NCBI RefSeq assembly: GCF_003664255.1
Contig: NZ_RCCV01000003.1
Span: 124,001-188,000, forward strand
DNA: 64,000 nt
From: Micromonospora sp. M71_S20
GTDB lineage: Bacteria; Actinomycetota; Actinomycetes; Mycobacteriales; Micromonosporaceae
Direction of reading: 5' to 3'
Shown: positions 1-64,000 of the stretch, one piece after another
How positions within the stretch are numbered: the first letter of the stretch is position 1
Layout: every line of letters begins with the position of its first letter
Position numbers and translations under genes: made by a program
The notes under the pieces: generated by a model
The model's database searches: none
Told to the model about the DNA's origin: nothing
Seen by the model: only the letters and a program-made list of their open reading frames with translations

Positions 1-648
1 GGCGTCGGCGTCGGCTCCTACATCGACCAGGGCATCAGCGGGGTGCCCTACCTGGACTGGATCGTGCCCGGCCTGATCGCGTCGACGGCGTTGCAGACGG
101 CCGTCAGCGAGTCGACGTGGCCGGTGTTCGGCAACTTCCAGTGGGTCAAGACCTACTTCGCGCAGAGCGCGGCGCCGCTGCGGGTGGGCGACATCCTCGG
201 CGGGCACCTGGCCTTCGTGGTGTTCCGGGTGGTCACCACCGTCGCGGCGTTCCTGCTGGTGACGGCCCTGTTCGGGGCGCTGCGGTCGCCGTGGGCACTC
301 GCCGCGCTGCCGGTGACGGCACTGCTCGGGCTGGCCGTCGCCGCGCCGACCTTCGCGTACGCGTCGGTGGTCTCCGTCGACAGTTGGCTGGCGATGCTGC
401 TCCGCTTCGCGGTCATCCCGATGACGCTCTTCGCCGGCGTGTTCTTCCCCGTCGAGTCGCTGCCCCTGGCGCTGCGCTGGCTCGCGTACGCGACCCCGCT
501 CTGGCACGGCGTCGACCTGTGCCGGGCGGCGTCGCTCGGTGTCGCCCCGCAGTGGCCGGTCGCCGGCCACCTGCTCTACCTCGCGGCCTGGGCGGTCGGC
601 GGCTGGCTGCTGGCCCGGCGCGCGTTCCGTCGCAGGCTGGTCGTCTAG
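1..648 (+). CDS. ABC-2 type transporter permease, 5' end outside window
   Basis: This is a membrane permease of the ABC-2 (DrrB/NodJ) export family. The frame is open from base 1, so the N-terminus lies upstream; 215 residues are visible. At least four hydrophobic segments are seen, including AFLLVTALFGAL and the typical C-terminal FFPVESLPLALRWLAYATPLWHGVDLCR block, a hallmark of ABC-2 drug or polysaccharide exporters. The next gene, 11 bases downstream, encodes a second permease of the same family, so the pair probably forms a heterodimeric channel. The ATPase is not in view and is presumably upstream. The substrate cannot be deduced. Confidence 0.85.
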   Translation, partial: GVGVGSYIDQGISGVPYLDWIVPGLIASTALQTAVSESTWPVFGNFQWVKTYFAQSAAPLRVGDILGGHLAFVVFRVVTTVAAFLLVTALFGALRSPWALAALPVTALLGLAVAAPTFAYASVVSVDSWLAMLLRFAVIPMTLFAGVFFPVESLPLALRWLAYATPLWHGVDLCRAASLGVAPQWPVAGHLLYLAAWAVGGWLLARRAFRRRLVV

Positions 649-659
649 GAGGGGTCGCA

Positions 660-1469
660 GTGGTCGGTCTCGTCCTGCCCCGGCTGGTCGCCGTCTCCGC
701 CGCGTCCCGCCGGTCGGTCTCCGTGGCCGAGCGCAACGTCGCGGCTCTGAAGGCCGTCTACTGGCTGCTGCTCGTCTCCGGTTTCGTGGAGCCGCTGCTC
801 TACCTGCTCTCCATCGGTGTCGGGGTCGGCACGCTGGTCGGCGACCTCACGCTCGCCGGCGGCGAGGTCGTCAGCTACGCGGCGTTCGTCGCGCCGGCCA
901 TGCTCGCGTCGTCGGCCATGTCCGGCGCGCTGTCGGAGACGACCTTCAACTTCTTCGGCAAGATGAAGCAGATGAAGCTGTACGACGGGGTGATCGCCAC
1001 CCCCGTGCAGCCGTTCGAGATCGCGGTGGGAGAGCTGCTCTGGGCGATGCTGCGTGGCAGCGCCTACTCGGCCGCCTTCCTGGTGGTGATGGTGGCGATG
1101 GACCTGACCACCGCGGCGCGGGCGCTGGTCGCCTTTCCGGCGGCCGTGCTGGTCGGCTTCGCCTTCGGCGCGCTGGGAATGGCGATCACCACCTTCATGC
1201 GCAGCTGGCACGACTTCGACCTGATGTCGGCGGCCCAGTTCACCCTCTTCCTCTTCTCCGGCACGTTCGTCCCCGCCGAGTCCTACCCGGCCGCGCTGCG
1301 CTGGGCGGTGGAGGTGACTCCGCTCTACCGGGCGGTGCACCTCATCCGTGGCGTCTCGGTGGGCGCGGCCGGCTGGGAATGGGTGCTCGACGTGCTCTAC
1401 CTGTTCGCGGCGATGGTCCTGGGGCTGCTGGTCGCCTCGCGCCGGATGGGCAGGTTGCTCTACGGCTAG
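660..1469 (+). CDS. ABC-2 type transporter permease
   Basis: Second permease of the export system, 269 aa. I place the start at the GTG at 660 because an AGGAGGGG ribosome-binding site lies at 647-654, just after the preceding stop; the same frame is open further upstream but that part overlaps the first permease. About six hydrophobic segments are visible, and the C-terminal block LFSGTFVPAESYPAALRW followed by VTPLYRAVHLIRG is diagnostic of the NodJ/DrrB permease family. It sits in the cytoplasmic membrane and would pair with the gene at 1-648 and an unseen ATPase. Substrate unknown. Confidence 0.85.
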   Translation: MVGLVLPRLVAVSAASRRSVSVAERNVAALKAVYWLLLVSGFVEPLLYLLSIGVGVGTLVGDLTLAGGEVVSYAAFVAPAMLASSAMSGALSETTFNFFGKMKQMKLYDGVIATPVQPFEIAVGELLWAMLRGSAYSAAFLVVMVAMDLTTAARALVAFPAAVLVGFAFGALGMAITTFMRSWHDFDLMSAAQFTLFLFSGTFVPAESYPAALRWAVEVTPLYRAVHLIRGVSVGAAGWEWVLDVLYLFAAMVLGLLVASRRMGRLLYG

Positions 1470-1532
1470 GGGTTAACGGTGGCCGCTGCCTGGGCATGTC
1501 GAGGGGACTGACGCCGACCACGAGGAGGGGCG

Positions 1533-2651
1533 ATGGCCTCCGACGAGTCCTCCACCCGCAGCGGGCGCGACCGCGACGATTCCGGGGCGGTGCCCGCCGG
1601 CCGGGTGGGCGACCGCCGGACGGGCCGCGCGGACCGGGGATCCGACCCCGTTCGTGTCGAGCGGCACCGCCCGGGTCGCGGCCCGGTCGGGCCCGACGAG
1701 GGTCCCGACAGCCCGACCGAGTTGCCGGGCGCCGGCTGGAAGGCCGCGCTGCGCCGCACGGTGCGGGAGTTCCAGGACGACAGCCTGACCGACTGGGCGG
1801 CGGCCCTGACGTACTACGGGGTGCTCTCCATCTTCCCCGGCCTGCTGGTGCTGGTCTCGGTCCTCGGCCTGCTCGGCCCGGGGGCCACGCAGGGCGTCAA
1901 GGACACCGTCAACCAGGCGGTCCCGCAGGGGGAGATCCGGCAGATCGTCGAGGGGGCCATCGACCAGGCACAGCAGAGCGGCGGTTTCGCCGGCTTCGCC
2001 GCCATCCTCGGTCTGCTGGCCGCGTTCTGGTCGGCGTCGGGTTACATCGCCGCGTTCATGCGGGCCTCCAACACCATCTACGACGTGCCGGAGGGGCGCC
2101 CGATCTGGAAGACGTTGCCGATCCGCGTCGGGGTGACCGCGTTGGTCGGCGTGATGCTGCTGGCCAGCGCGGTGATCGTGGTCTTCACCGGCGGCCTCGC
2201 CGAGCAGGTCGGGGAGGCGATCGGGCTGGGATCCACGGCGGTGACCGTGTGGAACATCGCCAAGTGGCCGGTGCTGCTGCTCCTGGTGAGCCTGATGTTC
2301 GCGATCCTCTACTGGGCGTCGCCGAACGCCCGGCACGGCGGCTTCCGCTGGGTCAGCCCCGGGGGCGTACTGGCCGTGGTCATCTGGTTGGTGATCTCGG
2401 GCCTGTTCGCGCTCTACGTCAGCAACTTCGGCTCGTACAACAAGACGTACGGGGCGCTCGCGGGTGTGATCATCTTCCTGATCTGGCTGTGGCTGAGCAA
2501 CATCGCGATCCTCCTCGGCGCGGAGTTCGACGCCGAGCTGGAGCGCAGCCGCGCCATCGAGGCGGGCCACTCCCCGGACGAGGAGCCGTACGTCGAACTG
2601 CGCGACGACCGCAAGCTCAAGAAGAAGCGCAACGCCGCCAACCGGCGCTGA
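1533..2651 (+). CDS. YihY/BrkB family inner membrane protein
   Basis: 372 aa. Residues 1 to about 65 are polar, charged and probably disordered; the rest is the six-helix YihY (formerly 'ribonuclease BN', BrkB) membrane domain. Visible family marks are the DWAAALTYYGVLSIFPGLLVL segment near residue 90, the SASGYIAAFMRASNTIYDVPE block and the late FGSYNKTYGALAGVIIFLIWLW block, all strongly conserved in this family. The C-terminus is a basic tail (RKLKKKRNAANRR). A GAGGAGGGG ribosome-binding site precedes the ATG. The molecular role of the family is unsettled; it is not a tRNA nuclease as once claimed. Confidence 0.9.
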   Translation: MASDESSTRSGRDRDDSGAVPAGRVGDRRTGRADRGSDPVRVERHRPGRGPVGPDEGPDSPTELPGAGWKAALRRTVREFQDDSLTDWAAALTYYGVLSIFPGLLVLVSVLGLLGPGATQGVKDTVNQAVPQGEIRQIVEGAIDQAQQSGGFAGFAAILGLLAAFWSASGYIAAFMRASNTIYDVPEGRPIWKTLPIRVGVTALVGVMLLASAVIVVFTGGLAEQVGEAIGLGSTAVTVWNIAKWPVLLLLVSLMFAILYWASPNARHGGFRWVSPGGVLAVVIWLVISGLFALYVSNFGSYNKTYGALAGVIIFLIWLWLSNIAILLGAEFDAELERSRAIEAGHSPDEEPYVELRDDRKLKKKRNAANRR

Positions 2652-2977
2652 GCCCACCTCCGCCCGCCGCTCCGCCGCCCCGCCACCCGCCCGGTGGCGG
2701 GGCGGCCCCGTCCTTCCCCGGGCCTTTGCGATCCCGCACTACGGGTCCCCTTTTTGTCCTGGTCTGCGGCCTCTGCCCCGTCGCAATGTCCGAGGACGCG
2801 GTGGTCTGCGCCGAGCGGCGAGCTTTTCCTGATCCGTCGAAGGCTTTTGTTCGAACGGACAAAAGTTCGCGTCAGATCGGCCGAAGCTCTGGACACGTGA
2901 CACGGAACACTCCTACTGTGTCGGCACGACACCTCGGCATTACGTCGATGTGAACGAGCCGCGAAGAGGTGAGTCCG
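2652..2977 (+). promoter_or_regulatory. Gene-free control region upstream of the ROK regulator/sugar transport operon
   Basis: This 326-base gap carries an operator-like inverted repeat at 2844-2865: CTTTTGT, eight bases, ACAAAAG; the two 7-base arms match perfectly and 18 of 22 positions are palindromic. Downstream is a possible -35 TGGACA at 2890-2895 and a -10 TACTGT at 2914-2919, spaced 18 bases. The block 2844-2896 recurs with identical internal spacing at 18344-18396, upstream of the secreted sugar dehydrogenase. Because the first downstream gene is a ROK repressor, autoregulation through this site is the natural inference. Confidence 0.65.
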
Positions 2978-4156
2978 GTGCGGACGGTCGACCCCCTGCA
3001 CGTACGGCTGCTGCGGCTGCTCCGTGACGAGGGGGCGGTGTCCCGGGCCGAGCTGGGCGACCGGTTGCAGATGCCCCGTCCCCGGCTGCTGGCGGAGCTG
3101 GAACGGCTCGTCACCCTCGGCTACGTCGCCGAGGCAGGGCTGGCCGCCTCCCGGGGCGGTCGCCGCTCCACCCTCGTCGAGCTGAGCCCGCGCCTGCGCT
3201 TCGCCGCCGTCGACCTCGGCGCCAGCTCCATCGACGTCGAGGTGGTCAACGGCAGGCTGGAGCCGGTCGCCGCGTACGCCGAGGCGGCCGACATCCGCAC
3301 CGGCCCGAAGGTGATCCTCCAGCGGGTCAACGAGTTGCTGCACAAGGCCCGGGTGGACGGTGCCTACGAGCGGCTCGACGCCGTCGGCATCGGGGTGCCC
3401 GGCCCGGTCAGTTTCCGCGACGGCGTGCCGGTCTCCCCGCCGATCATGCCGGGGTGGGACCGGTTCCCGGTGCGCGAACTGCTCACCCGCGAGCACGGCT
3501 GCCCGGCCGTGGTCGACAACGACGTCAACATCATGGCGATCGGGGAGCGGCACGGCGGGGTCGCCCACTCCGTGGACGACTTCCTCTTCGTGAAGATCGG
3601 CACCGGAATAGGGTGCGGGATCTACCTCAGCGGCGAGGTCTACCGGGGCACCGACGGCTGCGCCGGCGACATCGGCCACATCCAGGTCGACGCGCACGGC
3701 CCGATGTGCTCCTGCGGCAACGTCGGCTGCCTGGAGGCGCTGTTCAGCGGGGCCGCGCTGGCCAAGGACGCGACCGCCGCCGCGCGCAGCGGGGTGTCGC
3801 CCGCGCTGGCCGAACGGCTCGCCGCGCGCGGCGCGGTGACCGCGCTCGACGTCGCCGGGGGCGCCGTCGAGGGGGACGTGACCTGCATCCAGCTGATCCG
3901 CGACGGGGGTCGGCGGGTGGGTGGGGTCCTGGCCGGGCTGGTCAGCTTCACCAACCCGTCGATGATCGTGATCGGCGGCGGGCTCGCCCAGCTCGGTCAC
4001 ATCCTCCTCGCCGAGATCCGCAGCGTCGTCTACCGCCGGTCGCTGCCGCTGGCCACCGGCAACCTTCCCGTCGTCCTCTCCGAACTCGGCCCGCGCGCCG
4101 GTGTGGCCGGCGCGGCCGTGCTCGCCAGCGACGTCGCCTTCGGGGAGGCATCGTGA
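2978..4156 (+). CDS. ROK family transcriptional regulator
   Basis: 392 aa from the GTG at 2978, which has a GAAGAGG ribosome-binding site 9 bases upstream; a GTG at 2969 in the same frame is an alternative. Residues 1-65 form a winged helix-turn-helix (LLRLLRDEGAVSRAELGDRL), followed by a sugar-kinase-like ROK domain. The ROK zinc motif CxCGxxGC is present as CSCGNVGCLE, and a VDNDVN stretch matches the sugar-binding region. The ATP-binding glycines are partly degenerate (VDLGASSID), as in regulatory rather than kinase ROK proteins. It heads the sugar ABC operon and probably represses it, releasing DNA when a sugar binds. The stop overlaps a repeat-encoded mini-ORF (4153-4215). Confidence 0.9.
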   Translation: MRTVDPLHVRLLRLLRDEGAVSRAELGDRLQMPRPRLLAELERLVTLGYVAEAGLAASRGGRRSTLVELSPRLRFAAVDLGASSIDVEVVNGRLEPVAAYAEAADIRTGPKVILQRVNELLHKARVDGAYERLDAVGIGVPGPVSFRDGVPVSPPIMPGWDRFPVRELLTREHGCPAVVDNDVNIMAIGERHGGVAHSVDDFLFVKIGTGIGCGIYLSGEVYRGTDGCAGDIGHIQVDAHGPMCSCGNVGCLEALFSGAALAKDATAAARSGVSPALAERLAARGAVTALDVAGGAVEGDVTCIQLIRDGGRRVGGVLAGLVSFTNPSMIVIGGGLAQLGHILLAEIRSVVYRRSLPLATGNLPVVLSELGPRAGVAGAAVLASDVAFGEAS

Positions 4157-4230
4157 GCGCGAGGAGTGAGCCGGGTCTGCGAGCCCCGCAGTCGCGAACG
4201 GAGAAGGCATCGTGAGCGAGCGCGAGGAGG
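4149..4230 (+). repeat. Intergenic repeat insertion encoding a 20-codon relay ORF
   Basis: A short direct repeat beginning AGGCATCGTGAGCG occurs at the end of the ROK gene and again at the start of the ATPase gene, 59 bases apart. The intervening DNA reads in frame from the GTG at 4153 to the TGA at 4213-4215 (VSARSEPGLRAPQSRTEKAS). That mini-ORF overlaps the ROK stop at its start and the ATPase GTG at its end, so the GTGA stop/start coupling is kept on both sides. Such GAGCGAGCGCGAGGAG-type repeats are common between Micromonospora and Salinispora genes (from memory). Confidence 0.6.
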
Positions 4231-5843
4231 AGACCGTGGCCCGATCCGAGGAGACGGCCGCCGGGCCGGCGGATGCCGTCCCCGCCGGCGCCCCGCTGGT
4301 CGAGGCGCCCGCCGACGCCGTCGCGGGCGAGGTGGTGCTGCGCCTCACCGACGTGGTCAAGACCTTCCCGGGCGTACGGGCCCTGGACGGGGTGCAGTTG
4401 GAGGTGCGCGCCGGCGAGGTGCACTGCCTGCTCGGGCAGAACGGCGCCGGCAAGTCCACCCTGATCAAGGTGCTGGCCGGGGTGCACCGGCCCGACTCGG
4501 GGCTCGTCGAGTGGCGGGGCAGCCCGGTCACCTTCGCCAACCCGCAGGCCGCCATGCGCGCCGGCATCGCCACCATCTACCAGGAACTCGACCTGGTCGA
4601 GGACCTCTCGGTCGCGGAGAACGCCTTCCTCGGCCACGAGCCGCGCCGGTTCGGCTTCGTCCGGCGGGGCGCCATGGCCCGGCACGCCCGGCAGATCCTC
4701 GGTCGGCTCGGCCACGCCGAGATCCCGCCCGGGCGGATGGTGCGCGCGCTGCCCGCCGCCGGCAAGCAGATCGTCAGCATGGCCCGCGCGCTCTCCCACG
4801 AGGCACGGCTGATCATCATGGACGAGCCGAGCGCCGTGCTGGCCCACGACGAGGTGGGCAACCTGTTCCGGATCATCCGGGAGCTGACCGCGCAGGGCAT
4901 CGCCGTCATCTACATCTCGCACCGGCTGGAGGAGATCCGCGAGATCGGCGACCGGGTCACCGTACTCAAGGACGGCCGGACCACGGCGGCGAACCTGCCG
5001 GCCCGCGACACCCCGACCCGCGACCTGGTCAGCCGGATGACCGGCCGCACCATCGAGTACGTCTTCCCGGACCGCCCGGCCGGCGCGGCCGGCGGCGCGG
5101 AGTTGCTCACGGTCGAGGGGCTGACCCGGGCCGGCGAGTTCGCCGACGTCTCGCTCAGGGTCCGGGCCGGCGAGATCGTCGGCATCGCCGGACTGGTCGG
5201 CTCGGGCCGTTCCGAGCTGCTGGAGACCATCTACGGCGCGCGCCGTGCCGAGGCCGGCTCGGTGCGGATGGCCGGTCGGGCGCTGCGCCCCGGCAGCGTC
5301 GGCGCGGCGGTGCGGGCCGGCATGGGAATGGCCCCCGAGGAGCGCAAGAGCCAGGCGCTGCTGCTGGGCGAGCCGATCTACCGCAACGTGACCCTGGCGA
5401 CCTTCGCCCGCTACGCCCGCGCCGGGTTCACCGACGCCGGGCGGGAACGGGCGGAGGCGGACCGGATCGCCGAGAGCCTGGAGCTGCGCCCCCGCGACGT
5501 ACGCCGGCCGGTGCGCACCCTCTCCGGCGGCAACCAGCAGAAGGTGGTGGTCGGCCGCTGGCTGCTCGGCGACACCCGGCTGCTGCTGCTCGACGAGCCG
5601 ACCCGGGGCGTCGACGTCGGCGCCCGGGCGGAGCTCTACCAGGTGATCCGGGGGCTGGCCGCGCGCGGCGTCGGGGTGCTGCTGGTCTCCAGCGAGGTCC
5701 CCGAGGTGCTCGGACTGGCCGACCGGGTGCTGGTGATGCGGGAGGGGCGGGTCGTCCGCGAGGCCCCGGCCGGCGAACTCGACGAGAACACCGTGCTCGA
5801 CCTCGTCATGGCGGGGTCCCTGATGGAAGGCGCACCGGCATGA
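4212..5843 (+). CDS. Sugar ABC transporter ATP-binding protein (RbsA/MglA type)
   Basis: 543 aa with two fused nucleotide-binding domains, as in the CUT2 (ribose/galactose/xylose) family. Domain 1 has an intact Walker A GQNGAGKST near residue 75, Walker B LIIMDEPSA and the usual degenerate signature LPAAGKQ. Domain 2 has the degenerate Walker A GLVGSGRSE, a perfect LSGGNQQKV signature and Walker B LLLLDEPTRGVDVG. That asymmetry is normal for the family. The N-terminal ~38 residues are low-complexity and start inside the repeat described at 4149-4230; a GTG further in could be the true start. It energises the permease encoded next (ATGA overlap). Confidence 0.92.
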   Translation: MSEREEETVARSEETAAGPADAVPAGAPLVEAPADAVAGEVVLRLTDVVKTFPGVRALDGVQLEVRAGEVHCLLGQNGAGKSTLIKVLAGVHRPDSGLVEWRGSPVTFANPQAAMRAGIATIYQELDLVEDLSVAENAFLGHEPRRFGFVRRGAMARHARQILGRLGHAEIPPGRMVRALPAAGKQIVSMARALSHEARLIIMDEPSAVLAHDEVGNLFRIIRELTAQGIAVIYISHRLEEIREIGDRVTVLKDGRTTAANLPARDTPTRDLVSRMTGRTIEYVFPDRPAGAAGGAELLTVEGLTRAGEFADVSLRVRAGEIVGIAGLVGSGRSELLETIYGARRAEAGSVRMAGRALRPGSVGAAVRAGMGMAPEERKSQALLLGEPIYRNVTLATFARYARAGFTDAGRERAEADRIAESLELRPRDVRRPVRTLSGGNQQKVVVGRWLLGDTRLLLLDEPTRGVDVGARAELYQVIRGLAARGVGVLLVSSEVPEVLGLADRVLVMREGRVVREAPAGELDENTVLDLVMAGSLMEGAPA

Positions 5844-6964
5844 CCGAGGGTCCTACTCCCACCGTGGCGCCCCAGCGGGCGGCGCAGCTGCCGGCGCAGT
5901 CGCCGCCGGTGGACCCGGCACAGACCGCAGCGGCCGTCGACAAGGTGGCGGCGCCGGGCCGGATCTCCTGGTGGCGGGGGGACGGCGGCGAGGGCGTCCG
6001 CCGCAACCTCGGCCTGATCGGGGTGCTGGCCGTGCTCGTCGTGATCGGCGCCCTCACCCGCTCCGACCTCTACTCCAACCCGGACTGGGTGTGGGACAAC
6101 GTCCTGAGCATCCTCAAGCTGGCGGCCGTGGTCGGCGTGGTCACCGTCGGCATGACCTTCGTGATCATCGGCGGCGGCATCGACCTCTCCGTCGGCGCGA
6201 TCGTCGCGCTGGCCGGCGTCTGGTGCACCACGGTGGCCACCCAGAGCTACGGCGCCGGCGGCATGATCTTCAGCGCGCTCACCGTCGGGTTGGCGGTCGG
6301 CCTGGTCAACGGGCTGCTCATCTCGTACGGCCGGCTGGTGCCGTTCATCGCCACCCTCGCGATGCTGGTGGCGGCCCGAGGGCTGGCCGCCGAGATCTCC
6401 GACAAGCAGACCCAGGTGTCGGACAACGGCTTCATCAACGGCCTCGCCAGCAACAGCCTGCTGGGCATCCCGCTGCTGGTCTACATCCTCGCCGCTGTGG
6501 TCGCCGCCGGCTGGGTGCTGCTCAACCGCACCACCTTCGGCCGGCGTACGGTCGCCGTCGGCGGCAACCCGGAGGCCGCCCGGCTCGCCGGGATCAACGT
6601 CCGGCGGCACACCGTGCTGCTCTACGCGCTCTCCGGCCTCTGCTGCGGGATCGCCGCCATCATGCTCACCGCCCAGGCCAACTCGGCGCAGGCGGCGATG
6701 GCGAACCTCTACGAGCTGGACGCGATCGCCGCCGCGATCATCGGCGGCACGCTGCTCAGCGGCGGGCGGGGCACCATCATCGGTTCCCTGCTCGGGGTGG
6801 TCATCTTCGCCACCATCACCAACCTCTTCGCCATCAACGGCCTCTCCACGGAGGCCCAGAACATGGTCAAGGGCGGCATCATCGTGGCCGCCGTCCTGGT
6901 CCAGCAGGTCCAGTTCCGCAGCCTCACCCAGTTCCTGGGCCGCAACCGGCTCACCTCCACCTGA
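5840..6964 (+). CDS. Sugar ABC transporter permease (RbsC/XylH type)
   Basis: 374 aa. The ATG at 5840 overlaps the ATPase stop (ATGA). After a Pro/Ala-rich cytoplasmic N-terminus of about 50 residues come 8-10 hydrophobic helices. The family block VTVGMTFVIIGGGIDLSVGAIVAL is followed by LVNGLLISYGRLVPFIATLAM, and the Gly-rich GGTLLSGGRGTIIGSLLGV lies near the C-terminus; these are hallmarks of CUT2 permeases such as RbsC. It forms the channel for the sugar delivered by the lipoprotein at 7086-8138. Confidence 0.93.
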   Translation: MTEGPTPTVAPQRAAQLPAQSPPVDPAQTAAAVDKVAAPGRISWWRGDGGEGVRRNLGLIGVLAVLVVIGALTRSDLYSNPDWVWDNVLSILKLAAVVGVVTVGMTFVIIGGGIDLSVGAIVALAGVWCTTVATQSYGAGGMIFSALTVGLAVGLVNGLLISYGRLVPFIATLAMLVAARGLAAEISDKQTQVSDNGFINGLASNSLLGIPLLVYILAAVVAAGWVLLNRTTFGRRTVAVGGNPEAARLAGINVRRHTVLLYALSGLCCGIAAIMLTAQANSAQAAMANLYELDAIAAAIIGGTLLSGGRGTIIGSLLGVVIFATITNLFAINGLSTEAQNMVKGGIIVAAVLVQQVQFRSLTQFLGRNRLTST

Positions 6965-7085
6965 TCCGTACCGCACCGACCGCGCGGCATCCGGGCCACC
7001 CGAGCGACGGTGGCCGGGCCCCGCACGCTCTCTTCCGTTCCGCACCGCGAGATTTCCTCCACCACCGTCAACCCAGGAGGTCGTC

Positions 7086-8138
7086 ATGACCCAGCAGAGT
7101 CGCGACATGTCGCGCCGCCGGCTGCTCTTCGGCGGGGCCGCCGTCGGCGCCGGCGTGCTGCTCGCCGGCTGCACCAGCAACGAAGCCCAGCCGACCGAGG
7201 CGCAGACCAAGGCGGCCGCGCCGGGCGGCAACAGCGAGCCCGGCAAGCGGGTCGTCATCGGCTTCTCCGCGCCGGCCGCGGACCACGGCTGGATCGCCGC
7301 CATCACCAACAACGCCAAGGCGCAGGCCGGGGCGTACTCCGACGTGGAGTTCAAGTCGGTCGAGGCCGGCGCGGACGCGGCGGCCCAGCGGGCGGCGCTG
7401 TCCACGCTGATCTCGCAGAAGCCCGACGTGATCGTGCTGCTGCCGCACGACGGCAAGGAGCTCAACGCGTTCGGCCTGGAGGCGATGAAGGCCGGCGTCC
7501 CGGTGGTCAACCTGGACCGGGCCTTCCCCGACGCGCGGGCCTACCGGCTCCAGATCAAGGGCGACAACTACGGCATGGGCGTGGCCGCCGCCACCTACAT
7601 GATCGAGCAGTTCAAGGCCAAGGGCATCAGCAACCCGGTGATCGGCGAGATCGCCGGCATGGACGAGCTGGAGCTGACCCAGGAGCGGTCGAAGGGCTTC
7701 GTCGACACCCTGACGGCGAGCGGCTTCAAGGTCGCCAACCGCCGGGCGGCCCGGTTCACGGCCGACTCCGGCCAGCAGGAGGCGGCGCAGCTGCTCCAGG
7801 CCCTGCCGAAGATCGACGCGCTCTGGAACCACGACGACGACCAGGGCATCGGCGTGCTGGCCGCGGTCAGCCAGAGCGGCCGCAAGGAGTTCTTCATGGT
7901 CGGCGGCGCCGGCTCGAAGAAGGCGATGGAGGACATCCAGGCCGACAACACGGTGCTCAAGGCGACCGTTACCTACAGCCCCTCGATGGCCTCCTCGGCC
8001 GTCTCCCTGGCCCGCCTGATCGGCCAGGGCAAGGGCATGTCCGACCTGGTGGAACTCCAGGTGCCCAAGGAGATCATCCTCGCCTCCGAGACGATCACCA
8101 AGGAGAACGCGGGCAACTACCTCAAGCTCGGGTTCTGA
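7086..8138 (+). CDS. Sugar ABC transporter substrate-binding lipoprotein
   Basis: 350 aa periplasmic-binding-protein-like (type I, RbsB class) protein. An AGGAGG site lies just upstream of the ATG. The N-terminus SRRRLLFGGAAVGAGVLLAGC combines an RR motif with a lipobox (LAGC), suggesting Tat or Sec export and lipid anchoring outside the membrane. The mature part opens with VIGFSAPAADHGWIAAITNNA and contains DVIVLLPHDGKELNAFG and VPVVNLDRAFPDARAY, typical of sugar-binding proteins. As the binding component of the operon it sets the transported sugar; the exact sugar cannot be read from sequence. Confidence 0.92.
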   Translation: MTQQSRDMSRRRLLFGGAAVGAGVLLAGCTSNEAQPTEAQTKAAAPGGNSEPGKRVVIGFSAPAADHGWIAAITNNAKAQAGAYSDVEFKSVEAGADAAAQRAALSTLISQKPDVIVLLPHDGKELNAFGLEAMKAGVPVVNLDRAFPDARAYRLQIKGDNYGMGVAAATYMIEQFKAKGISNPVIGEIAGMDELELTQERSKGFVDTLTASGFKVANRRAARFTADSGQQEAAQLLQALPKIDALWNHDDDQGIGVLAAVSQSGRKEFFMVGGAGSKKAMEDIQADNTVLKATVTYSPSMASSAVSLARLIGQGKGMSDLVELQVPKEIILASETITKENAGNYLKLGF

Positions 8139-8158
8139 TACACGGGGGGAGACCCACC

Positions 8159-9397
8159 TTGTCCACGACAGACAGAGAACTGCGGGTCGGCATGGTCGGC
8201 TACGCGTTCATGGGCGCCGCGCACTCGCAGGCGTGGCGCACCGTGAACCGGGTGTTCGACCTGCCGGCGCGGGCCCGGATGTCGCTGATCTGCGGCCGGG
8301 ACGCCGGGAAGGTGGCCGACGCCGCCGACCGGCTCGGCTGGGACGCGTCCACGACCGACTGGCGCGAGCTGATCGCCCGGGACGACATCGACGTGGTCGA
8401 CGTCTGCACGCCGGGCGACAGCCACGCCGAGATCGCTCTCGCCGCGCTGGCCGCCGGCAAGCACGTGCTGTGCGAGAAGCCGCTGGCCAACACGGTCTCC
8501 GAGGCCCGGGCGATGGCCGCCGCGGCGGTCACCGCGCAGGCCGCCGGGGTGCGGTCGATGTGCGGGTTCAACTACCGGCGGGTGCCGGCGGTCGCGATGA
8601 TGCGCCAGCTCGTCGCCGACGGGCGGCTCGGGGTGATCCGGCACGTCCGGGCGACGTACCTGCAGGACTGGATCGTGGACCCGCAGTTCCCCCTGGTCTG
8701 GCGGTTGCAGCGGGACAGGGCCGGCTCGGGCGCGCTCGGCGACATCGGCGCGCACATCATCGACCTGACCCAGTACGTCACCGGCCGGCGGATCACCGGG
8801 GTCAGCGCGGTAACCGAGACGTTCGTCAGGGAACGGCCGCTGCCGGCCGGGTCGAGCGGGCTGGCGGCGACGGTGGACGGGGCGGCGGTCGACGGCCTCG
8901 GTGCCGACGGCCACCGCCCGGCCACCGGGGCGGTCACCGTCGACGACGCGGCGGTCTTCGTGGCCCGGCTCGACGGCGGCGTGCTGGCGACGTACGAGGC
9001 GAGCCGGTTCGCCACCGGACGCAAGAACGCCCTCCGGGTGGAGATCAACGGTTCGCTGGGCACGGTGGCCTTCGACCTGGAGCGCCTCAACGAGCTGGAG
9101 TTCTACGACGCGACGCGACCCGCCGCCGAACAGGGGTTCAGCCGCATCCTGGTGACCGAGGGGGAGCACCCGTACATGTCCGCCTGGTGGCCGCCCGGCC
9201 ACCTCATCGGCTACGAGCACTCCTTCACGCACCAGATGCGGGACTTCGTCGAGGCGGTCGCCACCGGCGTCGACCCGGCCCCCTCCTTCGTCGACGGGTT
9301 GCAGGTCCAGCTGGTGCTGGACGCGGTGACCCGGTCGGCGGAGCTCGGCTCCTCGTGGACCGAGGTGGAGCCGGCCCTGGCCACGGTCGCCGCCTGA
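8159..9397 (+). CDS. Gfo/Idh/MocA family oxidoreductase
   Basis: 412 aa NAD(P)-dependent sugar dehydrogenase. The start is a TTG at 8159 preceded by GGGGGAG at about 8145; no other start fits the beginning of the Rossmann fold (RVGMVGYAFMGAAHSQAW). The conserved CEKPLANT motif and the catalytic GDIGAHIIDLTQYV stretch are both present. Family members oxidise sugars or inositols, some at C3 of glycosides. It closes the sugar transport operon, 20 bases after the binding protein, so it most likely acts on the imported sugar or a breakdown product. About 15 extra residues around position 240-260 look like a variable loop. Confidence 0.9.
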   Translation: MSTTDRELRVGMVGYAFMGAAHSQAWRTVNRVFDLPARARMSLICGRDAGKVADAADRLGWDASTTDWRELIARDDIDVVDVCTPGDSHAEIALAALAAGKHVLCEKPLANTVSEARAMAAAAVTAQAAGVRSMCGFNYRRVPAVAMMRQLVADGRLGVIRHVRATYLQDWIVDPQFPLVWRLQRDRAGSGALGDIGAHIIDLTQYVTGRRITGVSAVTETFVRERPLPAGSSGLAATVDGAAVDGLGADGHRPATGAVTVDDAAVFVARLDGGVLATYEASRFATGRKNALRVEINGSLGTVAFDLERLNELEFYDATRPAAEQGFSRILVTEGEHPYMSAWWPPGHLIGYEHSFTHQMRDFVEAVATGVDPAPSFVDGLQVQLVLDAVTRSAELGSSWTEVEPALATVAA

Positions 9398-9882
9398 GCC
9401 TACTTCGGCGCCGACCGGCGAGGGACCGGCCGCGGTTGCGCCCCGCGGCCGGGACGAGGTCGGCACCGGAGGGCGTGCGGCCGGGCCGGCGTGGCCCGGT
9501 GACGCACGAGCAGAACGGTCGTCCGGTGCGGCCGGACCGGGATTCCCCGGTCGCACCGGAGGGCCGTCACCACCCGGCGACCCCGCCGGGCCGTGTCACC
9601 CCACGACGTCCGGTCGGCGCGTGCCGTCGCCCCGACCGGCGGATGCGGGGGAGGCAGGGACGAGACGCCGACCGGCCCTGCCTGCCAGCCCCGTCCGTCC
9701 GTGCCCGCGCCGGGAACCGGGCCGGGGTCGTCGCCGCCGACGTCGACACCGGACCGGTGGGCTCCTCCCGGGGCGGCCGGCGGACGGGGCCCATCCGCAT
9801 AGATCCATATCTTTCCGAACAAACTTCTGATATCTATATAGATCAATGCACGGCCGGTTCCTCCTGATCGGGAAGGAGCACC
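9398..9882 (+). promoter_or_regulatory. Gene-free region: terminator, then AT-rich promoter island
   Basis: This 485-base gap starts with a GC hairpin at 9426-9452 (10-bp perfect stem, 7-base loop) that probably terminates the sugar operon. The middle is GC-rich with no credible coding frame. Bases 9798-9845 form an abrupt AT-rich island containing a perfect 12-base palindrome at 9832-9843 (ATCTATATAGAT) and CGAACAAA at 9816-9823, which resembles half of the ROK-site inverted repeat on the opposite strand. It is placed to drive the eight-gene cluster that follows. Confidence 0.55.
9426..9452 (+). terminator. GC-rich hairpin after the sugar transport operon
   Basis: Perfect 10-bp stem (CCGGCCGCGG paired with CCGCGGCCGG) with a 7-base loop, starting 29 bases after the Gfo/Idh/MocA stop. 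No T-run follows, as is usual in actinomycetes. Confidence 0.5.
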
Positions 9883-11043
9883 ATGCGTACGGGTGTCTGG
9901 CTGGTGGGAGCGCGCGGCTCGGTCGCGACCACCAGCATAGTGGGGGCGCTCGCCCTGCGGTCCGGGCTCACCGGCCCGACCGGCTGCGTCACCGAACTGC
10001 CCGACCTGCGGGGGCCCGCCCTGCCAGCCTTCACCGACCTGGTCTTCGGCGGGCACGACGTCGTCACCACCCCGCTGGCGAAGCGGGCCGAGGCGCTGGC
10101 CGCCGCCGGCGTGCTGCCCGGCCGGCTGGTCGCCGCCCTCCCCGGCGAGCTGGCCGCCGTCGAACGCGAGCTGCGTCCGGCCCCTGCCGTCGGCACCCAG
10201 GCGGACCGGGCCGCCGCGACCGTACGCGACCTCACCGACTTCCGCCGCCGGCACGGGCTGGATCGGGTGGTGGTGGTCAACGTCTCGGCCACCGAACCCG
10301 CCGCCCGCCCGCACCCGGGGCACGCCGACCCGGACGCGCTGCGGGCCGCGCTCGCCGGTGACGACGAGGTGCTGCCGCCCAGCTCCCTCTACGCGTACGC
10401 GGCAGTGCGGGCGGGCTGCCCGTACGTCGACTTCACCCCGTCCACCGGGCTGCGGCTGCCGGCCCTGGTGGCGCTGGCCGCCGAGGGCGGGATCCCGTAC
10501 GCCGGGCACGACGGCAAGACGGGGGAGACCCTGGTCAAGTCCGTGCTCGCGCCGATGTTCGCGATGCGGCACCTGGCGGTGCGCTCCTGGTCCGGGATCA
10601 ACCTGCTGGGCGGCGGCGACGGCGCCACCCTCACGGACCCGGCGGCCAACGCGGCCAAGGCGGAGAGCAAGCAGCGGGTGCTCGGCGAGACCCTCGGCCA
10701 CCTGCCGCAGGGCGGCACCCGGATCGAGTACGTCGAGGCGCTGGGCGACTTCAAGACCGCCTGGGACCTGATCACGTTCGCCGGGTTCCTCGGCACCGGG
10801 ATGCGGATGGAGTTCACCTGGCACGGCTGCGACTCCGCCCTGGCCGCGCCCCTCGTGCTCGACCTGGCCCGACTCACCGCCGCCGCGCACGCCGCCGGCC
10901 ACGCCGGCCCCCTGACCGACCTCGCCTTCTTCTTCAAGGACCCGTTCGGCACGCCCACCCACTCGCTGGCCGACCAGTGGACCCGGCTGTGCGGCTTCGC
11001 CCAGCGGCTGCACGCGGGAGGCACCGATGCCGCGCGTCACTGA
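9883..11043 (+). CDS. Myo-inositol-1-phosphate synthase family protein (ebo-type cluster)
   Basis: 386 aa. The ATG at 9883 follows a GGAAGGAG site. The N-terminus VWLVGARGSVATTSIVGAL is an NAD-binding Rossmann start; further marks are VVVVNVSATEP, PSSLYAYAAVRAGCPYVDFTPS, GHDGKTGETLVKSVLAPMF and the FFFKDPFG block, matching the inositol-3-phosphate synthase superfamily in the form found in bacterial ebo-like clusters rather than the housekeeping enzyme. The lysine-containing GKTGETLVK segment suggests an active enzyme. It is the first gene of a tight eight-gene cluster and overlaps the next by 17 bases. In cyanobacterial ebo operons the comparable place is taken by a dehydroquinate-synthase-like EboD; here a sugar-phosphate cyclase of another family may fill it (inference). 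Confidence 0.82.
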   Translation: MRTGVWLVGARGSVATTSIVGALALRSGLTGPTGCVTELPDLRGPALPAFTDLVFGGHDVVTTPLAKRAEALAAAGVLPGRLVAALPGELAAVERELRPAPAVGTQADRAAATVRDLTDFRRRHGLDRVVVVNVSATEPAARPHPGHADPDALRAALAGDDEVLPPSSLYAYAAVRAGCPYVDFTPSTGLRLPALVALAAEGGIPYAGHDGKTGETLVKSVLAPMFAMRHLAVRSWSGINLLGGGDGATLTDPAANAAKAESKQRVLGETLGHLPQGGTRIEYVEALGDFKTAWDLITFAGFLGTGMRMEFTWHGCDSALAAPLVLDLARLTAAAHAAGHAGPLTDLAFFFKDPFGTPTHSLADQWTRLCGFAQRLHAGGTDAARH

Positions 11044-11971
11044 CCTCGCCGAACTGGTCCGGGCGCCGGCCGCGCTGTCGGTGCCCGGGGACGTCGTCGC
11101 CGGGGCGGCGGCAGCCGGCACGCTCGGGCGGCGTACGCCCGCGCTGGCCGCCGCGTCCGTCCTGCTCTACTGGGCGGGAATGGCCGCCAACGACTGGGCC
11201 GACCGCCGGCTGGACGCCGTCGAACGCCCCGAGCGGCCCATCCCCAGCGGCCGGGTGGCCCCCGGGGTCGCGCTCGGCCTCGCCGCCGGGCTCACCGCCG
11301 CCGGGGTCGCGCTGGCCACCGCCGCCGGGGGCCGGCGCGCCGCGACGGTCGCGGCCGGCCTCGCCGCCGCCGTCTGGGGGTACGACCTGGCGGCGAAGGA
11401 CACGCCCGCCGGCCCGGCCGTGATGGCCGCCTGCCGAGGGCTGGACGTGCTGCTCGGCGCGACGGGCGGACGGGCGCTGCGGGCGGTGCCGGCGGCGGTC
11501 ACCGTGGCAGCGCACACGTGGACGGTCACCGCGCTCTCCCGCCGGGAGGTCACCGGCGCCGACGCCGCGCTGCCGCTGCGTACCCTCGCCGGAACCGCCC
11601 TGGTCGCCGCGAGCGCCGCCGTCCGGCCGCGCCTCGACCGGGTCGGGCCGGGCCGCCGCCCCCGGGCCGCGACCCGCGCCACGCCCACCGACGTGCCCGA
11701 CCGCGCCCCCCGGCCCGGCCCCGGCGTCGCCGCCGCGCTGCCGGCGCTGCTGGCCGGCTGGTACGCGGCCCGCTACGGCGCGGCCCAGGCCCGGGCGGCG
11801 GCCGACCCCTGCGCCGGCCGGGTGCGGGCGGCGGTGGGAGCGGGGATCACCGGGCTGCCCGCGTTGCAGGGCGCCCTCGCCGCACGCGCCGGGGCCGGGC
11901 TGCTGGGGCTGGCGGTGGCCGCGGCCGCGCCGCTCGGCGGCCGGCTGGCCCGGAAGGTCTCCCCGACGTGA
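11027..11971 (+). CDS. eboC: UbiA-type prenyltransferase (EboC-like)
   Basis: 314 aa integral membrane protein. The first Asp-rich motif of UbiA prenyltransferases is present as NDWADRRLD near residue 55, and a second-loop equivalent as YDLAAKDTPAG. The short spacing and PERPIPSGRV following the first motif are typical of the EboC branch. About 7-9 hydrophobic helices are visible, separated by an unusual Arg/Pro-rich loop around residues 205-232. UbiA proteins transfer a polyprenyl chain to an acceptor; an in-cluster polyprenyl synthase (17179-18246) could supply the donor and the inositol-phosphate or polyol product the acceptor (inference). Overlaps genes on both sides. Confidence 0.85.
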   Translation: MPRVTDLAELVRAPAALSVPGDVVAGAAAAGTLGRRTPALAAASVLLYWAGMAANDWADRRLDAVERPERPIPSGRVAPGVALGLAAGLTAAGVALATAAGGRRAATVAAGLAAAVWGYDLAAKDTPAGPAVMAACRGLDVLLGATGGRALRAVPAAVTVAAHTWTVTALSRREVTGADAALPLRTLAGTALVAASAAVRPRLDRVGPGRRPRAATRATPTDVPDRAPRPGPGVAAALPALLAGWYAARYGAAQARAAADPCAGRVRAAVGAGITGLPALQGALAARAGAGLLGLAVAAAAPLGGRLARKVSPT

Positions 11972-12885
11972 CCGCCCCAGGGAGGCCCCCGGGCGGCGAC
12001 GGCCCGCGCTTCGGCTACGGGACCAACGGGTTCGCCAACCACCGGCTGACCGACGCGCTCGCCGTCGTCGCCGACCTGGGCTACCAGGGCGTGGCGCTCA
12101 CCCTGGACCACGACCACCTCGACCCGTTCGCGCCCGCCCTGGCCCGGCGGGTGGCCGCCGTCGCCCGCCGGCTCGCGGCGCTCGACCTCGCCGTGGTCGT
12201 CGAGACCGGCGCCCGCTACCTGCTCGACCCGTGGCACAAGCACGCCCCGACGCTGCTGCACGACGACCCGGCGCGGCGCGTCGAGTTCCTGCGCCGGGCC
12301 GTGCGGATCGGTGCCGACCTCGGCGCGGAGGCCGTCTCCTTCTGGGCGGGCGTCCGACCGGAGAACGTCGAACCCGCGACCGCCTGGGACCGGCTGGTCG
12401 CCGGCTGCGCCACGGTCCTCGACGCCGCCGAGGCGGCCGGGACGACCCTCGGCTTCGAGCCGGAGCCGGGCATGCTGGTCGAGGACATCGCCGGCTGGCG
12501 CCGGCTGCGCGGCGCGCTCGGCGATCCGGCCCGCTTCGGCATCACCCTCGACATCGGACACTGCCGCTGCCTGGAGCCGCGGCCGGTCCCCGAGTGCGTA
12601 CGCGAGGTGGCCGCGTACCTGGTCAACGTGCAGATCGACGACATGCGCCGGGGCGTGCACGAGCACCTGGAGTTCGGCACCGGCGAGATCGACTTCCCGC
12701 CCGTGCTGCGTGCCCTGGGCGACGTCGGCTACCGGGGACTGGTCGCCGTGGAGCTGCCCCGCCACTCGCACGCCGCCCCCGCCGTCGCGGCCCGCTCGCT
12801 CGACTTCCTGCGCGCCGCCGCGAAGGAGGCGGCGCGACCGGGACCGGGTGCCAACGGGAAGGAAGCGGCGCGACCGGAACGGTGA
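11968..12885 (+). CDS. Sugar phosphate isomerase/epimerase, TIM barrel
   Basis: 305 aa from the GTG at 11968, which overlaps the prenyltransferase stop (GTGA). It is a xylose-isomerase-like TIM barrel: GYGTNGFANHRLTDAL, GYQGVALTLDHDHLDP, then TLGFEPEPGMLVEDIAGW with a metal-binding Glu, ITLDIGHCRCLEP with Asp and His, and GLVAVELPRHSH with the last Glu. The C-terminus has two near-copies of a KEAARPG-type motif encoded by a short imperfect tandem repeat at about 12824-12880. Family enzymes isomerise or epimerise sugars, inosose or keto-polyols, which suits a cyclitol-type intermediate here. Confidence 0.83.
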   Translation: MTAPGRPPGGDGPRFGYGTNGFANHRLTDALAVVADLGYQGVALTLDHDHLDPFAPALARRVAAVARRLAALDLAVVVETGARYLLDPWHKHAPTLLHDDPARRVEFLRRAVRIGADLGAEAVSFWAGVRPENVEPATAWDRLVAGCATVLDAAEAAGTTLGFEPEPGMLVEDIAGWRRLRGALGDPARFGITLDIGHCRCLEPRPVPECVREVAAYLVNVQIDDMRRGVHEHLEFGTGEIDFPPVLRALGDVGYRGLVAVELPRHSHAAPAVAARSLDFLRAAAKEAARPGPGANGKEAARPER

Positions 12886-12920
12886 CGGGGCCACGTCGGC
12901 AGCACGAGAGAGGAGACGGG

Positions 12921-13523
12921 ATGACACCGGATTCACTGCGGGCCGCGCTGCGGGGCGTACCCGATCCCGACTGGCTCGACGCGGCGCTGCGGCGCGTGGC
13001 GGCCGAACCGGCGGCCATCGACCGGTTCTTCCCGGCCGCCGGGCGGCGCTGCGGCCGGGCACCGCTGGCCGGGGCGCCCGGCTGGAGCGCCGACGAGGCG
13101 GCCCGGGCCCTGCTGCTGACCGCGCTGCCGGGCGACCACGCCGCGCACGCGCAGGCCCGCTACCGGCAGGGCGACGCCGCCGAGAAGCGCGCCGTGCTCA
13201 AGACCCTGCCGCTGCTGCCGATCGGCGCGGCCGGCGCGCCGCTGCTGCACGACGCGATCCGCACCAACGACACCCGGCTGCTGGCCGCCGCCCTCGGCCC
13301 GTACGCCCGGCACCTCGACCCGGCCGCCTGGCGGCAGGCGGTGCTCAAGTGCGTGTTCACCGGTGTGCCGCTGGCCGTGGTGCACGACCTCGACGCCCGC
13401 GCCGACGGCGAACTCGCCGCGATGCTCGCGGGGCTGGCCGCCGAGCGGCAAGCCGCCGGGCGGGCCATGCCGGCGGACGCGACCGACCTGCTCGCCCGGC
13501 TGCGCGAAATCCAGGAGGCCTGA
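12921..13523 (+). CDS. eboA: EboA domain protein
   Basis: 200 aa, mostly helical, starting at the ATG at 12921 behind AGAGGAG. The block EKRAVLKTLPLLPIGAAGAPLLHDAIRTNDTRLLAAALGPYA, followed by LDPAAWRQAVLKCVFTGVPLA, is the signature of EboA proteins (cytoplasmic helical-repeat protein of unknown biochemistry). Its presence next to TatD, UbiA and EboE genes identifies the cluster. The stop overlaps the next start (TGATG). No catalytic motif is apparent; a scaffold or adaptor role is possible. Confidence 0.8.
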   Translation: MTPDSLRAALRGVPDPDWLDAALRRVAAEPAAIDRFFPAAGRRCGRAPLAGAPGWSADEAARALLLTALPGDHAAHAQARYRQGDAAEKRAVLKTLPLLPIGAAGAPLLHDAIRTNDTRLLAAALGPYARHLDPAAWRQAVLKCVFTGVPLAVVHDLDARADGELAAMLAGLAAERQAAGRAMPADATDLLARLREIQEA

Positions 13524-14386
13524 TGCGCATCTTCGACCCGCACATCCACATGACCTCGCGGACCACCGACGACTACGAGCGGATGGCCGCCGCCGGCGTC
13601 CGCGCGGTGGTGGAGCCGGCGTTCTGGCTCGGCCAGCCCCGCACCAGCCCCGCCTCCTTCGCCGACTACTTCGACTCGCTGGTCGGCTGGGAGCCGTTCC
13701 GGGCCGGGCAGTTCGGGATCCGCCACCACGCCACGGTGGCGCTGAACCCGAAGGAGGCCAACGACCCGCGTTGCCGCCCGGTGCTCGACCTGCTGCCGCG
13801 CTACCTCGACAAGGACGCCGTGGTGGCGGTCGGCGAGATCGGCTACGACTCGATGACGCCGGAGGAGGACGAGGCGTTCGCCGCCCAGCTCGCCCTGGCC
13901 GTGGCCCACGACCTGCCGGCCCTGGTGCACACCCCGCACCGGGACAAGGTCCGGGGCGTCGAACGCAGCCTCGCCGTGGTCGTCGAGTCCGGCGTCGAGC
14001 CGGGCCGGGTGGTGCTCGACCACCTCAACGAGGTGACGGTGGGGCTGGTCCGGGACACCGGCTGCTGGCTGGGCTTCTCCATCTACCCCGACACCAAGAT
14101 GTCCCCGCCGCGGATGGTGGAGCTGCTGCGGGCGTACGGGACCGAGCGGGTGCTGGTCAACTCGGCGGCCGACTGGGGGCGCTCGGATCCGCTGCTCACC
14201 CGGGCCACCGGGGAGGCGATGCTGCTGGCCGGCTTCACCGACGACGACGTGGACCGGGTGCTGTGGCGCAACCCGGTCGAGTTCTACGGCCAGTCCGGGC
14301 GGCTCGACCTGACGGACCTGGAGCACGCCGCCGACGCGGCGGCCGGCACCTGGGCCGGCAACTCGATCCTGCGCGGCGGCAGCTGA
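13523..14386 (+). CDS. eboB: TatD family metal-dependent hydrolase (EboB-like)
   Basis: 287 aa amidohydrolase. All expected metal ligands are visible: DPHIHM (HxH) at the N-terminus, GEIGYDSM (Glu) near residue 110, LVHTPH (His) near 135, LDHLNE (His) near 165 and NSAADWG (Asp) near 215. The insert PRTSPASFADYFDSL after strand 2 matches EboB-type TatD proteins more than the DNase-type TatD. Start by TGATG overlap with eboA; its own stop overlaps eboE. The natural substrate in ebo clusters is unknown. Confidence 0.83.
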   Translation: MRIFDPHIHMTSRTTDDYERMAAAGVRAVVEPAFWLGQPRTSPASFADYFDSLVGWEPFRAGQFGIRHHATVALNPKEANDPRCRPVLDLLPRYLDKDAVVAVGEIGYDSMTPEEDEAFAAQLALAVAHDLPALVHTPHRDKVRGVERSLAVVVESGVEPGRVVLDHLNEVTVGLVRDTGCWLGFSIYPDTKMSPPRMVELLRAYGTERVLVNSAADWGRSDPLLTRATGEAMLLAGFTDDDVDRVLWRNPVEFYGQSGRLDLTDLEHAADAAAGTWAGNSILRGGS

Positions 14387-15612
14387 TGCGGCTGCGGCAC
14401 GCCGGCGGCGACACCGTCCACCTCGGCTACTGCACCAACGTGCACCCCGCCGAGGACCTCGCCGGCATCCTCCGCCAGCTGGACACCTACGCCGTGCCCG
14501 TACGCGAGGCGCTCGGCGCCGACCTGCTCGGCCTCGGGCTGTGGCTGGCCGCCCCGGTCGCCGCCGCGCTGGCCGCCGACCCGGCCGCCCGGCGCCGGCT
14601 GCGCGCCGAGCTGACCGTCCGGGGGCTGGAGGTGGTCACCCTCAACGGTTTCCCGTACGCGGCCTTCCAGGCCCCCGTCGTCAAGGGCGACGTCTACCAC
14701 CCGGACTGGACCACGCCCGCGCGGCTCGCGTACACCCTGGACCTGGTCCGGGTGCTCGTCGACCTGCTGCCCGACGACGCGGCCCGGGGCTCGGTCTCCA
14801 CCCTGCCGTTGGCCTGGCGGCAACCCTGGGACGCCGCCCGCGCGGACGCCGCCCGCCGACGGCTCGACGACCTGTCGGCCGGTCTCGCGGCCGTCGAGCG
14901 GGAGACCGGCCGGGCGGTTCGGGTCGGCTTCGAGCCGGAACCCGGCTGCGTGGTGGAGAGCACCGGCCAGGCCGTGGCGGCCCTGTCCGGCCTGGACACC
15001 GACCGGCTCGGCGTCTGCCTGGACCTCGCCCACCTCGCCTGCGCCTGGGAGGAGCCGGCCGAGGCGCTGCGCCGGCTGCGCACGGCCGGCCTGCCGGTGG
15101 TGAAGGTGCAGGTCTCGGCCGCCATCGAGGCGCCCGCCGAGGCGACGCAGGCGCTGCGCCGCTGGGTGGAGCCGCGCTTCCTGCACCAGACCCGCGCCGC
15201 CGGCTGCGCGGGCGCGGCGGACCCGGCCGACCCCGACCACGCCGCCGACGACCTCGACGCCGCCCTGGCCGAGCGGCTGCCCGGGACGTGGCGGGTGCAC
15301 TACCACGTGCCGTTGCACGCTCCGCCGGAGCCGCCGCTGGGCGCCACCCTGCCGGTGCTGCGCGCCGCGCTGGCCGCGCTCTACGCCGGGCCCGAGGCGG
15401 GCTGCGACCACCTCGACGTCGAGACGTACACCTGGGGGGTGCTGCCGGCCGCGCGGCGCCCGCGCACCGACGCGGAGCTGGCCGCCGGCATCGCCGCCGA
15501 GCTGGCCTTCGCCCGCGCCGAGCTGGTCGCCGTGGGCCTGACGCCGACGGATCACCGGGACCGCGCCGGGGTGTCTCCCGGTGACGCCGGGCGGAGCGGG
15601 GTGATGGCATGA
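14386..15612 (+). CDS. eboE: EboE-like metabolite traffic protein, TIM barrel
   Basis: 408 aa. The N-terminal GYCTNVHPAEDLAGILRQL and VVTLNGFPYAAFQAPVVKGDVYHPDW are the recognised EboE signature; later motifs VGFEPEPGCVVES, GVCLDLAHLACAWE and VHYHVPLHA carry the likely metal-binding Glu, Asp, His and His of a xylose-isomerase-like barrel. Despite the 'traffic' label from cyanobacterial work, the fold predicts a sugar isomerase or lyase. The last residues (GRSGVMA) are encoded by a repeat copied again 80 bases downstream, so the natural C-terminus may have been changed by that insertion. Confidence 0.85.
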   Translation: MRLRHAGGDTVHLGYCTNVHPAEDLAGILRQLDTYAVPVREALGADLLGLGLWLAAPVAAALAADPAARRRLRAELTVRGLEVVTLNGFPYAAFQAPVVKGDVYHPDWTTPARLAYTLDLVRVLVDLLPDDAARGSVSTLPLAWRQPWDAARADAARRRLDDLSAGLAAVERETGRAVRVGFEPEPGCVVESTGQAVAALSGLDTDRLGVCLDLAHLACAWEEPAEALRRLRTAGLPVVKVQVSAAIEAPAEATQALRRWVEPRFLHQTRAAGCAGAADPADPDHAADDLDAALAERLPGTWRVHYHVPLHAPPEPPLGATLPVLRAALAALYAGPEAGCDHLDVETYTWGVLPAARRPRTDAELAAGIAAELAFARAELVAVGLTPTDHRDRAGVSPGDAGRSGVMA

Positions 15613-15694
15613 GCGAGCGTCAGCGAGCGAGTCAGCCACACAGGGCTGGGGTGGCTCATGGCGGCGCCGAGCGGAGCGGGGTGATGGCATGAGC
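15591..15694 (+). repeat. 24-bp direct repeat (80-bp period) enclosing a 27-codon relay ORF
   Basis: The 24-base unit at 15591-15614 is repeated exactly at 15671-15694. Each copy carries the junction GTGATGGCATGAGC, i.e. an upstream stop overlapping an ATG. The first copy ends eboE and opens an ORF at 15609 (MSERQRASQPHRAGVAHGGA and seven more residues); the second copy ends that ORF on the ATG of the phosphodiesterase gene. The insertion therefore copied the stop/start junction and added a short translated relay between two coupled genes. Confidence 0.65.
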
Positions 15695-17182
15695 CGGCGG
15701 CTGGTGGTGCTGGACGTGGTCGGGCTGACCCCGCGCCTGCTGGCGCACATGCCCCGGCTGCGCGCGGTCGCCGACGCCGGCTTCCGCGCCGAGCTGGGCA
15801 CCGTGCTGCCCGCGTTGACGTGTTCGGTGCAGTCGACGTTCCTCACCGGGGCGCTCCCGGCCGGGCACGGGATCGTCGGCAACGGGTGGTACTTCCGGGA
15901 CCTCGGCGAGGTGCTGCTCTGGCGGCAGCACCACGCCCTGGTCGGCGGGGAGAAGCTGTGGCAGGCCGCCCGCCGGGCGCAGCCGGGCTTCACGGTCGCC
16001 AACGTCTGCTGGTGGTACGCGATGGGCGCCGACGTGGACTGGACGGTCACCCCGCGCCCCGTCTACCACGCGGACGGGCGCAAGGAGCCGGACTGCTACA
16101 CCGACCCGCCGGAGCTGCACGACGACCTCACCGACCGGCTCGGCACCTTCCCGCTGTTCAGCTACTGGGGTCCGGGCGCCGGGCTGGCGTCGTCGGCGTG
16201 GATCTGCCGGGCCGCCGAGCGGATCCTGGACGACCACGCGCCGGACCTGACCCTGGTCTACGTCCCGCACCTCGACTACGACCTGCAACGTCACGGCCCC
16301 TCGTCGCCCCGGGCCGCAGCCGCGGCGGCCGAGCTGGACGGGGTGCTCGGGCCGCTGCTGGACGCCGCCCGCGCCCGCGACGCCACCGTGGTGGTGCTCT
16401 CCGAGTACGGCATCACCGACGTCTCCCGGCCGGTCGACGTCAACCGGCTGCTGCGCGCCGAAGGGCTGCTGCGGGTGCACACCCAGGCCGGCATGGAGTA
16501 CCTCGACCCGTGGACGTCGCGGGCCTTCGCGGTGGCCGACCACCAGGTGGCGCACGTCTACGTCCGCGACCCGGCCGACGTGCCGGCGGTGGCGGCGCTC
16601 TGCGCCGGGCTGCCCGGGGTGGCCGAGGTGCTCGACGCCGACGGCCGGGCCGCGTACGGGCTGGACCACCCGCGCGCCGGAGAGCTCCTCCTCGTCGCCG
16701 AGCCCGACGCCTGGTTCACCTACTACTACTGGCTCGACGACGACCGCGCGCCCGACTTCGCCCGGCTGGTGGAGATCCACCGGAAGCCGGGTTACGACCC
16801 CGCCGAGCTGTTCTTCGACCCGGCCGCGCCGGGCGCGGCGAAGCGGCGGGCCGCCGTGGCGCTGGCCCGCAAGAAGCTCGGGATGCGCTACCTGATGAGC
16901 GTGGTGGGGCTGGACGCCGGCGCCCGGGCGGTACGCGGGTCGCACGGCCGGCTCCCGGCCGACCCGGCCGACGGGCCGGTGCTGCTCTGCTCCGACCCGT
17001 CCGCCGCCCGGGACCGGGTCGCCGCGACCGAGGTCAAGGCACTCCTGCTGGAGCTGGCGGGGCTGGCACCGCCGCCGGCCCCCGACACGGTCCCGCCGCC
17101 GGCCCCCGACACGGTCCCGCCGCCGCGTCGCGCCGCGCCGTCCACTGCGACGTCGGCGGGGCGGCCCAAGGAGGCGCCGTGA
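15689..17182 (+). CDS. Alkaline phosphatase/nucleotide pyrophosphatase family protein (EboF-like)
   Basis: 497 aa. Phosphodiesterase/AlkP-superfamily features: the first metal Asp in VVLDVVGLTPRLL, the nucleophile segment LTCSVQSTFLTGALPAGHGIVGNGWY, YVPHLDYDLQRHGP with Asp and His ligands, and VLSEYGITDVSRPVD. Two insertions, WWYAMGADVDWTVTPRP and YYYWLDDDRAPDFARLVEIHRKPGYDP, match the EboF/nucleotide-pyrophosphatase subgroup of ebo clusters. The C-terminus has a Pro-rich tail with an 8-residue tandem repeat (PPPAPDTV twice, 24-bp DNA period at about 17071-17118). It would remove or hydrolyse a phosphate or phosphodiester group. No signal peptide, so cytoplasmic. Confidence 0.8.
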   Translation: MSRRLVVLDVVGLTPRLLAHMPRLRAVADAGFRAELGTVLPALTCSVQSTFLTGALPAGHGIVGNGWYFRDLGEVLLWRQHHALVGGEKLWQAARRAQPGFTVANVCWWYAMGADVDWTVTPRPVYHADGRKEPDCYTDPPELHDDLTDRLGTFPLFSYWGPGAGLASSAWICRAAERILDDHAPDLTLVYVPHLDYDLQRHGPSSPRAAAAAAELDGVLGPLLDAARARDATVVVLSEYGITDVSRPVDVNRLLRAEGLLRVHTQAGMEYLDPWTSRAFAVADHQVAHVYVRDPADVPAVAALCAGLPGVAEVLDADGRAAYGLDHPRAGELLLVAEPDAWFTYYYWLDDDRAPDFARLVEIHRKPGYDPAELFFDPAAPGAAKRRAAVALARKKLGMRYLMSVVGLDAGARAVRGSHGRLPADPADGPVLLCSDPSAARDRVAATEVKALLLELAGLAPPPAPDTVPPPAPDTVPPPRRAAPSTATSAGRPKEAP

Positions 17183-18246
17183 CCGCCGTCGTCGCCCCGA
17201 CCGACACGAGCGGACTGCGGGTCCGGTTCGACGCCGCGCTCGCCGCCTTCCTCGACCGGCAGGGCCGGGACTGGCCGGACGGGGCGCCCCGGGGCGTCTT
17301 CACCGCGCTGCACCGGTTCGTGCTGGCCGGCGGCAAGCGGCTGCGCCCGCTCTTCTGCTACTGGGGATGGCGGGGCGCGGGCGGCGTCGACGGCGCCCCG
17401 ATCGTGGTGGCCGCTGCCGCGTTGGAGCTGTTCCACGCGTTCGCGCTGATCCACGACGACATCCTGGACGGCAGCGACCGCCGCCGGGGCGGGCCGTCGG
17501 TGCACCGGCTCTTCGCCGACCTGCACGCCCGCTCGTCCTGGCGCGGCGACCCCGAGGCGTACGGGCGCAACACCGCGCTGCTCTGCGGCGACCTCTGCGC
17601 CGCCTGGTCCGACCAGATGTTCCACGAGTGTGGCCTGGACGCGGGGCGGGTGCACCGGGGGTACGCGGTCTACGCGCTGATGCGCACCGAGGTGATCGCG
17701 GGGGAGTACCTGGACCTGGTCTCCGGGGTCGGGGACGGTTCGGTGGCGAGCGCGCTGACCGTCGTCCGGATGAAGGCGGCCCGCTACACGGTCACCCGGC
17801 CGTTGCAGATCGGGGCGACGCTGGCCGGGGCCGGACCGGAGCTGGTCGCCGCCCTGGCCGAGTTCGGCGACCCGCTGGGCGACGCGTTCCAGCTGCGCGA
17901 CGACGTGCTGGGGGTCTTCGGCGACCCGACGGTCACCGGCAAGTCGGTCCTGGACGACCTGCGGGAGGGCAAGCCGACGGTGATGATGGCGCTGGCCCGC
18001 GGCGCCGCCGACCGGGCGCAGGCCGCGCGGCTGCGGGAGCTGTTCGGCAACCCGGCGCTCGACGGCGACGGCGCCGCCGAGCTGCGGAAGATCATCGAGG
18101 GCACCGGGGCCCGTGAGCGGATCGAGGGGATGATCCGGGTACGCGCGGAGGCCGCCCTGGCGGCCCTGGGGTCCACCCCGGTGACCGCCGAGGCCCGGGC
18201 CGCCCTGACGGCCCTCGCCGCCCAGGCCGTCGACCGTCCCCGCTGA
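17179..18246 (+). CDS. Polyprenyl diphosphate synthase (GGPP synthase-like)
   Basis: 355 aa from a GTG overlapping the previous stop (GTGA). The isoprenyl-synthase signature is complete: GGKRLRPLF, first Asp-rich motif HDDILDGSDRRRG, GDLCAAW, the KAARYTV block and second region QLRDDVLGVFGD, in the DDxxG-type form common in actinobacterial geranylgeranyl/farnesyl synthases. It makes C15-C20 or longer diphosphates from IPP. As last gene of the cluster with a UbiA prenyltransferase, it probably supplies a dedicated prenyl donor. Prenyl synthases are not part of the classical cyanobacterial ebo operon as I know it, so this linkage is notable. Confidence 0.88.
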   Translation: MTAVVAPTDTSGLRVRFDAALAAFLDRQGRDWPDGAPRGVFTALHRFVLAGGKRLRPLFCYWGWRGAGGVDGAPIVVAAAALELFHAFALIHDDILDGSDRRRGGPSVHRLFADLHARSSWRGDPEAYGRNTALLCGDLCAAWSDQMFHECGLDAGRVHRGYAVYALMRTEVIAGEYLDLVSGVGDGSVASALTVVRMKAARYTVTRPLQIGATLAGAGPELVAALAEFGDPLGDAFQLRDDVLGVFGDPTVTGKSVLDDLREGKPTVMMALARGAADRAQAARLRELFGNPALDGDGAAELRKIIEGTGARERIEGMIRVRAEAALAALGSTPVTAEARAALTALAAQAVDRPR

Positions 18247-18633
18247 CCAGCCACCGCCCCGTCCGTCGTCGGAGCCGACGAGGGCCACCCGCCGCCCTCG
18301 GCGGCGAGGTGCAGCGGCCGAGCGGGGCGTTTCCTCGCCCCGACTTTTGACGGGATCGACGAAAGTTGGTGCCGAACCGGCGGAAGGTATGGACACATCG
18401 ATGTCTGCCATTTAATGTCGGGCCATCACGAATCTGTTTCGTCGAGGTGAACCGGCGGCGCGGGAACCCATCGACTGGTGACCTCCGATCGATGGGGTCC
18501 ACTCCATCCCTCGCAGGTCACGGCCGGCCGGGCACGACACCCCGGCGGGCCGACCGCATCCCCCGCTACGGCATCCGGCGCGACGGCGCGCGCCCGCCCT
18601 GGCAGTCACTCGTCAGGAAGGGACGGCACACCC
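18247..18633 (+). promoter_or_regulatory. Gene-free control region upstream of the secreted sugar dehydrogenase
   Basis: 387 bases. It holds CTTTTG at 18344-18349, twelve bases, AAAGTT at 18362-18367, then after 22 bases TGGACA at 18390-18395 and a possible -10 TAATGT at 18413-18418 (17-base spacer). This arrangement matches 2844-2896 with no gap: by my count 37 of 53 positions are identical. The leader from about 18420 to 18633 is long (over 200 bases) with no credible ORF and no riboswitch that I recognise. A GGAAGGGA ribosome-binding site lies 10 bases before the ATG. Confidence 0.6.
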
Positions 18634-21498
18634 ATGTCCACCCAGGACGCCCCCACCCAACGGCTCCGACGGCGGTTCTCCGCCGGCTCGGCGCTGCTGC
18701 TGGTCGCCACCGCCGGCTCGGTCGCCCTCGGCGCCGGCCCGGCCCCGCTGGGCGGCCCCACCCCGGCCCAGGCCCACCCCATCGTCGGCACCGACTTCCA
18801 GCAGGTCACCCTCGCCAAGGGCGTCGCCGAGGTGGGCGAGCCCATGACGATCGCGGTGCTGCCGGACCGGTCGGTCCTGCACACCGCCCGCAACGGCACC
18901 GTCCGGCGTACGGACTCGGCCGGCACCACCTCCGTGATCGGCACGCTGCCGGTCTACACCCACGACGAGGAGGGGTTGCAGGGCGTCGGGGCCGACCCGA
19001 ACTTCGCCAGCAACCGGCACATCTACCTCTACTACGCGCCGCCGCTGGCCACCCCGGCCGGCGACGCGCCGGCGACCGGCAGCGACTTCTCGGCCTGGCA
19101 GGGCGTCAACCGCCTCTCCCGGTTCACCCTCAACGCCGACTTCACGATCAACACCGCCAGCAAGGTCGACATCCTCGACGTGCCCGCCGACCGGGGCATG
19201 TGCTGCCACGTCGGGGGCGACATCGACTTCGACGCCGCCGGCAACCTCTACCTCTCCACCGGCGACGACACCAACCCGTTCGACTCGGCCGGGTACGCGC
19301 CCATCGACGAGCGCACCAACCGCAACCCCGCGTACGACGCGCAGCGCAGCGCGGCCAACACCAACGACCTGCGCGGCAAGATCCTGCGGATCAAGGTGAA
19401 CGCCAACGGCACGTACTCGATCCCGGCGGGCAACATGTTCGTCGACTCGGACGCGAGGACCCGTCCCGAGATCTACGCGATGGGCTTCCGCAACCCGTTC
19501 CGGATGAGCGTGGACCGCGCCACCGGCATCGTCTACGTCGGCGACTACGGCCCGGACGCCGGCACCACCAGCGCCCGGGGGCCGAGCGGCCAGGTGGAGT
19601 TCAACCGGGTCACCGGGCCCGGCAACTACGGCTGGCCGTACTGCACCGGCACCAACACCGCCACCGAGACGTACGCCGAGTGGGACTTCGCCGCCGGGAC
19701 CGGCGGGGCGAAGTACAACTGCTCCGGCGGGCCGACCAACAACTCCTTCCGCAACACCGGTCTGCCCACCCTGCCCGGGGCGAAGCCGGCCTGGATCCGG
19801 TACGCCGGCGACGCCGGCACCCCGCCCGAGTTCGGCGGTGGCTCCGAGTCGCCGATGGGCGGCCCCGTCTACCGGTACGACGCCGCGCTGAACTCCACCA
19901 CCAAGTTCCCGCAGTCCTTCGACGGGCAGTTCTTCGCCGGCGAACTCGGCCGGGGCTGGGTCAAGCCGATCCACCTCAACGCCGACGGTAGCCCGGGAAC
20001 CATCGACACGTTCCCGTGGAACGGCAAGCAGATCATGGACATGGCGTTCGGGCCCGAGGGCGCGCTCTACATCCTCGACTACGGCACCGGGTACTTCAAC
20101 GGCGACGCCAACTCGGCGCTCTACCGCTACGACTACATCGCCGGCGGCAACCGGGCGCCGACCGCCGTCGCCACGGCCGACAAGACCTCGGGCACGGCCC
20201 CGCTGACCGTGAACTTCTCCTCGGCCGGGTCCAGCGACCCCGACGGCGGGGCGCTCACGTACTCCTGGGCTTTCGGCGACGGCACCAGCTCGACGGCGGC
20301 CAACCCCAGCAAGACGTACACCGCCAACGGCACCTACCGGGTCACGCTGACCGTACGCGATCCGCAGGGCGCCACCGGCACGGCGAACGTGCAGATCGGC
20401 GTCGGCAACACCGCGCCCACGGTCACCATCAACAGCCCGGCCAACGGCAAGCTGTTCAGCTACGGCGACACCGTGCCGTTCAGCATCACGGTGACCGACC
20501 CCGAGGACGCCGCCATCGACTGCACCAAGGTCAAGATGACCTACGTGCTGGGCCACGACAACCACGGCCACCAGATCACCTCGAAGAACGGCTGCTCGGG
20601 CTCGATCACCATCCCGGTCGACGGTGAACACGACGACGCGGCGAACATCTTCGCCATCTTCGACGCCGAGTACACCGACGCGGGCGGGCTGACCACGCAC
20701 AAGCAGCACACCCTCCAGCCGCGCAAGCGCCAGGCGGAGCACTTCAAGACCTCCTCCGGCGTCGGGATCTTCGACAAGGGCACCGCCGAGGGCGGCAAGA
20801 CCGTCGGTGACATCAACAACGGCGACTGGATCGCGTTCGAGCCGTACCGGATCGACAACGCGACCTCGTTCAGCGCCCGGGTCTCCTCGGCCGGCGCCGG
20901 CGGCACCCTCCAGGTGCGGGTCGGCTCGCCCACGGGCACCGTGCTCGGCTCCGCGACCGTCCCGGTCACCGGCGCCTGGGACGCGTTCACCACGGTCAGC
21001 GGCAGCATCTCCGGGGCGCCGGCCAGCACCGGCACGCTCTACCTCACGTTCGCCGGCACGGGCACCGGCGCGCTCTACGACGTGGACACGTTCGCCTTCA
21101 CCACCGGGTCGGCGGTCCGCACCGGCCCGGTCGTCGGGCTCGGCGGCAAGTGCCTGGACGTACGCAACGCGGCCACCGCCGACGGCACGCAGATCCAGAT
21201 CTACGGCTGCAACGGCTCCGCGGCGCAGACGTGGACGGTGACGCCGAACTCGACCGTGAAGGCGCTGGGCAAGTGCCTGGACATCTCCGGCGGCGCGTCG
21301 GCCGACGGGACGAAGATCCAGCTCTACGGCTGCAACGGCACCGGCGCGCAGAACTGGTCGGCGCAGGCGGACGGCACCCTGAAGAACCCGCAGACCGGCA
21401 AGTGCCTGGACGTCTCGGGCAACAACCCGGCCGACGGTCAGGCCGTGCACCTGTGGACGTGCCACACCGGCGCCAACCAGAAGTGGACCCTGCCCTGA
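18634..21498 (+). CDS. Secreted PQQ-type sugar dehydrogenase with PKD, CBM6 and ricin-type lectin domains
   Basis: 954 aa. The ATG at 18634 has a GGAAGGGA site; an in-frame GTG at 18478 only adds unlikely leader. A signal peptide of about 50 residues ends near AQAHP. Residues ~52-505 form a soluble-glucose/sorbosone-dehydrogenase beta-propeller (DEEGLQGVGADPNF, LSTGDDTNPF, EIYAMGFRNPFRMSVD). Then a PKD domain (~508-592, DPDGGALTYSWAFGDGTSS), an Ig-like stretch to ~698, a CBM6-like domain (~700-826) and a three-lobe ricin B lectin (829-954) with repeated GKCLD and W-type motifs. It likely oxidises sugars outside the cell while bound to polysaccharide. Its lectin is nearly identical to that of the next gene. 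Controlled from the shared 18344 module. Confidence 0.88.
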   Translation: MSTQDAPTQRLRRRFSAGSALLLVATAGSVALGAGPAPLGGPTPAQAHPIVGTDFQQVTLAKGVAEVGEPMTIAVLPDRSVLHTARNGTVRRTDSAGTTSVIGTLPVYTHDEEGLQGVGADPNFASNRHIYLYYAPPLATPAGDAPATGSDFSAWQGVNRLSRFTLNADFTINTASKVDILDVPADRGMCCHVGGDIDFDAAGNLYLSTGDDTNPFDSAGYAPIDERTNRNPAYDAQRSAANTNDLRGKILRIKVNANGTYSIPAGNMFVDSDARTRPEIYAMGFRNPFRMSVDRATGIVYVGDYGPDAGTTSARGPSGQVEFNRVTGPGNYGWPYCTGTNTATETYAEWDFAAGTGGAKYNCSGGPTNNSFRNTGLPTLPGAKPAWIRYAGDAGTPPEFGGGSESPMGGPVYRYDAALNSTTKFPQSFDGQFFAGELGRGWVKPIHLNADGSPGTIDTFPWNGKQIMDMAFGPEGALYILDYGTGYFNGDANSALYRYDYIAGGNRAPTAVATADKTSGTAPLTVNFSSAGSSDPDGGALTYSWAFGDGTSSTAANPSKTYTANGTYRVTLTVRDPQGATGTANVQIGVGNTAPTVTINSPANGKLFSYGDTVPFSITVTDPEDAAIDCTKVKMTYVLGHDNHGHQITSKNGCSGSITIPVDGEHDDAANIFAIFDAEYTDAGGLTTHKQHTLQPRKRQAEHFKTSSGVGIFDKGTAEGGKTVGDINNGDWIAFEPYRIDNATSFSARVSSAGAGGTLQVRVGSPTGTVLGSATVPVTGAWDAFTTVSGSISGAPASTGTLYLTFAGTGTGALYDVDTFAFTTGSAVRTGPVVGLGGKCLDVRNAATADGTQIQIYGCNGSAAQTWTVTPNSTVKALGKCLDISGGASADGTKIQLYGCNGTGAQNWSAQADGTLKNPQTGKCLDVSGNNPADGQAVHLWTCHTGANQKWTLP
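21346..21498 (+). repeat. Exact DNA repeat in lectin C-terminus, copy 1
   Basis: These 153 bases, including the stop codon, are identical to 23530-23682; a further near-exact block extends back to 21207 (partner 23391). The constant offset of 2184 bases shows a collinear duplicate, and DNA identity above protein identity suggests recent copying or gene conversion. Confidence 0.85.
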
Positions 21499-21504
21499 GC
21501 TGAG

Positions 21505-21533
21505 GCGGGGAGGGGCGTCGCGCCCCTCCCCGC
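21505..21533 (+). terminator. Perfect 13-bp GC hairpin between the two secreted-enzyme genes
   Basis: GCGGGGAGGGGCG at 21505-21517 pairs perfectly with 21521-21533 around a TCG loop. It starts six bases after the stop and lies before the ribosome-binding site of the next gene, so it may end or attenuate transcription, or stabilise the upstream mRNA. Confidence 0.6.
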
Positions 21534-21573
21534 TCCGGCAGGCCCCTGAACACCCCCGGCATTGGAGAGCGAC

Positions 21574-23682
21574 ATGCGCAGACTCCTCCGACCCCTCCTC
21601 GGCGCGGCCACCGCCGTCCTCGCCGTCCTCGCCTGCACCACCCCGGCCACCCCGGCCAGCGCCGCCGACGCCCCGTACGACGTGCTGGTCTTCTCGAAGA
21701 CCGCCGGCTTCCGGCACGACTCCATCGCGGTGGGCACCCAGGCGATCCGCGACCTCGGCGCGGCCAACAACTTCACCGTCACCGCCACCGAGGACGCCGC
21801 CCAGTTCACCACCGCCAACCTGTCCCGCTTCGAGGCCGTGGTCTTCCTCAACACCACCGGCGACGTGCTCGACGGCGCGCAGCAGAGCGCCTTCGAGTCG
21901 TACATCGGCGCTGGCGGCGGGTACGTCGGCGTGCACGCCGCCGCCGACACCGAGTACGGCTGGTCCTTCTACGGCAACCTGGTCGGGGCGTACTTCGCCT
22001 CGCACCCGCACATCCAGCAGGCGAACGTCAAGGCGGAGAACCGGGCGCACGCGGCGACCGCGCACCTGCCGCAGACCTGGACCCGCACCGACGAGTGGTA
22101 CAACTACCAGACCAACGCCCGCTCCACCGCCCGGGTGCTGGCCACCCTCGACGAGTCGTCCTACACGGGCGGCTCGATGGGCGCCGACCACCCGCACTCC
22201 TGGTGCAAGACCTACAGCGGCGGCCGGTCCTTCTACACCGGCGGAGGGCACACCCAGGCGTCGTACGCCGAGCCGGCGTTCCGCGCCCACCTGCTCGGCG
22301 GCATCCGGTACGCGGCCGGCCGGGCGAAGGCCGACTGCCGGGCCGAGACCGGCTACACCGCGCTCTACAACGGCGCGACCACCGGCTGGTCCCAGGCCGG
22401 GCCGGGCAGCTTCAGCAACGCCGACGCCACCCTGACCTCGGTCGGCGGGATGGGCCTCTACTGGTACAGCGCGAAGCAGTTCACCAACTACTCGCTCAAG
22501 CTGGACTGGCGGCTCGCCGGCGACGACAACTCCGGCGTCTTCATCGGGTTCCCCGCCTCCAGCGACCCCTGGTCGGCCGTGAACAACGGCTACGAGGTCC
22601 AGATCGACGCCACCGACGCGACCGACCGCACCACCGGCGCGGTCTACACCTTCAAGTCCGCCGACGTCGCCGCCCGGGACGCGGCGCTGAACCCGCCGGG
22701 GGAGTGGAACACCTACGAGCTGCTCGTCGAGGGCGAGCGCCTCCAGGTCTTCCTGAACGGGGTGAAGATCAACGACTTCACCAACACGGACCCGGTCCGC
22801 TCGCTCGCCGGCCACATCGGGCTCCAGAACCACGGCACCGGCGACGACGCCTCGTTCCGCAACATCCGGATCAAGGAACTCGGCGTCAACCCGCCGGGCG
22901 GGAACACCACCGTCCAGGCGGAGGCGTTCAGCTCGGCCGGCGGGGTCGCACCGTTCGCCAAGGCCGGCGCCAACGGCGGGCAGACCCTCGGCCACATCGA
23001 CCCGGGCGACTGGGCCGCGTACGCCGGGGCCGACCTGACCGGCGTGACGTCGCTGCGGGCGCGGGTGGTCTCCGGCGGGCCGGGCGGCACCATCCAGGTG
23101 CGTACCGGCTCCACGACCGGCACCGTGCTCGGCTCGGTGGCGGTGCCGAACACGGGTGGCTGGAGCACCTTCGCCGACGTCACGACCACCCTCTCCGGGG
23201 TGCCGTCCGGCACCCGGGACCTCTACCTCACCTTCGCCGGGTCGGGCACGGGGCTCTTCGACGTGGACGACTTCACCCTGGTCAGGTCCGGCGGCAGCGG
23301 CGGCGTCGGCCCGATCCGCGGCCTGGGCGGCAAGTGCCTGGACGTACGCAACGGCGCCACGGCCGACGGCACCCAGATCCAGATCCAGACCTGCAACGGC
23401 TCCGCGGCGCAGACGTGGACGGTGACGCCGAACTCGACCGTGAAGGCGCTGGGCAAGTGCCTGGACATCTCCGGGGGCGCCTCGGCCGACGGAACGAAGA
23501 TCCAGTTGTGGACGTGCAACGGCACGGGTGCGCAGAACTGGTCGGCGCAGGCGGACGGCACCCTGAAGAACCCGCAGACCGGCAAGTGCCTGGACGTCTC
23601 GGGCAACAACCCGGCCGACGGTCAGGCCGTGCACCTGTGGACGTGCCACACCGGCGCCAACCAGAAGTGGACCCTGCCCTGA
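21574..23682 (+). CDS. Secreted ThuA - DUF1080 (3-keto-glycoside hydrolase-like) - CBM6 - ricin lectin protein
   Basis: 702 aa from the ATG at 21574 (GGAGAG upstream; an in-frame TTG at 21562 is less likely). Signal peptide ~31 residues (ends PASAADA). Residues ~33-250 form a ThuA domain (VLVFSKTAGFRHDSI, GGGYVGVHAAADTEYGW, DEWYNYQ, SYTGGSMGADHPHSW). Residues ~260-440 are DUF1080, a concanavalin-like fold linked to 3-keto-disaccharide hydrolysis (YNGATTGWSQAG, WRLAGDDNSGVFIGFP, NPPGEWNTYELLVEG, GLQNHGTGDDASFRNIRI). A CBM6-like domain (~447-570) and a ricin B lectin (~578-702) follow. Probably cleaves oxidised glycosides outside the cell. Downstream of the sugar dehydrogenase, likely the same unit, with a hairpin between. 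Confidence 0.87.
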   Translation: MRRLLRPLLGAATAVLAVLACTTPATPASAADAPYDVLVFSKTAGFRHDSIAVGTQAIRDLGAANNFTVTATEDAAQFTTANLSRFEAVVFLNTTGDVLDGAQQSAFESYIGAGGGYVGVHAAADTEYGWSFYGNLVGAYFASHPHIQQANVKAENRAHAATAHLPQTWTRTDEWYNYQTNARSTARVLATLDESSYTGGSMGADHPHSWCKTYSGGRSFYTGGGHTQASYAEPAFRAHLLGGIRYAAGRAKADCRAETGYTALYNGATTGWSQAGPGSFSNADATLTSVGGMGLYWYSAKQFTNYSLKLDWRLAGDDNSGVFIGFPASSDPWSAVNNGYEVQIDATDATDRTTGAVYTFKSADVAARDAALNPPGEWNTYELLVEGERLQVFLNGVKINDFTNTDPVRSLAGHIGLQNHGTGDDASFRNIRIKELGVNPPGGNTTVQAEAFSSAGGVAPFAKAGANGGQTLGHIDPGDWAAYAGADLTGVTSLRARVVSGGPGGTIQVRTGSTTGTVLGSVAVPNTGGWSTFADVTTTLSGVPSGTRDLYLTFAGSGTGLFDVDDFTLVRSGGSGGVGPIRGLGGKCLDVRNGATADGTQIQIQTCNGSAAQTWTVTPNSTVKALGKCLDISGGASADGTKIQLWTCNGTGAQNWSAQADGTLKNPQTGKCLDVSGNNPADGQAVHLWTCHTGANQKWTLP
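23530..23682 (+). repeat. Exact DNA repeat in lectin C-terminus, copy 2
   Basis: Partner of 21346-21498: 153 identical bases ending with the stop codon. See that entry for the extent of the wider near-identical block. Confidence 0.85.
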
Positions 23683-23996
23683 TCCGCTGACCCTCCGCTC
23701 CTCCCCGCGATCCCGCCGTCCGCGCCCGATGCCCGCAGCAAGGCCGCGGACCGTGCGGACAGCCCAGGATCGCGGGGAGGGGCGAGGGCTTTCGTGGTGG
23801 GCCCGGCGGTTCTAGAGTGGTGGCGGCGACCGTGGCGGTTGCCGGTGACCGGCGGGAGGCGCAACCCGGCCGGGTCCAGGTGCGCACGCGCACCCACCGG
23901 TGTCCCGCCGTGGCCCGCCGCCGCACCGGCCCGGCCGGTCACCTCGCCCCGGTCACGCACTCACGGAATCCCCCATCAGCACAGGGGAGAAGCACC
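23683..23996 (+). other. Gene-free region with a nested long hairpin and a possible promoter
   Basis: Bases 23701-23713 (CTCCCCGCGATCC) pair with 23767-23779, and inside them 23718-23724 pairs with 23745-23751, giving a nested cruciform-like structure suited to a terminator. After it, CTAGAGT near 23810 could be a -10. An upstream open frame from 23817 lacks a ribosome-binding site and typical composition, so I read 23820-23996 as leader for the next gene. Confidence 0.45.
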
Positions 23997-25004
23997 ATGG
24001 CGCGACCCATCACGCTCTTCACCGGCCAGTGGGCCGATCTTCCGTTCGACGAGGTCTGCCGCCTCGCCTCCGAGTGGGGCTACGACGGGCTGGAGATCGC
24101 CTGCTGGGGTGACCACTTCGAGGTCGACAAGGCGCTCGCGGACGAGTCGTACGTCGAGCGGAAGCGCGAGACGCTGGCCAAGCACAACCTGAAGGTCTTC
24201 GCGATCTCCAACCACCTGGTCGGCCAGGCCGTCTGCGACCACCCGATCGACGAGCGGCACCAGGGCATCCTGCCCGCCCGGATCTGGGGCGACGGCGAGC
24301 CCGAGGGGGTACGCCGCCGCGCCGCCGAGGAGATCAAGGACACCGCCCGGGCGGCGGCGAAGCTGGGGGTGGACACCGTCGTCGGCTTCACCGGCTCGTC
24401 GATCTGGCACACGCTGGCGATGTTCCCGCCGGTGCCGCCGTCGATGATCGAGCGCGGCTACCAGGACTTCGCCGACCGGTGGAACCCGATCCTGGACGTC
24501 TTCGACGAGGCGGGTGTGCGCTTCGCCCACGAGGTGCACCCGAGCGAGATCGCGTACGACTACTGGACGACGAAGCGGACGCTGGAGGCGGTCGGGCACC
24601 GGCCCGCGTTCGGGCTGAACTGGGACCCGTCGCACTTCGTCTGGCAGGAACTGGACCCGGTGAACTTCATCTTCGACTTCGCCGACCGGATCTACCACGT
24701 CGACTGCAAGGACGCGAAGGTGCGCACCGGGGACGGGCGGCGGGGCCGGCTCGCCTCGCACCTGCCGTGGGCGGACATGCGGCGCGGCTGGGACTTCGTC
24801 TCCACCGGCCACGGCGACGTGCCCTGGGAGGACTGCTTCCGGGCGCTGAACGCGATCGGCTACGCCGGCCCGATCTCGATCGAGTGGGAGGACGCCGGGA
24901 TGGACCGCCTCGTCGGCGCCCCGGAGGCGTTGCAGTTCGTCCGCCGGCTCGCCTTCGACGCCCCGGCGGCGGCCTTCGACGCCGCGTTCACCAGCAAGGA
25001 CTGA
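23997..25004 (+). CDS. Sugar phosphate isomerase/epimerase, xylose-isomerase-like
   Basis: 335 aa. The ATG at 23997 follows AGGGGAGAAG. A complete TIM-barrel isomerase: [64 protein letters not shown] with the metal Glu, [13 protein letters not shown] (Asp, His), [10 protein letters not shown] and [13 protein letters not shown] (last Glu). Close in architecture to cytoplasmic enzymes that sit beside ThuA, DUF1080 and Gfo/Idh/MocA genes and handle keto-sugars or inosose. It probably completes the pathway inside the cell. Its last bases run into a bidirectional terminator. Confidence 0.87.
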
Positions 25005-25050
25005 CCGGCCCGGGCCGCATCCGAGCGGGCCGACGTCGAGCGCCCGCACA

Positions 25051-25088
25051 CGAACGGGCCGGTCGCCCGAAGGTGACCGGCCCGTTCG
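25051..25088. terminator. Bidirectional terminator between convergent genes
   Basis: CGAACGGGCCGGTC at 25051-25064 and its perfect complement at 25075-25088 form a 14-bp stem with a 10-base loop, between the isomerase (+) and the small protein at 25098-25502 (-). Confidence 0.75.
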
Positions 25089-25097
25089 AAGGTGCGA

Positions 25098-25502
25098 TCA
25101 GAGGGTGCTGCCGTTGGTGCCCGAGCTGGACGGCTTGCTACGGGGCGTGGCGGTGGTCGACGTCGACCCGGGGGCCGAGGTCGTGCTCGACGACCCGGTG
25201 GAGCTCTTCGCGCCGGCAGTGGCCGGCGTGCCGGCGAACGCGTCGTCGGCGGCGGTCAGCTCCTGCTTGTGCCCGTTGGTGCTCAGCTTCTCGCCCAGCT
25301 TCGACTGGCCGAGCTTGTCCTTGCCCTCGCTGTAGAGGCGGGTCGCCTGGGCCTGCGCGACACCGGCCGCCTCCTGGACGGTCGGGTGGTCGAGCACCTT
25401 GCGGCCCCGGATCACCAGCTCCTCGTACTTTTCCCGACCGGCACGGGCGCCCAGGACGAATCCCGCAGCCAGCCCGCCAAGGAACATCATCTTTCCGCGC
25501 AT
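25098..25502 (-). CDS. Small membrane-anchored coiled-coil protein (YtxH-like)
   Basis: 134 aa. A GGAAGGAG site precedes the ATG at 25502. The N-terminus MMFLGGLAAGFVLGARAGREKYEELV is one short hydrophobic anchor followed by the RAGREKYE motif typical of YtxH-like actinobacterial proteins; then a helical charged stretch and a Ser/Thr/Ala-rich disordered tail (SSTGSSSTTSAPGSTST). Likely tethered to the membrane with the tail in the cytoplasm or wall. No enzymatic motif. Function unknown; YtxH-like proteins are often stress-associated. Confidence 0.8.
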   Translation of the reverse strand: MRGKMMFLGGLAAGFVLGARAGREKYEELVIRGRKVLDHPTVQEAAGVAQAQATRLYSEGKDKLGQSKLGEKLSTNGHKQELTAADDAFAGTPATAGAKSSTGSSSTTSAPGSTSTTATPRSKPSSSGTNGSTL

Positions 25503-25774
25503 GGCGGCTCCTTCCGTACCTGACGCGCCGTCGACCGACGGGTACCCCCGCCGGAGGCGACCAAGTCGCGCCTGCCTTCTCTGTCTGCAGCTAACTACCC
25601 ATCCTGCTCTCCGCTCATACCTCCTTGTGCCGGGATGACGATTTGTCCGGGTTTATTGTCGTGTCGTCCGGGTGCCGATCCATGGGGTAACCCCCTGGAC
25701 CAACACCCCCCGGAATCCTGTACTCTTGTCCCCGTCGCACGGCGCAGCGAGATCGGCGCCGGACGACGCAACGG

Positions 25775-25847
25775 TCCCCCGTAGCTCAATTGGCAGAGCA
25801 GCCGGCTGTTAACCGGCAGGTTTTTGGTTCGAGTCCAAACGGGGGAG
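25775..25847 (+). tRNA. tRNA-Asn (GTT)
   Basis: 73-base cloverleaf: acceptor TCCCCCG pairs with CGGGGGA, D-arm AGCTCAATTGGCAGAGCA, anticodon stem CCGGC/GCCGG with loop containing GTT, T-arm GGTTCGAGTCC. No CCA is encoded. A possible promoter -10 (TACTCT) lies near 25730. The 25503-25774 gap otherwise holds only the divergent promoters of the small protein and this tRNA. Confidence 0.95.
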
Positions 25848-25857
25848 CTTTACACAC

Positions 25858-25890
25858 CGAACGCCCGCCGGCCATGCCGGCGGGCGTTCG
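25858..25890 (+). terminator. Terminator hairpin after tRNA-Asn
   Basis: Perfect 15-bp stem (25858-25872 with 25876-25890) around a CAT loop, starting ten bases after the tRNA. The rest of the 25848-26190 gap shows no gene; TAGACT at about 26103 may be a -10 for the oxidoreductase gene. Confidence 0.75.
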
Positions 25891-26190
25891 CCGTTCCCGC
25901 CGCCGCTGCCACCGCCACCGGCGGGCGCCGCTGCTGCTTCCGCGCCGTCCCGCCGCCGCACTGCCGTCGTGTGTCGCCGTGCTCGCCGTCCGCCGACCGC
26001 CGCCCGTGTCCGTCGTGACGGTGGTCGTGCCCGGCGGGTGCGGGACGGCCTGTTTCGCCCACCCCCGGGCCGCTCGCCCGGCAGGATGGTCGATGTCGAC
26101 CTAGACTCCCGCTGCGTCGATTGGTGCGTCGATTCACAGGGTGGGTGGCCGGGCCGGCTGTCCCGGCGGACGGAGAGCGGGAGGTGCGAG

Positions 26191-27429
26191 ATGCTCGCGG
26201 AGACCGACGTCATCGTGGTCGGCGGCGGCCTGGCCGGGCTCGCCGCGGCCCGGCGGCTGCACCGGGCGGGTGTGCCGTGGCGGCTGCTGGAGGCCGGCGG
26301 CCGGCTCGGCGGCCGGGTCGCCACCGACGCGGTCGACGGCTACCTGCTGGACCGGGGCTTCCAGGTGCTCAACACCGCGTACCCACGGCTCGGCGCCCTG
26401 CTGGACGTCGACCGGCTGCGCCTCGGACACTTCACGTCCGGCGTGCTGGTGCGCAGGGGCGACCGGCTGGCCCGACTGGTGAACCCGCTGCGCGAACCCA
26501 CCGGTGCGCCCGGCACCGCGCTGGCCGGCGTCGGCTCCCTGCTCGACCGGCTACGGTTCGCCGCGCTCGCCACGGGCTGCGCCACCCTGCCGAAGGGACG
26601 GCTGCTCGCCGCCCCGGAGACCAGCACCGAGGCCGCGCTGCGCCGCGCCGGGCTCTCCGACGCGATCATCGAGGAACTGCTGCGGCCGTTCCTCTCCGGC
26701 GTCCTCGTCGACCGGGAACTGGAGACCTCCAGCCACGTGCTGGCGATGGTGCTGCGCTCCTTCGCCCGGGGCCGGATCGGCCTGCCCGCCGAGGGGATGG
26801 CCGCGCTGCCCCACGCCGTCGCCGACCCGCTCCCGGCGGAGCTGATCGACCTGGACACCCCGGTCGCCGAGGTCGCGCCCGGCCGGGTCCGCACCCAGGC
26901 CGGCGACCTGCGCTGCCGCGCCGTCGTGGTCGCCGTGGACCCGCCGGCGGCGACCACGCTGCTGCCGGGCCTGCCGGCGGTACGCACCCACAGCTACACG
27001 ACCTACTACCACAGCACGCAGGAGCCGCCGCTCGACGAGCCGATCCTGCTCGTCGACGGGGACCGGCGGGAGATCGTCGCCAACACGGTGGTGGTCAGCA
27101 GGGCCGCGCCCACGTACGCGCCGGACGGTCGGCACCTGGTCGCCACCTCCGTGGTCGGTCCGTCGGCCCCGCCCGAGCCGACGGTGCGGGCGGAACTCAC
27201 CCGGCTCTACGGCCGGTCCACGGCGGACTGGACCCACCTGACCACGGTGTCCATTCCCGACGCGCTACCGGCCGCGCCCCCGCCGCAGGGGCGGTTGCGC
27301 AAGCCGGTGGCGCTGGGGGAGGGCCTGTTCGTGGCCGGGGACCACCGCGACAGCCCCTCCATCCAGGGCGCCCTCGCCAGCGGCTGGCGGGCCGCCGGGG
27401 CCGTCCTGTCGGAGCTGCGTACCGGCTGA
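26191..27429 (+). CDS. FAD-dependent amine-oxidase/phytoene-desaturase-like oxidoreductase
   Basis: 412 aa from the ATG at 26191 with a GGGAGG site. Dinucleotide-binding VIVVGGGLAGLAAARRLHRAG at residue 8, then GGRLGGRVATDAVDGYLLDRGFQV, the second FAD motif of the amine-oxidase/protoporphyrinogen-oxidase superfamily, and a C-terminal FVAGDHRDSPSIQGALASGWRAAGAVL that closes the FAD site. No signal peptide or membrane helix. The close relatives I recall are 'NAD(P)/FAD-dependent oxidoreductases' of unknown substrate; carotenoid or amine oxidation are both possible. It stands alone, not linked to a carotenoid cluster here. Confidence 0.85.
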   Translation: MLAETDVIVVGGGLAGLAAARRLHRAGVPWRLLEAGGRLGGRVATDAVDGYLLDRGFQVLNTAYPRLGALLDVDRLRLGHFTSGVLVRRGDRLARLVNPLREPTGAPGTALAGVGSLLDRLRFAALATGCATLPKGRLLAAPETSTEAALRRAGLSDAIIEELLRPFLSGVLVDRELETSSHVLAMVLRSFARGRIGLPAEGMAALPHAVADPLPAELIDLDTPVAEVAPGRVRTQAGDLRCRAVVVAVDPPAATTLLPGLPAVRTHSYTTYYHSTQEPPLDEPILLVDGDRREIVANTVVVSRAAPTYAPDGRHLVATSVVGPSAPPEPTVRAELTRLYGRSTADWTHLTTVSIPDALPAAPPPQGRLRKPVALGEGLFVAGDHRDSPSIQGALASGWRAAGAVLSELRTG

Positions 27430-27472
27430 ACGGAGGGTCACGCCCCGTTGATGATCACTTATGCTCCTCGCC

Positions 27473-28426
27473 ATGCCCGCACCCCTTCCGCCGCCCAACC
27501 TCGACGCCGCGGCGGCGTACCCCCAGGTCGGTCAGGTGCGCGCGGCCCTCGCGGCGCGCGACTGGCCGGCCCTGCGCGCGTTCGTCGACGGGCAGGACCC
27601 GCACGGCCGGACCTTCCTCGTCGGCGAGGCCGGTGAGACCGCGGACATCGAGGAGTTTCTCCGTGGGGTGCTGGCCCAGCGGCCCGACGACGCGCTCGCC
27701 GGCGCCCTGCTCGGGGCCCACCTGATCCGGGCCGGCTGGCGGATCCGTTCGTCCTACCGCGCCCAGCACGTCAGCCGGCAGCAGTTCGCCGAGTTCCACG
27801 CTCATCTGCGGCGCGCCGAGCAGGTGCTCATCGAGGTCACCGCCCGGCACCCGGACGACGCGGCGGCGTGGACGCAGCGGATCACCAACGCGCGCGGACT
27901 GGAGCTCGGCCAGGCGGAGGCGCGCCGCCGCTACGACCAGCTCGCCAAGCACCACCCGCACCACCTGCCGGCCCAGGCCTCGCTGCTGCAACAGTTCTGC
28001 CCGAAGTGGAGCGGCACCTGGGAGCGGGCACACGGCTTCGCCCGGGAGTGCGCCGACGCCGCCCCGCCCGGCGCCCCGAACGCGGTGCTGGTGGTCGAGG
28101 CCCACCTGGAGGAGGCGCTCGACCACGACAACCTCCGCGAGGCGAGCGCCCACCTGCGGGCCGGGCACGTGCAGCGCGAGATCCACCAGGCGGCGCAGCG
28201 GTCGGTCTGGCACCCCGAGTTCCGCAACGGCTGGGGCTGGGTCTGGGTGCGCAGCGTCTTCGCGATGGCCTTCTGCCTGATGGACGAATACCCGGCGGCG
28301 GCCCAGCAGTTCGCGGCCATGGGGCCGCTCGGCGACGAGGCGATGTTCGGCTACGTCGACGGCGACGCGACCAGGCAGTTCCAGCGGTTCCGCGACAAGG
28401 CGTACGCGAAGGGTGGGCAGTCATGA
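27473..28426 (+). CDS. Helical-repeat (TPR-like) protein of unknown function
   Basis: 317 aa. I chose the ATG at 27473: TATGCT at 27460-27465 is a good -10 placing the transcript start at this ATG (leaderless), and the earlier in-frame ATG at 27461 lies within that -10. The protein is soluble, rich in Ala, His and Arg, and reads as antiparallel helices (DALAGALLGAHLIRAGW, AWTQRITNARGLELGQAEARRRYDQL), resembling TPR-type repeats. Trp-rich stretch WHPEFRNGWGWVWVRS near residue 250. Its stop overlaps the M16 peptidase start (ATGA), so the two are translationally coupled and probably act together. No known function. Confidence 0.75.
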   Translation: MPAPLPPPNLDAAAAYPQVGQVRAALAARDWPALRAFVDGQDPHGRTFLVGEAGETADIEEFLRGVLAQRPDDALAGALLGAHLIRAGWRIRSSYRAQHVSRQQFAEFHAHLRRAEQVLIEVTARHPDDAAAWTQRITNARGLELGQAEARRRYDQLAKHHPHHLPAQASLLQQFCPKWSGTWERAHGFARECADAAPPGAPNAVLVVEAHLEEALDHDNLREASAHLRAGHVQREIHQAAQRSVWHPEFRNGWGWVWVRSVFAMAFCLMDEYPAAAQQFAAMGPLGDEAMFGYVDGDATRQFQRFRDKAYAKGGQS

Positions 28427-30123
28427 TCCAGGAACTGGACGTGGACGGGGTGCCCACGCTGCTCGCCCCCACCGGCGGGCCGATGCGCGCCGGGCTGACC
28501 TTCCGGGTCGGCACCGCCGACGAGACGCTGGCCCGCAGCGGCATCACCCACCTGCTGGAACACCTCGCCCTGGCCCCCCTCGGGCTGGCCGACTACCACG
28601 TCAACGGCGCCACCGCGCCGGTGTTCACCACGTTCCACATGCAGGGCTCCGCGCAGGACATCGCCACCTTCCTCACCTCGGTCTGCGCCAACCTGACCGA
28701 GCTGCCGACCGGCCGGCTGGACGTGGAGAAGGAGATCCTGCGCACCGAGCACAGCAGCCGGGGCACGGCCGCCGTCGACGACATCCCGCTGTGGCGGCAC
28801 GGCGCCCGCGACTTCGGCATCACCAGCTACCCGGAGTGGGGGCTCTCCGCGCTCACCGCCGACGACCTGCGGCAGTGGGCCGCCCGCTGGTTCACCCGGG
28901 AGAACGCGGTGCTCTGGATCGCCGGGAAGGCCGTCCCCGCCGGGCTGCGCCTGACGCTGCCCCCGGGCGTACGGCAGCCGGTGCCGGCGGCGTCGTCGGC
29001 GCTGCCGCAGACCCCCGCGTACTTCGTCGGCGGGTCGCGGGCGGTGGTGCTGGACGCCGTCGTGCGGCGCCGGACCGCCGCGAGCGTCTTCGCCGGGGTG
29101 CTGGAGCGCGAGCTGTACCGGGCGCTGCGCCAGGACGGCGGGCTCTCCTACCAGACGACGGCGGGCTACGAGCCGCGCGGCGACGGCCACGCGACGCTGC
29201 GGGCGCTGGCCGACGCGCTGCCGGAGAAGCAGGACGCCGTGCTCGGCGGCTTCGTCGACACGCTCGCCAAGCTCCGGGTCGGCCGGATCGAACAGGCCGA
29301 CCTCGACGCCGTCGTGGCGAAACGGGAGGACTTCCTCGGCACCGCCGAGGTGGACGCGGCGCGGCTGCCGTCGTACGCCTTCAACGTGCTCACCGGGGAG
29401 CGCAACCTCACGGTCGACGAGCACCGGGCCGAGCTGAAGGCCGTCAGCACGGACGACGTGCACGAGGTGGCCCGCGAGGCGCTGGACGGGGCGCTGCTGA
29501 TGGTGCCCGAGGGGCACCGGGCCGACTGGGCCGGCTTCGCCGCGGCGCCCACCCGCTCGGCCGACACGGTCGCCGGCACTCCCTACCAGGAGAAGGAGGG
29601 CGACGGCGAGCTGCACGTCGGCGTGGACGGCGTGAGCTGGCTCGGCCACGGCGGCCCGCTCACGGTGAGGTACGCCGAATGCGCCCTCATGCTCGCCTGG
29701 CCCGACGGCGCCCGGCAGCTCATCGGCGAGGACGCCATCTCGATGCGGATCGAACCGACCATGTTCGACCTGCACCCCGGCGCGATCCGGGTGATCGACT
29801 CCCAGGTGCCGGCCGACCGGCAGGTGGTCATGCCGGCCCGCGACCCGGCACGCATCCCGCAGCCACGGGCCGCGACAGCCGGCTCCGGCTCCGCACGGCG
29901 GGAGCCGGTGAAGCGCTCCTGGTGGGAGATCCCGCTGATGGTCGTCAGCGGCCTCGCCGCGCTGGTGATCGGCGGGGGAACCTTCCTGCTGACCCTCGGC
30001 ATGTTCATCACCGAGACCGCCGAGAGCGACGAGGGCTGGCTGTGGGGCGTCATCGCGGTGGGATGGCTGCTCACTGTTATCCTCGCGTTGCCCATCGTGC
30101 TGCTACGCCGGCGACGCCGATGA
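28423..30123 (+). CDS. M16-type zinc peptidase with C-terminal membrane anchor
   Basis: 566 aa. The inverted zinc motif HxxEH is intact as THLLEHLAL near residue 43, with the downstream acidic ligand expected in LDVEKEILRTEHSS about 70 residues later, so catalysis is plausible. The middle half resembles the second M16 domain (LYRALRQDGGLSYQTTAGYEPRGDG). Residues ~455-500 are a linker and ~505-560 hold two hydrophobic helices before an RRRRR tail: the protease would be anchored with the catalytic part in the cytoplasm. M16 enzymes usually lack such anchors. Coupled to 27473-28426. Confidence 0.8.
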   Translation: MIQELDVDGVPTLLAPTGGPMRAGLTFRVGTADETLARSGITHLLEHLALAPLGLADYHVNGATAPVFTTFHMQGSAQDIATFLTSVCANLTELPTGRLDVEKEILRTEHSSRGTAAVDDIPLWRHGARDFGITSYPEWGLSALTADDLRQWAARWFTRENAVLWIAGKAVPAGLRLTLPPGVRQPVPAASSALPQTPAYFVGGSRAVVLDAVVRRRTAASVFAGVLERELYRALRQDGGLSYQTTAGYEPRGDGHATLRALADALPEKQDAVLGGFVDTLAKLRVGRIEQADLDAVVAKREDFLGTAEVDAARLPSYAFNVLTGERNLTVDEHRAELKAVSTDDVHEVAREALDGALLMVPEGHRADWAGFAAAPTRSADTVAGTPYQEKEGDGELHVGVDGVSWLGHGGPLTVRYAECALMLAWPDGARQLIGEDAISMRIEPTMFDLHPGAIRVIDSQVPADRQVVMPARDPARIPQPRAATAGSGSARREPVKRSWWEIPLMVVSGLAALVIGGGTFLLTLGMFITETAESDEGWLWGVIAVGWLLTVILALPIVLLRRRRR

Positions 30124-30186
30124 GCGACGGCGCCGTTTCGTGCTGGCCGGTGATCCACCGGGCGGGATAAGATCCGGCGCGGTATT

Positions 30187-30263
30187 GGGGCGGTAGCTCA
30201 GCCGGTTAGAGCAGGGGACTCATAATCCCTCGGTCGCGGGTTCGAGTCCCGCCCGCCCCACCA
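30187..30263 (+). tRNA. tRNA-Met (CAT), integration target
   Basis: 77 bases including an encoded CCA. Acceptor GGGGCGG pairs with CCGCCCC, D-arm AGCTCAGCCGGTTAGAGCA, anticodon loop CTCATAA, T-arm GGGTTCGAGTCCC. A G-C first pair argues against initiator tRNA; an Ile-type CAT tRNA (modified) is the alternative. Its 3' half from the anticodon loop is repeated at 31236-31275, marking it as the attachment site of an integrated element. Confidence 0.92.
30219..30258 (+). repeat. attL-like repeat (inside tRNA-Met)
   Basis: Forty bases from the anticodon loop through the acceptor strand of tRNA-Met, identical to 31236-31275. Confidence 0.85.
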
Positions 30264-30277
30264 GGCAAACGCCCTGC

Positions 30278-30888
30278 TCAACCATGCTGCCGACGATCTG
30301 GGCGCACCGCATCGAGATCCGGACCGACGCCCGCAGTCCGCACTGAGTCCGCAGCGGCACGGCCCGCCGCCCGGTCGAGGCGGTCCGCCACCTGGTCCAG
30401 GTCGTCCTCGAAGAGGTCCGCGTACACGTCCAGCGTCATCGCCGCCGAGGCGTGCCCGAGCATCCGCTGCACCGCTTTCACGTTGGCGCCCTCGGCCACC
30501 GCGAGACTGGCCGCCGTGTGCCGCAGCTCGTGCGGGGTCAGGCCGGCGAGACCGATCGACTCCGCAGCCCGATCGAAGACGCGGCGACGGAAGTTGTTGT
30601 TGCGCAGCACCTCGCCGGCCGGGGAGGTGAACACCAGCTCGTCACCGGAACGGCCGGTGATCTGCGCGGCGATCGGCTCGACCAGGAACCGGGGGAGCGG
30701 CACCGACCGCCGTTGGTGCGTCTTCGGCGTACCGAACACCGCCCGGCCGTTGACCTCGGTCACCGACTCCGCCACCAGCAGCCGACGTTTAACCAGGTCC
30801 ACCCGGCGGACCCGAAGCGCTGCCAGCTCGCCCCACCGCAGCCCGCCCGCCGTGTGGCAGCAGGAGCGAGGGACGCTCGCGTGAAAAA
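30278..30888 (-). pseudogene. Tyrosine recombinase (integrase), N-terminally truncated
   Basis: The C-terminal catalytic domain is intact: GLRWGELAALRVRRVDL (first Arg), TPHELRHTAASLAVAEG (HxxR-H), RMLGHASAAMTLDVYADLF (His and the catalytic Tyr). The coding frame continues upstream of the first start (30802) through the Arg box but meets an in-frame TAG at about 30887, so the N-terminal core-binding domain and the first part of the catalytic domain are missing. It reads towards the tRNA, 14 bases from its CCA, as functional integrases do. Without the DNA-arm and core-binding regions it is unlikely to work. Confidence 0.85.
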
Positions 30889-30889
30889 T

Positions 30890-31075
30890 CTAGTTCCCGC
30901 CGCCGCCTGCATCGCCACCAGCGCCCCCGTCCGGCGGAGGGTGAAGCAGATCAGGTGGCCCGTCTTCGGACCGGGAGTTTCGTGGCTTAAACAGAGCGAT
31001 CACCATGAGCACCAAAAGGGGCAGCAGGATCGCGACAACGACAACAAGCCTCACCGTCTCGATCACTGACACCAC
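30890..31075 (-). CDS. Small putative membrane protein in the element remnant
   Basis: 61 aa if started at the GTG at 31075. One strong hydrophobic helix (VVVVAILLPLLVLMVIALF), then a basic and Pro/Gly-rich cytoplasmic tail. On the minus strand TAGGCT lies six bases before the GTG, which would suit a leaderless transcript; no ribosome-binding site is seen. It follows the integrase break directly. Could be a residual cargo gene or chance; I cannot assign a function. Confidence 0.4.
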   Translation of the reverse strand: MVSVIETVRLVVVVAILLPLLVLMVIALFKPRNSRSEDGPPDLLHPPPDGGAGGDAGGGGN

Positions 31076-31235
31076 GAAACGAGCCTACGATCGCCGAGGG
31101 GTGGAGTCTAGGCGGTGCAGTCCGCACCTGGTCCGCAAGAGGGCGACGGACAGCGGGGGAGTGGTGAGAGATGCCGAGAGGCGTTTCCGCTGCTAGACCA
31201 CCATGTGCCCAGGTCGACGGATCGCCCATCTTGAT

Positions 31236-31275
31236 CTCATAATCCCTCGGTCGCGGGTTCGAGTCCCGCCCGCCC
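31236..31275 (+). repeat. attR-like repeat (partial tRNA)
   Basis: Identical to 30219-30258. It lacks the D-arm and 5' acceptor strand and diverges at the CCA (one C missing), so it is not a tRNA gene but the right-hand boundary of the former element. Confidence 0.85.
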
Positions 31276-31455
31276 ACCGGTATCGCGGTAGTGGGACTGA
31301 AGCATCGGGTCGGGCGTCCCCGGTAGGTCGACTTCTTGCCGGCCCTGCAACGCCTTCCAGGCGGCACGGCACCCCGCTTGTCCGCCCGCTCCGCCGGCAC
31401 GTCGGGCATTGAGTCCGTTCACTTTGATGTTCGTGGATGGTAGCGTCCTGGAAAC

Positions 31456-31474
31456 ATTGCAAGGACTTGCATTG
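31456..31474. promoter_or_regulatory. LacI/MalR-type operator-like site upstream of the debranching enzyme
   Basis: ATTGCAAGGACTTGCATTG contains TTGCAAG and CTTGCA elements in near-inverted and direct arrangement, like operators of maltose-type LacI regulators in actinomycetes. A related site lies at 61661-61679 upstream of the alpha-amylase gene. Confidence 0.55.
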
Positions 31475-31548
31475 ATCGATGGTCGGTGGACGGGCCCGCT
31501 GCCGACCTCCTCGCCCCACGCCCCCGCCCCCGCGAGGAGGTCTTTCGC

Positions 31549-33918
31549 ATGAATCCCCAGTCGCGCTCCAAGCCGCCCACCGTGGCCACGGAGCCGAGGA
31601 CGACCACCCGACCCGCACCACGACGTCTCGCCCTGCTCGTCGCGATGCTGGTCGGCCTGACCGGCGTACTGTCCTCGGGCCTGGTCACCGCACCGGCGGC
31701 CCAGGCCACGATCGACGGGCAGGCGCTGGGCGCACGCTACAACGGGGCCGCCAGCGACATCACCTTCCGCGTCCGCTCGGCGACGGCCACCCGCATCGCG
31801 CTCTACCTCTACAGCGCCGCCACCGGCGCGCAGGAACGGGTCAGCTACGTGCTGACCGGCAACGGCGGCATCTTCGCCAGGACGGTCAGCGTCGCCGAAC
31901 TGAACGGCCTCGGCATCACCGGCACGGTCTACTACGGCTACCGCGCCTGGGGGCCGAACTGGCCGTGGCACGCCGGCTGGACGAAGGGCTCGACGGCGGG
32001 ATTCGTCTCCGACGTCGACTCCGCCGGCAACCGGTTCAACCCCAACAAGCTGCTGATCGACCCGTATGCGCGGGAGATCAGCCACGACCCGCAGACCCCG
32101 AGCCGTCCCGACGTGGCCGGCTACCGAAGCGGCGCCAACCGCGCGGTCGACACCGGCACGTTCGCCCCCAAGGGCATCGTCCTCAAGCCGACGGCCGGGG
32201 GAGTCGGCACCAAACCCACCCGGGCGTTCAAGGACGACATCGTGTACGAGGTGCACGTGCGCGGACTGACCAGGAACGACCCCACGATCGCGTCGGCGTA
32301 CCGCGGCACCTACCGGGGTGCCGGACTCAAGGCCCCCTACCTCGCGTCGCTGGGTGTGACGGCGGTGGAGTTCCTGCCCCTTCAGGAAACGCAGAACGAC
32401 ACCCACGACGTCGACCCCACCAGCACCGCCGGCGACAACTACTGGGGTTACATGACCCTGAACTACTTCGCCCCCGACCGGCGCTACGCCTACGACAAGT
32501 CCCCCGGCGGTCCCACCGCCGAGTTCAAGGCGATGGTGAAGGCGTTCCACGACGCCGGGATCAAGGTGCTCGTGGACGTGGTCTACAACCACACCGGCGA
32601 GGACGGGCCACAGGGCGACAAGAACACCTACAACGTGTTCTCCTGGCGCGGCCTGGACAACTCCACCTACTACTCGCTGACCGGCGACCGGCAGAGCCCT
32701 TGGGACAACACCGGCGTCGGCGGCAACTACAACACCTTCAACCCCGCCGCGCAGAACCTCATCGTCGACTCCGTCGCCTACTGGAAGGACACGCTCGGCG
32801 TCGACGGCTTCCGGTTCGACCTGGCGTCCGTGCTGGGCAACACCTGCCAGCACGGCTGCTTCAACTACAGCCGCACCAATTCCGGCACCGCCCTGAACCG
32901 CCTGGTCGCCGAGATGCCCGCGCGCCCGGCCGGCGGTGGGCCCGGTGTCGACTGGATCGCCGAACCGTGGGCCATCGGCGGCAACAGCTACCAGGTCGGC
33001 AACTTCCCGACCGGCTGGTCGGAATGGAACGGCATCTACCGTGACACCCTGCGCCGCGACCAGAACAAGATGGGCGTCGACGCGGTCACCCCGGCCAACC
33101 TCGCCGACCGGTTCGCCGGGTCGTCCGACCTCTACGGCGACGACGGCAGGCGCCCGTGGAACTCGGTCAACTTCGTGGTCGCCCACGACGGGTTCACCCT
33201 GCGGGACCTCTACGCCTGCAACAGCAAGAACAACAACCAACCATGGCCGTACGGTCCGTCCGACGGCGGCTCCGACGACAACATCTCCTGGGACCAGGGC
33301 GGCGTGGCCGCCGACCAACGCAGGGCGGCCCGCAACGGCCACGCGTTCCTCATGCTGTCGGCGGGCACCCCGATGATGACCGGCGGCGACGAGTACCTGC
33401 GCACCACCAACTGCAACAACAACCCCTACAACCTGGACTCCAGCGCGAACTGGCTGGACTGGACCCCGGACGCCGACCAGACGACCTTTGCCGCCTTCAC
33501 CAGCCGGCTGCTCGCCTTCCGCAAGGCACATCCCGCCCTGCGACCGGCGAACTTCTACACCGCCGCCGACACCAACGGCAACGGACTGGGCCAGCTCGAG
33601 TGGTTCACCCCGGCAGGCACGTCACCGGACGGTGCGTACTGGGGCAACGCGAACAACCACGCGCTGGCCTGGCGCATCGACGGCAGCGAGTTCGGCGACT
33701 CGGGTCTCTACGCCGCCTACAACGGCTGGTCCGGCAACGTGACATTCACCCTGCCCGCCCCGCCCTCGGGCAAGCAGTGGTACCGGGTCACCGACACCTC
33801 CACCTGGGCCGAAGGACCCGACCAGGTGGCCAGCCCCGGCAGCGAGGCCCTCATCGGTGGCGCCTCCACCACGTACGTGCTGGGTGGGCGGGCGCTGCTG
33901 CTGCTCATCGCCCGGTAG
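31549..33918 (+). CDS. Secreted glycogen/starch debranching enzyme (GH13, isoamylase/GlgX type)
   Basis: 789 aa. The ATG at 31549 follows GAGGAGG. Signal peptide of about 55 residues (basic start, LALLVAMLVGLTGVLSSGLV core, APAAQA end). An N-terminal CBM48-like domain (~58-170) precedes the GH13 barrel with all four conserved regions: DVVYNHTGEDG, GFRFDLASV (nucleophile Asp), WIAEPWAIGG (acid Glu) and FVVAHDGFTL (Asp). PWP-type and PYNLDSSANWLDW segments are typical of isoamylase/GlgX. It hydrolyses alpha-1,6 branches in extracellular glycogen or amylopectin. Probably controlled with the amylase at 60113-61561 through similar operators. Confidence 0.92.
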   Translation: MNPQSRSKPPTVATEPRTTTRPAPRRLALLVAMLVGLTGVLSSGLVTAPAAQATIDGQALGARYNGAASDITFRVRSATATRIALYLYSAATGAQERVSYVLTGNGGIFARTVSVAELNGLGITGTVYYGYRAWGPNWPWHAGWTKGSTAGFVSDVDSAGNRFNPNKLLIDPYAREISHDPQTPSRPDVAGYRSGANRAVDTGTFAPKGIVLKPTAGGVGTKPTRAFKDDIVYEVHVRGLTRNDPTIASAYRGTYRGAGLKAPYLASLGVTAVEFLPLQETQNDTHDVDPTSTAGDNYWGYMTLNYFAPDRRYAYDKSPGGPTAEFKAMVKAFHDAGIKVLVDVVYNHTGEDGPQGDKNTYNVFSWRGLDNSTYYSLTGDRQSPWDNTGVGGNYNTFNPAAQNLIVDSVAYWKDTLGVDGFRFDLASVLGNTCQHGCFNYSRTNSGTALNRLVAEMPARPAGGGPGVDWIAEPWAIGGNSYQVGNFPTGWSEWNGIYRDTLRRDQNKMGVDAVTPANLADRFAGSSDLYGDDGRRPWNSVNFVVAHDGFTLRDLYACNSKNNNQPWPYGPSDGGSDDNISWDQGGVAADQRRAARNGHAFLMLSAGTPMMTGGDEYLRTTNCNNNPYNLDSSANWLDWTPDADQTTFAAFTSRLLAFRKAHPALRPANFYTAADTNGNGLGQLEWFTPAGTSPDGAYWGNANNHALAWRIDGSEFGDSGLYAAYNGWSGNVTFTLPAPPSGKQWYRVTDTSTWAEGPDQVASPGSEALIGGASTTYVLGGRALLLLIAR

Positions 33919-34091
33919 TCGCCCGGACAGCTCGGCGATCACGCTCCGGGAGACGTAACGGAACTGGCGGATAACCGACTGTCCGATCCTCCCTCTGCCA
34001 CGAGACGGTCGACTACGGTGGGCGCCGGCGTGGAGCGCCGTCGCCCGGCGACGACGGTGACGACCGCCGCGGATGCGAGCGGGAGGCGGTG

Positions 34092-34131
34092 CGTCGACCC
34101 GGGGCGGCGCGATCGACGCCCCGGGTCGACG
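34092..34131. terminator. Bidirectional terminator between convergent genes
   Basis: Perfect 15-bp stem (34092-34106 with 34117-34131) and a 10-base loop, between the debranching enzyme (+) and the DJ-1 protein (-). The rest of the 33919-34156 gap shows nothing else. Confidence 0.7.
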
Positions 34132-34156
34132 GGTACGGGCCGCCCTCGCGCTGCCG

Positions 34157-34933
34157 TCAGCGGGGAGCGGGCTGCCCCAGCAACTCCAGCGCCAGGCGCA
34201 CCAGATCCGGGCCGGCCTTCTCGGGGCTGCCCGTGTCGAACGGCGGGTCGGGGTCGTACTCGACGACCAGTTGGAGTGCCTGCGCGATCCGTTCGCCGGC
34301 GATCCTCGCGGCGAGGTGCAGGGACATGTCGATGCCGGCGGACATGCCGGCGGCGGTCATGATCCGGCCCGCTTCGACGTAGCGGCCCGGGACGAACGTC
34401 GCGCCGTACTGGGCGAGCTGGTCCCTCAGGCTCCAGTACGTCGTCGCCCGTAGTCCGCGCAGCAGGCCGGCCGTGCCCAGGACCAGGGAGCCGGTGCAGA
34501 CCGAGACGGTCCACGTCGTGTGCCGGTGGATGCGTTGGATCCAGCGGATCGTGTCGGGGTCGGTCTGGACGCCGTGGACGTTCCCTCCGGGCACCAGCAG
34601 CACGTCGGCCCGGCGCACCTGGCTGAGCGTGCGGTCCACCCCGAGGGTGAGCACGCCGTTGTCCGTCCGGACCGGGCCGGTCCGCTTGCCGACGGTCACC
34701 ACGGAGGCGCCCGGGATCCGGGACAGCACCTCGTACGGGCCGATCGCGTCGATCGGGGCGATCCCGTCGAAGAGCAGGATCGCGATGCGGGGGCCCCGGG
34801 CGGGCCCGTCCGGGTCGGTGGGCCGCCCCGCGCGGGCCGGGTCGCCCAGGCCGGTGGCGGCCAGGCCGACGCCGGCCCCGCCGGCCACCGCCGCCCGCAA
34901 CACCGTCCGCCGGTTCACGTCCATGCTGAACAT
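34157..34933 (-). CDS. Exported DJ-1/PfpI family protein with Tat-like signal
   Basis: 258 aa; an AGGAGG site lies upstream of the ATG at 34933. The N-terminus NRRTVLRAAVAGGAGVGLAA looks like a twin-arginine signal. The rest is a DJ-1/PfpI domain: IAILLFDGIAPIDAIGPYEVL, DVLLVPGGNVHGV, VSVCTGSLVLGTAGLL (nucleophile-elbow Cys) and TAAGMSAGIDMSLHLAARIAG, as in GlxA-type isocyanide-hydratase-like proteins. Export of such a domain is uncommon. It is divergent from a GlxA regulator carrying the same domain; the two may share a signal or control each other. Confidence 0.82.
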   Translation of the reverse strand: MFSMDVNRRTVLRAAVAGGAGVGLAATGLGDPARAGRPTDPDGPARGPRIAILLFDGIAPIDAIGPYEVLSRIPGASVVTVGKRTGPVRTDNGVLTLGVDRTLSQVRRADVLLVPGGNVHGVQTDPDTIRWIQRIHRHTTWTVSVCTGSLVLGTAGLLRGLRATTYWSLRDQLAQYGATFVPGRYVEAGRIMTAAGMSAGIDMSLHLAARIAGERIAQALQLVVEYDPDPPFDTGSPEKAGPDLVRLALELLGQPAPR

Positions 34934-35139
34934 CGATCGCCTCCTGTCGGTCGAGCTGAGCTTCCGCATGTCCCGGTGGTCGGTCACGCCGCCGCCCCGG
35001 TTCCGCGGGCCGCGAGGCAGGTCCGGATGCGAGGGACCCCGGTCCGTATCGGCGGGGCACGGTGCCGCATCCCGCTCCGTACGTGCCGAAGGGGGCCGCC
35101 CGCGGGAACCAGCCGGCCGGTACGGCGGACCTACAGAGT

Positions 35140-36129
35140 GTGACGGCAGAGAACGGGCACGAGATCGTCCTCGTGGTGTGGGACGGCGCGGTCCTCCTGG
35201 ACGTGGCGGGACCGGTCCAGGTCCTGAACGGCTCCGGTGGCTACCGGACGCGGCTCGCGTCGCCCGACGGGAGACCGGTGCACACCGACGTCGGCGTGCC
35301 CCTGGGGGTCGACCTGGCGCTGCCGGAGGTCCGTACCCCCGTCGACACGCTGATGGTCGCGGGCTACGGCACGAAGGCCGGCCACCGCCCACCCGTCGCC
35401 GTCGTCGAGCAGGTGCGGCGGATCGGCCTGGCGGCCCGGCGGATCGCCGCGGTCTGCACCGGGGCGCTGGTGCTGGCCGAGGCGGGCCTGCTGGACGGGC
35501 GGCGGGCCACCACCCACTGGGCGGCCTGCGCCGAGCTGGCGGCACGGTTTCCGCGCGTGGCGGTGCAACCCGACGCCATCTGTGTCCGGGACGGCCCGGT
35601 CGCCACCTCGGCCGGGGTGACCGCGGGCATCGACCTCGCGCTCGCCCTCGTGGCTGAGGACCTCGGCGTCGACCGGGCGCGGACCGTCGCCAAGCATCTG
35701 GTCGTGTTCCTCCAGCGGCCCGGCGGCCAGGCACAGTTCGACGCCCCGGGCGCCGGGCCCGCGCCGCATGAACCGGTCCTGCGCCGGGTGCTCGACGCGG
35801 TCGTGGCGGAACCGTCGGCCGATCACAGCGTCGCCGCGATGGCGGCCCGCGCCGCCGTCAGCGAGCGCCACCTGACCCGGCTGTTCCGGCGCGGCATCGG
35901 CACCACTCCGGCCCGGTACGTCGAACGGATGCGGGTGCACGCGGCACGCGCGCTGCTCGAGACGGGGAACGCCGGCGTCGCGTCCATCGCCCGCGACTGC
36001 GGCTTCGGCTCGGCCGAGACGATGCGCCGCGCCTTCCTGCGGGTCGCCGGCGTCACCCCGGCCGAGCACCGCCGTCGCTTCCGCGGCCAGGAGAAACCCG
36101 GTGCCGCCGTACGGTCGGCGCCGCAGTGA
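35140..36129 (+). CDS. GlxA-type transcriptional regulator (DJ-1/PfpI plus AraC HTH)
   Basis: 329 aa from the GTG at 35140; the frame is open to an ATG at 35062, but those extra residues (MPHPAPYVPKGAARG) are unlike the family and the domain begins at EIVLVVWDGAVLLDVAGPVQVL. Residues ~1-190 form the amidotransferase-like sensor (AAVCTGALVLAEAGLLDGRRATTHW); ~225-320 hold two AraC helix-turn-helix motifs (SVAAMAARAAVSERHLTRLFRR, GVASIARDCGFGSAETMRRAF). Typically a local activator; the divergent DJ-1 gene is the obvious target. Ribosome-binding site weak. Confidence 0.85.
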   Translation: MTAENGHEIVLVVWDGAVLLDVAGPVQVLNGSGGYRTRLASPDGRPVHTDVGVPLGVDLALPEVRTPVDTLMVAGYGTKAGHRPPVAVVEQVRRIGLAARRIAAVCTGALVLAEAGLLDGRRATTHWAACAELAARFPRVAVQPDAICVRDGPVATSAGVTAGIDLALALVAEDLGVDRARTVAKHLVVFLQRPGGQAQFDAPGAGPAPHEPVLRRVLDAVVAEPSADHSVAAMAARAAVSERHLTRLFRRGIGTTPARYVERMRVHAARALLETGNAGVASIARDCGFGSAETMRRAFLRVAGVTPAEHRRRFRGQEKPGAAVRSAPQ

Positions 36130-36188
36130 ACGGCACGGTCTCAACCGATCAGGCCGGGGGCGTCGTCGACGCGGTTCGTCGCCCCTCG

Positions 36189-37181
36189 TCAGTCGCCGGA
36201 GCGCGGCGTGCCGGCGCCCCGGGCGGCCTTTGGACCTGCCCCGTGCCCGGCCGCCGAGCCGGTGAGGGCCGACGCGCGCCCGCTCAACGCGTCGACGCGC
36301 TCGACGAGCCGGCGTACGGCGTCCTCGTCGTCCGCGTCCACGGCCGCGACGCCCTCGAGCAGCGCGGCGTAGTCCGACGTCAGCGCCAGGTACTTCCTGC
36401 CGAACGCCTCCTCGGCGCCGCTGACGTAGGCCTGGCGCTGCGCTCGGGCGTACCGCTGGTCGAGGTCGATGATCTGCTGGGCCAGTATGGCCGCGGCGGC
36501 GCCGAGCGCCCCGCGGGCGTCGGCGTTCTCGTCGCGGCGGCGGCGACGGGCGTCCGCGAGCCGGCCCGCGCGGCGGCCACCCACGTAGAGCACCGTCGCC
36601 CCGGCGACGACGGCCACGATCGCGGCGCCGGCGAGCAGGAAGCGGGGCAGCGAAGGGCTGATCGTCCGCGCGCCGTCGGGGACGGTGCCGGCCTTCACCA
36701 GCAGGTCGTAGTTGACGGTGACGACCTTCAGCGCCTCCAGGGGGCGGTCGGCGAAGGTGTCGACGCCCCGGCTGATGGTCATCTCCGCCACGAAGGCGCG
36801 GCCGAAGTTCCCATCGTCGCGCCCGGGCAGCAGCGCGCAGCCGTAGGTGTCGTACTCGTCGGAGTCGCGGCTCATCACCAGCACGACGGTCCCGTCGGCG
36901 GCGCGCTCGACCTGGCGGCAGCCCTGCCTGAGGTCGGCGCCCGGCTCCAGCATCAGCACGACCAGCCGGCGGTTGCCGATGACCCGTTCGGCCGCCGCGC
37001 GGTCCAGCTCGACGCCCGGTGCGACGTACACGGACGAGGCGCGCACCTGCCGGGCGACCGGACCGTCCAGCGCCCCGCCGGACCACAACGCCCAGCCGGC
37101 CAGCACCAGGCAGGCCAGGACGGCGATGCCGAAGGGCGTGCCGAACAGGTCACCGAGCCGACGTCGTACGGACGGGTTCAC
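36189..37181 (-). CDS. Bitopic membrane protein of unknown function (operon gene 3)
   Basis: 330 aa; the GTG at 37181 overlaps the stop of the upstream gene. Helix 1 near residue 18 (FGIAVLACLVLAGWALW), an external domain of ~150 residues (VYVAPGVELDRAAAERVIG, RLVVLMLEPGADLRQGCRQVE, YDTYGCALLPGRDDGNFG), helix 2 near 200 (FLLAGAAIVAVVAGATVLYVGG), then a cytoplasmic charged helical region and Gly-rich tail. The external part recalls TPM-like repair or sensor domains, but I cannot assign it. Operon partner of 37178-38548. Confidence 0.72.
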   Translation of the reverse strand: MNPSVRRRLGDLFGTPFGIAVLACLVLAGWALWSGGALDGPVARQVRASSVYVAPGVELDRAAAERVIGNRRLVVLMLEPGADLRQGCRQVERAADGTVVLVMSRDSDEYDTYGCALLPGRDDGNFGRAFVAEMTISRGVDTFADRPLEALKVVTVNYDLLVKAGTVPDGARTISPSLPRFLLAGAAIVAVVAGATVLYVGGRRAGRLADARRRRRDENADARGALGAAAAILAQQIIDLDQRYARAQRQAYVSGAEEAFGRKYLALTSDYAALLEGVAAVDADDEDAVRRLVERVDALSGRASALTGSAAGHGAGPKAARGAGTPRSGD

Positions 37182-38548
37182 GACAGCCTGCCCCGGAGGT
37201 AGAGGGCCGGGCGGTAGCTGGCGATCCCCAGCGTCCGGGCGGCGTCGTCCAGCTCCTCGGACGCCTCGTTGAGCAACGTACGCGCGTGGCGGTCCGGCAG
37301 CTCCTCGTCCAGCGCGGCGCGGGCCGCCTGGAGCTTGACGACGCCCCGGGTCAGCGCCGGGTTGCTGCGCGCGTCGGTGAGCAGGGACATCTCGACGGCG
37401 AGCGCGGTGAGACCCGCCAACCGCGCGGGAGTGCCGCCCCGCCCCGGGTCGCCCCGCCGGACCCCGAACCCGTCCGGCCGGCGCAACGACCGGACCGAGA
37501 GGATCAGGAACGTCCCCACGCAGCCCGCGAAGATCCACGGCAGGGCCGGCAGCGCCACCCGCAGCGGGTCGATCGGCCGGTACGGCAACGGACGGTCGAA
37601 CAGCCCCGAGTAGCGCAGGTCGGTGACCCGGTTCAGGTATGCCGTCAGCACGTTGCCCTGCGGGTAGTCGTAGCGGCTCAGCCGGCCGGCGAACTGGCCG
37701 TAGAAACTCGCCCCGGCCAGCTCCGCGAAGTCGTCGGCCGCCGGCCCGTGGTATTCGATCCAGAGCCCGTACATCACGACGACCGGCGTGCCCGGGAACA
37801 GCTCGGCCAGCGCCGGCCCGTACCGGGGCACCGGCTCGCCGAACGGCTGCGCGGGCAGCGCCACGTACCGGGCGCCGTCCGGGAAGGCGTTGCGCGCGGC
37901 TCTGTCGGGGACACCGGTCAGCGTGGCCCCGGCCCCGAGGTGCAGGCCGGTGGCCCGCAGGTCGGCGGCGACGGCGGCCAGCTCCCGGTCGGTCGGGTCA
38001 CGCCACCGCAGCTCGTCGTGCTCGGGCGGGTCGGGCGCGTCCCGCAGCGCGGCGATCAGCCCCACCAGCAGGTTCGTCACGTCGGCGGTGGCGAACTGCG
38101 CCCGCCAGTCGGGCAGCGTGTCGGCCACGGCCTGGTAGATGCCGCCGCTGACCTCGGTGCCGATCACCCGGATGGTCGCGTTCTCCACGTCCCGCACCCG
38201 GTCACGCTCGTCCTTGTCGAGCCCGGGCGGCGCGACCAGGATCCGGACGGGGCGGTCGCCGGCGGCCTCGAGGACCCGCTGCTCGTTCCAGCGCGCCGTC
38301 GAGCCGGGGAGCCGCACCACCGGCTCGGCGGCCACCAGCGCGGTCATCTCGGCCACGGAGGGCACGCTCGCGTCGCTCAGCTCACCGGCCGAGCCCTCGT
38401 CGATCTTCGCCGTGGCGGCCGGCGACCGGCCGTAGCTGACGTCGACGCTCTGCCGCTGGGCGAGCAGGAAGACCACCAGCACCACCACGGCGACGCCGAG
38501 CAGCGACCACCGCAGCAGCTCGTACCGGTAGTGCCTGCGGGGTGTCAC
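37178..38548 (-). CDS. Bitopic membrane protein of unknown function (operon gene 2)
   Basis: 456 aa; the GTG at 38548 overlaps the upstream stop. Helix 1 at ~13-30 (WSLLGVAVVVLVVFLLA), a large external domain of about 300 residues (VRILVAPPGLDKDERDRVRDVENATIRVIG, FPDGARYVALPAQPFGEPVPRYGPALAELFPGTPVVVMYGLW) and helix 2 near 345 (ALPALPWIFAGCVGTFLILS), followed by a cytoplasmic helical tail. Same two-helix layout as the gene downstream, so they may be distant paralogues forming a complex. No known family recognised. Confidence 0.72.
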   Translation of the reverse strand: MTPRRHYRYELLRWSLLGVAVVVLVVFLLAQRQSVDVSYGRSPAATAKIDEGSAGELSDASVPSVAEMTALVAAEPVVRLPGSTARWNEQRVLEAAGDRPVRILVAPPGLDKDERDRVRDVENATIRVIGTEVSGGIYQAVADTLPDWRAQFATADVTNLLVGLIAALRDAPDPPEHDELRWRDPTDRELAAVAADLRATGLHLGAGATLTGVPDRAARNAFPDGARYVALPAQPFGEPVPRYGPALAELFPGTPVVVMYGLWIEYHGPAADDFAELAGASFYGQFAGRLSRYDYPQGNVLTAYLNRVTDLRYSGLFDRPLPYRPIDPLRVALPALPWIFAGCVGTFLILSVRSLRRPDGFGVRRGDPGRGGTPARLAGLTALAVEMSLLTDARSNPALTRGVVKLQAARAALDEELPDRHARTLLNEASEELDDAARTLGIASYRPALYLRGRLS

Positions 38549-38850
38549 TGGTGCGTGCGCCACAGCCGGTCGGCCTCCCTCGCGTGTTGCGCCGCCGCGC
38601 GCGCGGCGGAAGCCCCGCCGCGCCCGGCGGCGATCGCCTCGGCGCGGGCCAGCAACCGCTCGGCCTCCGGCACCCGGGTCGTCGCCGCATCCCGGCTGAC
38701 GGCCGCGCTGTCGATGGCAACCCGCGCGGTGGACCAGGCGGTCCGCTGCTCCCGCCCCCGCGCCCGCAACCGGGGCAGCAGGGTCGTCGCGAAGCCCGCG
38801 CCCACCAGCAGGACGCCGCCGACCAGCCAGACGAGGAGGGTGTGGGACAT
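38545..38850 (-). CDS. Small membrane-anchored coiled-coil protein (operon gene 1)
   Basis: 101 aa from the ATG at 38850 (GGAGCG upstream); an in-frame extension to 38961 lacks a better signal. One N-terminal hydrophobic helix (LLVWLVGGVLLVGAGFATTLL) then a long Ala/Arg-rich helix (RVPEAERLLARAEAIAAGRGG) likely forming a coiled coil in the cytoplasm. First gene of the tightly overlapping three-gene operon. Function unknown; could be an assembly partner of the two bitopic proteins. Confidence 0.7.
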   Translation of the reverse strand: MSHTLLVWLVGGVLLVGAGFATTLLPRLRARGREQRTAWSTARVAIDSAAVSRDAATTRVPEAERLLARAEAIAAGRGGASAARAAAQHAREADRLWRTHQ

Positions 38851-39014
38851 GCGCTCCAACCATCGGACGAGGGGTACGGGGGTGCGCTCGGGAGCTGTCG
38901 GGCCGGCAGGGGTACGACCGAGTCTGGCTGATCGAGTCGAACCGCTGCGTACCGGCCCCACCGGCCCTGGCCTGCCGCCGGCCCGCCACGCCGCGTGCGT
39001 CGTATCGTTTCCCC

Positions 39015-39809
39015 ATGGCGCAACCGGTCTGGGCGGACGGCAGGGCCTACGAGGCGTACGTGGGCCGGTGGAGCCGCCCCGTCGCGAGGGAGTTCCTGCA
39101 CTGGTTGGCCGTGCCGCCGGGCCGGCGCTGGCTGGACGTGGGCTGCGGCACGGGCGCGCTCACGTCGACCGTGCTGGCGCTGGCCGACCCGACGCACGTC
39201 GCGGCCGTCGACAGCTCGCCGGGCTTCGTGGCGTACGCCCGCGCGGCGGTCCGCGACGTGCGGGCGGCCTTCCAGGTCGGCGACGCCCGGGCGCTGCCGC
39301 TGCCCGACCGCTGCGTCGACGTCGTCGTCAGCGGCCTGGCGGTCAACTTCGTGCCCGGGCCGGCGCGCGCCGTCGCCGAGTTCGCCCGGGTCACCCGGCC
39401 GGGCGGGGTGGTCGCCGCCTACGTCTGGGACTACGCCGGGGGCATGGCGCTGCTGCGTCACTTCTGGGACGCCGCCGCCCTGCTCGACCCTGCCGTGGCT
39501 GAACGGGACGAGGGCCGCCGGTTCGCGGTGTGCGACCCTGACTGCCTGCGCGGGATGTGGACCGACGCGGGGCTGACGGCGGTGGCGGTCCGGCCCGTCG
39601 ACGTGCCCACGGTGTTCGCGGACGTCGACGACTACTGGACCCCGTTCCTCGGCGGTCAGGGCCCCGCCCCGACGTACGTCGCGTCCCTGGCGGCGCCGGA
39701 CCGCGCCCGCCTGCGCGACCTGCTGTCGACCCGACTGCCCGTGGCGCCGGACGGGTCGGTCCGGCTCACCGCCCGGGCCTGGGCCGTCCGGGGCACCGCG
39801 CCGGCGTGA
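39015..39809 (+). CDS. Class I SAM-dependent methyltransferase
   Basis: 264 aa. SAM-binding motif I is WLDVGCGTGALTSTVL near residue 40; acidic AAVDSSPGFVAYAR binds the ribose; GDARALPLPDRCVDVVVSGLAVNFV and RVTRPGGVVAAYVWDYAG complete the Methyltransf_11 fold. No ribosome-binding site is evident; TATCGT at about 39003 upstream of the ATG suggests a leaderless start. Divergent from the three-gene membrane operon. Substrate unknown, probably a small molecule. Confidence 0.9.
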   Translation: MAQPVWADGRAYEAYVGRWSRPVAREFLHWLAVPPGRRWLDVGCGTGALTSTVLALADPTHVAAVDSSPGFVAYARAAVRDVRAAFQVGDARALPLPDRCVDVVVSGLAVNFVPGPARAVAEFARVTRPGGVVAAYVWDYAGGMALLRHFWDAAALLDPAVAERDEGRRFAVCDPDCLRGMWTDAGLTAVAVRPVDVPTVFADVDDYWTPFLGGQGPAPTYVASLAAPDRARLRDLLSTRLPVAPDGSVRLTARAWAVRGTAPA

Positions 39810-39850
39810 GCACCGGCCGGGTTCGTGCTGCTCGTCGTCCAGGATGGGGC

Positions 39851-39958
39851 ATGACGAAGGCGCTGGAGTACGCGGCGGCCGGCATCCCCCGCTACCGGTG
39901 GTGGACCGCGACGGCCGACTGACCGACCCCGCCGTCCCCGGTCGACCCGGGGACGGCG
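39851..39958 (+). pseudogene. Uma2-type nuclease-fold remnant, frameshifted
   Basis: From the ATG at 39851 the frame reads MTKALEYAAAGIPRYRWWTA and stops at 39922; but if one base is added near 39898 the reading continues VVDRDGRLTDPAV, giving the contiguous Uma2 signature (K..EYAAAGIPRYxVVDRDGRLT). Only this ~35-codon C-proximal piece survives, without the catalytic acidic residues. It is a small relic of a Uma2 (restriction-endonuclease-like) gene. Confidence 0.6.
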
Positions 39959-39960
39959 GG
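39928..39960. terminator. Bidirectional terminator between convergent genes
   Basis: Perfect 14-bp stem (CCCGCCGTCCCCGG at 39928-39941 with 39947-39960), 5-base loop, four bases before the stop of the minus-strand membrane gene. Confidence 0.7.
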
Positions 39961-39964
39961 CCCG

Positions 39965-42169
39965 TCAGCGGCGGCGCTTGGGCAGGTCGAACTGGTCGGC
40001 GGCCCTGCAGTCGCGCGGGCCGCCGACGGCGCCCGGCCCGGCCCGGTCGAGCGCCGCGCGCGCCCGGACCCGGCCAAGGTTCCAGGCGTACCAGGGGTCC
40101 GGCTCGTCGAGGTCGTCGGCGATCCAGCTCAGCGTGCAGCGGCGCACCGGGTCGGGCAGGCCGGCCAGGGCCGGCGTCGCGTCGGCGGAGAGCGCCCGCA
40201 GGTACCAGGCGTCGATCTTCCCCGTCTGCTCGTACCGGGCGATGTTGCGGCGGGCGGCGTAGTCCTCCGGGTTGAGCACGGCCAGGCCCAGCAGCATCAC
40301 CACGGCGAGCGCCACCGTCGTGCCGGGGATCCAGGCCCCGCGCCAGCGGAGCCCGGCCACCAGGATCATCAGGAACACGGTGCCGAGCAGCAGTTCGAAC
40401 GCCATCACGAAGAGCCGCTCGCCGGTGAAGCTGTAGGCCTTCTGGTACGTGTACATCCGGGACAGCGCCGACACCACGATGACGAAGCTGAGCACGCTGA
40501 GCAGGCCCAGCAGGACCCGCAGCAGGTGGCGCTCGACGGGCCGGTCCCGCCGCGCCCAGCGGGCCACCCCGCCGAGCACCGCCAGCGTCAGCAGGGTGAC
40601 GACGACGAGCTGCCAGAACCCGCTGCGCGCGTACTCGGCGTAGCTGAGGCCGGCGGTGCGCAGCACGTGCCGTTGCCCGCCGAACAGGACGGTGAACTGC
40701 ACGGCCACGAAGCCGCCGAACAGCAGCGTCAGGGCGCTGATGACGGGAGCCCACTCCACGAGGCCGAAGCGGCGCGTACCGGGCCGGTCCACCGTCGCCA
40801 GGTCGGGCGGCGCGGCCAACGTGTAGACGGCGGCGACGGCGCAGAGGCCGCCCACGGCGGCGAGGAAGATCCAGCGGAACACCGTGCCGACGTTGACCTC
40901 GGGAATCATCTCGCCGAGCACCACGGAGAAGGCGCCGTCGGCCGAGGACAGGAGTGCGCCGAAGACGATCAGCGCGGCCAGGGTGGCCGCGGCCGACCCG
41001 ACGACGCGACGGACCAGACCCGGGTTCGCCGGGGCGTGCAGATGCCCACGCACCCACGGCAGCCCTCGCAACGCCGCGAACGGCGCCGCCACCAGGCTGA
41101 ACAGGATCGAGCGGACGAGCCGGCCGCCCACGATCGCGAGGGTCGCGCAGGCGAGCGTGCCGAGCACGCAGAACGTCACCAGCCACCAGGCGTTGCGGAA
41201 GGCCAGGACCGACAGCAGCGCCAGGGCCGCCACCGCCCAGCCGGCGCGGATCCGCCGGTCGGCGCGCGGCAGTTCCGCGCCCGTCCGGCGGGCCGCGAGG
41301 ACCACCGCGACGGTCAGGGCGAGCCAGCCGAGGAACCAGCCGATGCCGGTGCGGGTGAGCGGTACGAAGAACGCCAGCCCCAGCGCTCCGGCGAGGATCG
41401 CGGCCGGTACGGCCCGGTCCCGGGCGGGCGCCGGCCCCGGCCAGCGCGTGTCGAGGAACGACGGCGGGCGCGGGATCGGCTGGTAGCCGCGGTACGGCGC
41501 CGGCGCGCCGGACGGCACCCCGATCCGGTACGGCGCCGGCAGCGGCGTGGCGGCGGGCTGCTGGACGGCGGTCCCCGGCCGGCCGGTGCCCGCCCCGGTG
41601 GCGGCCGGCGCGAGCGCCGGCGTGGCGGTCGTGGGCGTTGCGGTGGCGGGCGCCGCCTCGCTGGTGGGCCCGTTCGTGGTGGGCGCAGCGGGGGCGGGGG
41701 AGGTCGGTGCGGCGTCGGTGCCCTCCGGCGGCGGGCTGACGGCGTCAGGTGACGGCGCGGCAGCCGGTGCCGCGGCGTCCGCCGCCGCCACCCTGGCGGC
41801 CTGCGTCGGAATGCTCTTCGCCGGCTCGACGACGGCCGTCGGGATGCTCGTGGCGGTCGCCTCGGCCGGCCTGGCGGCGGGGGCGGCCGGTGCCGGGACC
41901 GGCGGGTCGGAGGCGACCGGAGCCGCCGTGGGGGCGGCCGGCACCAGCGGGATGAACACGGCGTACCCGCGCGTCCCGGCCGGAATGCTGACGGGGATCG
42001 CCCAGGCGGGGGCGTCCTCTGCCCCGGGCCACACCATCGGCGGTGGCGCGCCCTCGGTGGACGGCATGACGAGCAGGTAGGGCGTCGCGCTCCCGGGATC
42101 GTCACCGTCGGTGCTTCCGGGCGCCTCGCCGGAACCCGGGGAGCCCGGCACCGGTGGTGGCTGGGTCAC
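39965..42169 (-). CDS. DUF4173/DUF4153-like polytopic membrane protein with long disordered N-terminus
   Basis: 734 aa; GAGGAGGG upstream of the GTG at 42169. Residues 1-~235 are Pro/Ala/Thr-rich and disordered, with one ordered patch (WAIPVSIPAGTRGYAVFIPLVP). From ~250 onward some 11-12 hydrophobic helices follow (FLGWLALTVAVVLAARR, WWLVTFCVLGTLACATLAIVGG, LVVVTLLTLAVLGGVARW, LLGLLSVLSFVIVVSALSRM). The last ~90 residues are soluble and Trp/Asp-rich (IDAWYLRALSADATPAL, EPDPWYAWNLGRVRAR), the DUF4173 end. Role unknown; relatives are thought to influence sporulation or cell envelope. Confidence 0.82.
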   Translation of the reverse strand: MTQPPPVPGSPGSGEAPGSTDGDDPGSATPYLLVMPSTEGAPPPMVWPGAEDAPAWAIPVSIPAGTRGYAVFIPLVPAAPTAAPVASDPPVPAPAAPAARPAEATATSIPTAVVEPAKSIPTQAARVAAADAAAPAAAPSPDAVSPPPEGTDAAPTSPAPAAPTTNGPTSEAAPATATPTTATPALAPAATGAGTGRPGTAVQQPAATPLPAPYRIGVPSGAPAPYRGYQPIPRPPSFLDTRWPGPAPARDRAVPAAILAGALGLAFFVPLTRTGIGWFLGWLALTVAVVLAARRTGAELPRADRRIRAGWAVAALALLSVLAFRNAWWLVTFCVLGTLACATLAIVGGRLVRSILFSLVAAPFAALRGLPWVRGHLHAPANPGLVRRVVGSAAATLAALIVFGALLSSADGAFSVVLGEMIPEVNVGTVFRWIFLAAVGGLCAVAAVYTLAAPPDLATVDRPGTRRFGLVEWAPVISALTLLFGGFVAVQFTVLFGGQRHVLRTAGLSYAEYARSGFWQLVVVTLLTLAVLGGVARWARRDRPVERHLLRVLLGLLSVLSFVIVVSALSRMYTYQKAYSFTGERLFVMAFELLLGTVFLMILVAGLRWRGAWIPGTTVALAVVMLLGLAVLNPEDYAARRNIARYEQTGKIDAWYLRALSADATPALAGLPDPVRRCTLSWIADDLDEPDPWYAWNLGRVRARAALDRAGPGAVGGPRDCRAADQFDLPKRRR

Positions 42170-42362
42170 GGAACCCTCCTCGTTAGAACGGTCGGCACAC
42201 TGTACGGCCGACTCCGGGCCCGCCGCCGCCCCCGACACGGCCAGAGAGGCTCTGGGACCACAGCCGCAGCCGGTTGGCCGTACGCGGCCACAGCGGTGCA
42301 GACGTGGGCGAGCGGATCGGGCGGGCGGCACGCCCGGTCGATCGTCGGTAACGTGCTCGGCC

Positions 42363-43448
42363 GTGGCCAGTGGCGTACCTCCCGGCGCGTGGTGGGAGGC
42401 CCTTCCGCTGCGGCAGGTCAGCCACCTGCCCGGCATCGACGCCGAGTTGCTCCACGTGGGACTCGATCCGGCACCGGCCGCCGCTCCGGTCGTCGTCCGG
42501 TACCACGTACCGGCCCGCCGGGGCTTCGCCGACCTGCTCGCCGCCATCCTTGACGAGTTGGACCGGGCAGCGCTCACGCTGTTCCCCCGCTGGTTGCCCG
42601 GTGCCGAACAGCTCGACGGTTCCGGCACGCTGGGTGCCGCTGCGGTGCGGTCCCTCGCCTTGCGCGTCGCCGCACGCTCCGAGCACTTCGGCCCGTTCCT
42701 GGCCGACCTCGCCGAGCGCGCGCTGCGCGGGAAGCACCGGCAGCACCGGCCGCGCTTCCCGGCGGAGGTACGGGCTGCCGGCCTGGCCCGGGTCATGGCC
42801 TCCGCGTACGACCGGGTCGGGTGCGTCCTGCTGATCGGCCTGACCGACGAGCTGACCACCGACACCGAACGCGCGTTGGTCGCCGCCGCCGAATGGCTGG
42901 TGCGGCACGGCCGCCTCACCGTCTGGCTGGCCGGGCGAGAGCTGCGGACGGTCGACCGGATCCGACCGGTTCAGGTGTCGCTGCCGTCGAGCCTGACCGA
43001 GTTGGCGGTGCAGACGGGTCGGGTTCCCGACACCGTCCGCGAGGCTCCGCCGGCACTGACGTTTCCGCCGCTGTCCGGGGTGCCGCGCGGCGACAGCGCC
43101 GCCGAGCAGGCACTGGAGCTGGCACTGACGCCGCACGAGTGGGCCCGGGGGAGGCGCTGGAACCACACGTACGACTGGCACCTGCTCGGCGAGACCTACC
43201 GCCTGGACCTCTTCTGGCCGGCCGAGGGACTTGCGGTCGAGGTGGACGGCCCGGAACATCGGGGGCGAATCAGATTCGCCAACGACCGGCGGCGTGACGT
43301 GCGGCTGCAACTCCTCGGGCTGGACGTGCTCCGGTTCACCAACGAGCAGGTGCTGTCCGACGTCCAGGCCGTGGTCGGCATGATCCGGCAACTGCTGACC
43401 CGTCGTCGCCTGACCGGCACGCACCCCCACGAAGAAGAGGCACCATGA
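42363..43448 (+). CDS. DUF559/REL-like nuclease-domain protein (module gene 1)
   Basis: 361 aa from the GTG at 42363; the frame is open upstream but that part overlaps a divergent promoter and is not protein-like. The C-terminal ~275-345 region is a Vsr/DUF559-type endonuclease fold: YRLDLFWPAEGLAVEVDGPEHRGR (Asp, then Glu-Val-Asp-Gly), RRRDVRLQLLGLDVLRFTNEQVL, ending in a helix. The N-terminal part (HLPGIDAELLHVGLDPAPAAAP) is of unknown fold and contains ALVAAAEWLVRHGRLTVWLAGRELRTVDRIRPVQVSL, recalling strand-loop-helix modules seen in recombination partners. Stop overlaps gene 2 (ATGA). Likely the cutting component of the three-gene module. Confidence 0.78.
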   Translation: MASGVPPGAWWEALPLRQVSHLPGIDAELLHVGLDPAPAAAPVVVRYHVPARRGFADLLAAILDELDRAALTLFPRWLPGAEQLDGSGTLGAAAVRSLALRVAARSEHFGPFLADLAERALRGKHRQHRPRFPAEVRAAGLARVMASAYDRVGCVLLIGLTDELTTDTERALVAAAEWLVRHGRLTVWLAGRELRTVDRIRPVQVSLPSSLTELAVQTGRVPDTVREAPPALTFPPLSGVPRGDSAAEQALELALTPHEWARGRRWNHTYDWHLLGETYRLDLFWPAEGLAVEVDGPEHRGRIRFANDRRRDVRLQLLGLDVLRFTNEQVLSDVQAVVGMIRQLLTRRRLTGTHPHEEEAP

Positions 43449-44134
43449 CGAGCACGGCGGACCTTCCCCACCTGACGCCCAACCAGATCAACGCGCTTGT
43501 GGTGCTCATGGTCGAGGCCCGCGAACTGACCAACAACGAGCTGAAGGAGTTGGCCGGGTTCAGCCTCACCGGCGCCGACAACGCCAAACTCGTCAAGCTC
43601 GGCCTGGTCGAGACCGACCGGTCCCACCGGCCCTTCTCCCACGAGCTGACGGACGAGGGGTGGCGGGTGATGCGGCAGCTGCACGCCGGCGCCCTGCCCG
43701 CACGCAGTGGCTCAGCCACCCGTTCACTCTTCACCCTGCTGGCCAACCTGCACCGCTCGCTGAGCCGGTTGGGGCTCAGCCACGCCGACTTCTTCACGCA
43801 GCCGTCGGCCACCTCAGGCCCGGCGGCCGGCCTGACGCCTCCTGGCGCCGCGCCGGCGGCCACCGAGCCGGACGCCGCGGAGGCCCTGATCCGCGCCGCC
43901 TATCACGAGCTGGCCCGGGAGCCGGGAGCCTGGGTGGGGCTCGCCGACCTGCGCGAGCGCCTCGGCAGGCAGGACCGCGCGACCGTCGACGCGACGTTGC
44001 GCGCGATGGTCCACCGGGACGGCGTCCGGATCATCCCGGTCGCCAACACCAAGTCGTTGACCGCGCGGGACCGGGCGGCCGCGGTGCGCATCGGGGACGA
44101 GGAGAACCACACCCTGGCGATCGGCTCGGCATGA
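43445..44134 (+). CDS. Winged-helix-like protein (module gene 2)
   Basis: 229 aa. Residues ~10-85 read as a winged helix: NQINALVVLMVEARELTNNELKELAGFSLTG, then LVETDRSHRPFSHELTDEGWRVMRQL. A Pro/Ala-rich linker (~120-140) leads to a second helical region (ALIRAAYHELAREPGAWVGLADLRERLG, VDATLRAMVHRDGVRIIPVANTK) that also looks winged-helix-like, so the protein may have two DNA-binding heads. ATGA overlaps on both sides. Could recognise target DNA or regulate the module. Confidence 0.72.
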   Translation: MTSTADLPHLTPNQINALVVLMVEARELTNNELKELAGFSLTGADNAKLVKLGLVETDRSHRPFSHELTDEGWRVMRQLHAGALPARSGSATRSLFTLLANLHRSLSRLGLSHADFFTQPSATSGPAAGLTPPGAAPAATEPDAAEALIRAAYHELAREPGAWVGLADLRERLGRQDRATVDATLRAMVHRDGVRIIPVANTKSLTARDRAAAVRIGDEENHTLAIGSA

Positions 44135-47100
44135 TCCCGCAGGACGTACGGGCCGCGCTCGAGGCGGTCAGTCTCAATCCGGCGGTCACCCCCGACGACG
44201 TGTGGCGGCCCAGCCCGCACGACGTGCCGGAGCTGCACGAAAAGGTGGTCGCGGAGATCCTGCGCGGCGTCGGCAAGGCCCGCACCGACGACACCACCGT
44301 TCCCCTCGGGGTCGCCATGCAGGGGCGGGCGGGCGCCGGCAAGACCCACCTGCTCGGGGCGGTGCGGGACCGGATCCAGCGCGAGGGCGGCTACTTCTTC
44401 CTGGTCGACATGGTCAGCGGGAAGACGTTCTGGGAGAGTGTTGCGCTGGCTCTGGTCGAAGGCATGGGCCGGGACGCGATCGGCTGGGGCACCCAGCTGC
44501 GCACATTCCTGCGTCGGCTCACCGCCCAGCTCGGCATCCCGGCGGAAGTACGCGACGCGGTCGCCGGCACGAAGCCGGTCACCCGGGAGCACCTGGACAC
44601 CTTCGTGCGGGCCCTGCGGACGCGCCATCGCGAGATCGGCCGGGACTGCCAGGACACCGCGCGGGCACTCGTCCTGCACGGCGCGCTGGACTTCGAGGCA
44701 CAGGATGTCGGCTACGCCCATCTGATCTCCGAGCCGGGTGACCCGGTCGGCCGCGCGGCGTGGGGGCTGACTCCGGCGATCCGTGCCCCGCAGCAGATCG
44801 TCCGGGACGTCTCCCGGCTGATGGCGTTGACGCTCGATCCCACCGTGATAGCCGTCGACCAGCTCGACACGCTCTTCGCCCAGACCAGCACGGCAATGTT
44901 CGACCAGTACGCCGGGCTGGAGGACGCCCAGGCGAGATTCATCGGGCCCATCGCCGACGGTCTGCTGAAGCTGCGTGACGTCACCCGCCGGACGCTGATC
45001 GTGGTGTCGTGCCTGCCGGACACCTGGGAGCTGTTGATCAGGAGCGCACCCACCCCGGTCGGCGACCGGTTCCGGCAGGCGACCCTCCCCGACCGGATTC
45101 CCACCCCCGAGATCGGTCGGGCCATCGTCGCGAAGCGGTTCACCGCAGCCTTCGCCGGGCCGCGTTTCGCACCGCCGTATCCGACCTGGCCGATCAGCCC
45201 CGAGGCGTTCGTCGACGCCCCGGCGTTGACGCCCCGGGCGCTGCTGCGCCGGGTGGATCGGCACGTCGCCTGGTGTCGGGACCGGGGCGAGGTGACCGAG
45301 CTCGACCGTCTCATCGAGGCCGGCGACCACGTCGTCGGAGGGTCCGAGCCGCCGGACGGGAGCGCCGCCACCGGCCCGAGGTCACGCCGCGACACGGACA
45401 CCGGTGACGGCGTGCGCCTGCGGCAGCTCGACGCCCGCTTCGCCGAGCTGGTGGCGGGGGCGGACGTGGCGGGCGCGCTCGATCCGCGGACCGAGGACGA
45501 GCACATGCCGGCGCTCCTCGCCGCCGGTCTGGCGGCCTGGATCGCCGAGCAGTCCCCGACCGGCGCCAGCTACCGGCACGACCCGCTGCCGGGTCGCAAG
45601 CCGGCGCTGCACGGGCGGCTGATCGAGGTGCTGGACGAGGCCACCGAGAACGAGGCGCACTGGTGCTTCCGCGGGATCTCCCATCCGAACGCGATCGCGG
45701 CGACCGCCAGGGTGAAGGCGGCCTGCACCATGGCGGGCCTCGACCGGGCGCTGCCGCAGCGGCGGCTGGTGCTGCTGCGCAACGGCCCGTGGCCGACCGG
45801 GAAGCGTACGGCCGAGGTGTTGGCGGCCTTCGACGCGGCCGGCGGCGTCCGCTGCGGCGTCCCGGAGGCGGACCTGCGGGTGTTCGCCGCACTTCGTGAG
45901 CTGAGCGGCGAACCGGCCTCCGTTCTTCAGGAGTGGCTGGTCGCGCGCCGGCCGGCCGGCTCCACGCAGCTGTTCGCCACGATCCTCGGCGACTCCGCCG
46001 GGGCGGCCCGTGCGGAGGCCGGGCCGGTCGCCCGGTCGGAGGGGCCGACTGCCGAGGTGGGCGGCGAGGACGACGCGCGGGTCGACGGCGGGCGGGTCAC
46101 CGTCGACGGGACTTCGATCCTGTTGGGGCGGACCACCGACGGGGCGCGGCCGTTCGCGGTGGACCTGGAGTCGCTACGCCGTCACACGGTGATCTTCGCC
46201 GGCTCCGGCTCCGGTAAGACCGTGCTGATCCGGCGACTGGTCGAGGAGTGCGCGCGGGAGGGCGTCTCCGCGATCGTGCTCGATCCCAACAACGACCTCG
46301 CCCGCCTGGGCGATCCCTGGCCGCAGCCGCCCGCCGGTTGGGGTCCCGGCGACGCCGAGCGGGCCCGCGACCACCTCGACCACACCGAGGTGGTGGTCTG
46401 GACGCCCCGGGTCAACGCCGGTCGACCGCTGAGCTTCCAGCCGTTGCCGGACTTCGCCCCCGTCCGCGACTCGCCGGACGAGTTCGACCAGGCGATCCGT
46501 TCGGCGGTGGAGGCACTCGCCCCGCGTGCCGGGGTGGACCGGCCGACGAAGGTCGCCCAGCAGGGCAAGGCCGTACTGACCGAGGCCCTCCAGGCGTACG
46601 CGAGGAGCGGAATGGTGGGCCTGCCCGGCTTCACCGAGTTCCTCGCCGAACTGCCCGACGGGGTGAGCCGGTTGAGCCGGGCGGACAAGCTGGCCCAGGA
46701 CCTGGCCGAGACCCTGAAGGCCGCCATGGTCACCGATCCGTTGTTCGGGGGCGTCGGCGCCCCGGCCGATCCGGGCCTGCTGCTCACCCCCTCGCCGGGC
46801 CGTCGCGCACGCATTTCGGTGATCAGCTTTGTCGGGCTCACGTCGGACCAGGAACGGCAGGGCTTCGTCAACCAGCTCCAGATGGCCCTGTTCGCCTGGA
46901 TCAAGCGGCACCCGGCGGGCGAGCGGCCGCTGGGCGGGCTCTTCGTGATGGACGAGGCACAGACCCTCGCCCCGTCGACCGGGCAGACGGCCTGCACGGC
47001 CAGCTCGATCGCTCTCGCCTCCCAGGCCCGCAAGTACGGGCTCGGGCTGGTCTTCGCCACCCAGGCGCCGAAGGGGCTGCACAACCAGATCTCCGGCAAC

Positions 47101-47385
47101 GCCACCACGCAGTTCTTCGGGCTGCTCAACGCTCCCGCGCAGATCGACGCGGCCCGTCAGTTGGCGGAGGCCAAGGGCGGGCGGCTGCCCGACATCGGCC
47201 TCATGCAGAGCGGCCAGTTCTACGTGGCCGGGGAGGGCTTCGCGTTCGTCAAGGTGGACACGCCGATGTGCCTGTCCCACCACCCGAAGGCGCCGCTCAG
47301 CCCGGAGGAGGTCGTCGCCAGGGCGGCTTCGGCACAATTCCGGCCGGAGCGCAGTCACCTGCCGGACGCGCCGGCCGTCCGATAA
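44131..47385 (+). CDS. Double-ATPase protein: AAA/STAND-like plus HerA/FtsK-like translocase (module gene 3)
   Basis: 1084 aa. Domain 1: Walker A MQGRAGAGKTHLL at ~63-75, GGYFFLVDMVSGKTFWESV, Walker B TVIAVDQLD near 240, arginine-rich VGDRFRQATLPDRIPTP, then a winged-helix-like lid. The middle (~430-640) contains GKPALHGRLIEVLDEATE-type and RRLVLLRNGPWPTGKRTAE stretches of unknown fold. Domain 2: Walker A FAGSGSGKTVLIRR at ~688, LDPNNDLARLGDPWPQPP, Walker B GLFVMDEAQTLAPS near 935 and the sensor-like GLVFATQAPKGLHNQISGN: a hexameric HerA/FtsK-type (DUF853-like) translocase. Two different motors in one chain, tied to a nuclease gene, suggest DNA translocation with cleavage. Undescribed as far as I know. 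Confidence 0.78.
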   Translation: MIPQDVRAALEAVSLNPAVTPDDVWRPSPHDVPELHEKVVAEILRGVGKARTDDTTVPLGVAMQGRAGAGKTHLLGAVRDRIQREGGYFFLVDMVSGKTFWESVALALVEGMGRDAIGWGTQLRTFLRRLTAQLGIPAEVRDAVAGTKPVTREHLDTFVRALRTRHREIGRDCQDTARALVLHGALDFEAQDVGYAHLISEPGDPVGRAAWGLTPAIRAPQQIVRDVSRLMALTLDPTVIAVDQLDTLFAQTSTAMFDQYAGLEDAQARFIGPIADGLLKLRDVTRRTLIVVSCLPDTWELLIRSAPTPVGDRFRQATLPDRIPTPEIGRAIVAKRFTAAFAGPRFAPPYPTWPISPEAFVDAPALTPRALLRRVDRHVAWCRDRGEVTELDRLIEAGDHVVGGSEPPDGSAATGPRSRRDTDTGDGVRLRQLDARFAELVAGADVAGALDPRTEDEHMPALLAAGLAAWIAEQSPTGASYRHDPLPGRKPALHGRLIEVLDEATENEAHWCFRGISHPNAIAATARVKAACTMAGLDRALPQRRLVLLRNGPWPTGKRTAEVLAAFDAAGGVRCGVPEADLRVFAALRELSGEPASVLQEWLVARRPAGSTQLFATILGDSAGAARAEAGPVARSEGPTAEVGGEDDARVDGGRVTVDGTSILLGRTTDGARPFAVDLESLRRHTVIFAGSGSGKTVLIRRLVEECAREGVSAIVLDPNNDLARLGDPWPQPPAGWGPGDAERARDHLDHTEVVVWTPRVNAGRPLSFQPLPDFAPVRDSPDEFDQAIRSAVEALAPRAGVDRPTKVAQQGKAVLTEALQAYARSGMVGLPGFTEFLAELPDGVSRLSRADKLAQDLAETLKAAMVTDPLFGGVGAPADPGLLLTPSPGRRARISVISFVGLTSDQERQGFVNQLQMALFAWIKRHPAGERPLGGLFVMDEAQTLAPSTGQTACTASSIALASQARKYGLGLVFATQAPKGLHNQISGNATTQFFGLLNAPAQIDAARQLAEAKGGRLPDIGLMQSGQFYVAGEGFAFVKVDTPMCLSHHPKAPLSPEEVVARAASAQFRPERSHLPDAPAVR

Positions 47386-47472
47386 CGGACAGGACGCCGA
47401 ACGCCTTCGCGGCGCACTGTTGTAGCAGGTCAGAGGCGTGCGGATGGCGGGCCACAACCCATTCCTAGGGCC

Positions 47473-47498
47473 CGGCGGGGACAGCACCGTCCCCGCCG
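47473..47498 (+). terminator. Hairpin after the nuclease/ATPase module
   Basis: Perfect 10-bp stem (47473-47482 with 47489-47498) and 6-base loop, 88 bases after the ATPase stop. Confidence 0.5.
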
Positions 47499-47833
47499 AC
47501 ACCGCCGTCACCGAGCCCGACCCCGCGACGGCCCCGGCGTAGCGCAGCGCCGGCCGTCCACACCGCGAGGTCGCACTCCGGCAGTCACCGTCCCGGATGC
47601 CCGGGCGGCAGCCGCCTCACCGCCACCGACACCGACGTCCCATCACGGCAGCAACCGGAGCCGCGCGGCAACCCCGAGACGCGCGCGGCCGGCGAGCCGT
47701 ACCCACGACCCGTCCCGGGCCCAAGCCGTCGCGTGCCCGGCGACCCGGTCGTCGCCCGACCCATCCTCCCCACCGGAACCGACCGTGGCCACGAGCCCGT
47801 CGGTCCGGTCACCGAGCACGAGAGGAGCCGGCA
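47499..47833 (+). other. Gene-free stretch before the phage-like pair
   Basis: About 335 bases with no credible coding frame, unusually rich in CACCG/CGACC runs. A GAGAGGAG ribosome-binding site near 47820 belongs to the next gene. No repeat or RNA structure recognised. Confidence 0.4.
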
Positions 47834-48103
47834 ATGGCCGCTCCCACCGCCACCGCCTCCCTGAACGCCTCCACCTACTCACCCGGCGACCAGATGGTCC
47901 TGACGGTCACCTACGGCGACGCCGACACCAGGCCGGTGACCGTCACGATCGTGGTGACCGACGCGCAGGGCAACAGCAGCGCGCCGGTCAGGGTCACCGC
48001 CGTCATCGACCCGCTCACCCTCGCCGTCACCGACGACTCCGGCCGCACCTGGACCAAAGCGTCGGACAACGGGTCCGTCGCCGTCTACCGGGCGGTGGCG
48101 TGA
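47834..48103 (+). CDS. Small Ig-like domain protein without signal peptide
   Basis: 89 aa; GAGAGGAG precedes the ATG at 47834. TASLNASTYSPGDQMVLTVTYGD then VTVTIVVTDAQGNSSAPVRVTAVIDPLTLAVTD is a single beta-sandwich (Big/Ig-like) with alternating strands, as in phage tail and virion-surface proteins. No signal peptide. Stop/start overlap (TGATG) with the next gene, itself also beginning with VTVTVRDNGGRTATATADY, suggests an assembled pair. Probably structural or adhesive; phage-derived origin is an inference. Confidence 0.72.
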   Translation: MAAPTATASLNASTYSPGDQMVLTVTYGDADTRPVTVTIVVTDAQGNSSAPVRVTAVIDPLTLAVTDDSGRTWTKASDNGSVAVYRAVA

Positions 48104-49140
48104 TGCCCCGGGTCACCGTCACGGTGCGCGACAACGGCGGGCGCACCGCCACCGCGACCGCCGACTACACGATCGCGCCGCCGGTGCTGGGCGGCTACTA
48201 CCTCTCCGGCGGTGCCGACCCCACGGCCGACATGGCGGGCGGCAACTTCCGCTCGTTGACCCAGTACCGCAGCTTCGCCGACGGCTACACCTTCCCCGGC
48301 TACCAACGGCCGTGGCTCGTCACGCTCGGCAGGGCCGGGGTGCAGATGAACATGGTGCTCGAGCTGAAGCACTACGGCGCGCCCGGCACCGGGCCGCAGA
48401 CCTTCACCGTGGACGGCGTGACCTACACCGTCCCGGCGCCCGCGATGACCATCCAGCAACGCCCGGGCACGACCTGGCCCCGGGCGTACGGCTACAGCCA
48501 GGTCCTGGCCGGGCACTGCGACGGGCTGTTCGCCCGCGCCCTGTCCCAGTACCGGACCCTGGGCTTCGGAGTGAACATCCAGCTCGCCTCCGAGCTGGAC
48601 ACCGACCACGAGTTCGGCACCACCGAGTCCGGTGTCACCTACCCGTGGGCGCAGTCGGACGCCCGCGCGGTGCAGGCGATGACGTACATCGTGAATTGGT
48701 TCAAGGCCCGCCAACTGCCCGCCGGCACGACGTTCTCGGTCGGGGTGGGCGGCTTCGACCGGGCCTGCTTCCAGCGCACCCACCCGGAGGCGCTGATGGC
48801 CAAGCTCGACTTCCTCCAGTGGAACGCCTACGCCACCAGCCCCACCCACACGGCGCTGGCCCGGTTCCGCCGGACGAAGGACTGGGCGGTGGCCGACCTG
48901 GGCCCCGTCGCCCTCTCCCGCCCGGTGATCATCGCCGAGTGGGGCGTACGGGTGGCGGAGGTGCCGGACCAGGCGGCCTGGATCGCCACTGTGCCGGCCG
49001 CCATCGCCCAGCTCAACGCCGAGCGGGGACCACGGATCGCGCGGACCAACTACTTCAACTCGGGCTGGGGCACCCTGTCGCCGAAATCGACGGGGCTGGC
49101 CGCGTTGAGGGCGGCGTACGCCACCCGCCCGTACGTCTGA
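48103..49140 (+). CDS. Glycoside-hydrolase-like TIM-barrel protein without signal peptide
   Basis: 345 aa. Residues 1-25 complete an Ig-like strand pair, then a (beta/alpha)8-type domain: GGYYLSGGADPTADMAGGNFRSL, NMVLELKHYG, GFGVNIQLASELDTDHEFG, LDFLQWNAYATSPTHT and SRPVIIAEWGVRVAEVPDQ, with a likely nucleophile Glu in AEWG and an acid in LASELDTD, as in clan GH-A enzymes (GH26/GH-like phage depolymerases). Absence of a signal peptide plus coupling to an Ig-like protein fits a phage or tail-like particle component, or export by another route. Substrate unknown. Confidence 0.72.
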   Translation: MPRVTVTVRDNGGRTATATADYTIAPPVLGGYYLSGGADPTADMAGGNFRSLTQYRSFADGYTFPGYQRPWLVTLGRAGVQMNMVLELKHYGAPGTGPQTFTVDGVTYTVPAPAMTIQQRPGTTWPRAYGYSQVLAGHCDGLFARALSQYRTLGFGVNIQLASELDTDHEFGTTESGVTYPWAQSDARAVQAMTYIVNWFKARQLPAGTTFSVGVGGFDRACFQRTHPEALMAKLDFLQWNAYATSPTHTALARFRRTKDWAVADLGPVALSRPVIIAEWGVRVAEVPDQAAWIATVPAAIAQLNAERGPRIARTNYFNSGWGTLSPKSTGLAALRAAYATRPYV

Positions 49141-49317
49141 ACGGTCGCCCGGAGATCCGGGAGGACCGCAGGGGCCGGGCGGCGGGCGGACAGACGTCGA
49201 TCATGAGATCCATCGATGGTGATATAGGATCCGCCGGATCGCGCGCAGGTCCGCTCGTGCGCCACCCGGTGCGATGTCCGTCGAGTCCCGCTGCGCCAGG
49301 ACAGCCATGGAGATCAT

Positions 49318-49995
49318 GTGAAGTTCAGTCGTCTCGCCCCTGCGGTGGCCGCTCTCGCGCTCGTGGTCGGTGCCGTGGTCGCCCCGGTCGGCGCCGCGCA
49401 GGCGCATCCGGCAGCGGACACGGTCAACGTCTATCCGCCGATCCAGGGCTCGTCCACCTGGGACCGGTTCGGCCTCTCCGGGCCGACCGCACACCACATC
49501 GTCTTCGGCCACTGGGGATACCCGAACGACTGGGCCGTCGACATCTACCGCAGCCCGGGCGCCACGATCGTCTCGCCGTTCGGCACCAAGACCGCCTCCG
49601 GGCACCCGGTCGCCGTCAAGGTGGTCACCGTCCAGGCGGGCTGCGCGACCCGCAACCTCGCCGACGGCGGCTACCGCATCGGGCTCGAAGCCCGGGACAC
49701 CACGACCGGGCAGATCCTCGGCCGGGCGGACGTGATGCACGTGAACAACAAGCCCGGTGGGATCGTCGTCGGCGCCTCGGTCGGTCCCTGGACCAAGCTC
49801 GGCGAGACGGGCCGCTTCCGCTGGTCCAGCTGCTACCAGGTCAACGGTGACAGCGGGGCGCACATCCACCTCGAAGTGATCAACCAGCACCGCTACTCGT
49901 GCTACGTGCACCGCGGTGCGAACACCGCCCTGACCGACCTGACCGTGGTGGGCAAGGTCGGCGTGCACCACACGGGACAGCGGCAGCGCTGCTGA
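49318..49995 (+). CDS. Secreted M23-like (LytM fold) protein with altered metal site
   Basis: 225 aa from the GTG at 49318. Signal peptide of ~30 residues (PAVAALALVVGAVVAPVGAAQA). The mature part resembles an LytM/M23 endopeptidase: PNDWAVDIYRSPGATIVSPFG corresponds to the HxxxDI segment, but the first His ligand appears to be Asp; SGAHIHLEVINQH retains HxH. Four Cys may form disulfides. It may be a catalytically altered relative that binds peptidoglycan or another ligand. An upstream AT-rich patch with CCATCGATGG (49211-49220) may carry its promoter. Confidence 0.7.
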   Translation: MKFSRLAPAVAALALVVGAVVAPVGAAQAHPAADTVNVYPPIQGSSTWDRFGLSGPTAHHIVFGHWGYPNDWAVDIYRSPGATIVSPFGTKTASGHPVAVKVVTVQAGCATRNLADGGYRIGLEARDTTTGQILGRADVMHVNNKPGGIVVGASVGPWTKLGETGRFRWSSCYQVNGDSGAHIHLEVINQHRYSCYVHRGANTALTDLTVVGKVGVHHTGQRQRC

Positions 49996-50005
49996 CCCGT
50001 CGATC

Positions 50006-50049
50006 GGCGGCGGACGGGTGCCCCGGCTCCGGGACACCCGTCCGCCGCC
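50006..50049. terminator. Bidirectional terminator between convergent genes
   Basis: Perfect 15-bp stem (50006-50020 with 50035-50049) and 14-base loop, between the secreted protein (+) and the acyl-CoA-dehydrogenase-like gene (-). Confidence 0.7.
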
Positions 50050-50071
50050 CGCGCGTTGCCTCTCCCCGCCG

Positions 50072-51241
50072 TCAGTAGGCCAGCTCCACCGGCCGGCCGA
50101 GCACCCGCGCGCCGTTGTTGGCGAGCCAGCCCTCGGCCGCCGCCGCGTGCTGACTGAACGTGTGGATGTCGCGGAACCGGCGCTGGAGCGGCGAGGAGTC
50201 CCGGGCCGCCCCGCCGCCGGCCGCCCGGTAGCAGGTGTCGACCGCGGCGGCGGCCCGCTCGGTCACCCAGGGCAGCGCGGCGGAGATCCGTGGGTGCAGC
50301 GCGGGGATCGCCGCCGGGTCGGTGGCGCAGGCCGCCCAGAGTTCGTCGGCCAGGTCCCGCAGCAGCGCCCGGGCCGCCCGTACGTCCAGGTCGGCGCGGC
50401 CGAGCTGGAGGCGGAAGGCCGGCGAGTCGGCGAGCGACTGCCGGGCGTAGAGCCGCTGCCGACCGCCCTTGAGCAGCGCGACCATGTCGTCCAGCGCGCC
50501 CTGCGCGATGCCGACCGCCACCGCGCCGAGGTGCAGGACGAAGTGGACCAGCGGCGCCACGAAGCCCGGCCCCGGTACGCACGGCACGCCGGTGAACAGG
50601 TCGAAGCTCTCCTCGGTGGGGCAGAAGGCGTCCGCCACCTCGATGTCGTGGCTGCCGGTGCCGCGCAGGCCGAGCACGTGCCAGGTGTCGTGCACGGTGA
50701 CCCGGGAGGCCGGGAAGAGCATGGAGCGCACCGCCGGCGGTGCCCCCGCCGGCCCGGGCAGCGGCTCGCCGTCCCCGGTCAGCACGCAGTTGCCGAAGAG
50801 CCAGTCGGCGTGCCGGGCGCCGCTCGCGAACGCCCACCGGCCGGTGACCCGGAAGCCGCCGTCGACCGGCTCGGCGCGCCCCTGCGGGGCGAACCCGCCC
50901 CCGACGACCACGTCCGGCCCGTCGGCGTAGACCTTGTCGAACCGGTCGCGGGACAGCATCGCCACCAGGTGCGGCGTCTCGGCGCCGATCATCACCGTCC
51001 AGCCGGTGGAGCCGTCGGCCCGGGCGAGGGACTCCAGCACCCGCAGCCCGGTGCGTAGATCCGCCTCGTAGCCGCCGTGGCTGCGGGGGACGAACATCCG
51101 GAAGCAGCCGGCCGCCCGCAGCGAGTCGAGCAGATCGGCGGGCAGGCCCCGGGCCGCCTCGATCTCCCCGGCCCGGCGGGACACCTCCGGGAGCAGCGCG
51201 TCCACCGCCCCCGTCAGCCCGTCCCGGTCCTGGTCCTCCAT
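50072..51241 (-). CDS. Acyl-CoA dehydrogenase-fold flavin enzyme (monooxygenase-like)
   Basis: 389 aa; AGGAGG precedes the ATG at 51241. Fold marks: LPADLLDSLRAAGCFRMFVPRSHGGYEADL, LARADGSTGWTVMIG, GGFRVTGRWAFASGARHADWLFG and GLRGTGSHDIEVADAFCP, typical of the HpaB/HsaA-like group D flavin monooxygenases within the acyl-CoA dehydrogenase superfamily. The C-terminal SSPLQRRFRDIHTFSQHAA matches that group rather than true acyl-CoA dehydrogenases, whose base Glu is not obvious. It would need reduced flavin from a partner reductase; none adjoins. Substrate unknown. Confidence 0.83.
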   Translation of the reverse strand: MEDQDRDGLTGAVDALLPEVSRRAGEIEAARGLPADLLDSLRAAGCFRMFVPRSHGGYEADLRTGLRVLESLARADGSTGWTVMIGAETPHLVAMLSRDRFDKVYADGPDVVVGGGFAPQGRAEPVDGGFRVTGRWAFASGARHADWLFGNCVLTGDGEPLPGPAGAPPAVRSMLFPASRVTVHDTWHVLGLRGTGSHDIEVADAFCPTEESFDLFTGVPCVPGPGFVAPLVHFVLHLGAVAVGIAQGALDDMVALLKGGRQRLYARQSLADSPAFRLQLGRADLDVRAARALLRDLADELWAACATDPAAIPALHPRISAALPWVTERAAAAVDTCYRAAGGGAARDSSPLQRRFRDIHTFSQHAAAAEGWLANNGARVLGRPVELAY

Positions 51242-51416
51242 GGGATCCTCCTCGCCTCGTCGCTCGGCCTCCACTCTGGACCGGCGGGCGACCCGGGGGC
51301 CAGGGACGCCGCTATCGGATGCCCGCCACTTCGCCCGGCGGGCATCCGCCCGGCGTGGCCGTCCGGGGAAGGGCCGGATCGGCGCGCCGGCCCGGCGCGC
51401 TCCCTATGCTCGGGTC

Positions 51417-52346
51417 ATGGAACTGCGGATCTTCACCGAACCCCAGCAGGGCGCGACGTACGACGACCTGCTCGCCGTGGCCCGCTGCGCGGAGGAAACC
51501 GGCTACGGCGCCTTCTTCCGCTCCGACCACTACCTGAAGATGGGCGCGGTGAGCGGCGACCCCGGTCCGACCGACGCGTGGACCACCCTCGCCGGCCTGG
51601 CCCGGGACACCCGCCGGATCCGGCTGGGCACGCTGATGACCGCCGCCACCTTCCGGCTGCCCGGCCCGCTGGCGATCACCGTCGCGCAGGTCGACCAGAT
51701 GAGCGGCGGCCGGGTCGAGCTGGGCATCGGCGCCGGCTGGTACGCCGAGGAGCACACCGCGTACGGGATTCCCTTCCCGCCGCTGGGGGAGCGCTTCGAC
51801 CGGCTGGAGGAGCAGCTCGCCGTCGTCACCGGGCTCTGGGCGACGCCGCCCGGCGGGACCTTCGACTTCGCCGGGACGTACTACCCGGTCAGCGACTCGC
51901 CGGCGCTGCCGAAGCCGGTGCAGGACCCGCGCCCGCCGATCCTGCTCGGCGGCAAGGGCACGAAGCGCACGCCCCGCCTGGCCGCCCGGTACGCCGACGA
52001 GTTCAACATGCCGTTCGTCTCGGTCGAGGACACCGCCGCCCAGTTCGCGCGGGTCCGCGCCGCCTGCGCGGAGACCGGCCGGGACCCGGGCGAGCTGCGT
52101 TGGTCCAACGCCCTGGTGCTCTGCTGCGGGCGGGACGACGCCGAGGTGGCCCGGCGGGCCGCCGCGATCGGCCGGGAACCGGACGAACTGCGCGAGAACG
52201 GCCTCGCGGGCACGCCCGCCGAGGTGGTCGACAAGATCGGCCGGTACGCCGAGATCGGCAGCGAGCGGCTCTACCTCCAGGTGCTGGACCTGGCCGACCT
52301 TGACCACCTGGAGCTGGTCGCCGCCGAGGTGAGGCCCCAGCTCTGA
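51417..52346 (+). CDS. LLM-class F420-dependent oxidoreductase
   Basis: 309 aa. TATGCT seven bases before the ATG at 51417 indicates a leaderless start, so the longer frame from 51240 is rejected. Luciferase-like barrel: LRIFTEPQQGATYDDLLAVAR, GAFFRSDHYLKMG, RIRLGTLMTAATFRLPG, GRVELGIGAGWYAEEHTAYGIPFPP and PPILLGGKGTKRT are the signature of F420-dependent (MSMEG-type) enzymes. F420 use fits an actinomycete. Divergent from the flavin monooxygenase-like gene. Substrate unknown. Confidence 0.88.
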   Translation: MELRIFTEPQQGATYDDLLAVARCAEETGYGAFFRSDHYLKMGAVSGDPGPTDAWTTLAGLARDTRRIRLGTLMTAATFRLPGPLAITVAQVDQMSGGRVELGIGAGWYAEEHTAYGIPFPPLGERFDRLEEQLAVVTGLWATPPGGTFDFAGTYYPVSDSPALPKPVQDPRPPILLGGKGTKRTPRLAARYADEFNMPFVSVEDTAAQFARVRAACAETGRDPGELRWSNALVLCCGRDDAEVARRAAAIGREPDELRENGLAGTPAEVVDKIGRYAEIGSERLYLQVLDLADLDHLELVAAEVRPQL

Positions 52347-52395
52347 GCCGGCGGGGTGTCCGCCGTCCGGCGGGGCGGACCCGTCGCGCCGGAGG

Positions 52396-52623
52396 TCAGG
52401 TGCGGCCGCCGGCGGCGACCGCCCGGGGCGCCGGCCCCGGATGGGGCACCGGGCGCGGCGGGGGCGTGGGCGGCGGCGCCGGCTTGGGACCGGGCGTGGT
52501 GCCCGCCGGGTACGCCCCGACCGGCGGCACGCCCGACGACACCGGTCCGGTGCCGGTGGGGTCGATCTCCTCCTCGGAGGGGAACACGTCGCCCTGCGGG
52601 GCGGGATCGCGGTAGCTGCTCAT
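52396..52623 (-). CDS. Small proline-rich protein
   Basis: 75 aa. Acidic N-terminus (MSSYRDPAPQGDVFPSEEEI) with DPTGTGPVSSGVPP, then a PPPTPPPRPVPHPGPAP tail. No helix or enzyme motif; likely disordered. No clear ribosome-binding site, possibly leaderless. I cannot assign a function; composition matches coding DNA and short relatives seem common in related actinomycetes (memory only). Confidence 0.5.
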   Translation of the reverse strand: MSSYRDPAPQGDVFPSEEEIDPTGTGPVSSGVPPVGAYPAGTTPGPKPAPPPTPPPRPVPHPGPAPRAVAAGGRT

Positions 52624-52740
52624 CGGCGTAGGGTTCCCCGACGACGGCGCGGTAACCGTGCCCGATCGACCGGTTTCCGTCCCGCCGGTGGTCGTCGGAT
52701 GATGCGTCCCGACGACCACGGCGTCGAACGGGGGTACGAC

Positions 52741-53265
52741 ATGGAACTGCACCGCAACCGGGGGGCGTTGGTCCTGCCCCTGGCCTGCGTGATCGGTGGC
52801 GGGGTGCTGCTGGCGCTGCCGGGGGAGCACGCGCTGCTGCGCCGGCTGGTCGCCGTCGGCGCCGTGCTGCTGGGCGGGGGCGTGCTGGTCGGCCTGCTGC
52901 GCCCGTTCCGGTTCGTCATCGGCGCCGACGGCCTGAGCGTCCGCCGCCCCGGGCTGCGCCGCACGATCGCGTGGGCGGAGGTCGCGGCGCTGGCGCTGGC
53001 CCGGCCGCCCGCCCGGGAGGGGCTGCCGTCGACGCCGCGACTGCTGCTGGTCCCCGCGCTCGGCGCGCTGGCCGACCTGCCGGCCGACGCGCGCCACCCG
53101 GTCGACGGCCGGGCCGCGGTGGAACTGCTGGACCTGGCGCGGGTCCGGGAGAAGCCCGTCGAGGTGGCGGCGGCGCTGACCCGGCACGCCGGGGACCGTT
53201 TCGTCGACGCGCTCGGCGGGGCCCCGGCCGCCGACCGGTCCGCCGACCACCACCGCACCCCGTGA
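52741..53265 (+). CDS. Small membrane protein with PH-like (YdbT/bPH) domain
   Basis: 174 aa from the ATG at 52741. Two hydrophobic helices (LVLPLACVIGGGVLLAL, LVAVGAVLLGGGVLVGLL) then a bacterial PH-like part: FVIGADGLSVRRPGLRRTIAWAEVAALALA. The stop overlaps the alditol oxidase GTG (GTGA), so they are translationally coupled, though no functional link is evident. Confidence 0.75.
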   Translation: MELHRNRGALVLPLACVIGGGVLLALPGEHALLRRLVAVGAVLLGGGVLVGLLRPFRFVIGADGLSVRRPGLRRTIAWAEVAALALARPPAREGLPSTPRLLLVPALGALADLPADARHPVDGRAAVELLDLARVREKPVEVAAALTRHAGDRFVDALGGAPAADRSADHHRTP

Positions 53266-54521
53266 CCACCGCCGGGGCCGGGCCGCGGCGCAACTGGGCG
53301 GGCAACGTCCGCTACGCCGCCCGCCGCCACCACCGCCCCTCCTCCCTCGACGAGCTGCGCCGGCTGGTGGCGGGCAGCGACCGCCTGCGGGTGGTGGGCA
53401 CCGGGCATTCGTTCAACCGCCTCGGCGACACCACCGGCGATTTGGTCTCGCTGGCCGGGCTGCCCGCGACCGTCGCGCTCGACCCGGACCGCCGGGCCGT
53501 CACGGTGCCGGCCGCCATGCGGTACGGGGACCTCGCGGCCTGGCTGCACGCGCGCGGCCACGCCCTGGCCAACCTCGCCTCGCTGCCGCACATCTCGGTC
53601 GCCGGGGCGGTCGCCACCGGCACCCACGGCTCGGGGGAGACGATCGGCAACCTGGCTAGCGCGGTCGCCGGGCTGGAACTGGTCACCGCCGGCGGCGACC
53701 TGCTGACCGTGGACAGGTCGGCCGACGGGGACACCTTCGCCGGGATGGTCGTCTCGCTGGGCGCGCTGGGCGTCGTCACCCGGGTCACCCTGGACGTGGT
53801 GCCGACCTTCGAGATCCGCCAGCACGTCCGCCTCGGCCTGTCCCGCGCGGCGCTGGACGAGGCGTTCGCCTCGGCGTACAGCGTCAGCGTCTTCACCGAC
53901 TGGCGGTCGCCGCGGCTGCGGGAGGTGTGGGTCAAGCAGCGCGCGGACGCGGCCCCGCTGCCGGCGGACTGGCTCGGCACGACGGCGGCCGACACGCCGC
54001 GGCACCCGGTGCCGGGCATGCCCGCGCAGAACTGCACCCCGCAGCTCGGCGAGCCGGGCCCGTGGCACGAACGGCTGCCGCACTTCCGGCTGGGGTTCAC
54101 CCCCAGCAGCGGGGCGGAGTTGCAGTCGGAGTACCACGTGCCGCGCGCCTCGGCGTCGGCGGCGCTGGCCGCACTGGACCCGGTGGCGCACCTGATCGCG
54201 CCGGTGCTCCAGGTCTGCGAGCTGCGGGCGGTGGCCGCCGACGGGCTGTGGCTCAGCCCGAACCACGGGCGGGACAGCCTCGCCATCCACTTCACCTGGA
54301 CCGCCGACGCGGCGGCGGTGCTGCCGGTGGTGGCGGCGGTGGAGGAGCGGCTCGCGCCGTTCGCGCCGCGCCCGCACTGGGGGAAGGTGTTCGGCCTCGC
54401 CCCGGCGGCGGTCGCCGCGGCCCTGCCCCGGTACGCCGACTTCGTCGACCTGGCGTGCCGGCTCGACCCGGCCGGCACGTTCCGCACCGACCTGCTCGAC
54501 CGCTACCTCCCGCGGTCCTGA
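53262..54521 (+). CDS. aldO: Alditol (xylitol/sorbitol) oxidase
   Basis: 419 aa FAD enzyme. It matches the Streptomyces alditol oxidase from memory: RNWAGNVRYAA start, covalent-FAD His in VVGTGHSFNRLG near 46, NLASLPHISVAGAVATGTHGSG, SVSVFTDWRSPRLREVWVK, PGMPAQNCTPQLGEPGPWHERLPHF, LQVCELRAVAADGLWLSP (catalytic Glu/Arg), AIHFTWTADA (His) and PHWGKVFGL (Lys). It oxidises the terminal carbinol of polyols to aldose with H2O2 release. GTG overlaps the previous stop. A D-arabinono-lactone oxidase C-terminal domain completes the fold. Confidence 0.92.
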   Translation: MTTAGAGPRRNWAGNVRYAARRHHRPSSLDELRRLVAGSDRLRVVGTGHSFNRLGDTTGDLVSLAGLPATVALDPDRRAVTVPAAMRYGDLAAWLHARGHALANLASLPHISVAGAVATGTHGSGETIGNLASAVAGLELVTAGGDLLTVDRSADGDTFAGMVVSLGALGVVTRVTLDVVPTFEIRQHVRLGLSRAALDEAFASAYSVSVFTDWRSPRLREVWVKQRADAAPLPADWLGTTAADTPRHPVPGMPAQNCTPQLGEPGPWHERLPHFRLGFTPSSGAELQSEYHVPRASASAALAALDPVAHLIAPVLQVCELRAVAADGLWLSPNHGRDSLAIHFTWTADAAAVLPVVAAVEERLAPFAPRPHWGKVFGLAPAAVAAALPRYADFVDLACRLDPAGTFRTDLLDRYLPRS

Positions 54522-54596
54522 CGGGCGGACGCCGGGGGAGCGGCGCGTGCCTGCGCGGGCTGCTGACGACCCGGCCGCGCCGCGGCCGGCGGCCGG

Positions 54597-55739
54597 TCAG
54601 CGCCGGTCGCCTGCCATCTGCTCGCGGAGGCTGCCGCGCTGCACCGCCCGGCTGATGTCGCTCGGCGAGACGATCCCGACCAGCCGGCCGTCGGTCACCA
54701 CCAGGGCCCGGCCGTCGGCGCACTCGCTGAGCCGGGGGAGCAGCTCGTTCAGCGGCTCGTCCGGCCGGGCGAGCACCAGCTCGTCGGCGCGGCAGGCCAC
54801 CTCGGCCAGCGTGGTGCCGGCCCGGCGGTCCGCCGGGATGCCCCGCACCCGGTCGAGGGTGACCAGGCCGACGGGCCGGTCGTCCTCGGTCAGCGGCAGC
54901 GCGGTGTGCCGGTACGCGAAGAGATAGTGGTCCACGAAGTCGCCCACCGTCATCTGCCCCGACGCGGTCTGCGGCTGCGGCGTCATCACGTCGGCCACCC
55001 GGACGCCCTCCAGCGCGCTGCCCATCCGGGCCTGCCGCTCCTCCATGCCGGCGGCGCCGATCAGGAACCAGCCGATCAGGGCCAGCCACAGCCCGCCGAA
55101 GCCGACGCCGGCCAGGAACTGCCACAGCCCCAGCCCGATCAGCACCGCGCCGAGCACCCAGCCGGCCCGGGCAGCGACGACCGACGCCTTCGTCCGGTCG
55201 CCGGTCGCCTTCCAGACCGCCGCGCGCAGCAGCCGCCCGCCGTCCAGCGGGGCGGCGGGCAGGGCGTTGAAGACCGCCAGCAACACGTTGATGCCGGCCA
55301 GCCAGGCCAGCGAGCCGAGCAGCAGCCCCTCCACCCCGGCCACGGCGAGCACCACCGCGATCGCGCCGAAGAAGAGCCCGATCAGCAGGCTCACCAGCGG
55401 GCCGACGCCGGCGATGCGCAGCTCCGCACCCGGGTCGCGCGCCTCGCCGCGCAGCTCGGCCACCCCGCCGAAGAGCCAGAGGGTGATCCCGCCGACCTCC
55501 AGCCCGTTGCGCTTGGCGACGATCGCGTGCGAGATCTCGTGGGCGAGCAGGCCGAGGAAGAAGACCACCGCCGCCGCGAGCCCCGCCAGGACGTACGCGG
55601 CGACGGGCCGGTCCGGGTAGGTCCGGGGGAACTGGTTGGCCGACAGCCCCCAGGCGATCAGCGCGAAGATGACCAGGACGCTCCAGTTGACCCCGACCGG
55701 TACGCCCGCAATCCGGCCGAGCCGGAAACTCGCCCTCAT
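54597..55739 (-). CDS. Site-2-protease-like M50 metalloprotease with CBS pair
   Basis: 380 aa. On the minus strand TAGTAC lies seven bases before the ATG at 55739, so the start is probably leaderless. Five or six helices; zinc motif AHEISHAIVAK (HExxH) in helix 2 and NALPAAPLDGGRLLRAA (third ligand Asp). After ~250 come two CBS domains (VADVMTPQPQTASGQMTV, TLAEVACRADELVLARPDEPL, ALVVTDGRLVGIVSPSDISRA). Family members cut membrane proteins (SpoIVFB/Rip-like) and the CBS pair may sense nucleotides. Target unknown. Confidence 0.92.
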   Translation of the reverse strand: MRASFRLGRIAGVPVGVNWSVLVIFALIAWGLSANQFPRTYPDRPVAAYVLAGLAAAVVFFLGLLAHEISHAIVAKRNGLEVGGITLWLFGGVAELRGEARDPGAELRIAGVGPLVSLLIGLFFGAIAVVLAVAGVEGLLLGSLAWLAGINVLLAVFNALPAAPLDGGRLLRAAVWKATGDRTKASVVAARAGWVLGAVLIGLGLWQFLAGVGFGGLWLALIGWFLIGAAGMEERQARMGSALEGVRVADVMTPQPQTASGQMTVGDFVDHYLFAYRHTALPLTEDDRPVGLVTLDRVRGIPADRRAGTTLAEVACRADELVLARPDEPLNELLPRLSECADGRALVVTDGRLVGIVSPSDISRAVQRGSLREQMAGDRR

Positions 55740-55856
55740 GTTTCGGGTACTACCCGCGACAGCCCCGCCCATGCCAGGCCGGCGCGACATCCGCAGGCTC
55801 TTCGAGGTGCGGCAGACGGTCCTTCTCGTGGCGGAGAAGGACCGTGCGGCGCGCGG

Positions 55857-56177
55857 TCAGGGAGCGCCGGCCTGCTGGCGGCACTGGTGGTCGCGGTTGT
55901 GCTGTAGGGCTTCTTCCAGCTGGTCTTCGAGGATGATGATCCGGCAGGCGGCTTCGAGGGCGGTGCCCTGGTCGACCATCTCCCGGGCCCGTGCGGCCAG
56001 GCGCAGCTGGTAGCGGGAGTAGCGGCGATGTCCGCCGGCGGAGCGGAACGGGATGATCAGCTTCGCCTCGTCAAGGCGGCGCAGGAAATCCTGCGAGGCG
56101 CCCACGATCTCGGCGGCGCGGCCCATGGTGTAGGCGGGGTAGTCGTCGTCGTTGAGCATGTCGTCGGGTTGGGCCAT
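55857..56177 (-). CDS. MerR-type small DNA-binding regulator
   Basis: 106 aa; GAAGAGGAATGT precedes the ATG at 56177. A single MerR winged helix (YTMGRAAEIVGASQDFLRRLDEA, then GGHRRYSRYQLRLAARARE) followed by a dimerisation helix (AACRIIILEDQLEEALQ) and no effector domain. This short MerR form is widespread in actinomycetes. Its target is unknown; the long noncoding block upstream may be its regulatory region. Confidence 0.87.
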   Translation of the reverse strand: MAQPDDMLNDDDYPAYTMGRAAEIVGASQDFLRRLDEAKLIIPFRSAGGHRRYSRYQLRLAARAREMVDQGTALEAACRIIILEDQLEEALQHNRDHQCRQQAGAP

Positions 56178-56960
56178 ACATTCCTCTTCGTGAACGAGGG
56201 CCCCGGCGCAACACGCGCCGGGGCCCAGGGTTACGGGTTGAATACACCATCCACCGACACGTTCGTCGGGTTCTCGTTTCCGCACCGTGCCGCTGTCGGC
56301 AGGCGGTGCGAGGATCGCATAAGCGTGACCGGAGACCACCTCACGTTCGATGGGACTACGGCGTCCACCTCAGAACCGGTACTACGTCCTGACGGCGGGC
56401 GATCCAACGGCGTCCAGCCCTCCCTTTCCTCTTCTTCCATTACCTACGGTGCCATCCACCGATGCCGGAGCCCCACGCGACTTCATGGCCCCGCACACGT
56501 GCGGCGGATCCCTGCTGCATCAGGCGGAGCCCCGAACCTTGCATCGGCCCTGCCTGCGGTTTGCCCTGACCTGGAGTTACGTCAAGGTCTTGTCCTGCAC
56601 TTGCCGTGTTGCGTGCGGTGATGTGGTTCCACCGCAGTTGCCGAGCGAGCCGCGAGAAGTTCCGGGCCCTGCTTCGACGCTCGGCCTGCTTTCGTCGGCG
56701 TCTTCAACTGATCTCTGTCGTCAACGGAGCCAACACTACCCAGCCCCACCAAGAATGTCTAGTCTCGGGAGACCAGATTTTCTCGGCCGCTGATCACGGG
56801 TTCCCCACCATGCCGCCGGCCTGCGGCGATGTGCGCCCGGCGACGCGCAGGTCAGCCAGCGCCCGGGGGCTCGACGGTGACCGTGGCGGTCACACCTACG
56901 TCGTCATGCCGACAGGCGATCCGACTCGGGCGGGAGTTCCCCGTCGGGGATAGTGGCGGG
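56178..56960 (+). other. 783-bp gene-free region of lower GC
   Basis: Between the MerR gene (-) and the oligopeptidase (+). It is visibly less GC-rich than surrounding genes and without third-position bias in any frame. A weak intrinsic-terminator-like hairpin with TTTT lies at 56758-56781. The oligopeptidase promoter is probably GATAGT at 56949-56954. Some ORFs exist (e.g. 56606-56953) but composition and start signals do not support them. It could encode an RNA or hold multiple promoters. Confidence 0.45.
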
Positions 56961-59057
56961 GTGGCGAGGTTGACCGTGGAGACCGACGACCCGTACCTCT
57001 GGCTGGAAGATCTCGACGGCGCGGACGCCGCGCGGTGGGTGCGGGACCGCAACGCGGAGACCGTGGCCGCCCTGACCGGCGGAGAGGGGTTCGCGGCCCT
57101 GCGGGCCGAGCTCCGCCAGGTGCTCGACGCGGACGACCGCATCCCCTACCCCGGGTGGCGCGGCGACCATCTCTACTACAACTTCTGGACCGACGCGACG
57201 CACCCGCGCGGGGTCTGGCGGCGGACGACGCTCGACCAGTACCGCCGGCCGGAGCCGGAGTGGGACGTGCTGCTCGACCTGGACGCGCTGGCCGCTGAGG
57301 AGGGCGAGAACTGGGTCTGGGGCGGGGCGACGGTGCTGCGGCCCGGCTACGGGCGCTGCCTGGTCAGCCTCTCCCGGGGCGGGGGCGACGCGGTCGTGGT
57401 GCGGGAGTTCGACCTCGACCGCCGCGTCTTCGTCGAGGACGGCTTCACGCTGCCCGAGGCGAAGAGCGCCGTGGGCTGGATCGACGCCGACCAGATCTAC
57501 GTCGCCACCGACTTCGGGCCGGGAACGCTGACCTCCGCCGGCTATCCCCGGGTGGTCCGGCGGTGGCGGCGGGGCACGCCGCTGGCCGAGGCCGGGATCG
57601 TCCACGAGGGCCACGCCGACGACGTCGCCGTGTGGGCCTGGCACGACCCGACGCCCGGCTTCGAGCGCGACTTCGTGGGCCGCCGGCTGGACTTCTTCCG
57701 CTCGGAGCGGCACCTGCTGACCGCGACGGGGGAGCTGGTCCCGGTGGCCGTGCCGGAGGACGCCGGGTGGGACGTACACCGGGAGTGGCTGCTGGTCCGG
57801 CTGCGCTCGCCGTGGACGGTCGGCGGCGTGATCCACCCCGCGGGCGCCCTGCTGGCGGCCCGGTTCGACGCGTTCCTCGCGGGGGAGCGGGAGATGACGG
57901 TGCTCTTCCGCCCCGACGACCGTACGGCGCTCAGCGGCTGGTCCTGGACCCGTGACCGGCTGATCCTGGCCACCCTCGTCGACGTGCAGAGCCGGCTGGA
58001 GGTGCTGACGCCCGACGCGGCGGGCTGGCGGCGGGAGCCCCTGCCCGGGGTGCCGGAGTTCGACCACAGCGAGGTCGTCGACACCGACCCGGACAACGAC
58101 GACGCCTACCTGCTCGCCTCGGAGGGGTTCCTCCAGCCGGCGACGCTGCGGCTCGGGCAGGCCGGCGGCGGGGTGGAGACGCTCAAGCGGGCACCGGCGG
58201 CCTTCGACGCGGACGGCCTGGCGGTACGCCAGTTCTTCGCCGTCTCGGCCGACGGCACGCGGGTGCCGTACTTCGTGGTGGGCGACCCGCACGCGCCCGC
58301 CGGGCCGACGCTGCTCACCGGCTACGGCGGCTACGAGATCCCGATGACCCCGCGCTACAGCGGGGTCATCGGCCGGGGATGGCTGGCCCGGGGCGGCAGC
58401 TACGTGGTGGCGAACATCCGGGGCGGCGGGGAGTACGGCCCCGCGTGGCACCGCGCCGCGCTGCGGGAGAACCGGCCCCGGGCGTACGAGGACTTCGCGG
58501 CGGTGGCGGCCGACCTGGTGACGCGCGGCATCACCACGCCGGAGCGGCTCGGCATCGAGGGCGGCAGTAACGGCGGCCTGCTGACGGGGGTGATGCTGAC
58601 CCTCCACCCGTCGCTGTTCGGGGCGGTCGTCGCGCACGTGCCGGTGCTGGACATGCGGCGCTACCACCGGCTGCTGGCCGGCGCCTCGTGGATGGCCGAG
58701 TACGGCGACCCGGACGTGGCGGCCGACTGGGAGTTCCTGCGCCGGTACTCGCCGTACCACAACATCGACGGCGACCGGTCGTACCCGCCGGTCCTGCTCG
58801 TCACCTCGACCCGCGACGACCGGGTGCATCCGGGGCACGCCCGCAAGATGGCGGCCCGGCTGCGCGAGCACGGCCACGACGTGTCCTACTACGAGAACGT
58901 CGAGGGCGGGCACGGCGCGGCGGCGAACAACGAGCAGCGCGCCTTCGTCTGGGCCCTGACGCTGGAGTTCCTGTGGCGAAAGCTGGCCGGGCAGGCGCGC
59001 CCGCCCCTGCCGCGCCGGTCCTCGCCGGCCGGAACGGACGAGCGGGTCGCTCCCTGA
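56961..59057 (+). CDS. Prolyl oligopeptidase family serine peptidase
   Basis: 698 aa. The GTG at 56961 is six bases after a -10 GATAGT (56949-56954), implying a leaderless start; the frame is open further up but unsupported. Residues ~10-400 form the seven-blade propeller (DDPYLWLEDLDGADAARWVRDRNAET is the classic N-terminus); ~420-690 is the alpha/beta hydrolase with IEGGSNGGLLTG (Ser), STRDDRVHPGHA (Asp) and VEGGHGAAANN (His). It cleaves short peptides, often after Pro. No signal peptide, so cytoplasmic. Confidence 0.93.
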   Translation: MARLTVETDDPYLWLEDLDGADAARWVRDRNAETVAALTGGEGFAALRAELRQVLDADDRIPYPGWRGDHLYYNFWTDATHPRGVWRRTTLDQYRRPEPEWDVLLDLDALAAEEGENWVWGGATVLRPGYGRCLVSLSRGGGDAVVVREFDLDRRVFVEDGFTLPEAKSAVGWIDADQIYVATDFGPGTLTSAGYPRVVRRWRRGTPLAEAGIVHEGHADDVAVWAWHDPTPGFERDFVGRRLDFFRSERHLLTATGELVPVAVPEDAGWDVHREWLLVRLRSPWTVGGVIHPAGALLAARFDAFLAGEREMTVLFRPDDRTALSGWSWTRDRLILATLVDVQSRLEVLTPDAAGWRREPLPGVPEFDHSEVVDTDPDNDDAYLLASEGFLQPATLRLGQAGGGVETLKRAPAAFDADGLAVRQFFAVSADGTRVPYFVVGDPHAPAGPTLLTGYGGYEIPMTPRYSGVIGRGWLARGGSYVVANIRGGGEYGPAWHRAALRENRPRAYEDFAAVAADLVTRGITTPERLGIEGGSNGGLLTGVMLTLHPSLFGAVVAHVPVLDMRRYHRLLAGASWMAEYGDPDVAADWEFLRRYSPYHNIDGDRSYPPVLLVTSTRDDRVHPGHARKMAARLREHGHDVSYYENVEGGHGAAANNEQRAFVWALTLEFLWRKLAGQARPPLPRRSSPAGTDERVAP

Positions 59058-59121
59058 CCCGGGCGCGACGCGATCCGGGGGCGCTGCCGGCCGGCCGCGG
59101 GGTGGCCGGCGAAGGGAACCG

Positions 59122-60015
59122 TCAGGCCGTCGGGGGCGGGGCGGGCAGTTCGTCGACCACGACCACCTCGGTGCCGGGGCGGACCTTCGCCAGCAGTTCC
59201 CGCTGACCGCTCTTCGTCAGCCGGATGCAGCCGTTGGTGGTGTTCCGGCCCAGCTCGCCGTCGTGGTACCAGCTGTGCACGCCGATGTGCGCGCCGCGCA
59301 GGCCCGGCGGCACCGAGTCGGGGTCGTCGGGCACCGAGCCGAGGGCGTAGATGTCGACGCCGCCGTACACGCTCTCCGGCGGCGGGGTGCGGCCGAGGAT
59401 GAAGGTCCGGCCCAGCGGGGTCTCCTGGCCGCGCTGGCCGAGGCTGACCTCCCAGCTGCGGACGGCCCGGCCGGCGCGGTACCAGGTGAGCCGGTGGTGC
59501 TTGCGCTCCACCACGATCTGGTCGGGCAGCGCCACGGTGGTGTGGCCGCCGGGCGGCAGCCAGGCGAGCGTGCGGTTGGCCGACGGGAGCAGCACCGCCG
59601 TCCAGCCGGCCTGTCGCCGAGCGATGGGCATGGTCAGCTCGACGCCGCTGAGGGTGGGGTCGAGGAAGGCCAGCGGCCGGCCGCCGGGGGCGGTGTAGGC
59701 GGCGATCCGGCGGGTCGGGTGCAGGCCCTCGGTCAGCGGCGCGGTGTCGAGGGTGTCCGGGTCGGCCGGGAAGCCCCTGGGCGCCGGGCCGTAGTCGACC
59801 ACCGGCAGGTCGTCCGGCGCGGGCGCGGCGACGGGCACCCGCTCCGGCGCCGCGCTGGTCGGGGCCGCGCTGGTCGACGCGGGCGGCCCGGCGACGACCG
59901 GCGGCGCGGTGGGCGCGGCCGCGGGGATCAGCACCCAGCCGGTGACCCCGGCGGCCAGCAGGAGCAGGGGTACGCCGACGGCGGCGGCCAGGGTGCGGAC
60001 ACGTCGCCGGTTCAT
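59122..60015 (-). CDS. L,D-transpeptidase (YkuD)
   Basis: 297 aa from the ATG at 60015; a GTG at 60030 in frame is the alternative. N-terminal anchor or signal (TLAAAVGVPLLLLAAGVTGWVLI) then a Pro/Ala/Ser linker, a ~70-residue accessory segment and the YkuD domain: DQIVVERKHHRLTWYRAGR, TPLGRTFILGRTP, HIGVHSWYHDG and GRNTTNGCIRLTKSG with the catalytic Cys. The usual SHGC is NGC, a tolerated change. It makes 3-3 cross-links or attaches proteins to peptidoglycan outside the membrane. Confidence 0.9.
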   Translation of the reverse strand: MNRRRVRTLAAAVGVPLLLLAAGVTGWVLIPAAAPTAPPVVAGPPASTSAAPTSAAPERVPVAAPAPDDLPVVDYGPAPRGFPADPDTLDTAPLTEGLHPTRRIAAYTAPGGRPLAFLDPTLSGVELTMPIARRQAGWTAVLLPSANRTLAWLPPGGHTTVALPDQIVVERKHHRLTWYRAGRAVRSWEVSLGQRGQETPLGRTFILGRTPPPESVYGGVDIYALGSVPDDPDSVPPGLRGAHIGVHSWYHDGELGRNTTNGCIRLTKSGQRELLAKVRPGTEVVVVDELPAPPPTA

Positions 60016-60112
60016 TCGGTCAAAACGCACAAACTAACTGTAACGGGTGAACGGCGGCGAAACCCCGCCCCGGCCGAATGTCGGTCGGGACGGGGTCCGC
60101 ATCGGCGGGGCC

Positions 60113-61561
60113 TCAGCTCAGCCGCGCGCCCACGTGGATGGCGATCGCGTCGTGGGCCGGTACGTTCGCGGCGAACCAGCCACCGCCGTCCACGGTGATC
60201 ACCGGCCCGCTGCACGTGCCGTTGCTGAAAGTGCCGTGGATGACGTCGCAGTAGCGCCCGGCCGGCAGCCCGGTCTGGTACGACCGGCCGGTGACCGCGG
60301 AGTCCTCGTCGTTGATCGTGACGTAGCCCTTGCCGGACCGACCGAAGGCGATGTGGTTGTTGCCGTTGTCGTACCAGTTGACGACGCTGGCGCCCTCGGT
60401 GGCGTTGCGGAAGCCGACCATGTTGGCGATGACCGGCCAGCGGTGCTCGCACTCCCAGCCGGAGTAGCAGGTGGCGTTGAGCGTCCTGCCGGAGCTGTCC
60501 GAGGGCGGGCCCTGGTCGCGCTGGCTGAACGTGTAGCTCGACATCACCGTCGGGGAGCCGTACGGCCAGGCGAGCATGAACGCGTTGGCCAGCGCGTAGA
60601 TGCCCCGGTCGCGGTAGGTCAGCACCCCGCCGACGTCGCGCTGGGTGTCGTGGTTGTCCACGAAGACGCCGGCCGAGCCGCTGGGCAGGTGTCCCCACCC
60701 CTCGCCGAAGTTGCGCAGGTAGGCGAGCTTCTCAGAGCGGAAGACCCGGGCGAGGTCCTTGCCGTAGCGGAACTCGTGCACGTCGCCGTTGCCGGTGTAC
60801 TCGCCCGGCTGGATCGGCTCGCCGGCGCCGTGGATCACCTCCTGCACGATGTACGCCGAGCGGGACAGCTTGCCCTTGATGGCGGCGATGTCGGCGGCCG
60901 GCATGTGCTTGCTGGCGTCCATCCGGAAGCCGTCGACGCCGAGCGAGAGCAGGTCGTTGAGGTAGCCCGCGATCCTCGTCCGGACGTAGTCCGACTCGGT
61001 CTTCAGGTCGGCGAGGTTGACCAGCTCGCAGTTCTGCACCTCCCACCGGTCGTTGTAGTTGGCGATGTCGTCGCCGCCGTTGCGACCGCAGTGGTGGAAG
61101 TCCTGCGTCTGGTAGATCCCGGGGTAGTCGTAGTGCCCGTACGACGAGCCGGCCCAGCCGGTGCCGCCGTTGTCCTGCCCGGACATGTGGTTGACGACCG
61201 CGTCGACGACCACCTTGACGCCGGCGGCGTGGCAGGCGTCGACCATGGACTTGAACTGGGCGCGGGTGCCCTTGCGGGACTCGATCCGGTAGCTGACCGG
61301 CTGGTACGCCAGCCACCACTGCGAGCCCCGGACGTGCTCCTGGGGCGGCGAGACCTGCACCCAGCCGTAGCCCTTCGGGCCGAGGGTGGTGCGGCACTCG
61401 GTGGCCACCGAGGACCAGTTCCACTCGAAGAGGTTGGCGATGACCTTCTTGCCGCCCGCCGGAGCCGCGCCGGCCGGGGGCGCGGTCGCGGCGGTGGGGA
61501 CGATCAGGCCGGCGATCACGCCGAGGGCGACGATCGCCGACAACCGTCGACGTCTCTGCAT
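60113..61561 (-). CDS. Secreted alpha-amylase (GH13, Streptomyces type)
   Basis: 482 aa; GGAGTCC precedes the ATG at 61561. Signal peptide ~32 residues ([20 protein letters not shown], ending AGAAPA). GH13 regions: [20 protein letters not shown] (nucleophile Asp), [13 protein letters not shown] (Glu) and [10 protein letters not shown] (Asp), with [18 protein letters not shown] at the start as in Streptomyces/animal-type amylases (GH13_32). The C-terminal ~75 residues are domain C; no starch-binding domain. It hydrolyses alpha-1,4 glucans outside the cell. Operator-like site upstream at 61661-61679. Confidence 0.95.
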
Positions 61562-61660
61562 GGGAGGACTCCTGACGGGGTGGGGGACGGGGGCGGTGGC
61601 GAGGCCGGGGGGCCCGGCGGTGCCGGGATCTTGCAGTACGGATTGAAAATTTCCGAAAGG

Positions 61661-61679
61661 TTACAAGCGCATTGCAAGC
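61661..61679. promoter_or_regulatory. LacI/MalR-type operator-like site upstream of the amylase gene
   Basis: TTACAAGCGCATTGCAAGC on the plus strand; reversed it gives GCTTGCAATGCGCTTGTAA, two CTTG(C/T)AA elements. It shares the CTTGCAATG word with the site at 31456-31474 upstream of the debranching enzyme. It lies 100 bases before the amylase start, in an AT-rich stretch (61634-61690) unlike the surrounding DNA. Confidence 0.55.
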
Positions 61680-61850
61680 ACTGTCAATGCATGGGCATGT
61701 GTGGATGCCTTCCGGGGTGTTCCGCGTCGGGCGATCGGGCCGCCCACGCGCCGGAGGGCCGGGCGGTTCGACGACCGTGCGGGGAATTTTCGCGCGCCGG
61801 TGATCCGCCCGCCGCGTCGGTCCGTACTCGATGGGGAACAGGGCCGGCCG

Positions 61851-63326
61851 GTGGTGCGCCGCCGCGAGACGATCGAGGAGCAGATGGCCCGGGCACAACG
61901 CAACCAGAAGCCGCCCACCGTCCGGACCACCAGCACCAGCCGGGGGGCCCGCACCCGGTCCCGGCCCGCGGTGGCCCTGCTGACCCTCTCGGCGCTCGCC
62001 GCGCTGTGGGCCGCCACCACGCTGACCGGCGTCGGCTCGGCCGCGTACGCGTACGGCTTCTTCTTCACCGAGTTCTTCGCCGGGGTCGTCGCCCTCGTGG
62101 CGTTGAGCCTCACCGTGATGATGGGGCTGCTCGCCACCGACCGGCTGGTGCTGCTGATCCGGCACCGGGTGCTGCTCCAGTCCGCGCACCGGGCCACCGG
62201 CATCCTCGGCGTCGCCGGGCTGGTCTTCCACGTGCTCACGAAGATCGCCACCGGCCGGGCGGGGAGCACCGACGCGGTGGTCCCCTTCGTCGGTGGGCGA
62301 GGCCTCTACGTCGGCCTCGGCACGGTGGCCGCCCTGCTGATGGTGAGCGTGCTCTGGACCGGTGTCGTCCGGGCCCGCTTCGCCGGGGTCGGTCCGAAGT
62401 GGCTCTGGCGCACGCTGCACTCGGCCGCGTACCTCTCCTGGCCGTTCGCCATCGTGCACGGGCTCAACGCCGGGCGGCCCGCGAAGCCCTGGGTGATGCT
62501 CAGTTACCTCGCCTGCGTCCTGCTGGTCGTGCTGGCGCTGCTGGTCCGCCTCTCCGTGAGCCTCGGCCGGCGCCGCCGGGAGCAGCACCAGGCCGCCGCG
62601 ATGAACCAGGCCCTGGCCGGGCGGCCGGCCGAGGACGCCCCGCGCCGGTCGCTGTTGCGGGGCCTGACCCGACGCGCCGACCGGGCGGCGAAGCCGGAGG
62701 GGCGCGGGGGGACCTGGGCGGCCACCACGGTAGCCGGCACCGCGCTCACCGGCACCTGGTCCGCCCCCGCCGCGCGGCGTCACGACCCGGGGCGGTTCAC
62801 CGTGCCGGCCGTGCCCGAGCCCGGCACGCTCCGCGACCCGGCACGCCCCCGCCGTCGCGAGGAGACCCCCGCGCCGGCCTCCCGGCGTCGCGAGGAGGTC
62901 GCCCCGGTCGGACGGCGCCGCGAGGAGGCCCCCGTGCCGGCCGGTCGCCGGTACGCCGAGGAACCCTGGGACAGCCCTCGCCGCTGGCAGCCCGGCGACC
63001 TGGTCTCGGCGGACCCGGTCTCGGTCGGGCCGGTCTCCGATGACCCGGTCTCCTCCGCCGCGTTCTCCGCGGCGCCGCGCAGCGGCGGCGGCCGGCACAG
63101 CGTCGAGGACGACCGGGACCTCGAACCGGACTACTGGCGGCCCCCGGTCCGGTACGTCCCCGAGGAGGTACCGCTGCCGGCCGACGACACCCCGACCCTG
63201 GTCGACCTCGCGTCCCGGCGGGCACGCCGGGCCGCCGGCGAGAGCCGGTCGGCCCGCCGCCGCCGGGTCAACGCCGACGCCGTCGACGGGGCGTACTGGG
63301 CCGGGCTGCGGGGTGAGGCGAAGTGA
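61851..63326 (+). CDS. Cytochrome b/ferric-reductase-like membrane protein with long basic tail
   Basis: 491 aa from the GTG at 61851; the ATG at 61884 is an alternative start with a close GAGGAG. Five to six helices at ~45-245 with paired His: HRVLLQSAHRATGILGVAGLVFHVL and WLWRTLHSAAYLSWPFAIVHGL, as in ferric-reductase-like transmembrane haem proteins. Residues ~250-490 are charged and Arg/Pro/Glu-rich with RRREE repeats, probably disordered and cytoplasmic. The stop overlaps the next gene (GTGA), whose product could pass electrons to the haems (inference). Confidence 0.82.
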   Translation: MVRRRETIEEQMARAQRNQKPPTVRTTSTSRGARTRSRPAVALLTLSALAALWAATTLTGVGSAAYAYGFFFTEFFAGVVALVALSLTVMMGLLATDRLVLLIRHRVLLQSAHRATGILGVAGLVFHVLTKIATGRAGSTDAVVPFVGGRGLYVGLGTVAALLMVSVLWTGVVRARFAGVGPKWLWRTLHSAAYLSWPFAIVHGLNAGRPAKPWVMLSYLACVLLVVLALLVRLSVSLGRRRREQHQAAAMNQALAGRPAEDAPRRSLLRGLTRRADRAAKPEGRGGTWAATTVAGTALTGTWSAPAARRHDPGRFTVPAVPEPGTLRDPARPRRREETPAPASRRREEVAPVGRRREEAPVPAGRRYAEEPWDSPRRWQPGDLVSADPVSVGPVSDDPVSSAAFSAAPRSGGGRHSVEDDRDLEPDYWRPPVRYVPEEVPLPADDTPTLVDLASRRARRAAGESRSARRRRVNADAVDGAYWAGLRGEAK

Positions 63327-64000
63327 CGCGGACGACCGTGCCCCCGGTGGCCTGCGTCGGCGAGCCCCGGCTCACCGCCGGCTTCGCCGAGTACGGCCGG
63401 CTCGACCTGCTGGCCCACGAGGAGGTGCACGGGCCGGTCGGGCCGATGGAACCGGCCACCCTGCTCCGGCTCGCCGAGGGCGTCCAACTCAAGGGCAAGG
63501 GCGGTGCGGGCTTCCCGTTCGCCAAGAAGCTCCGCGCGGTGCTGGAGTCCTGCGAGCGGCGGGACCTCCCGGCGGTGGTGGTGGTCAACGCCACCGAGGG
63601 GGAGCCGGCGAGCTGGAAGGACAAGGTGCTGCTCACCCGGGCCCCGCACCTGGTCCTCGACGGCGCCGCGCTGGCCGCGTACGCGCTGGACGCCGACGAG
63701 ATCGTCGTCGGGGTTGCCGACGACGGGGTGGGCCGCGACTCCCTGACCGACGCGCTGGAGGAACGCCGGATGCCGGTGCCGACCAGCATCGTCACCGTGC
63801 CGCACCGGTTCATCTCCGGCGAGGGCGGAGCCCTGGTCAACGGCATCAACGGCCTGCCGCACATCCCGCCGGGCACCAAGCGGCGCTCCAGCGACTCCGG
63901 CGTCGGCGGCCTGCCCACCCTGCTCTCCAACGCCGAGACGTACGCCCAGCTCGCGGTCGCCTCCCGGCTCGGCCCGTACGAGTACGCGGCGCTCGGCACC
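63323..64000 (+). CDS. NuoF-like NADH/flavin/iron-sulfur oxidoreductase, 3' end outside window
   Basis: 226 residues visible from the GTG at 63323; the frame is open to the last base. VQLKGKGGAGFPFAKKLRAV is the FMN/NADH-binding Rossmann-like start, VVVNATEGEPASWKDKVLLTRAPHLVLDGAALAAYAL and PHRFISGEGGALVNGINGLPHIPP match NuoF/HydB. Such subunits oxidise NAD(P)H through FMN and pass electrons to an Fe-S centre. Coupled to the cytochrome-b-like gene, it suggests a two-component membrane electron-transfer unit rather than complex I. Confidence 0.85.
   Translation, partial: MTRTTVPPVACVGEPRLTAGFAEYGRLDLLAHEEVHGPVGPMEPATLLRLAEGVQLKGKGGAGFPFAKKLRAVLESCERRDLPAVVVVNATEGEPASWKDKVLLTRAPHLVLDGAALAAYALDADEIVVGVADDGVGRDSLTDALEERRMPVPTSIVTVPHRFISGEGGALVNGINGLPHIPPGTKRRSSDSGVGGLPTLLSNAETYAQLAVASRLGPYEYAALGT

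Follow-up and report, generated by a model that had tools for sequence, protein, structure and literature searches.

Gene clusters of the ebo type are described from many phyla and from some algal plastids (PMC5133447, PMC6282210), and a variant in Micromonospora sp. M71_S20, located within a window of 64,000 nucleotides (the whole stretch of DNA analyzed), raises the question of what kind of molecule these clusters build on. The eight genes of the Micromonospora cluster, all on the plus strand at 9883-18246, were assigned to families by Pfam and NCBIfam profile matches (Table 1), which bears out the eight co-directional genes of these families described in an earlier note on this DNA. EboA, EboB, EboE, and EboF are encoded together, as is typical of canonical ebo clusters; the cluster has no gene for EboD, the DHQS-superfamily sugar-phosphate cyclase. 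The earlier note, which had called the cluster complete, missed both this absence and the apparent substitution by MIPS. Most of the genes had also been said to overlap by 4-17 bases. In gene order, the junctions show overlaps of 17, 4, 4, 1, and 1 bases, a gap of 76 bases between eboE and eboF, and a final overlap of 4 bases; the 4-base overlap between TIM1 and EboA requires the GTG start of EboA and becomes a 35-base gap with the ATG start.

Table 1. Features of the ebo cluster and its flanks in the Micromonospora window
Feature	Position	Strand	Profile matches and remarks
Upstream sugar locus: ROK regulator, sugar ABC transporter, Gfo/Idh oxidoreductase	2978..9397	+	Profile matches
MIPS-type cyclase, 386 aa	9883..11043	+	PF07994 171.7 bits, PF01658 100.5 bits; occupies the place of EboD
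UbiA-superfamily prenyltransferase, EboC position	11027..11971	+	PF01040 60.5 bits; NF045897 (SCO3242 family) 366 bits, cut-off 260
TIM1, second xylose-isomerase-like TIM barrel	11968..12885	+	PF01261 129 bits
EboA	12882..13523	+	NF035938 155.8 bits, cut-off 50; start GTG 12882 or ATG 12921
EboB, TatD-like metal-dependent hydrolase	13523..14386	+	PF01026 42.7 bits
EboE, TIM barrel	14386..15612	+	NF035939 405.9 bits, cut-off 250
EboF, type I phosphodiesterase/nucleotide pyrophosphatase family	15689..17182	+	PF01663 220.5 bits
Polyprenyl diphosphate synthase	17179..18246	+	PF00348 150.1 bits
Glucose/sorbosone-dehydrogenase propeller with PKD, CBM6, and ricin-lectin domains	18634..21498	+	PF07995 120.7 bits
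ThuA, 3-keto-disaccharide hydrolase, CBM6, and ricin lectin	21574..23682	+	PF06283 266.2 bits, PF06439 137.9 bits
TIM2, xylose-isomerase-like TIM barrel	23997..25004	+	PF01261 154.8 bits; myo_inos_iolE 43 bits, cut-off 290

EboD was not detected by tblastn in any of the 80 named actinobacterial ebo loci. The Micromonospora genome encodes three DHQS-family proteins elsewhere, namely, AroB (L010, above the cut-off), an AroB-like protein (L009, below the cut-off on the piece examined, 240.8 vs 305), and a glycerol-1-phosphate-dehydrogenase-like protein (L011, below the cut-off). The possibility of an EboD elsewhere in the genome was rejected for lack of a close match: L010 and L011 are 26-34% identical to eight EboD proteins, compared with 43-63% identity among the latter. 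In a sample of 344 genomes of the class, 83 encode both EboE and MIPS, 4 EboE only, 2 MIPS only, and 255 neither; co-conservation of MIPS with EboE, part of a test set by the earlier note, holds across the class (83 of the 87 genomes with EboE vs 2 of the 257 without it). MIPS is located upstream of EboE, on the same strand and within 8 kb, in 80 of 91 EboE places, and the four genomes with EboE only contain no further ebo gene within the 20 kb fetched. The eight EboD-type plasmid loci examined encode EboD and lack MIPS within 8 kb on each side; the EboB and EboF of eight EboD-type clusters are, respectively, 39-57% and 42-56% identical to those of Micromonospora. The ebo clusters of two genomes (G315 and G244) lack linked MIPS and TIM1, and both genomes carry MIPS and a TIM1-like gene elsewhere, in G315 at a kind of locus that is also found in the absence of ebo genes; two second ebo copies in Streptomyces (L115 and L166) are likewise without MIPS. 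Outside the class, phylum-wide co-occurrence is uninformative because stand-alone MIPS of the same Pfam family is common there (in the phylum sample, 65 of 296 genomes have a match above the cut-off), and other phyla were covered by plasmid records and one protein search.

We thus observe a pattern of replacement between MIPS and EboD, in which MIPS together with TIM1 appears to take the place of EboD, a swap that recurs in actinobacteria. Literature searches found no published description of such a switch, and a word-start search for 'inositol' in the main text of Yurchenko et al. 2016 (PMC5133447) gave no match. Like canonical eboABCDEF as presented there, the MIPS-type cluster combines EboA, EboB, EboE, and EboF with a UbiA protein in one operon, with the same proposed product class, isoprenoid-cyclitol; it differs in having MIPS and TIM1 instead of EboD and a UbiA of the SCO3242 family. 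The swap hints at the kind of molecule on which the ebo cluster builds: that two unrelated cyclase folds fill one slot in otherwise common clusters is circumstantial evidence that the building block is a cyclitol. As MIPS is an enzyme of known chemistry, experiments on the variant can start from a defined substrate, and the presence of the variant in Streptomyces brings the question within reach of laboratory strains.

The two Pfam domains of MIPS are both present in the Micromonospora cyclase, as are the catalytic Lys, Asp, and Asn residues, the roles of which we take to be those assigned in work on mIPS. Its closest solved structure by sequence is A. fulgidus mIPS (1u1i, 229.9 bits), the five-membered-cyclitol-phosphate synthase 6k96 being a more remote relative (45.1 bits); the altered letters of the mutant structures 3qvw and 3qvx are visible in the structure-match alignment. 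Among 92 ebo-linked MIPS copies, 10 of the 11 active-site positions examined are invariant; the remaining one, position 219, is occupied by K in 78 copies and by R in 14. The Micromonospora MIPS looks catalytically intact. The enzyme could be a passenger, producing free inositol for mycothiol, phosphatidylinositol, or an osmolyte and merely co-regulated with ebo, as the frequency of Pfam-family MIPS outside the class (65/296) would allow. We consider this very unlikely, given that MIPS within the class is nearly confined to genomes with EboE, that the Micromonospora genome encodes a separate mycothiol-type inositol synthase (L013; TIGR03450 387.7 bits from the 203-aa piece scanned, below the whole-protein cut-off of 638), and that Gemmatirosa has MIPS, TIM1, and UbiA together on an EboD-type core.

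In that Gemmatirosa locus (L134), MIPS, TIM1, and UbiA group with the MIPS type, whereas EboE and EboF group with the EboD type; EboB groups with Deinococcus EboB, in a tree where the two types are not separated with support. Joint travel of MIPS, TIM1, and UbiA is seen in this one clear case. The UbiA join comes from a quickly built tree whose branches are long and has a support of 90; at 162 and 128 bits, the protein reaches neither NCBIfam cut-off. Among the 120 of 423 matches listed in the protein search with this UbiA, five were labeled with an organism: four belong to Gemmatimonadota, and one is given just as 'bacterium'. In this single locus, the cyclase and the prenyltransferase look as though they travel as a pair. 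Given this apparent joint change of UbiA and cyclase, the likely acceptor of UbiA is the cyclitol derived from MIPS or EboD, although co-occurrence by itself does not show that the MIPS product is the acceptor.

The prenyltransferase itself was named EboC in the earlier note, but scores 115.7 bits against the NCBIfam EboC model (cut-off 250) and falls into the SCO3242 family instead. Of 149 genomes, seven contain a member of this family above the cut-off, and each of these seven encodes EboE. The EboC family score was rejected as a divider of cluster types because it is too weak for several EboC proteins, and the UbiA of four EboD-type clusters (L132, L133, L135, and L177) is also below the cut-off. 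The prenyl-site residues on which the earlier note relied are conserved in part. In the first Asp motif, NDxxDxxxD, residues N55, D56, D59, and D63 are invariant in the 95 MIPS-type and the 8 EboD-type proteins compared, whereas the second Asp motif of the UbiA superfamily, DxxxD after TM6, was not found; the helices of the predicted model put S171-R-x-E174 at the corresponding site, with E174 present in 95 of 95 MIPS-type proteins and Glu in 7 of 8 of the EboD type. The best fold match of the model is DGGGP synthase (6m31, E 1.7e-6), the acceptor of which is a phosphorylated polyol. Archaea use mIPS and DGGGP synthase, the best matches of MIPS by sequence and of UbiA by fold, for ether lipids; the ebo cluster differs in showing no sign of a glyceryl-phosphate step.

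Most UbiA enzymes act on aromatic acceptors, TIM1 and TIM2 are weakly similar to the inosose dehydratase IolE, and the Gfo/Idh oxidoreductase of the upstream locus resembles IolG as well as levoglucosan dehydrogenase. These features would fit a prenylated aromatic or quinone, made from the MIPS or EboD carbocycle by EboE/TIM1-type dehydration to a polyhydroxybenzene whose ring UbiA prenylates. So would Ubi-297, an EboC of Maribacter, reported to farnesylate quinoline acids in membrane fractions and to prefer such acids (PMC9235831); this report, which in the sections covered makes no mention of cyclitols, also counts against the cyclitol reading. An aromatic product nevertheless seems rather unlikely to us, as the conserved block contains no dehydrogenase and the IolE matches are weak (20.4 bits for TIM1 and 43 bits for TIM2, cut-off 290). 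Moreover, the product of MIPS is a phosphorylated polyol without a ketone.

TIM1 occurs together with MIPS across loci and has the motif FEPEPG in common with EboE. In locus L129, TIM1 and EboA are in one frame, which fits the published fusion of actinobacterial EboA to a xylose-isomerase-like domain (PMC5133447). The model of EboA is all-helical and confident (mean pLDDT 97.9), but its best PDB match has an E value no lower than 0.78, so that the structure gave no lead on function.

Among Micromonosporaceae, 50 of 57 loci have the polyprenyl diphosphate synthase gene after eboF, compared with none of 19 loci from other groups. It is thus a Micromonosporaceae addition, absent from canonical eboABCDEF; its candidacy as an ebo core gene was rejected on this lineage limit, and the co-conservation with ebo genes set as a test by the earlier note does not hold. 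Its nearest relatives are FPP/GGPP synthases (best solved matches 8f8f and 3lk5), and it has the Asp-rich motifs DDILD and DDVLG, the second as in 8f8f, in keeping with a short-chain E-polyprenyl diphosphate synthase.

From these comparisons, we infer the chemical steps and the product of the MIPS-type pathway, with about an even chance that MIPS with TIM1 performs the ring-forming job of EboD and that the product is a small prenylated cyclitol (phosphate) lipid. MIPS would convert glucose-6-phosphate to inositol phosphate, TIM1 would reshape the latter, and the matching UbiA would attach a C15-C20 prenyl chain to the cyclitol or cyclitol phosphate, with the prenyl diphosphate supplied in Micromonosporaceae by the synthase of the same operon. 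EboA, EboB, EboE, and EboF, the core in common with the EboD type, would complete the product or deal with it once made; for EboF, the probable task is removal of a phosphate. The resulting small amphipathic lipid would serve a step outside the cytoplasmic membrane, either in export or as a partner of secreted propeller enzymes. The prenylated cyclitol or carrier chemistry of the earlier note is compatible with our observations and had already been proposed for canonical ebo, the isoprenoid-cyclitol product class in 2016 (PMC5133447) and the lipid-carrier role in 2018 (PMC6282210).

Under the latter proposal, the model of Klicki et al. 2018, the cluster would make a lipid carrier that exports diverse secondary metabolites, with a headgroup varying by lineage. 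The ebo cluster of Nostoc punctiforme as described there has core genes in common with the MIPS type, and differs from it by a nearby EboD-type cyclase and scytonemin genes; in its ebo mutants, the scytonemin monomer stays in the cytoplasm (PMC6282210). Three MIPS-type cassettes on Streptomyces plasmids adjoin different secondary-metabolism-type genes, namely, NRPS, PPTase, and ABC genes (L176), FAD monooxygenase, amidase, and glutamine-synthetase-like genes (L137), and ScyD/ScyE-family, prenyltransferase, and multicopper oxidase genes (L136). In Streptomyces coelicolor, SCO3242, the namesake of the UbiA family, and SCO3243, annotated as myo-inositol phosphate synthase, are listed among the genes of the CDA cluster and treated as such, not as ebo genes (PMC3610822), the region being known here by annotation. 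We nonetheless hold a general export carrier to be improbable: 23 of the 38 loci sampled have a sugar-dehydrogenase-like gene nearby instead, and the Nostoc work found no lipid-bound scytonemin intermediate (PMC6282210). The carrier and the prenylated cyclitol lipid overlap and are not mutually exclusive.

An unexpected observation concerns the flanks: of 38 ebo clusters sampled, 23 have glucose/sorbosone-dehydrogenase-like propeller genes in their vicinity, compared with none of 40 random windows, a linkage that opens a second line on the purpose of the product. ThuA-type genes occur near 15 of 38 clusters vs 2 of 40 control windows, those two overlapping each other, and TIM2 relatives near 11 of 38 vs 0 of 40, whereas linkage of ABC-transporter and Gfo/Idh genes in the 38 loci is not significant (2/38 and 4/38). 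Among named loci, several of them incomplete, relatives of the propeller or ThuA genes are present in 47 of 60 from Micromonosporaceae vs 6 of 20 others, and a Gfo/Idh gene in 35 of 60 vs 3 of 20, again with some loci incomplete. The N-termini of the propeller and ThuA products in the window, read by eye, are signal-peptide-like. Glucose/sorbosone-type dehydrogenases normally use PQQ, and no match to the PQQ gene pqqC was found in 23 of the 24 ebo genomes tested. It is conceivable, if quite unlikely, that the ebo product is a prenylated, sugar-derived, lipoquinone-like redox cofactor of secreted propeller oxidoreductases, which could be built from either the EboD or the MIPS ring and whose partners would be ScyE in cyanobacteria and the glucose/sorbosone-dehydrogenase-like propellers in MIPS-type actinobacteria.

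The propeller genes near ebo recall ScyE beside ebo in cyanobacteria: exported ScyD/E/F adjoin ebo in Nostoc (PMC6282210), and dehydrogenase-like or ScyE-family genes are near some MIPS-type clusters. Linkage to the ScyE family as a general rule was rejected, with 5 of 80 strong places (at least 150 bits) in the class sample within 12 kb of EboE, these five coming from three genomes. Further ScyE-family genes occur near ebo in L092, L110, and L136, and the Micromonospora genome has one ScyE-family match, located away from the ebo cluster.

The eight-gene cluster runs from MIPS (inositol-phosphate-synthase-like) through UbiA (at the EboC position), TIM1 (a xylose-isomerase-like TIM barrel), EboA, EboB, EboE and EboF to a polyprenyl diphosphate synthase, and the gene families and single direction assigned in the earlier note were confirmed. 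The canonical ebo operon is described as including EboD, a DHQS-superfamily sugar-phosphate cyclase (PMC5133447), but no EboD was found in the window cluster. A search of the same genome yielded three DHQS-family matches elsewhere: one scores as aroB, above the cut-off; the second is aroB-like, below the cut-off and scored on a piece; the third is glycerol-1-phosphate-dehydrogenase-like, also below the cut-off. Therefore, the cluster, previously called complete, is an ebo variant rather than a complete ebo operon. MIPS appears to replace EboD, a point that was absent from the earlier note and is the most useful one of this analysis.

Features of the window and of the plasmid loci examined
Record	Feature	Position	Strand	Basis
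Window	ebo-type cluster, eight genes	9883-18246	+	family assignment by profile searches
Window	24-base string at 15591 (eboE end) and 15671 (eboF start)	15591-15694		identical copies
L175	lone EboE	9989-11167
L177	EboD-type cluster with upstream pair	2051-5069
L180	EboD-type cluster with upstream pair	1043-4103
L137	MIPS-type cassette and neighbours	9001-18926
L133	EboD-type cluster with Gfo/Idh genes	4768-6814

In the window cluster, EboA, EboE and the SCO3242-family prenyltransferase exceed their NCBIfam cut-offs, and UbiA falls far short of that of the NCBIfam EboC model. The short overlaps reported between genes hold at most junctions but not between eboE and eboF, which are 76 bases apart; this gap resembles a small local duplication or insertion, because a 24-base string of the eboE end recurs 80 bases on.

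EboE and PF07994 (MIPS) were each sought in a single sample of 344 genomes from the class, and exceeded the cut-off in 87 and 85 genomes, respectively. Both were present in 83 genomes, EboE only in 4, MIPS only in 2 and neither in 255 (Fisher p about 4e-72, relatedness of the genomes being ignored), so that the expected co-conservation of MIPS with ebo genes is borne out for EboE, with 83 of the 87 EboE genomes encoding MIPS. The four EboE-only genomes carry a solitary EboE, with no further ebo gene within the 20 kb fetched. MIPS lies upstream on the same strand, at most 8 kb away, at 80 of 91 EboE places; the other 11 are the four solitary genes, two second copies (G123, G539) in genomes that also hold an EboE place with MIPS upstream, four places with MIPS on a different contig (G431, G547, G347, G457), and G315, whose sole MIPS match belongs to a type of locus that is also seen in the absence of ebo. 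In an EboB scan, the best-matching named loci among the matches listed came from Micromonospora, in line with a Micromonospora-like genome for the window. The named loci comprise the best 80 of 565 relatives among the matches listed and are thus biased towards close relatives of the window; EboD was detected by tblastn in none of these 80, and MIPS is present in 67 of the 69 with at least 4.2 kb upstream of EboB.

In a different locus type (L167, L173, L174), occurring in genomes with or without ebo, MIPS (42-43% identical to that of the window) and a gene resembling TIM1 are separated by about 4 to 5 kb. Other loci (L162-L165, L168-L169) hold EboE relatives with no companion ebo genes in the stretch retrieved.

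In a plasmid collection, EboE matched 49 records, 13 of which were examined. Eight non-actinobacterial loci (L132, L133, L135, L177-L181) encode EboD and lack MIPS; MIPS is present, and no EboD was found, in Gemmatirosa (L134) and three Streptomyces loci (L136, L137, L176); L175, also from a Streptomyces plasmid, holds a lone EboE set in a type II polyketide cluster. L177 and L180, from different phyla, share a pair of genes immediately upstream, one for an unnamed protein and one for a ferritin-like protein (PF12902), and in L133 (Ketogulonicigenium) two Gfo/Idh oxidoreductases precede EboD and a further TIM barrel follows it. The L137 cassette adjoins amidase, glutamine-synthetase-like, purB-like and GNAT genes, which are reminiscent of diazo-forming clusters, such as that of kinamycin.

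The Gemmatirosa cluster is likely, though not proven, to be a natural module swap, judging from protein trees and similarity. Its MIPS and TIM1 are 45% and 50% identical to the MIPS-type window proteins, and its UbiA best matches the NCBIfam SCO3242 model (162 bits vs 128 for EboC, both under the cut-off), whereas its EboE and EboF cluster with EboD-type proteins (support 100 each) and its EboB joins that of Deinococcus (support 100); EboA was not found at this locus. The caution is due to UbiA, which joins the MIPS type with support of 90 in a quickly built, long-branched tree, and to the EboB tree, which as a whole does not separate the two cluster types with support. Most simply, cyclase, TIM1 and prenyltransferase would form a single cassette that either core can receive, which is what one would expect were UbiA to act on the cyclase product. 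The Gemmatirosa UbiA matched 423 proteins; among the 120 listed, few are named, and these are mostly from Gemmatimonadota.

Ten of 11 MIPS active-site positions are invariant in 92 ebo-linked copies, the remaining one being K in 78 and R in 14. Among solved structures, the window MIPS matches that of A. fulgidus best, and the five-membered-cyclitol synthase 6k96 is much more distant. The prenylation proposed earlier is matched in part by the prenyl-site residues of UbiA: throughout 95 proteins, the first Asp motif is invariant and the YDxxxK stretch varies once at D and once at K, but the second DxxxD motif was not found, an invariant Glu occupying its place, as Glu does in 7 of 8 EboD-type proteins. 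Nevertheless, a Maribacter EboC in membrane fractions is reported to be active when supplied with farnesyl diphosphate (PMC9235831). Archaeal DGGGP synthase is the nearest structural match of the UbiA model, and TIM1 and EboE have the FEPEPG and LDxxH positions in common, as well as Gln and late Glu positions.

The prenyl synthase, whose nearest relatives are FPP/GGPP synthases, comes after eboF in 50 of the 57 named Micromonosporaceae loci with room for the gene vs none of 19 other named loci. Contrary to the suggested co-conservation, it is a lineage-specific feature, and genomes without a linked synthase presumably draw prenyl diphosphates from general metabolism.

The window cluster is flanked on one side by a sugar ABC transporter and a levoglucosan-dehydrogenase-like gene, and on the other by a glucose/sorbosone-dehydrogenase (GSDH) propeller, a ThuA/3-keto-disaccharide hydrolase and a further TIM barrel (TIM2). 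Linkage was assessed by comparing 38 ebo loci, each of 20 kb, with 40 random windows, five each from eight genomes of the phylum sample. That sample also supplied 18 of the ebo loci; the other 20, spread over many families, were chosen from the 91 class places with flanks unseen. Propeller relatives (100 bits or more) occur in 23 ebo loci vs no random window, ThuA in 15 vs two, those two overlapping, and TIM2 in 11 vs none, and 13 ebo loci lack all three; same-genus loci are not independent in these counts, and identity is as low as 32-50% for some matches. GSDH or ThuA is present in 47 of 60 Micromonosporaceae loci and 6 of 20 others, several incomplete, among the best 80 of 565 relatives; the linkage is strong within this family and weaker beyond. 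A ScyD/ScyE-family gene lies immediately upstream of MIPS in six cases (G481, G588, G531, L136, L092, L110), and 75 of 80 strong ScyE-family places in the class sample are away from EboE. No pqqC match was detected in 23 of 24 ebo genomes searched or in 14 control genomes, the single match (G295) showing that the search can detect pqqC; propellers in those 23 genomes would therefore need external PQQ or something else. Together with these neighbours and with Nostoc ScyE, whose presumed substrate is periplasmic scytonemin monomer (PMC6282210), this is the basis for an improbable reading in which the ebo product would be a prenylated, sugar-derived redox cofactor for secreted propeller oxidoreductases. 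The Nostoc localization data argue against such a cofactor, in that ebo mutants retain the monomer in the cytoplasm and the scyE mutant is unlike them; the authors of that study considered a cofactor and favored a lipid carrier (PMC6282210).

Overall, the observations of the earlier note stand with these corrections, and its interpretation is plausible but unproven; an isoprenoid-cyclitol product and a carrier role are already published. A full-text search, mostly outside subscription journals and with most matches judged from listings, found no description of a MIPS-type ebo cluster. Part of the MIPS cassette may, in a model organism, be filed under another pathway, because SCO3242 and SCO3243 appear among the CDA-cluster genes listed in a transcriptome paper (PMC3610822).
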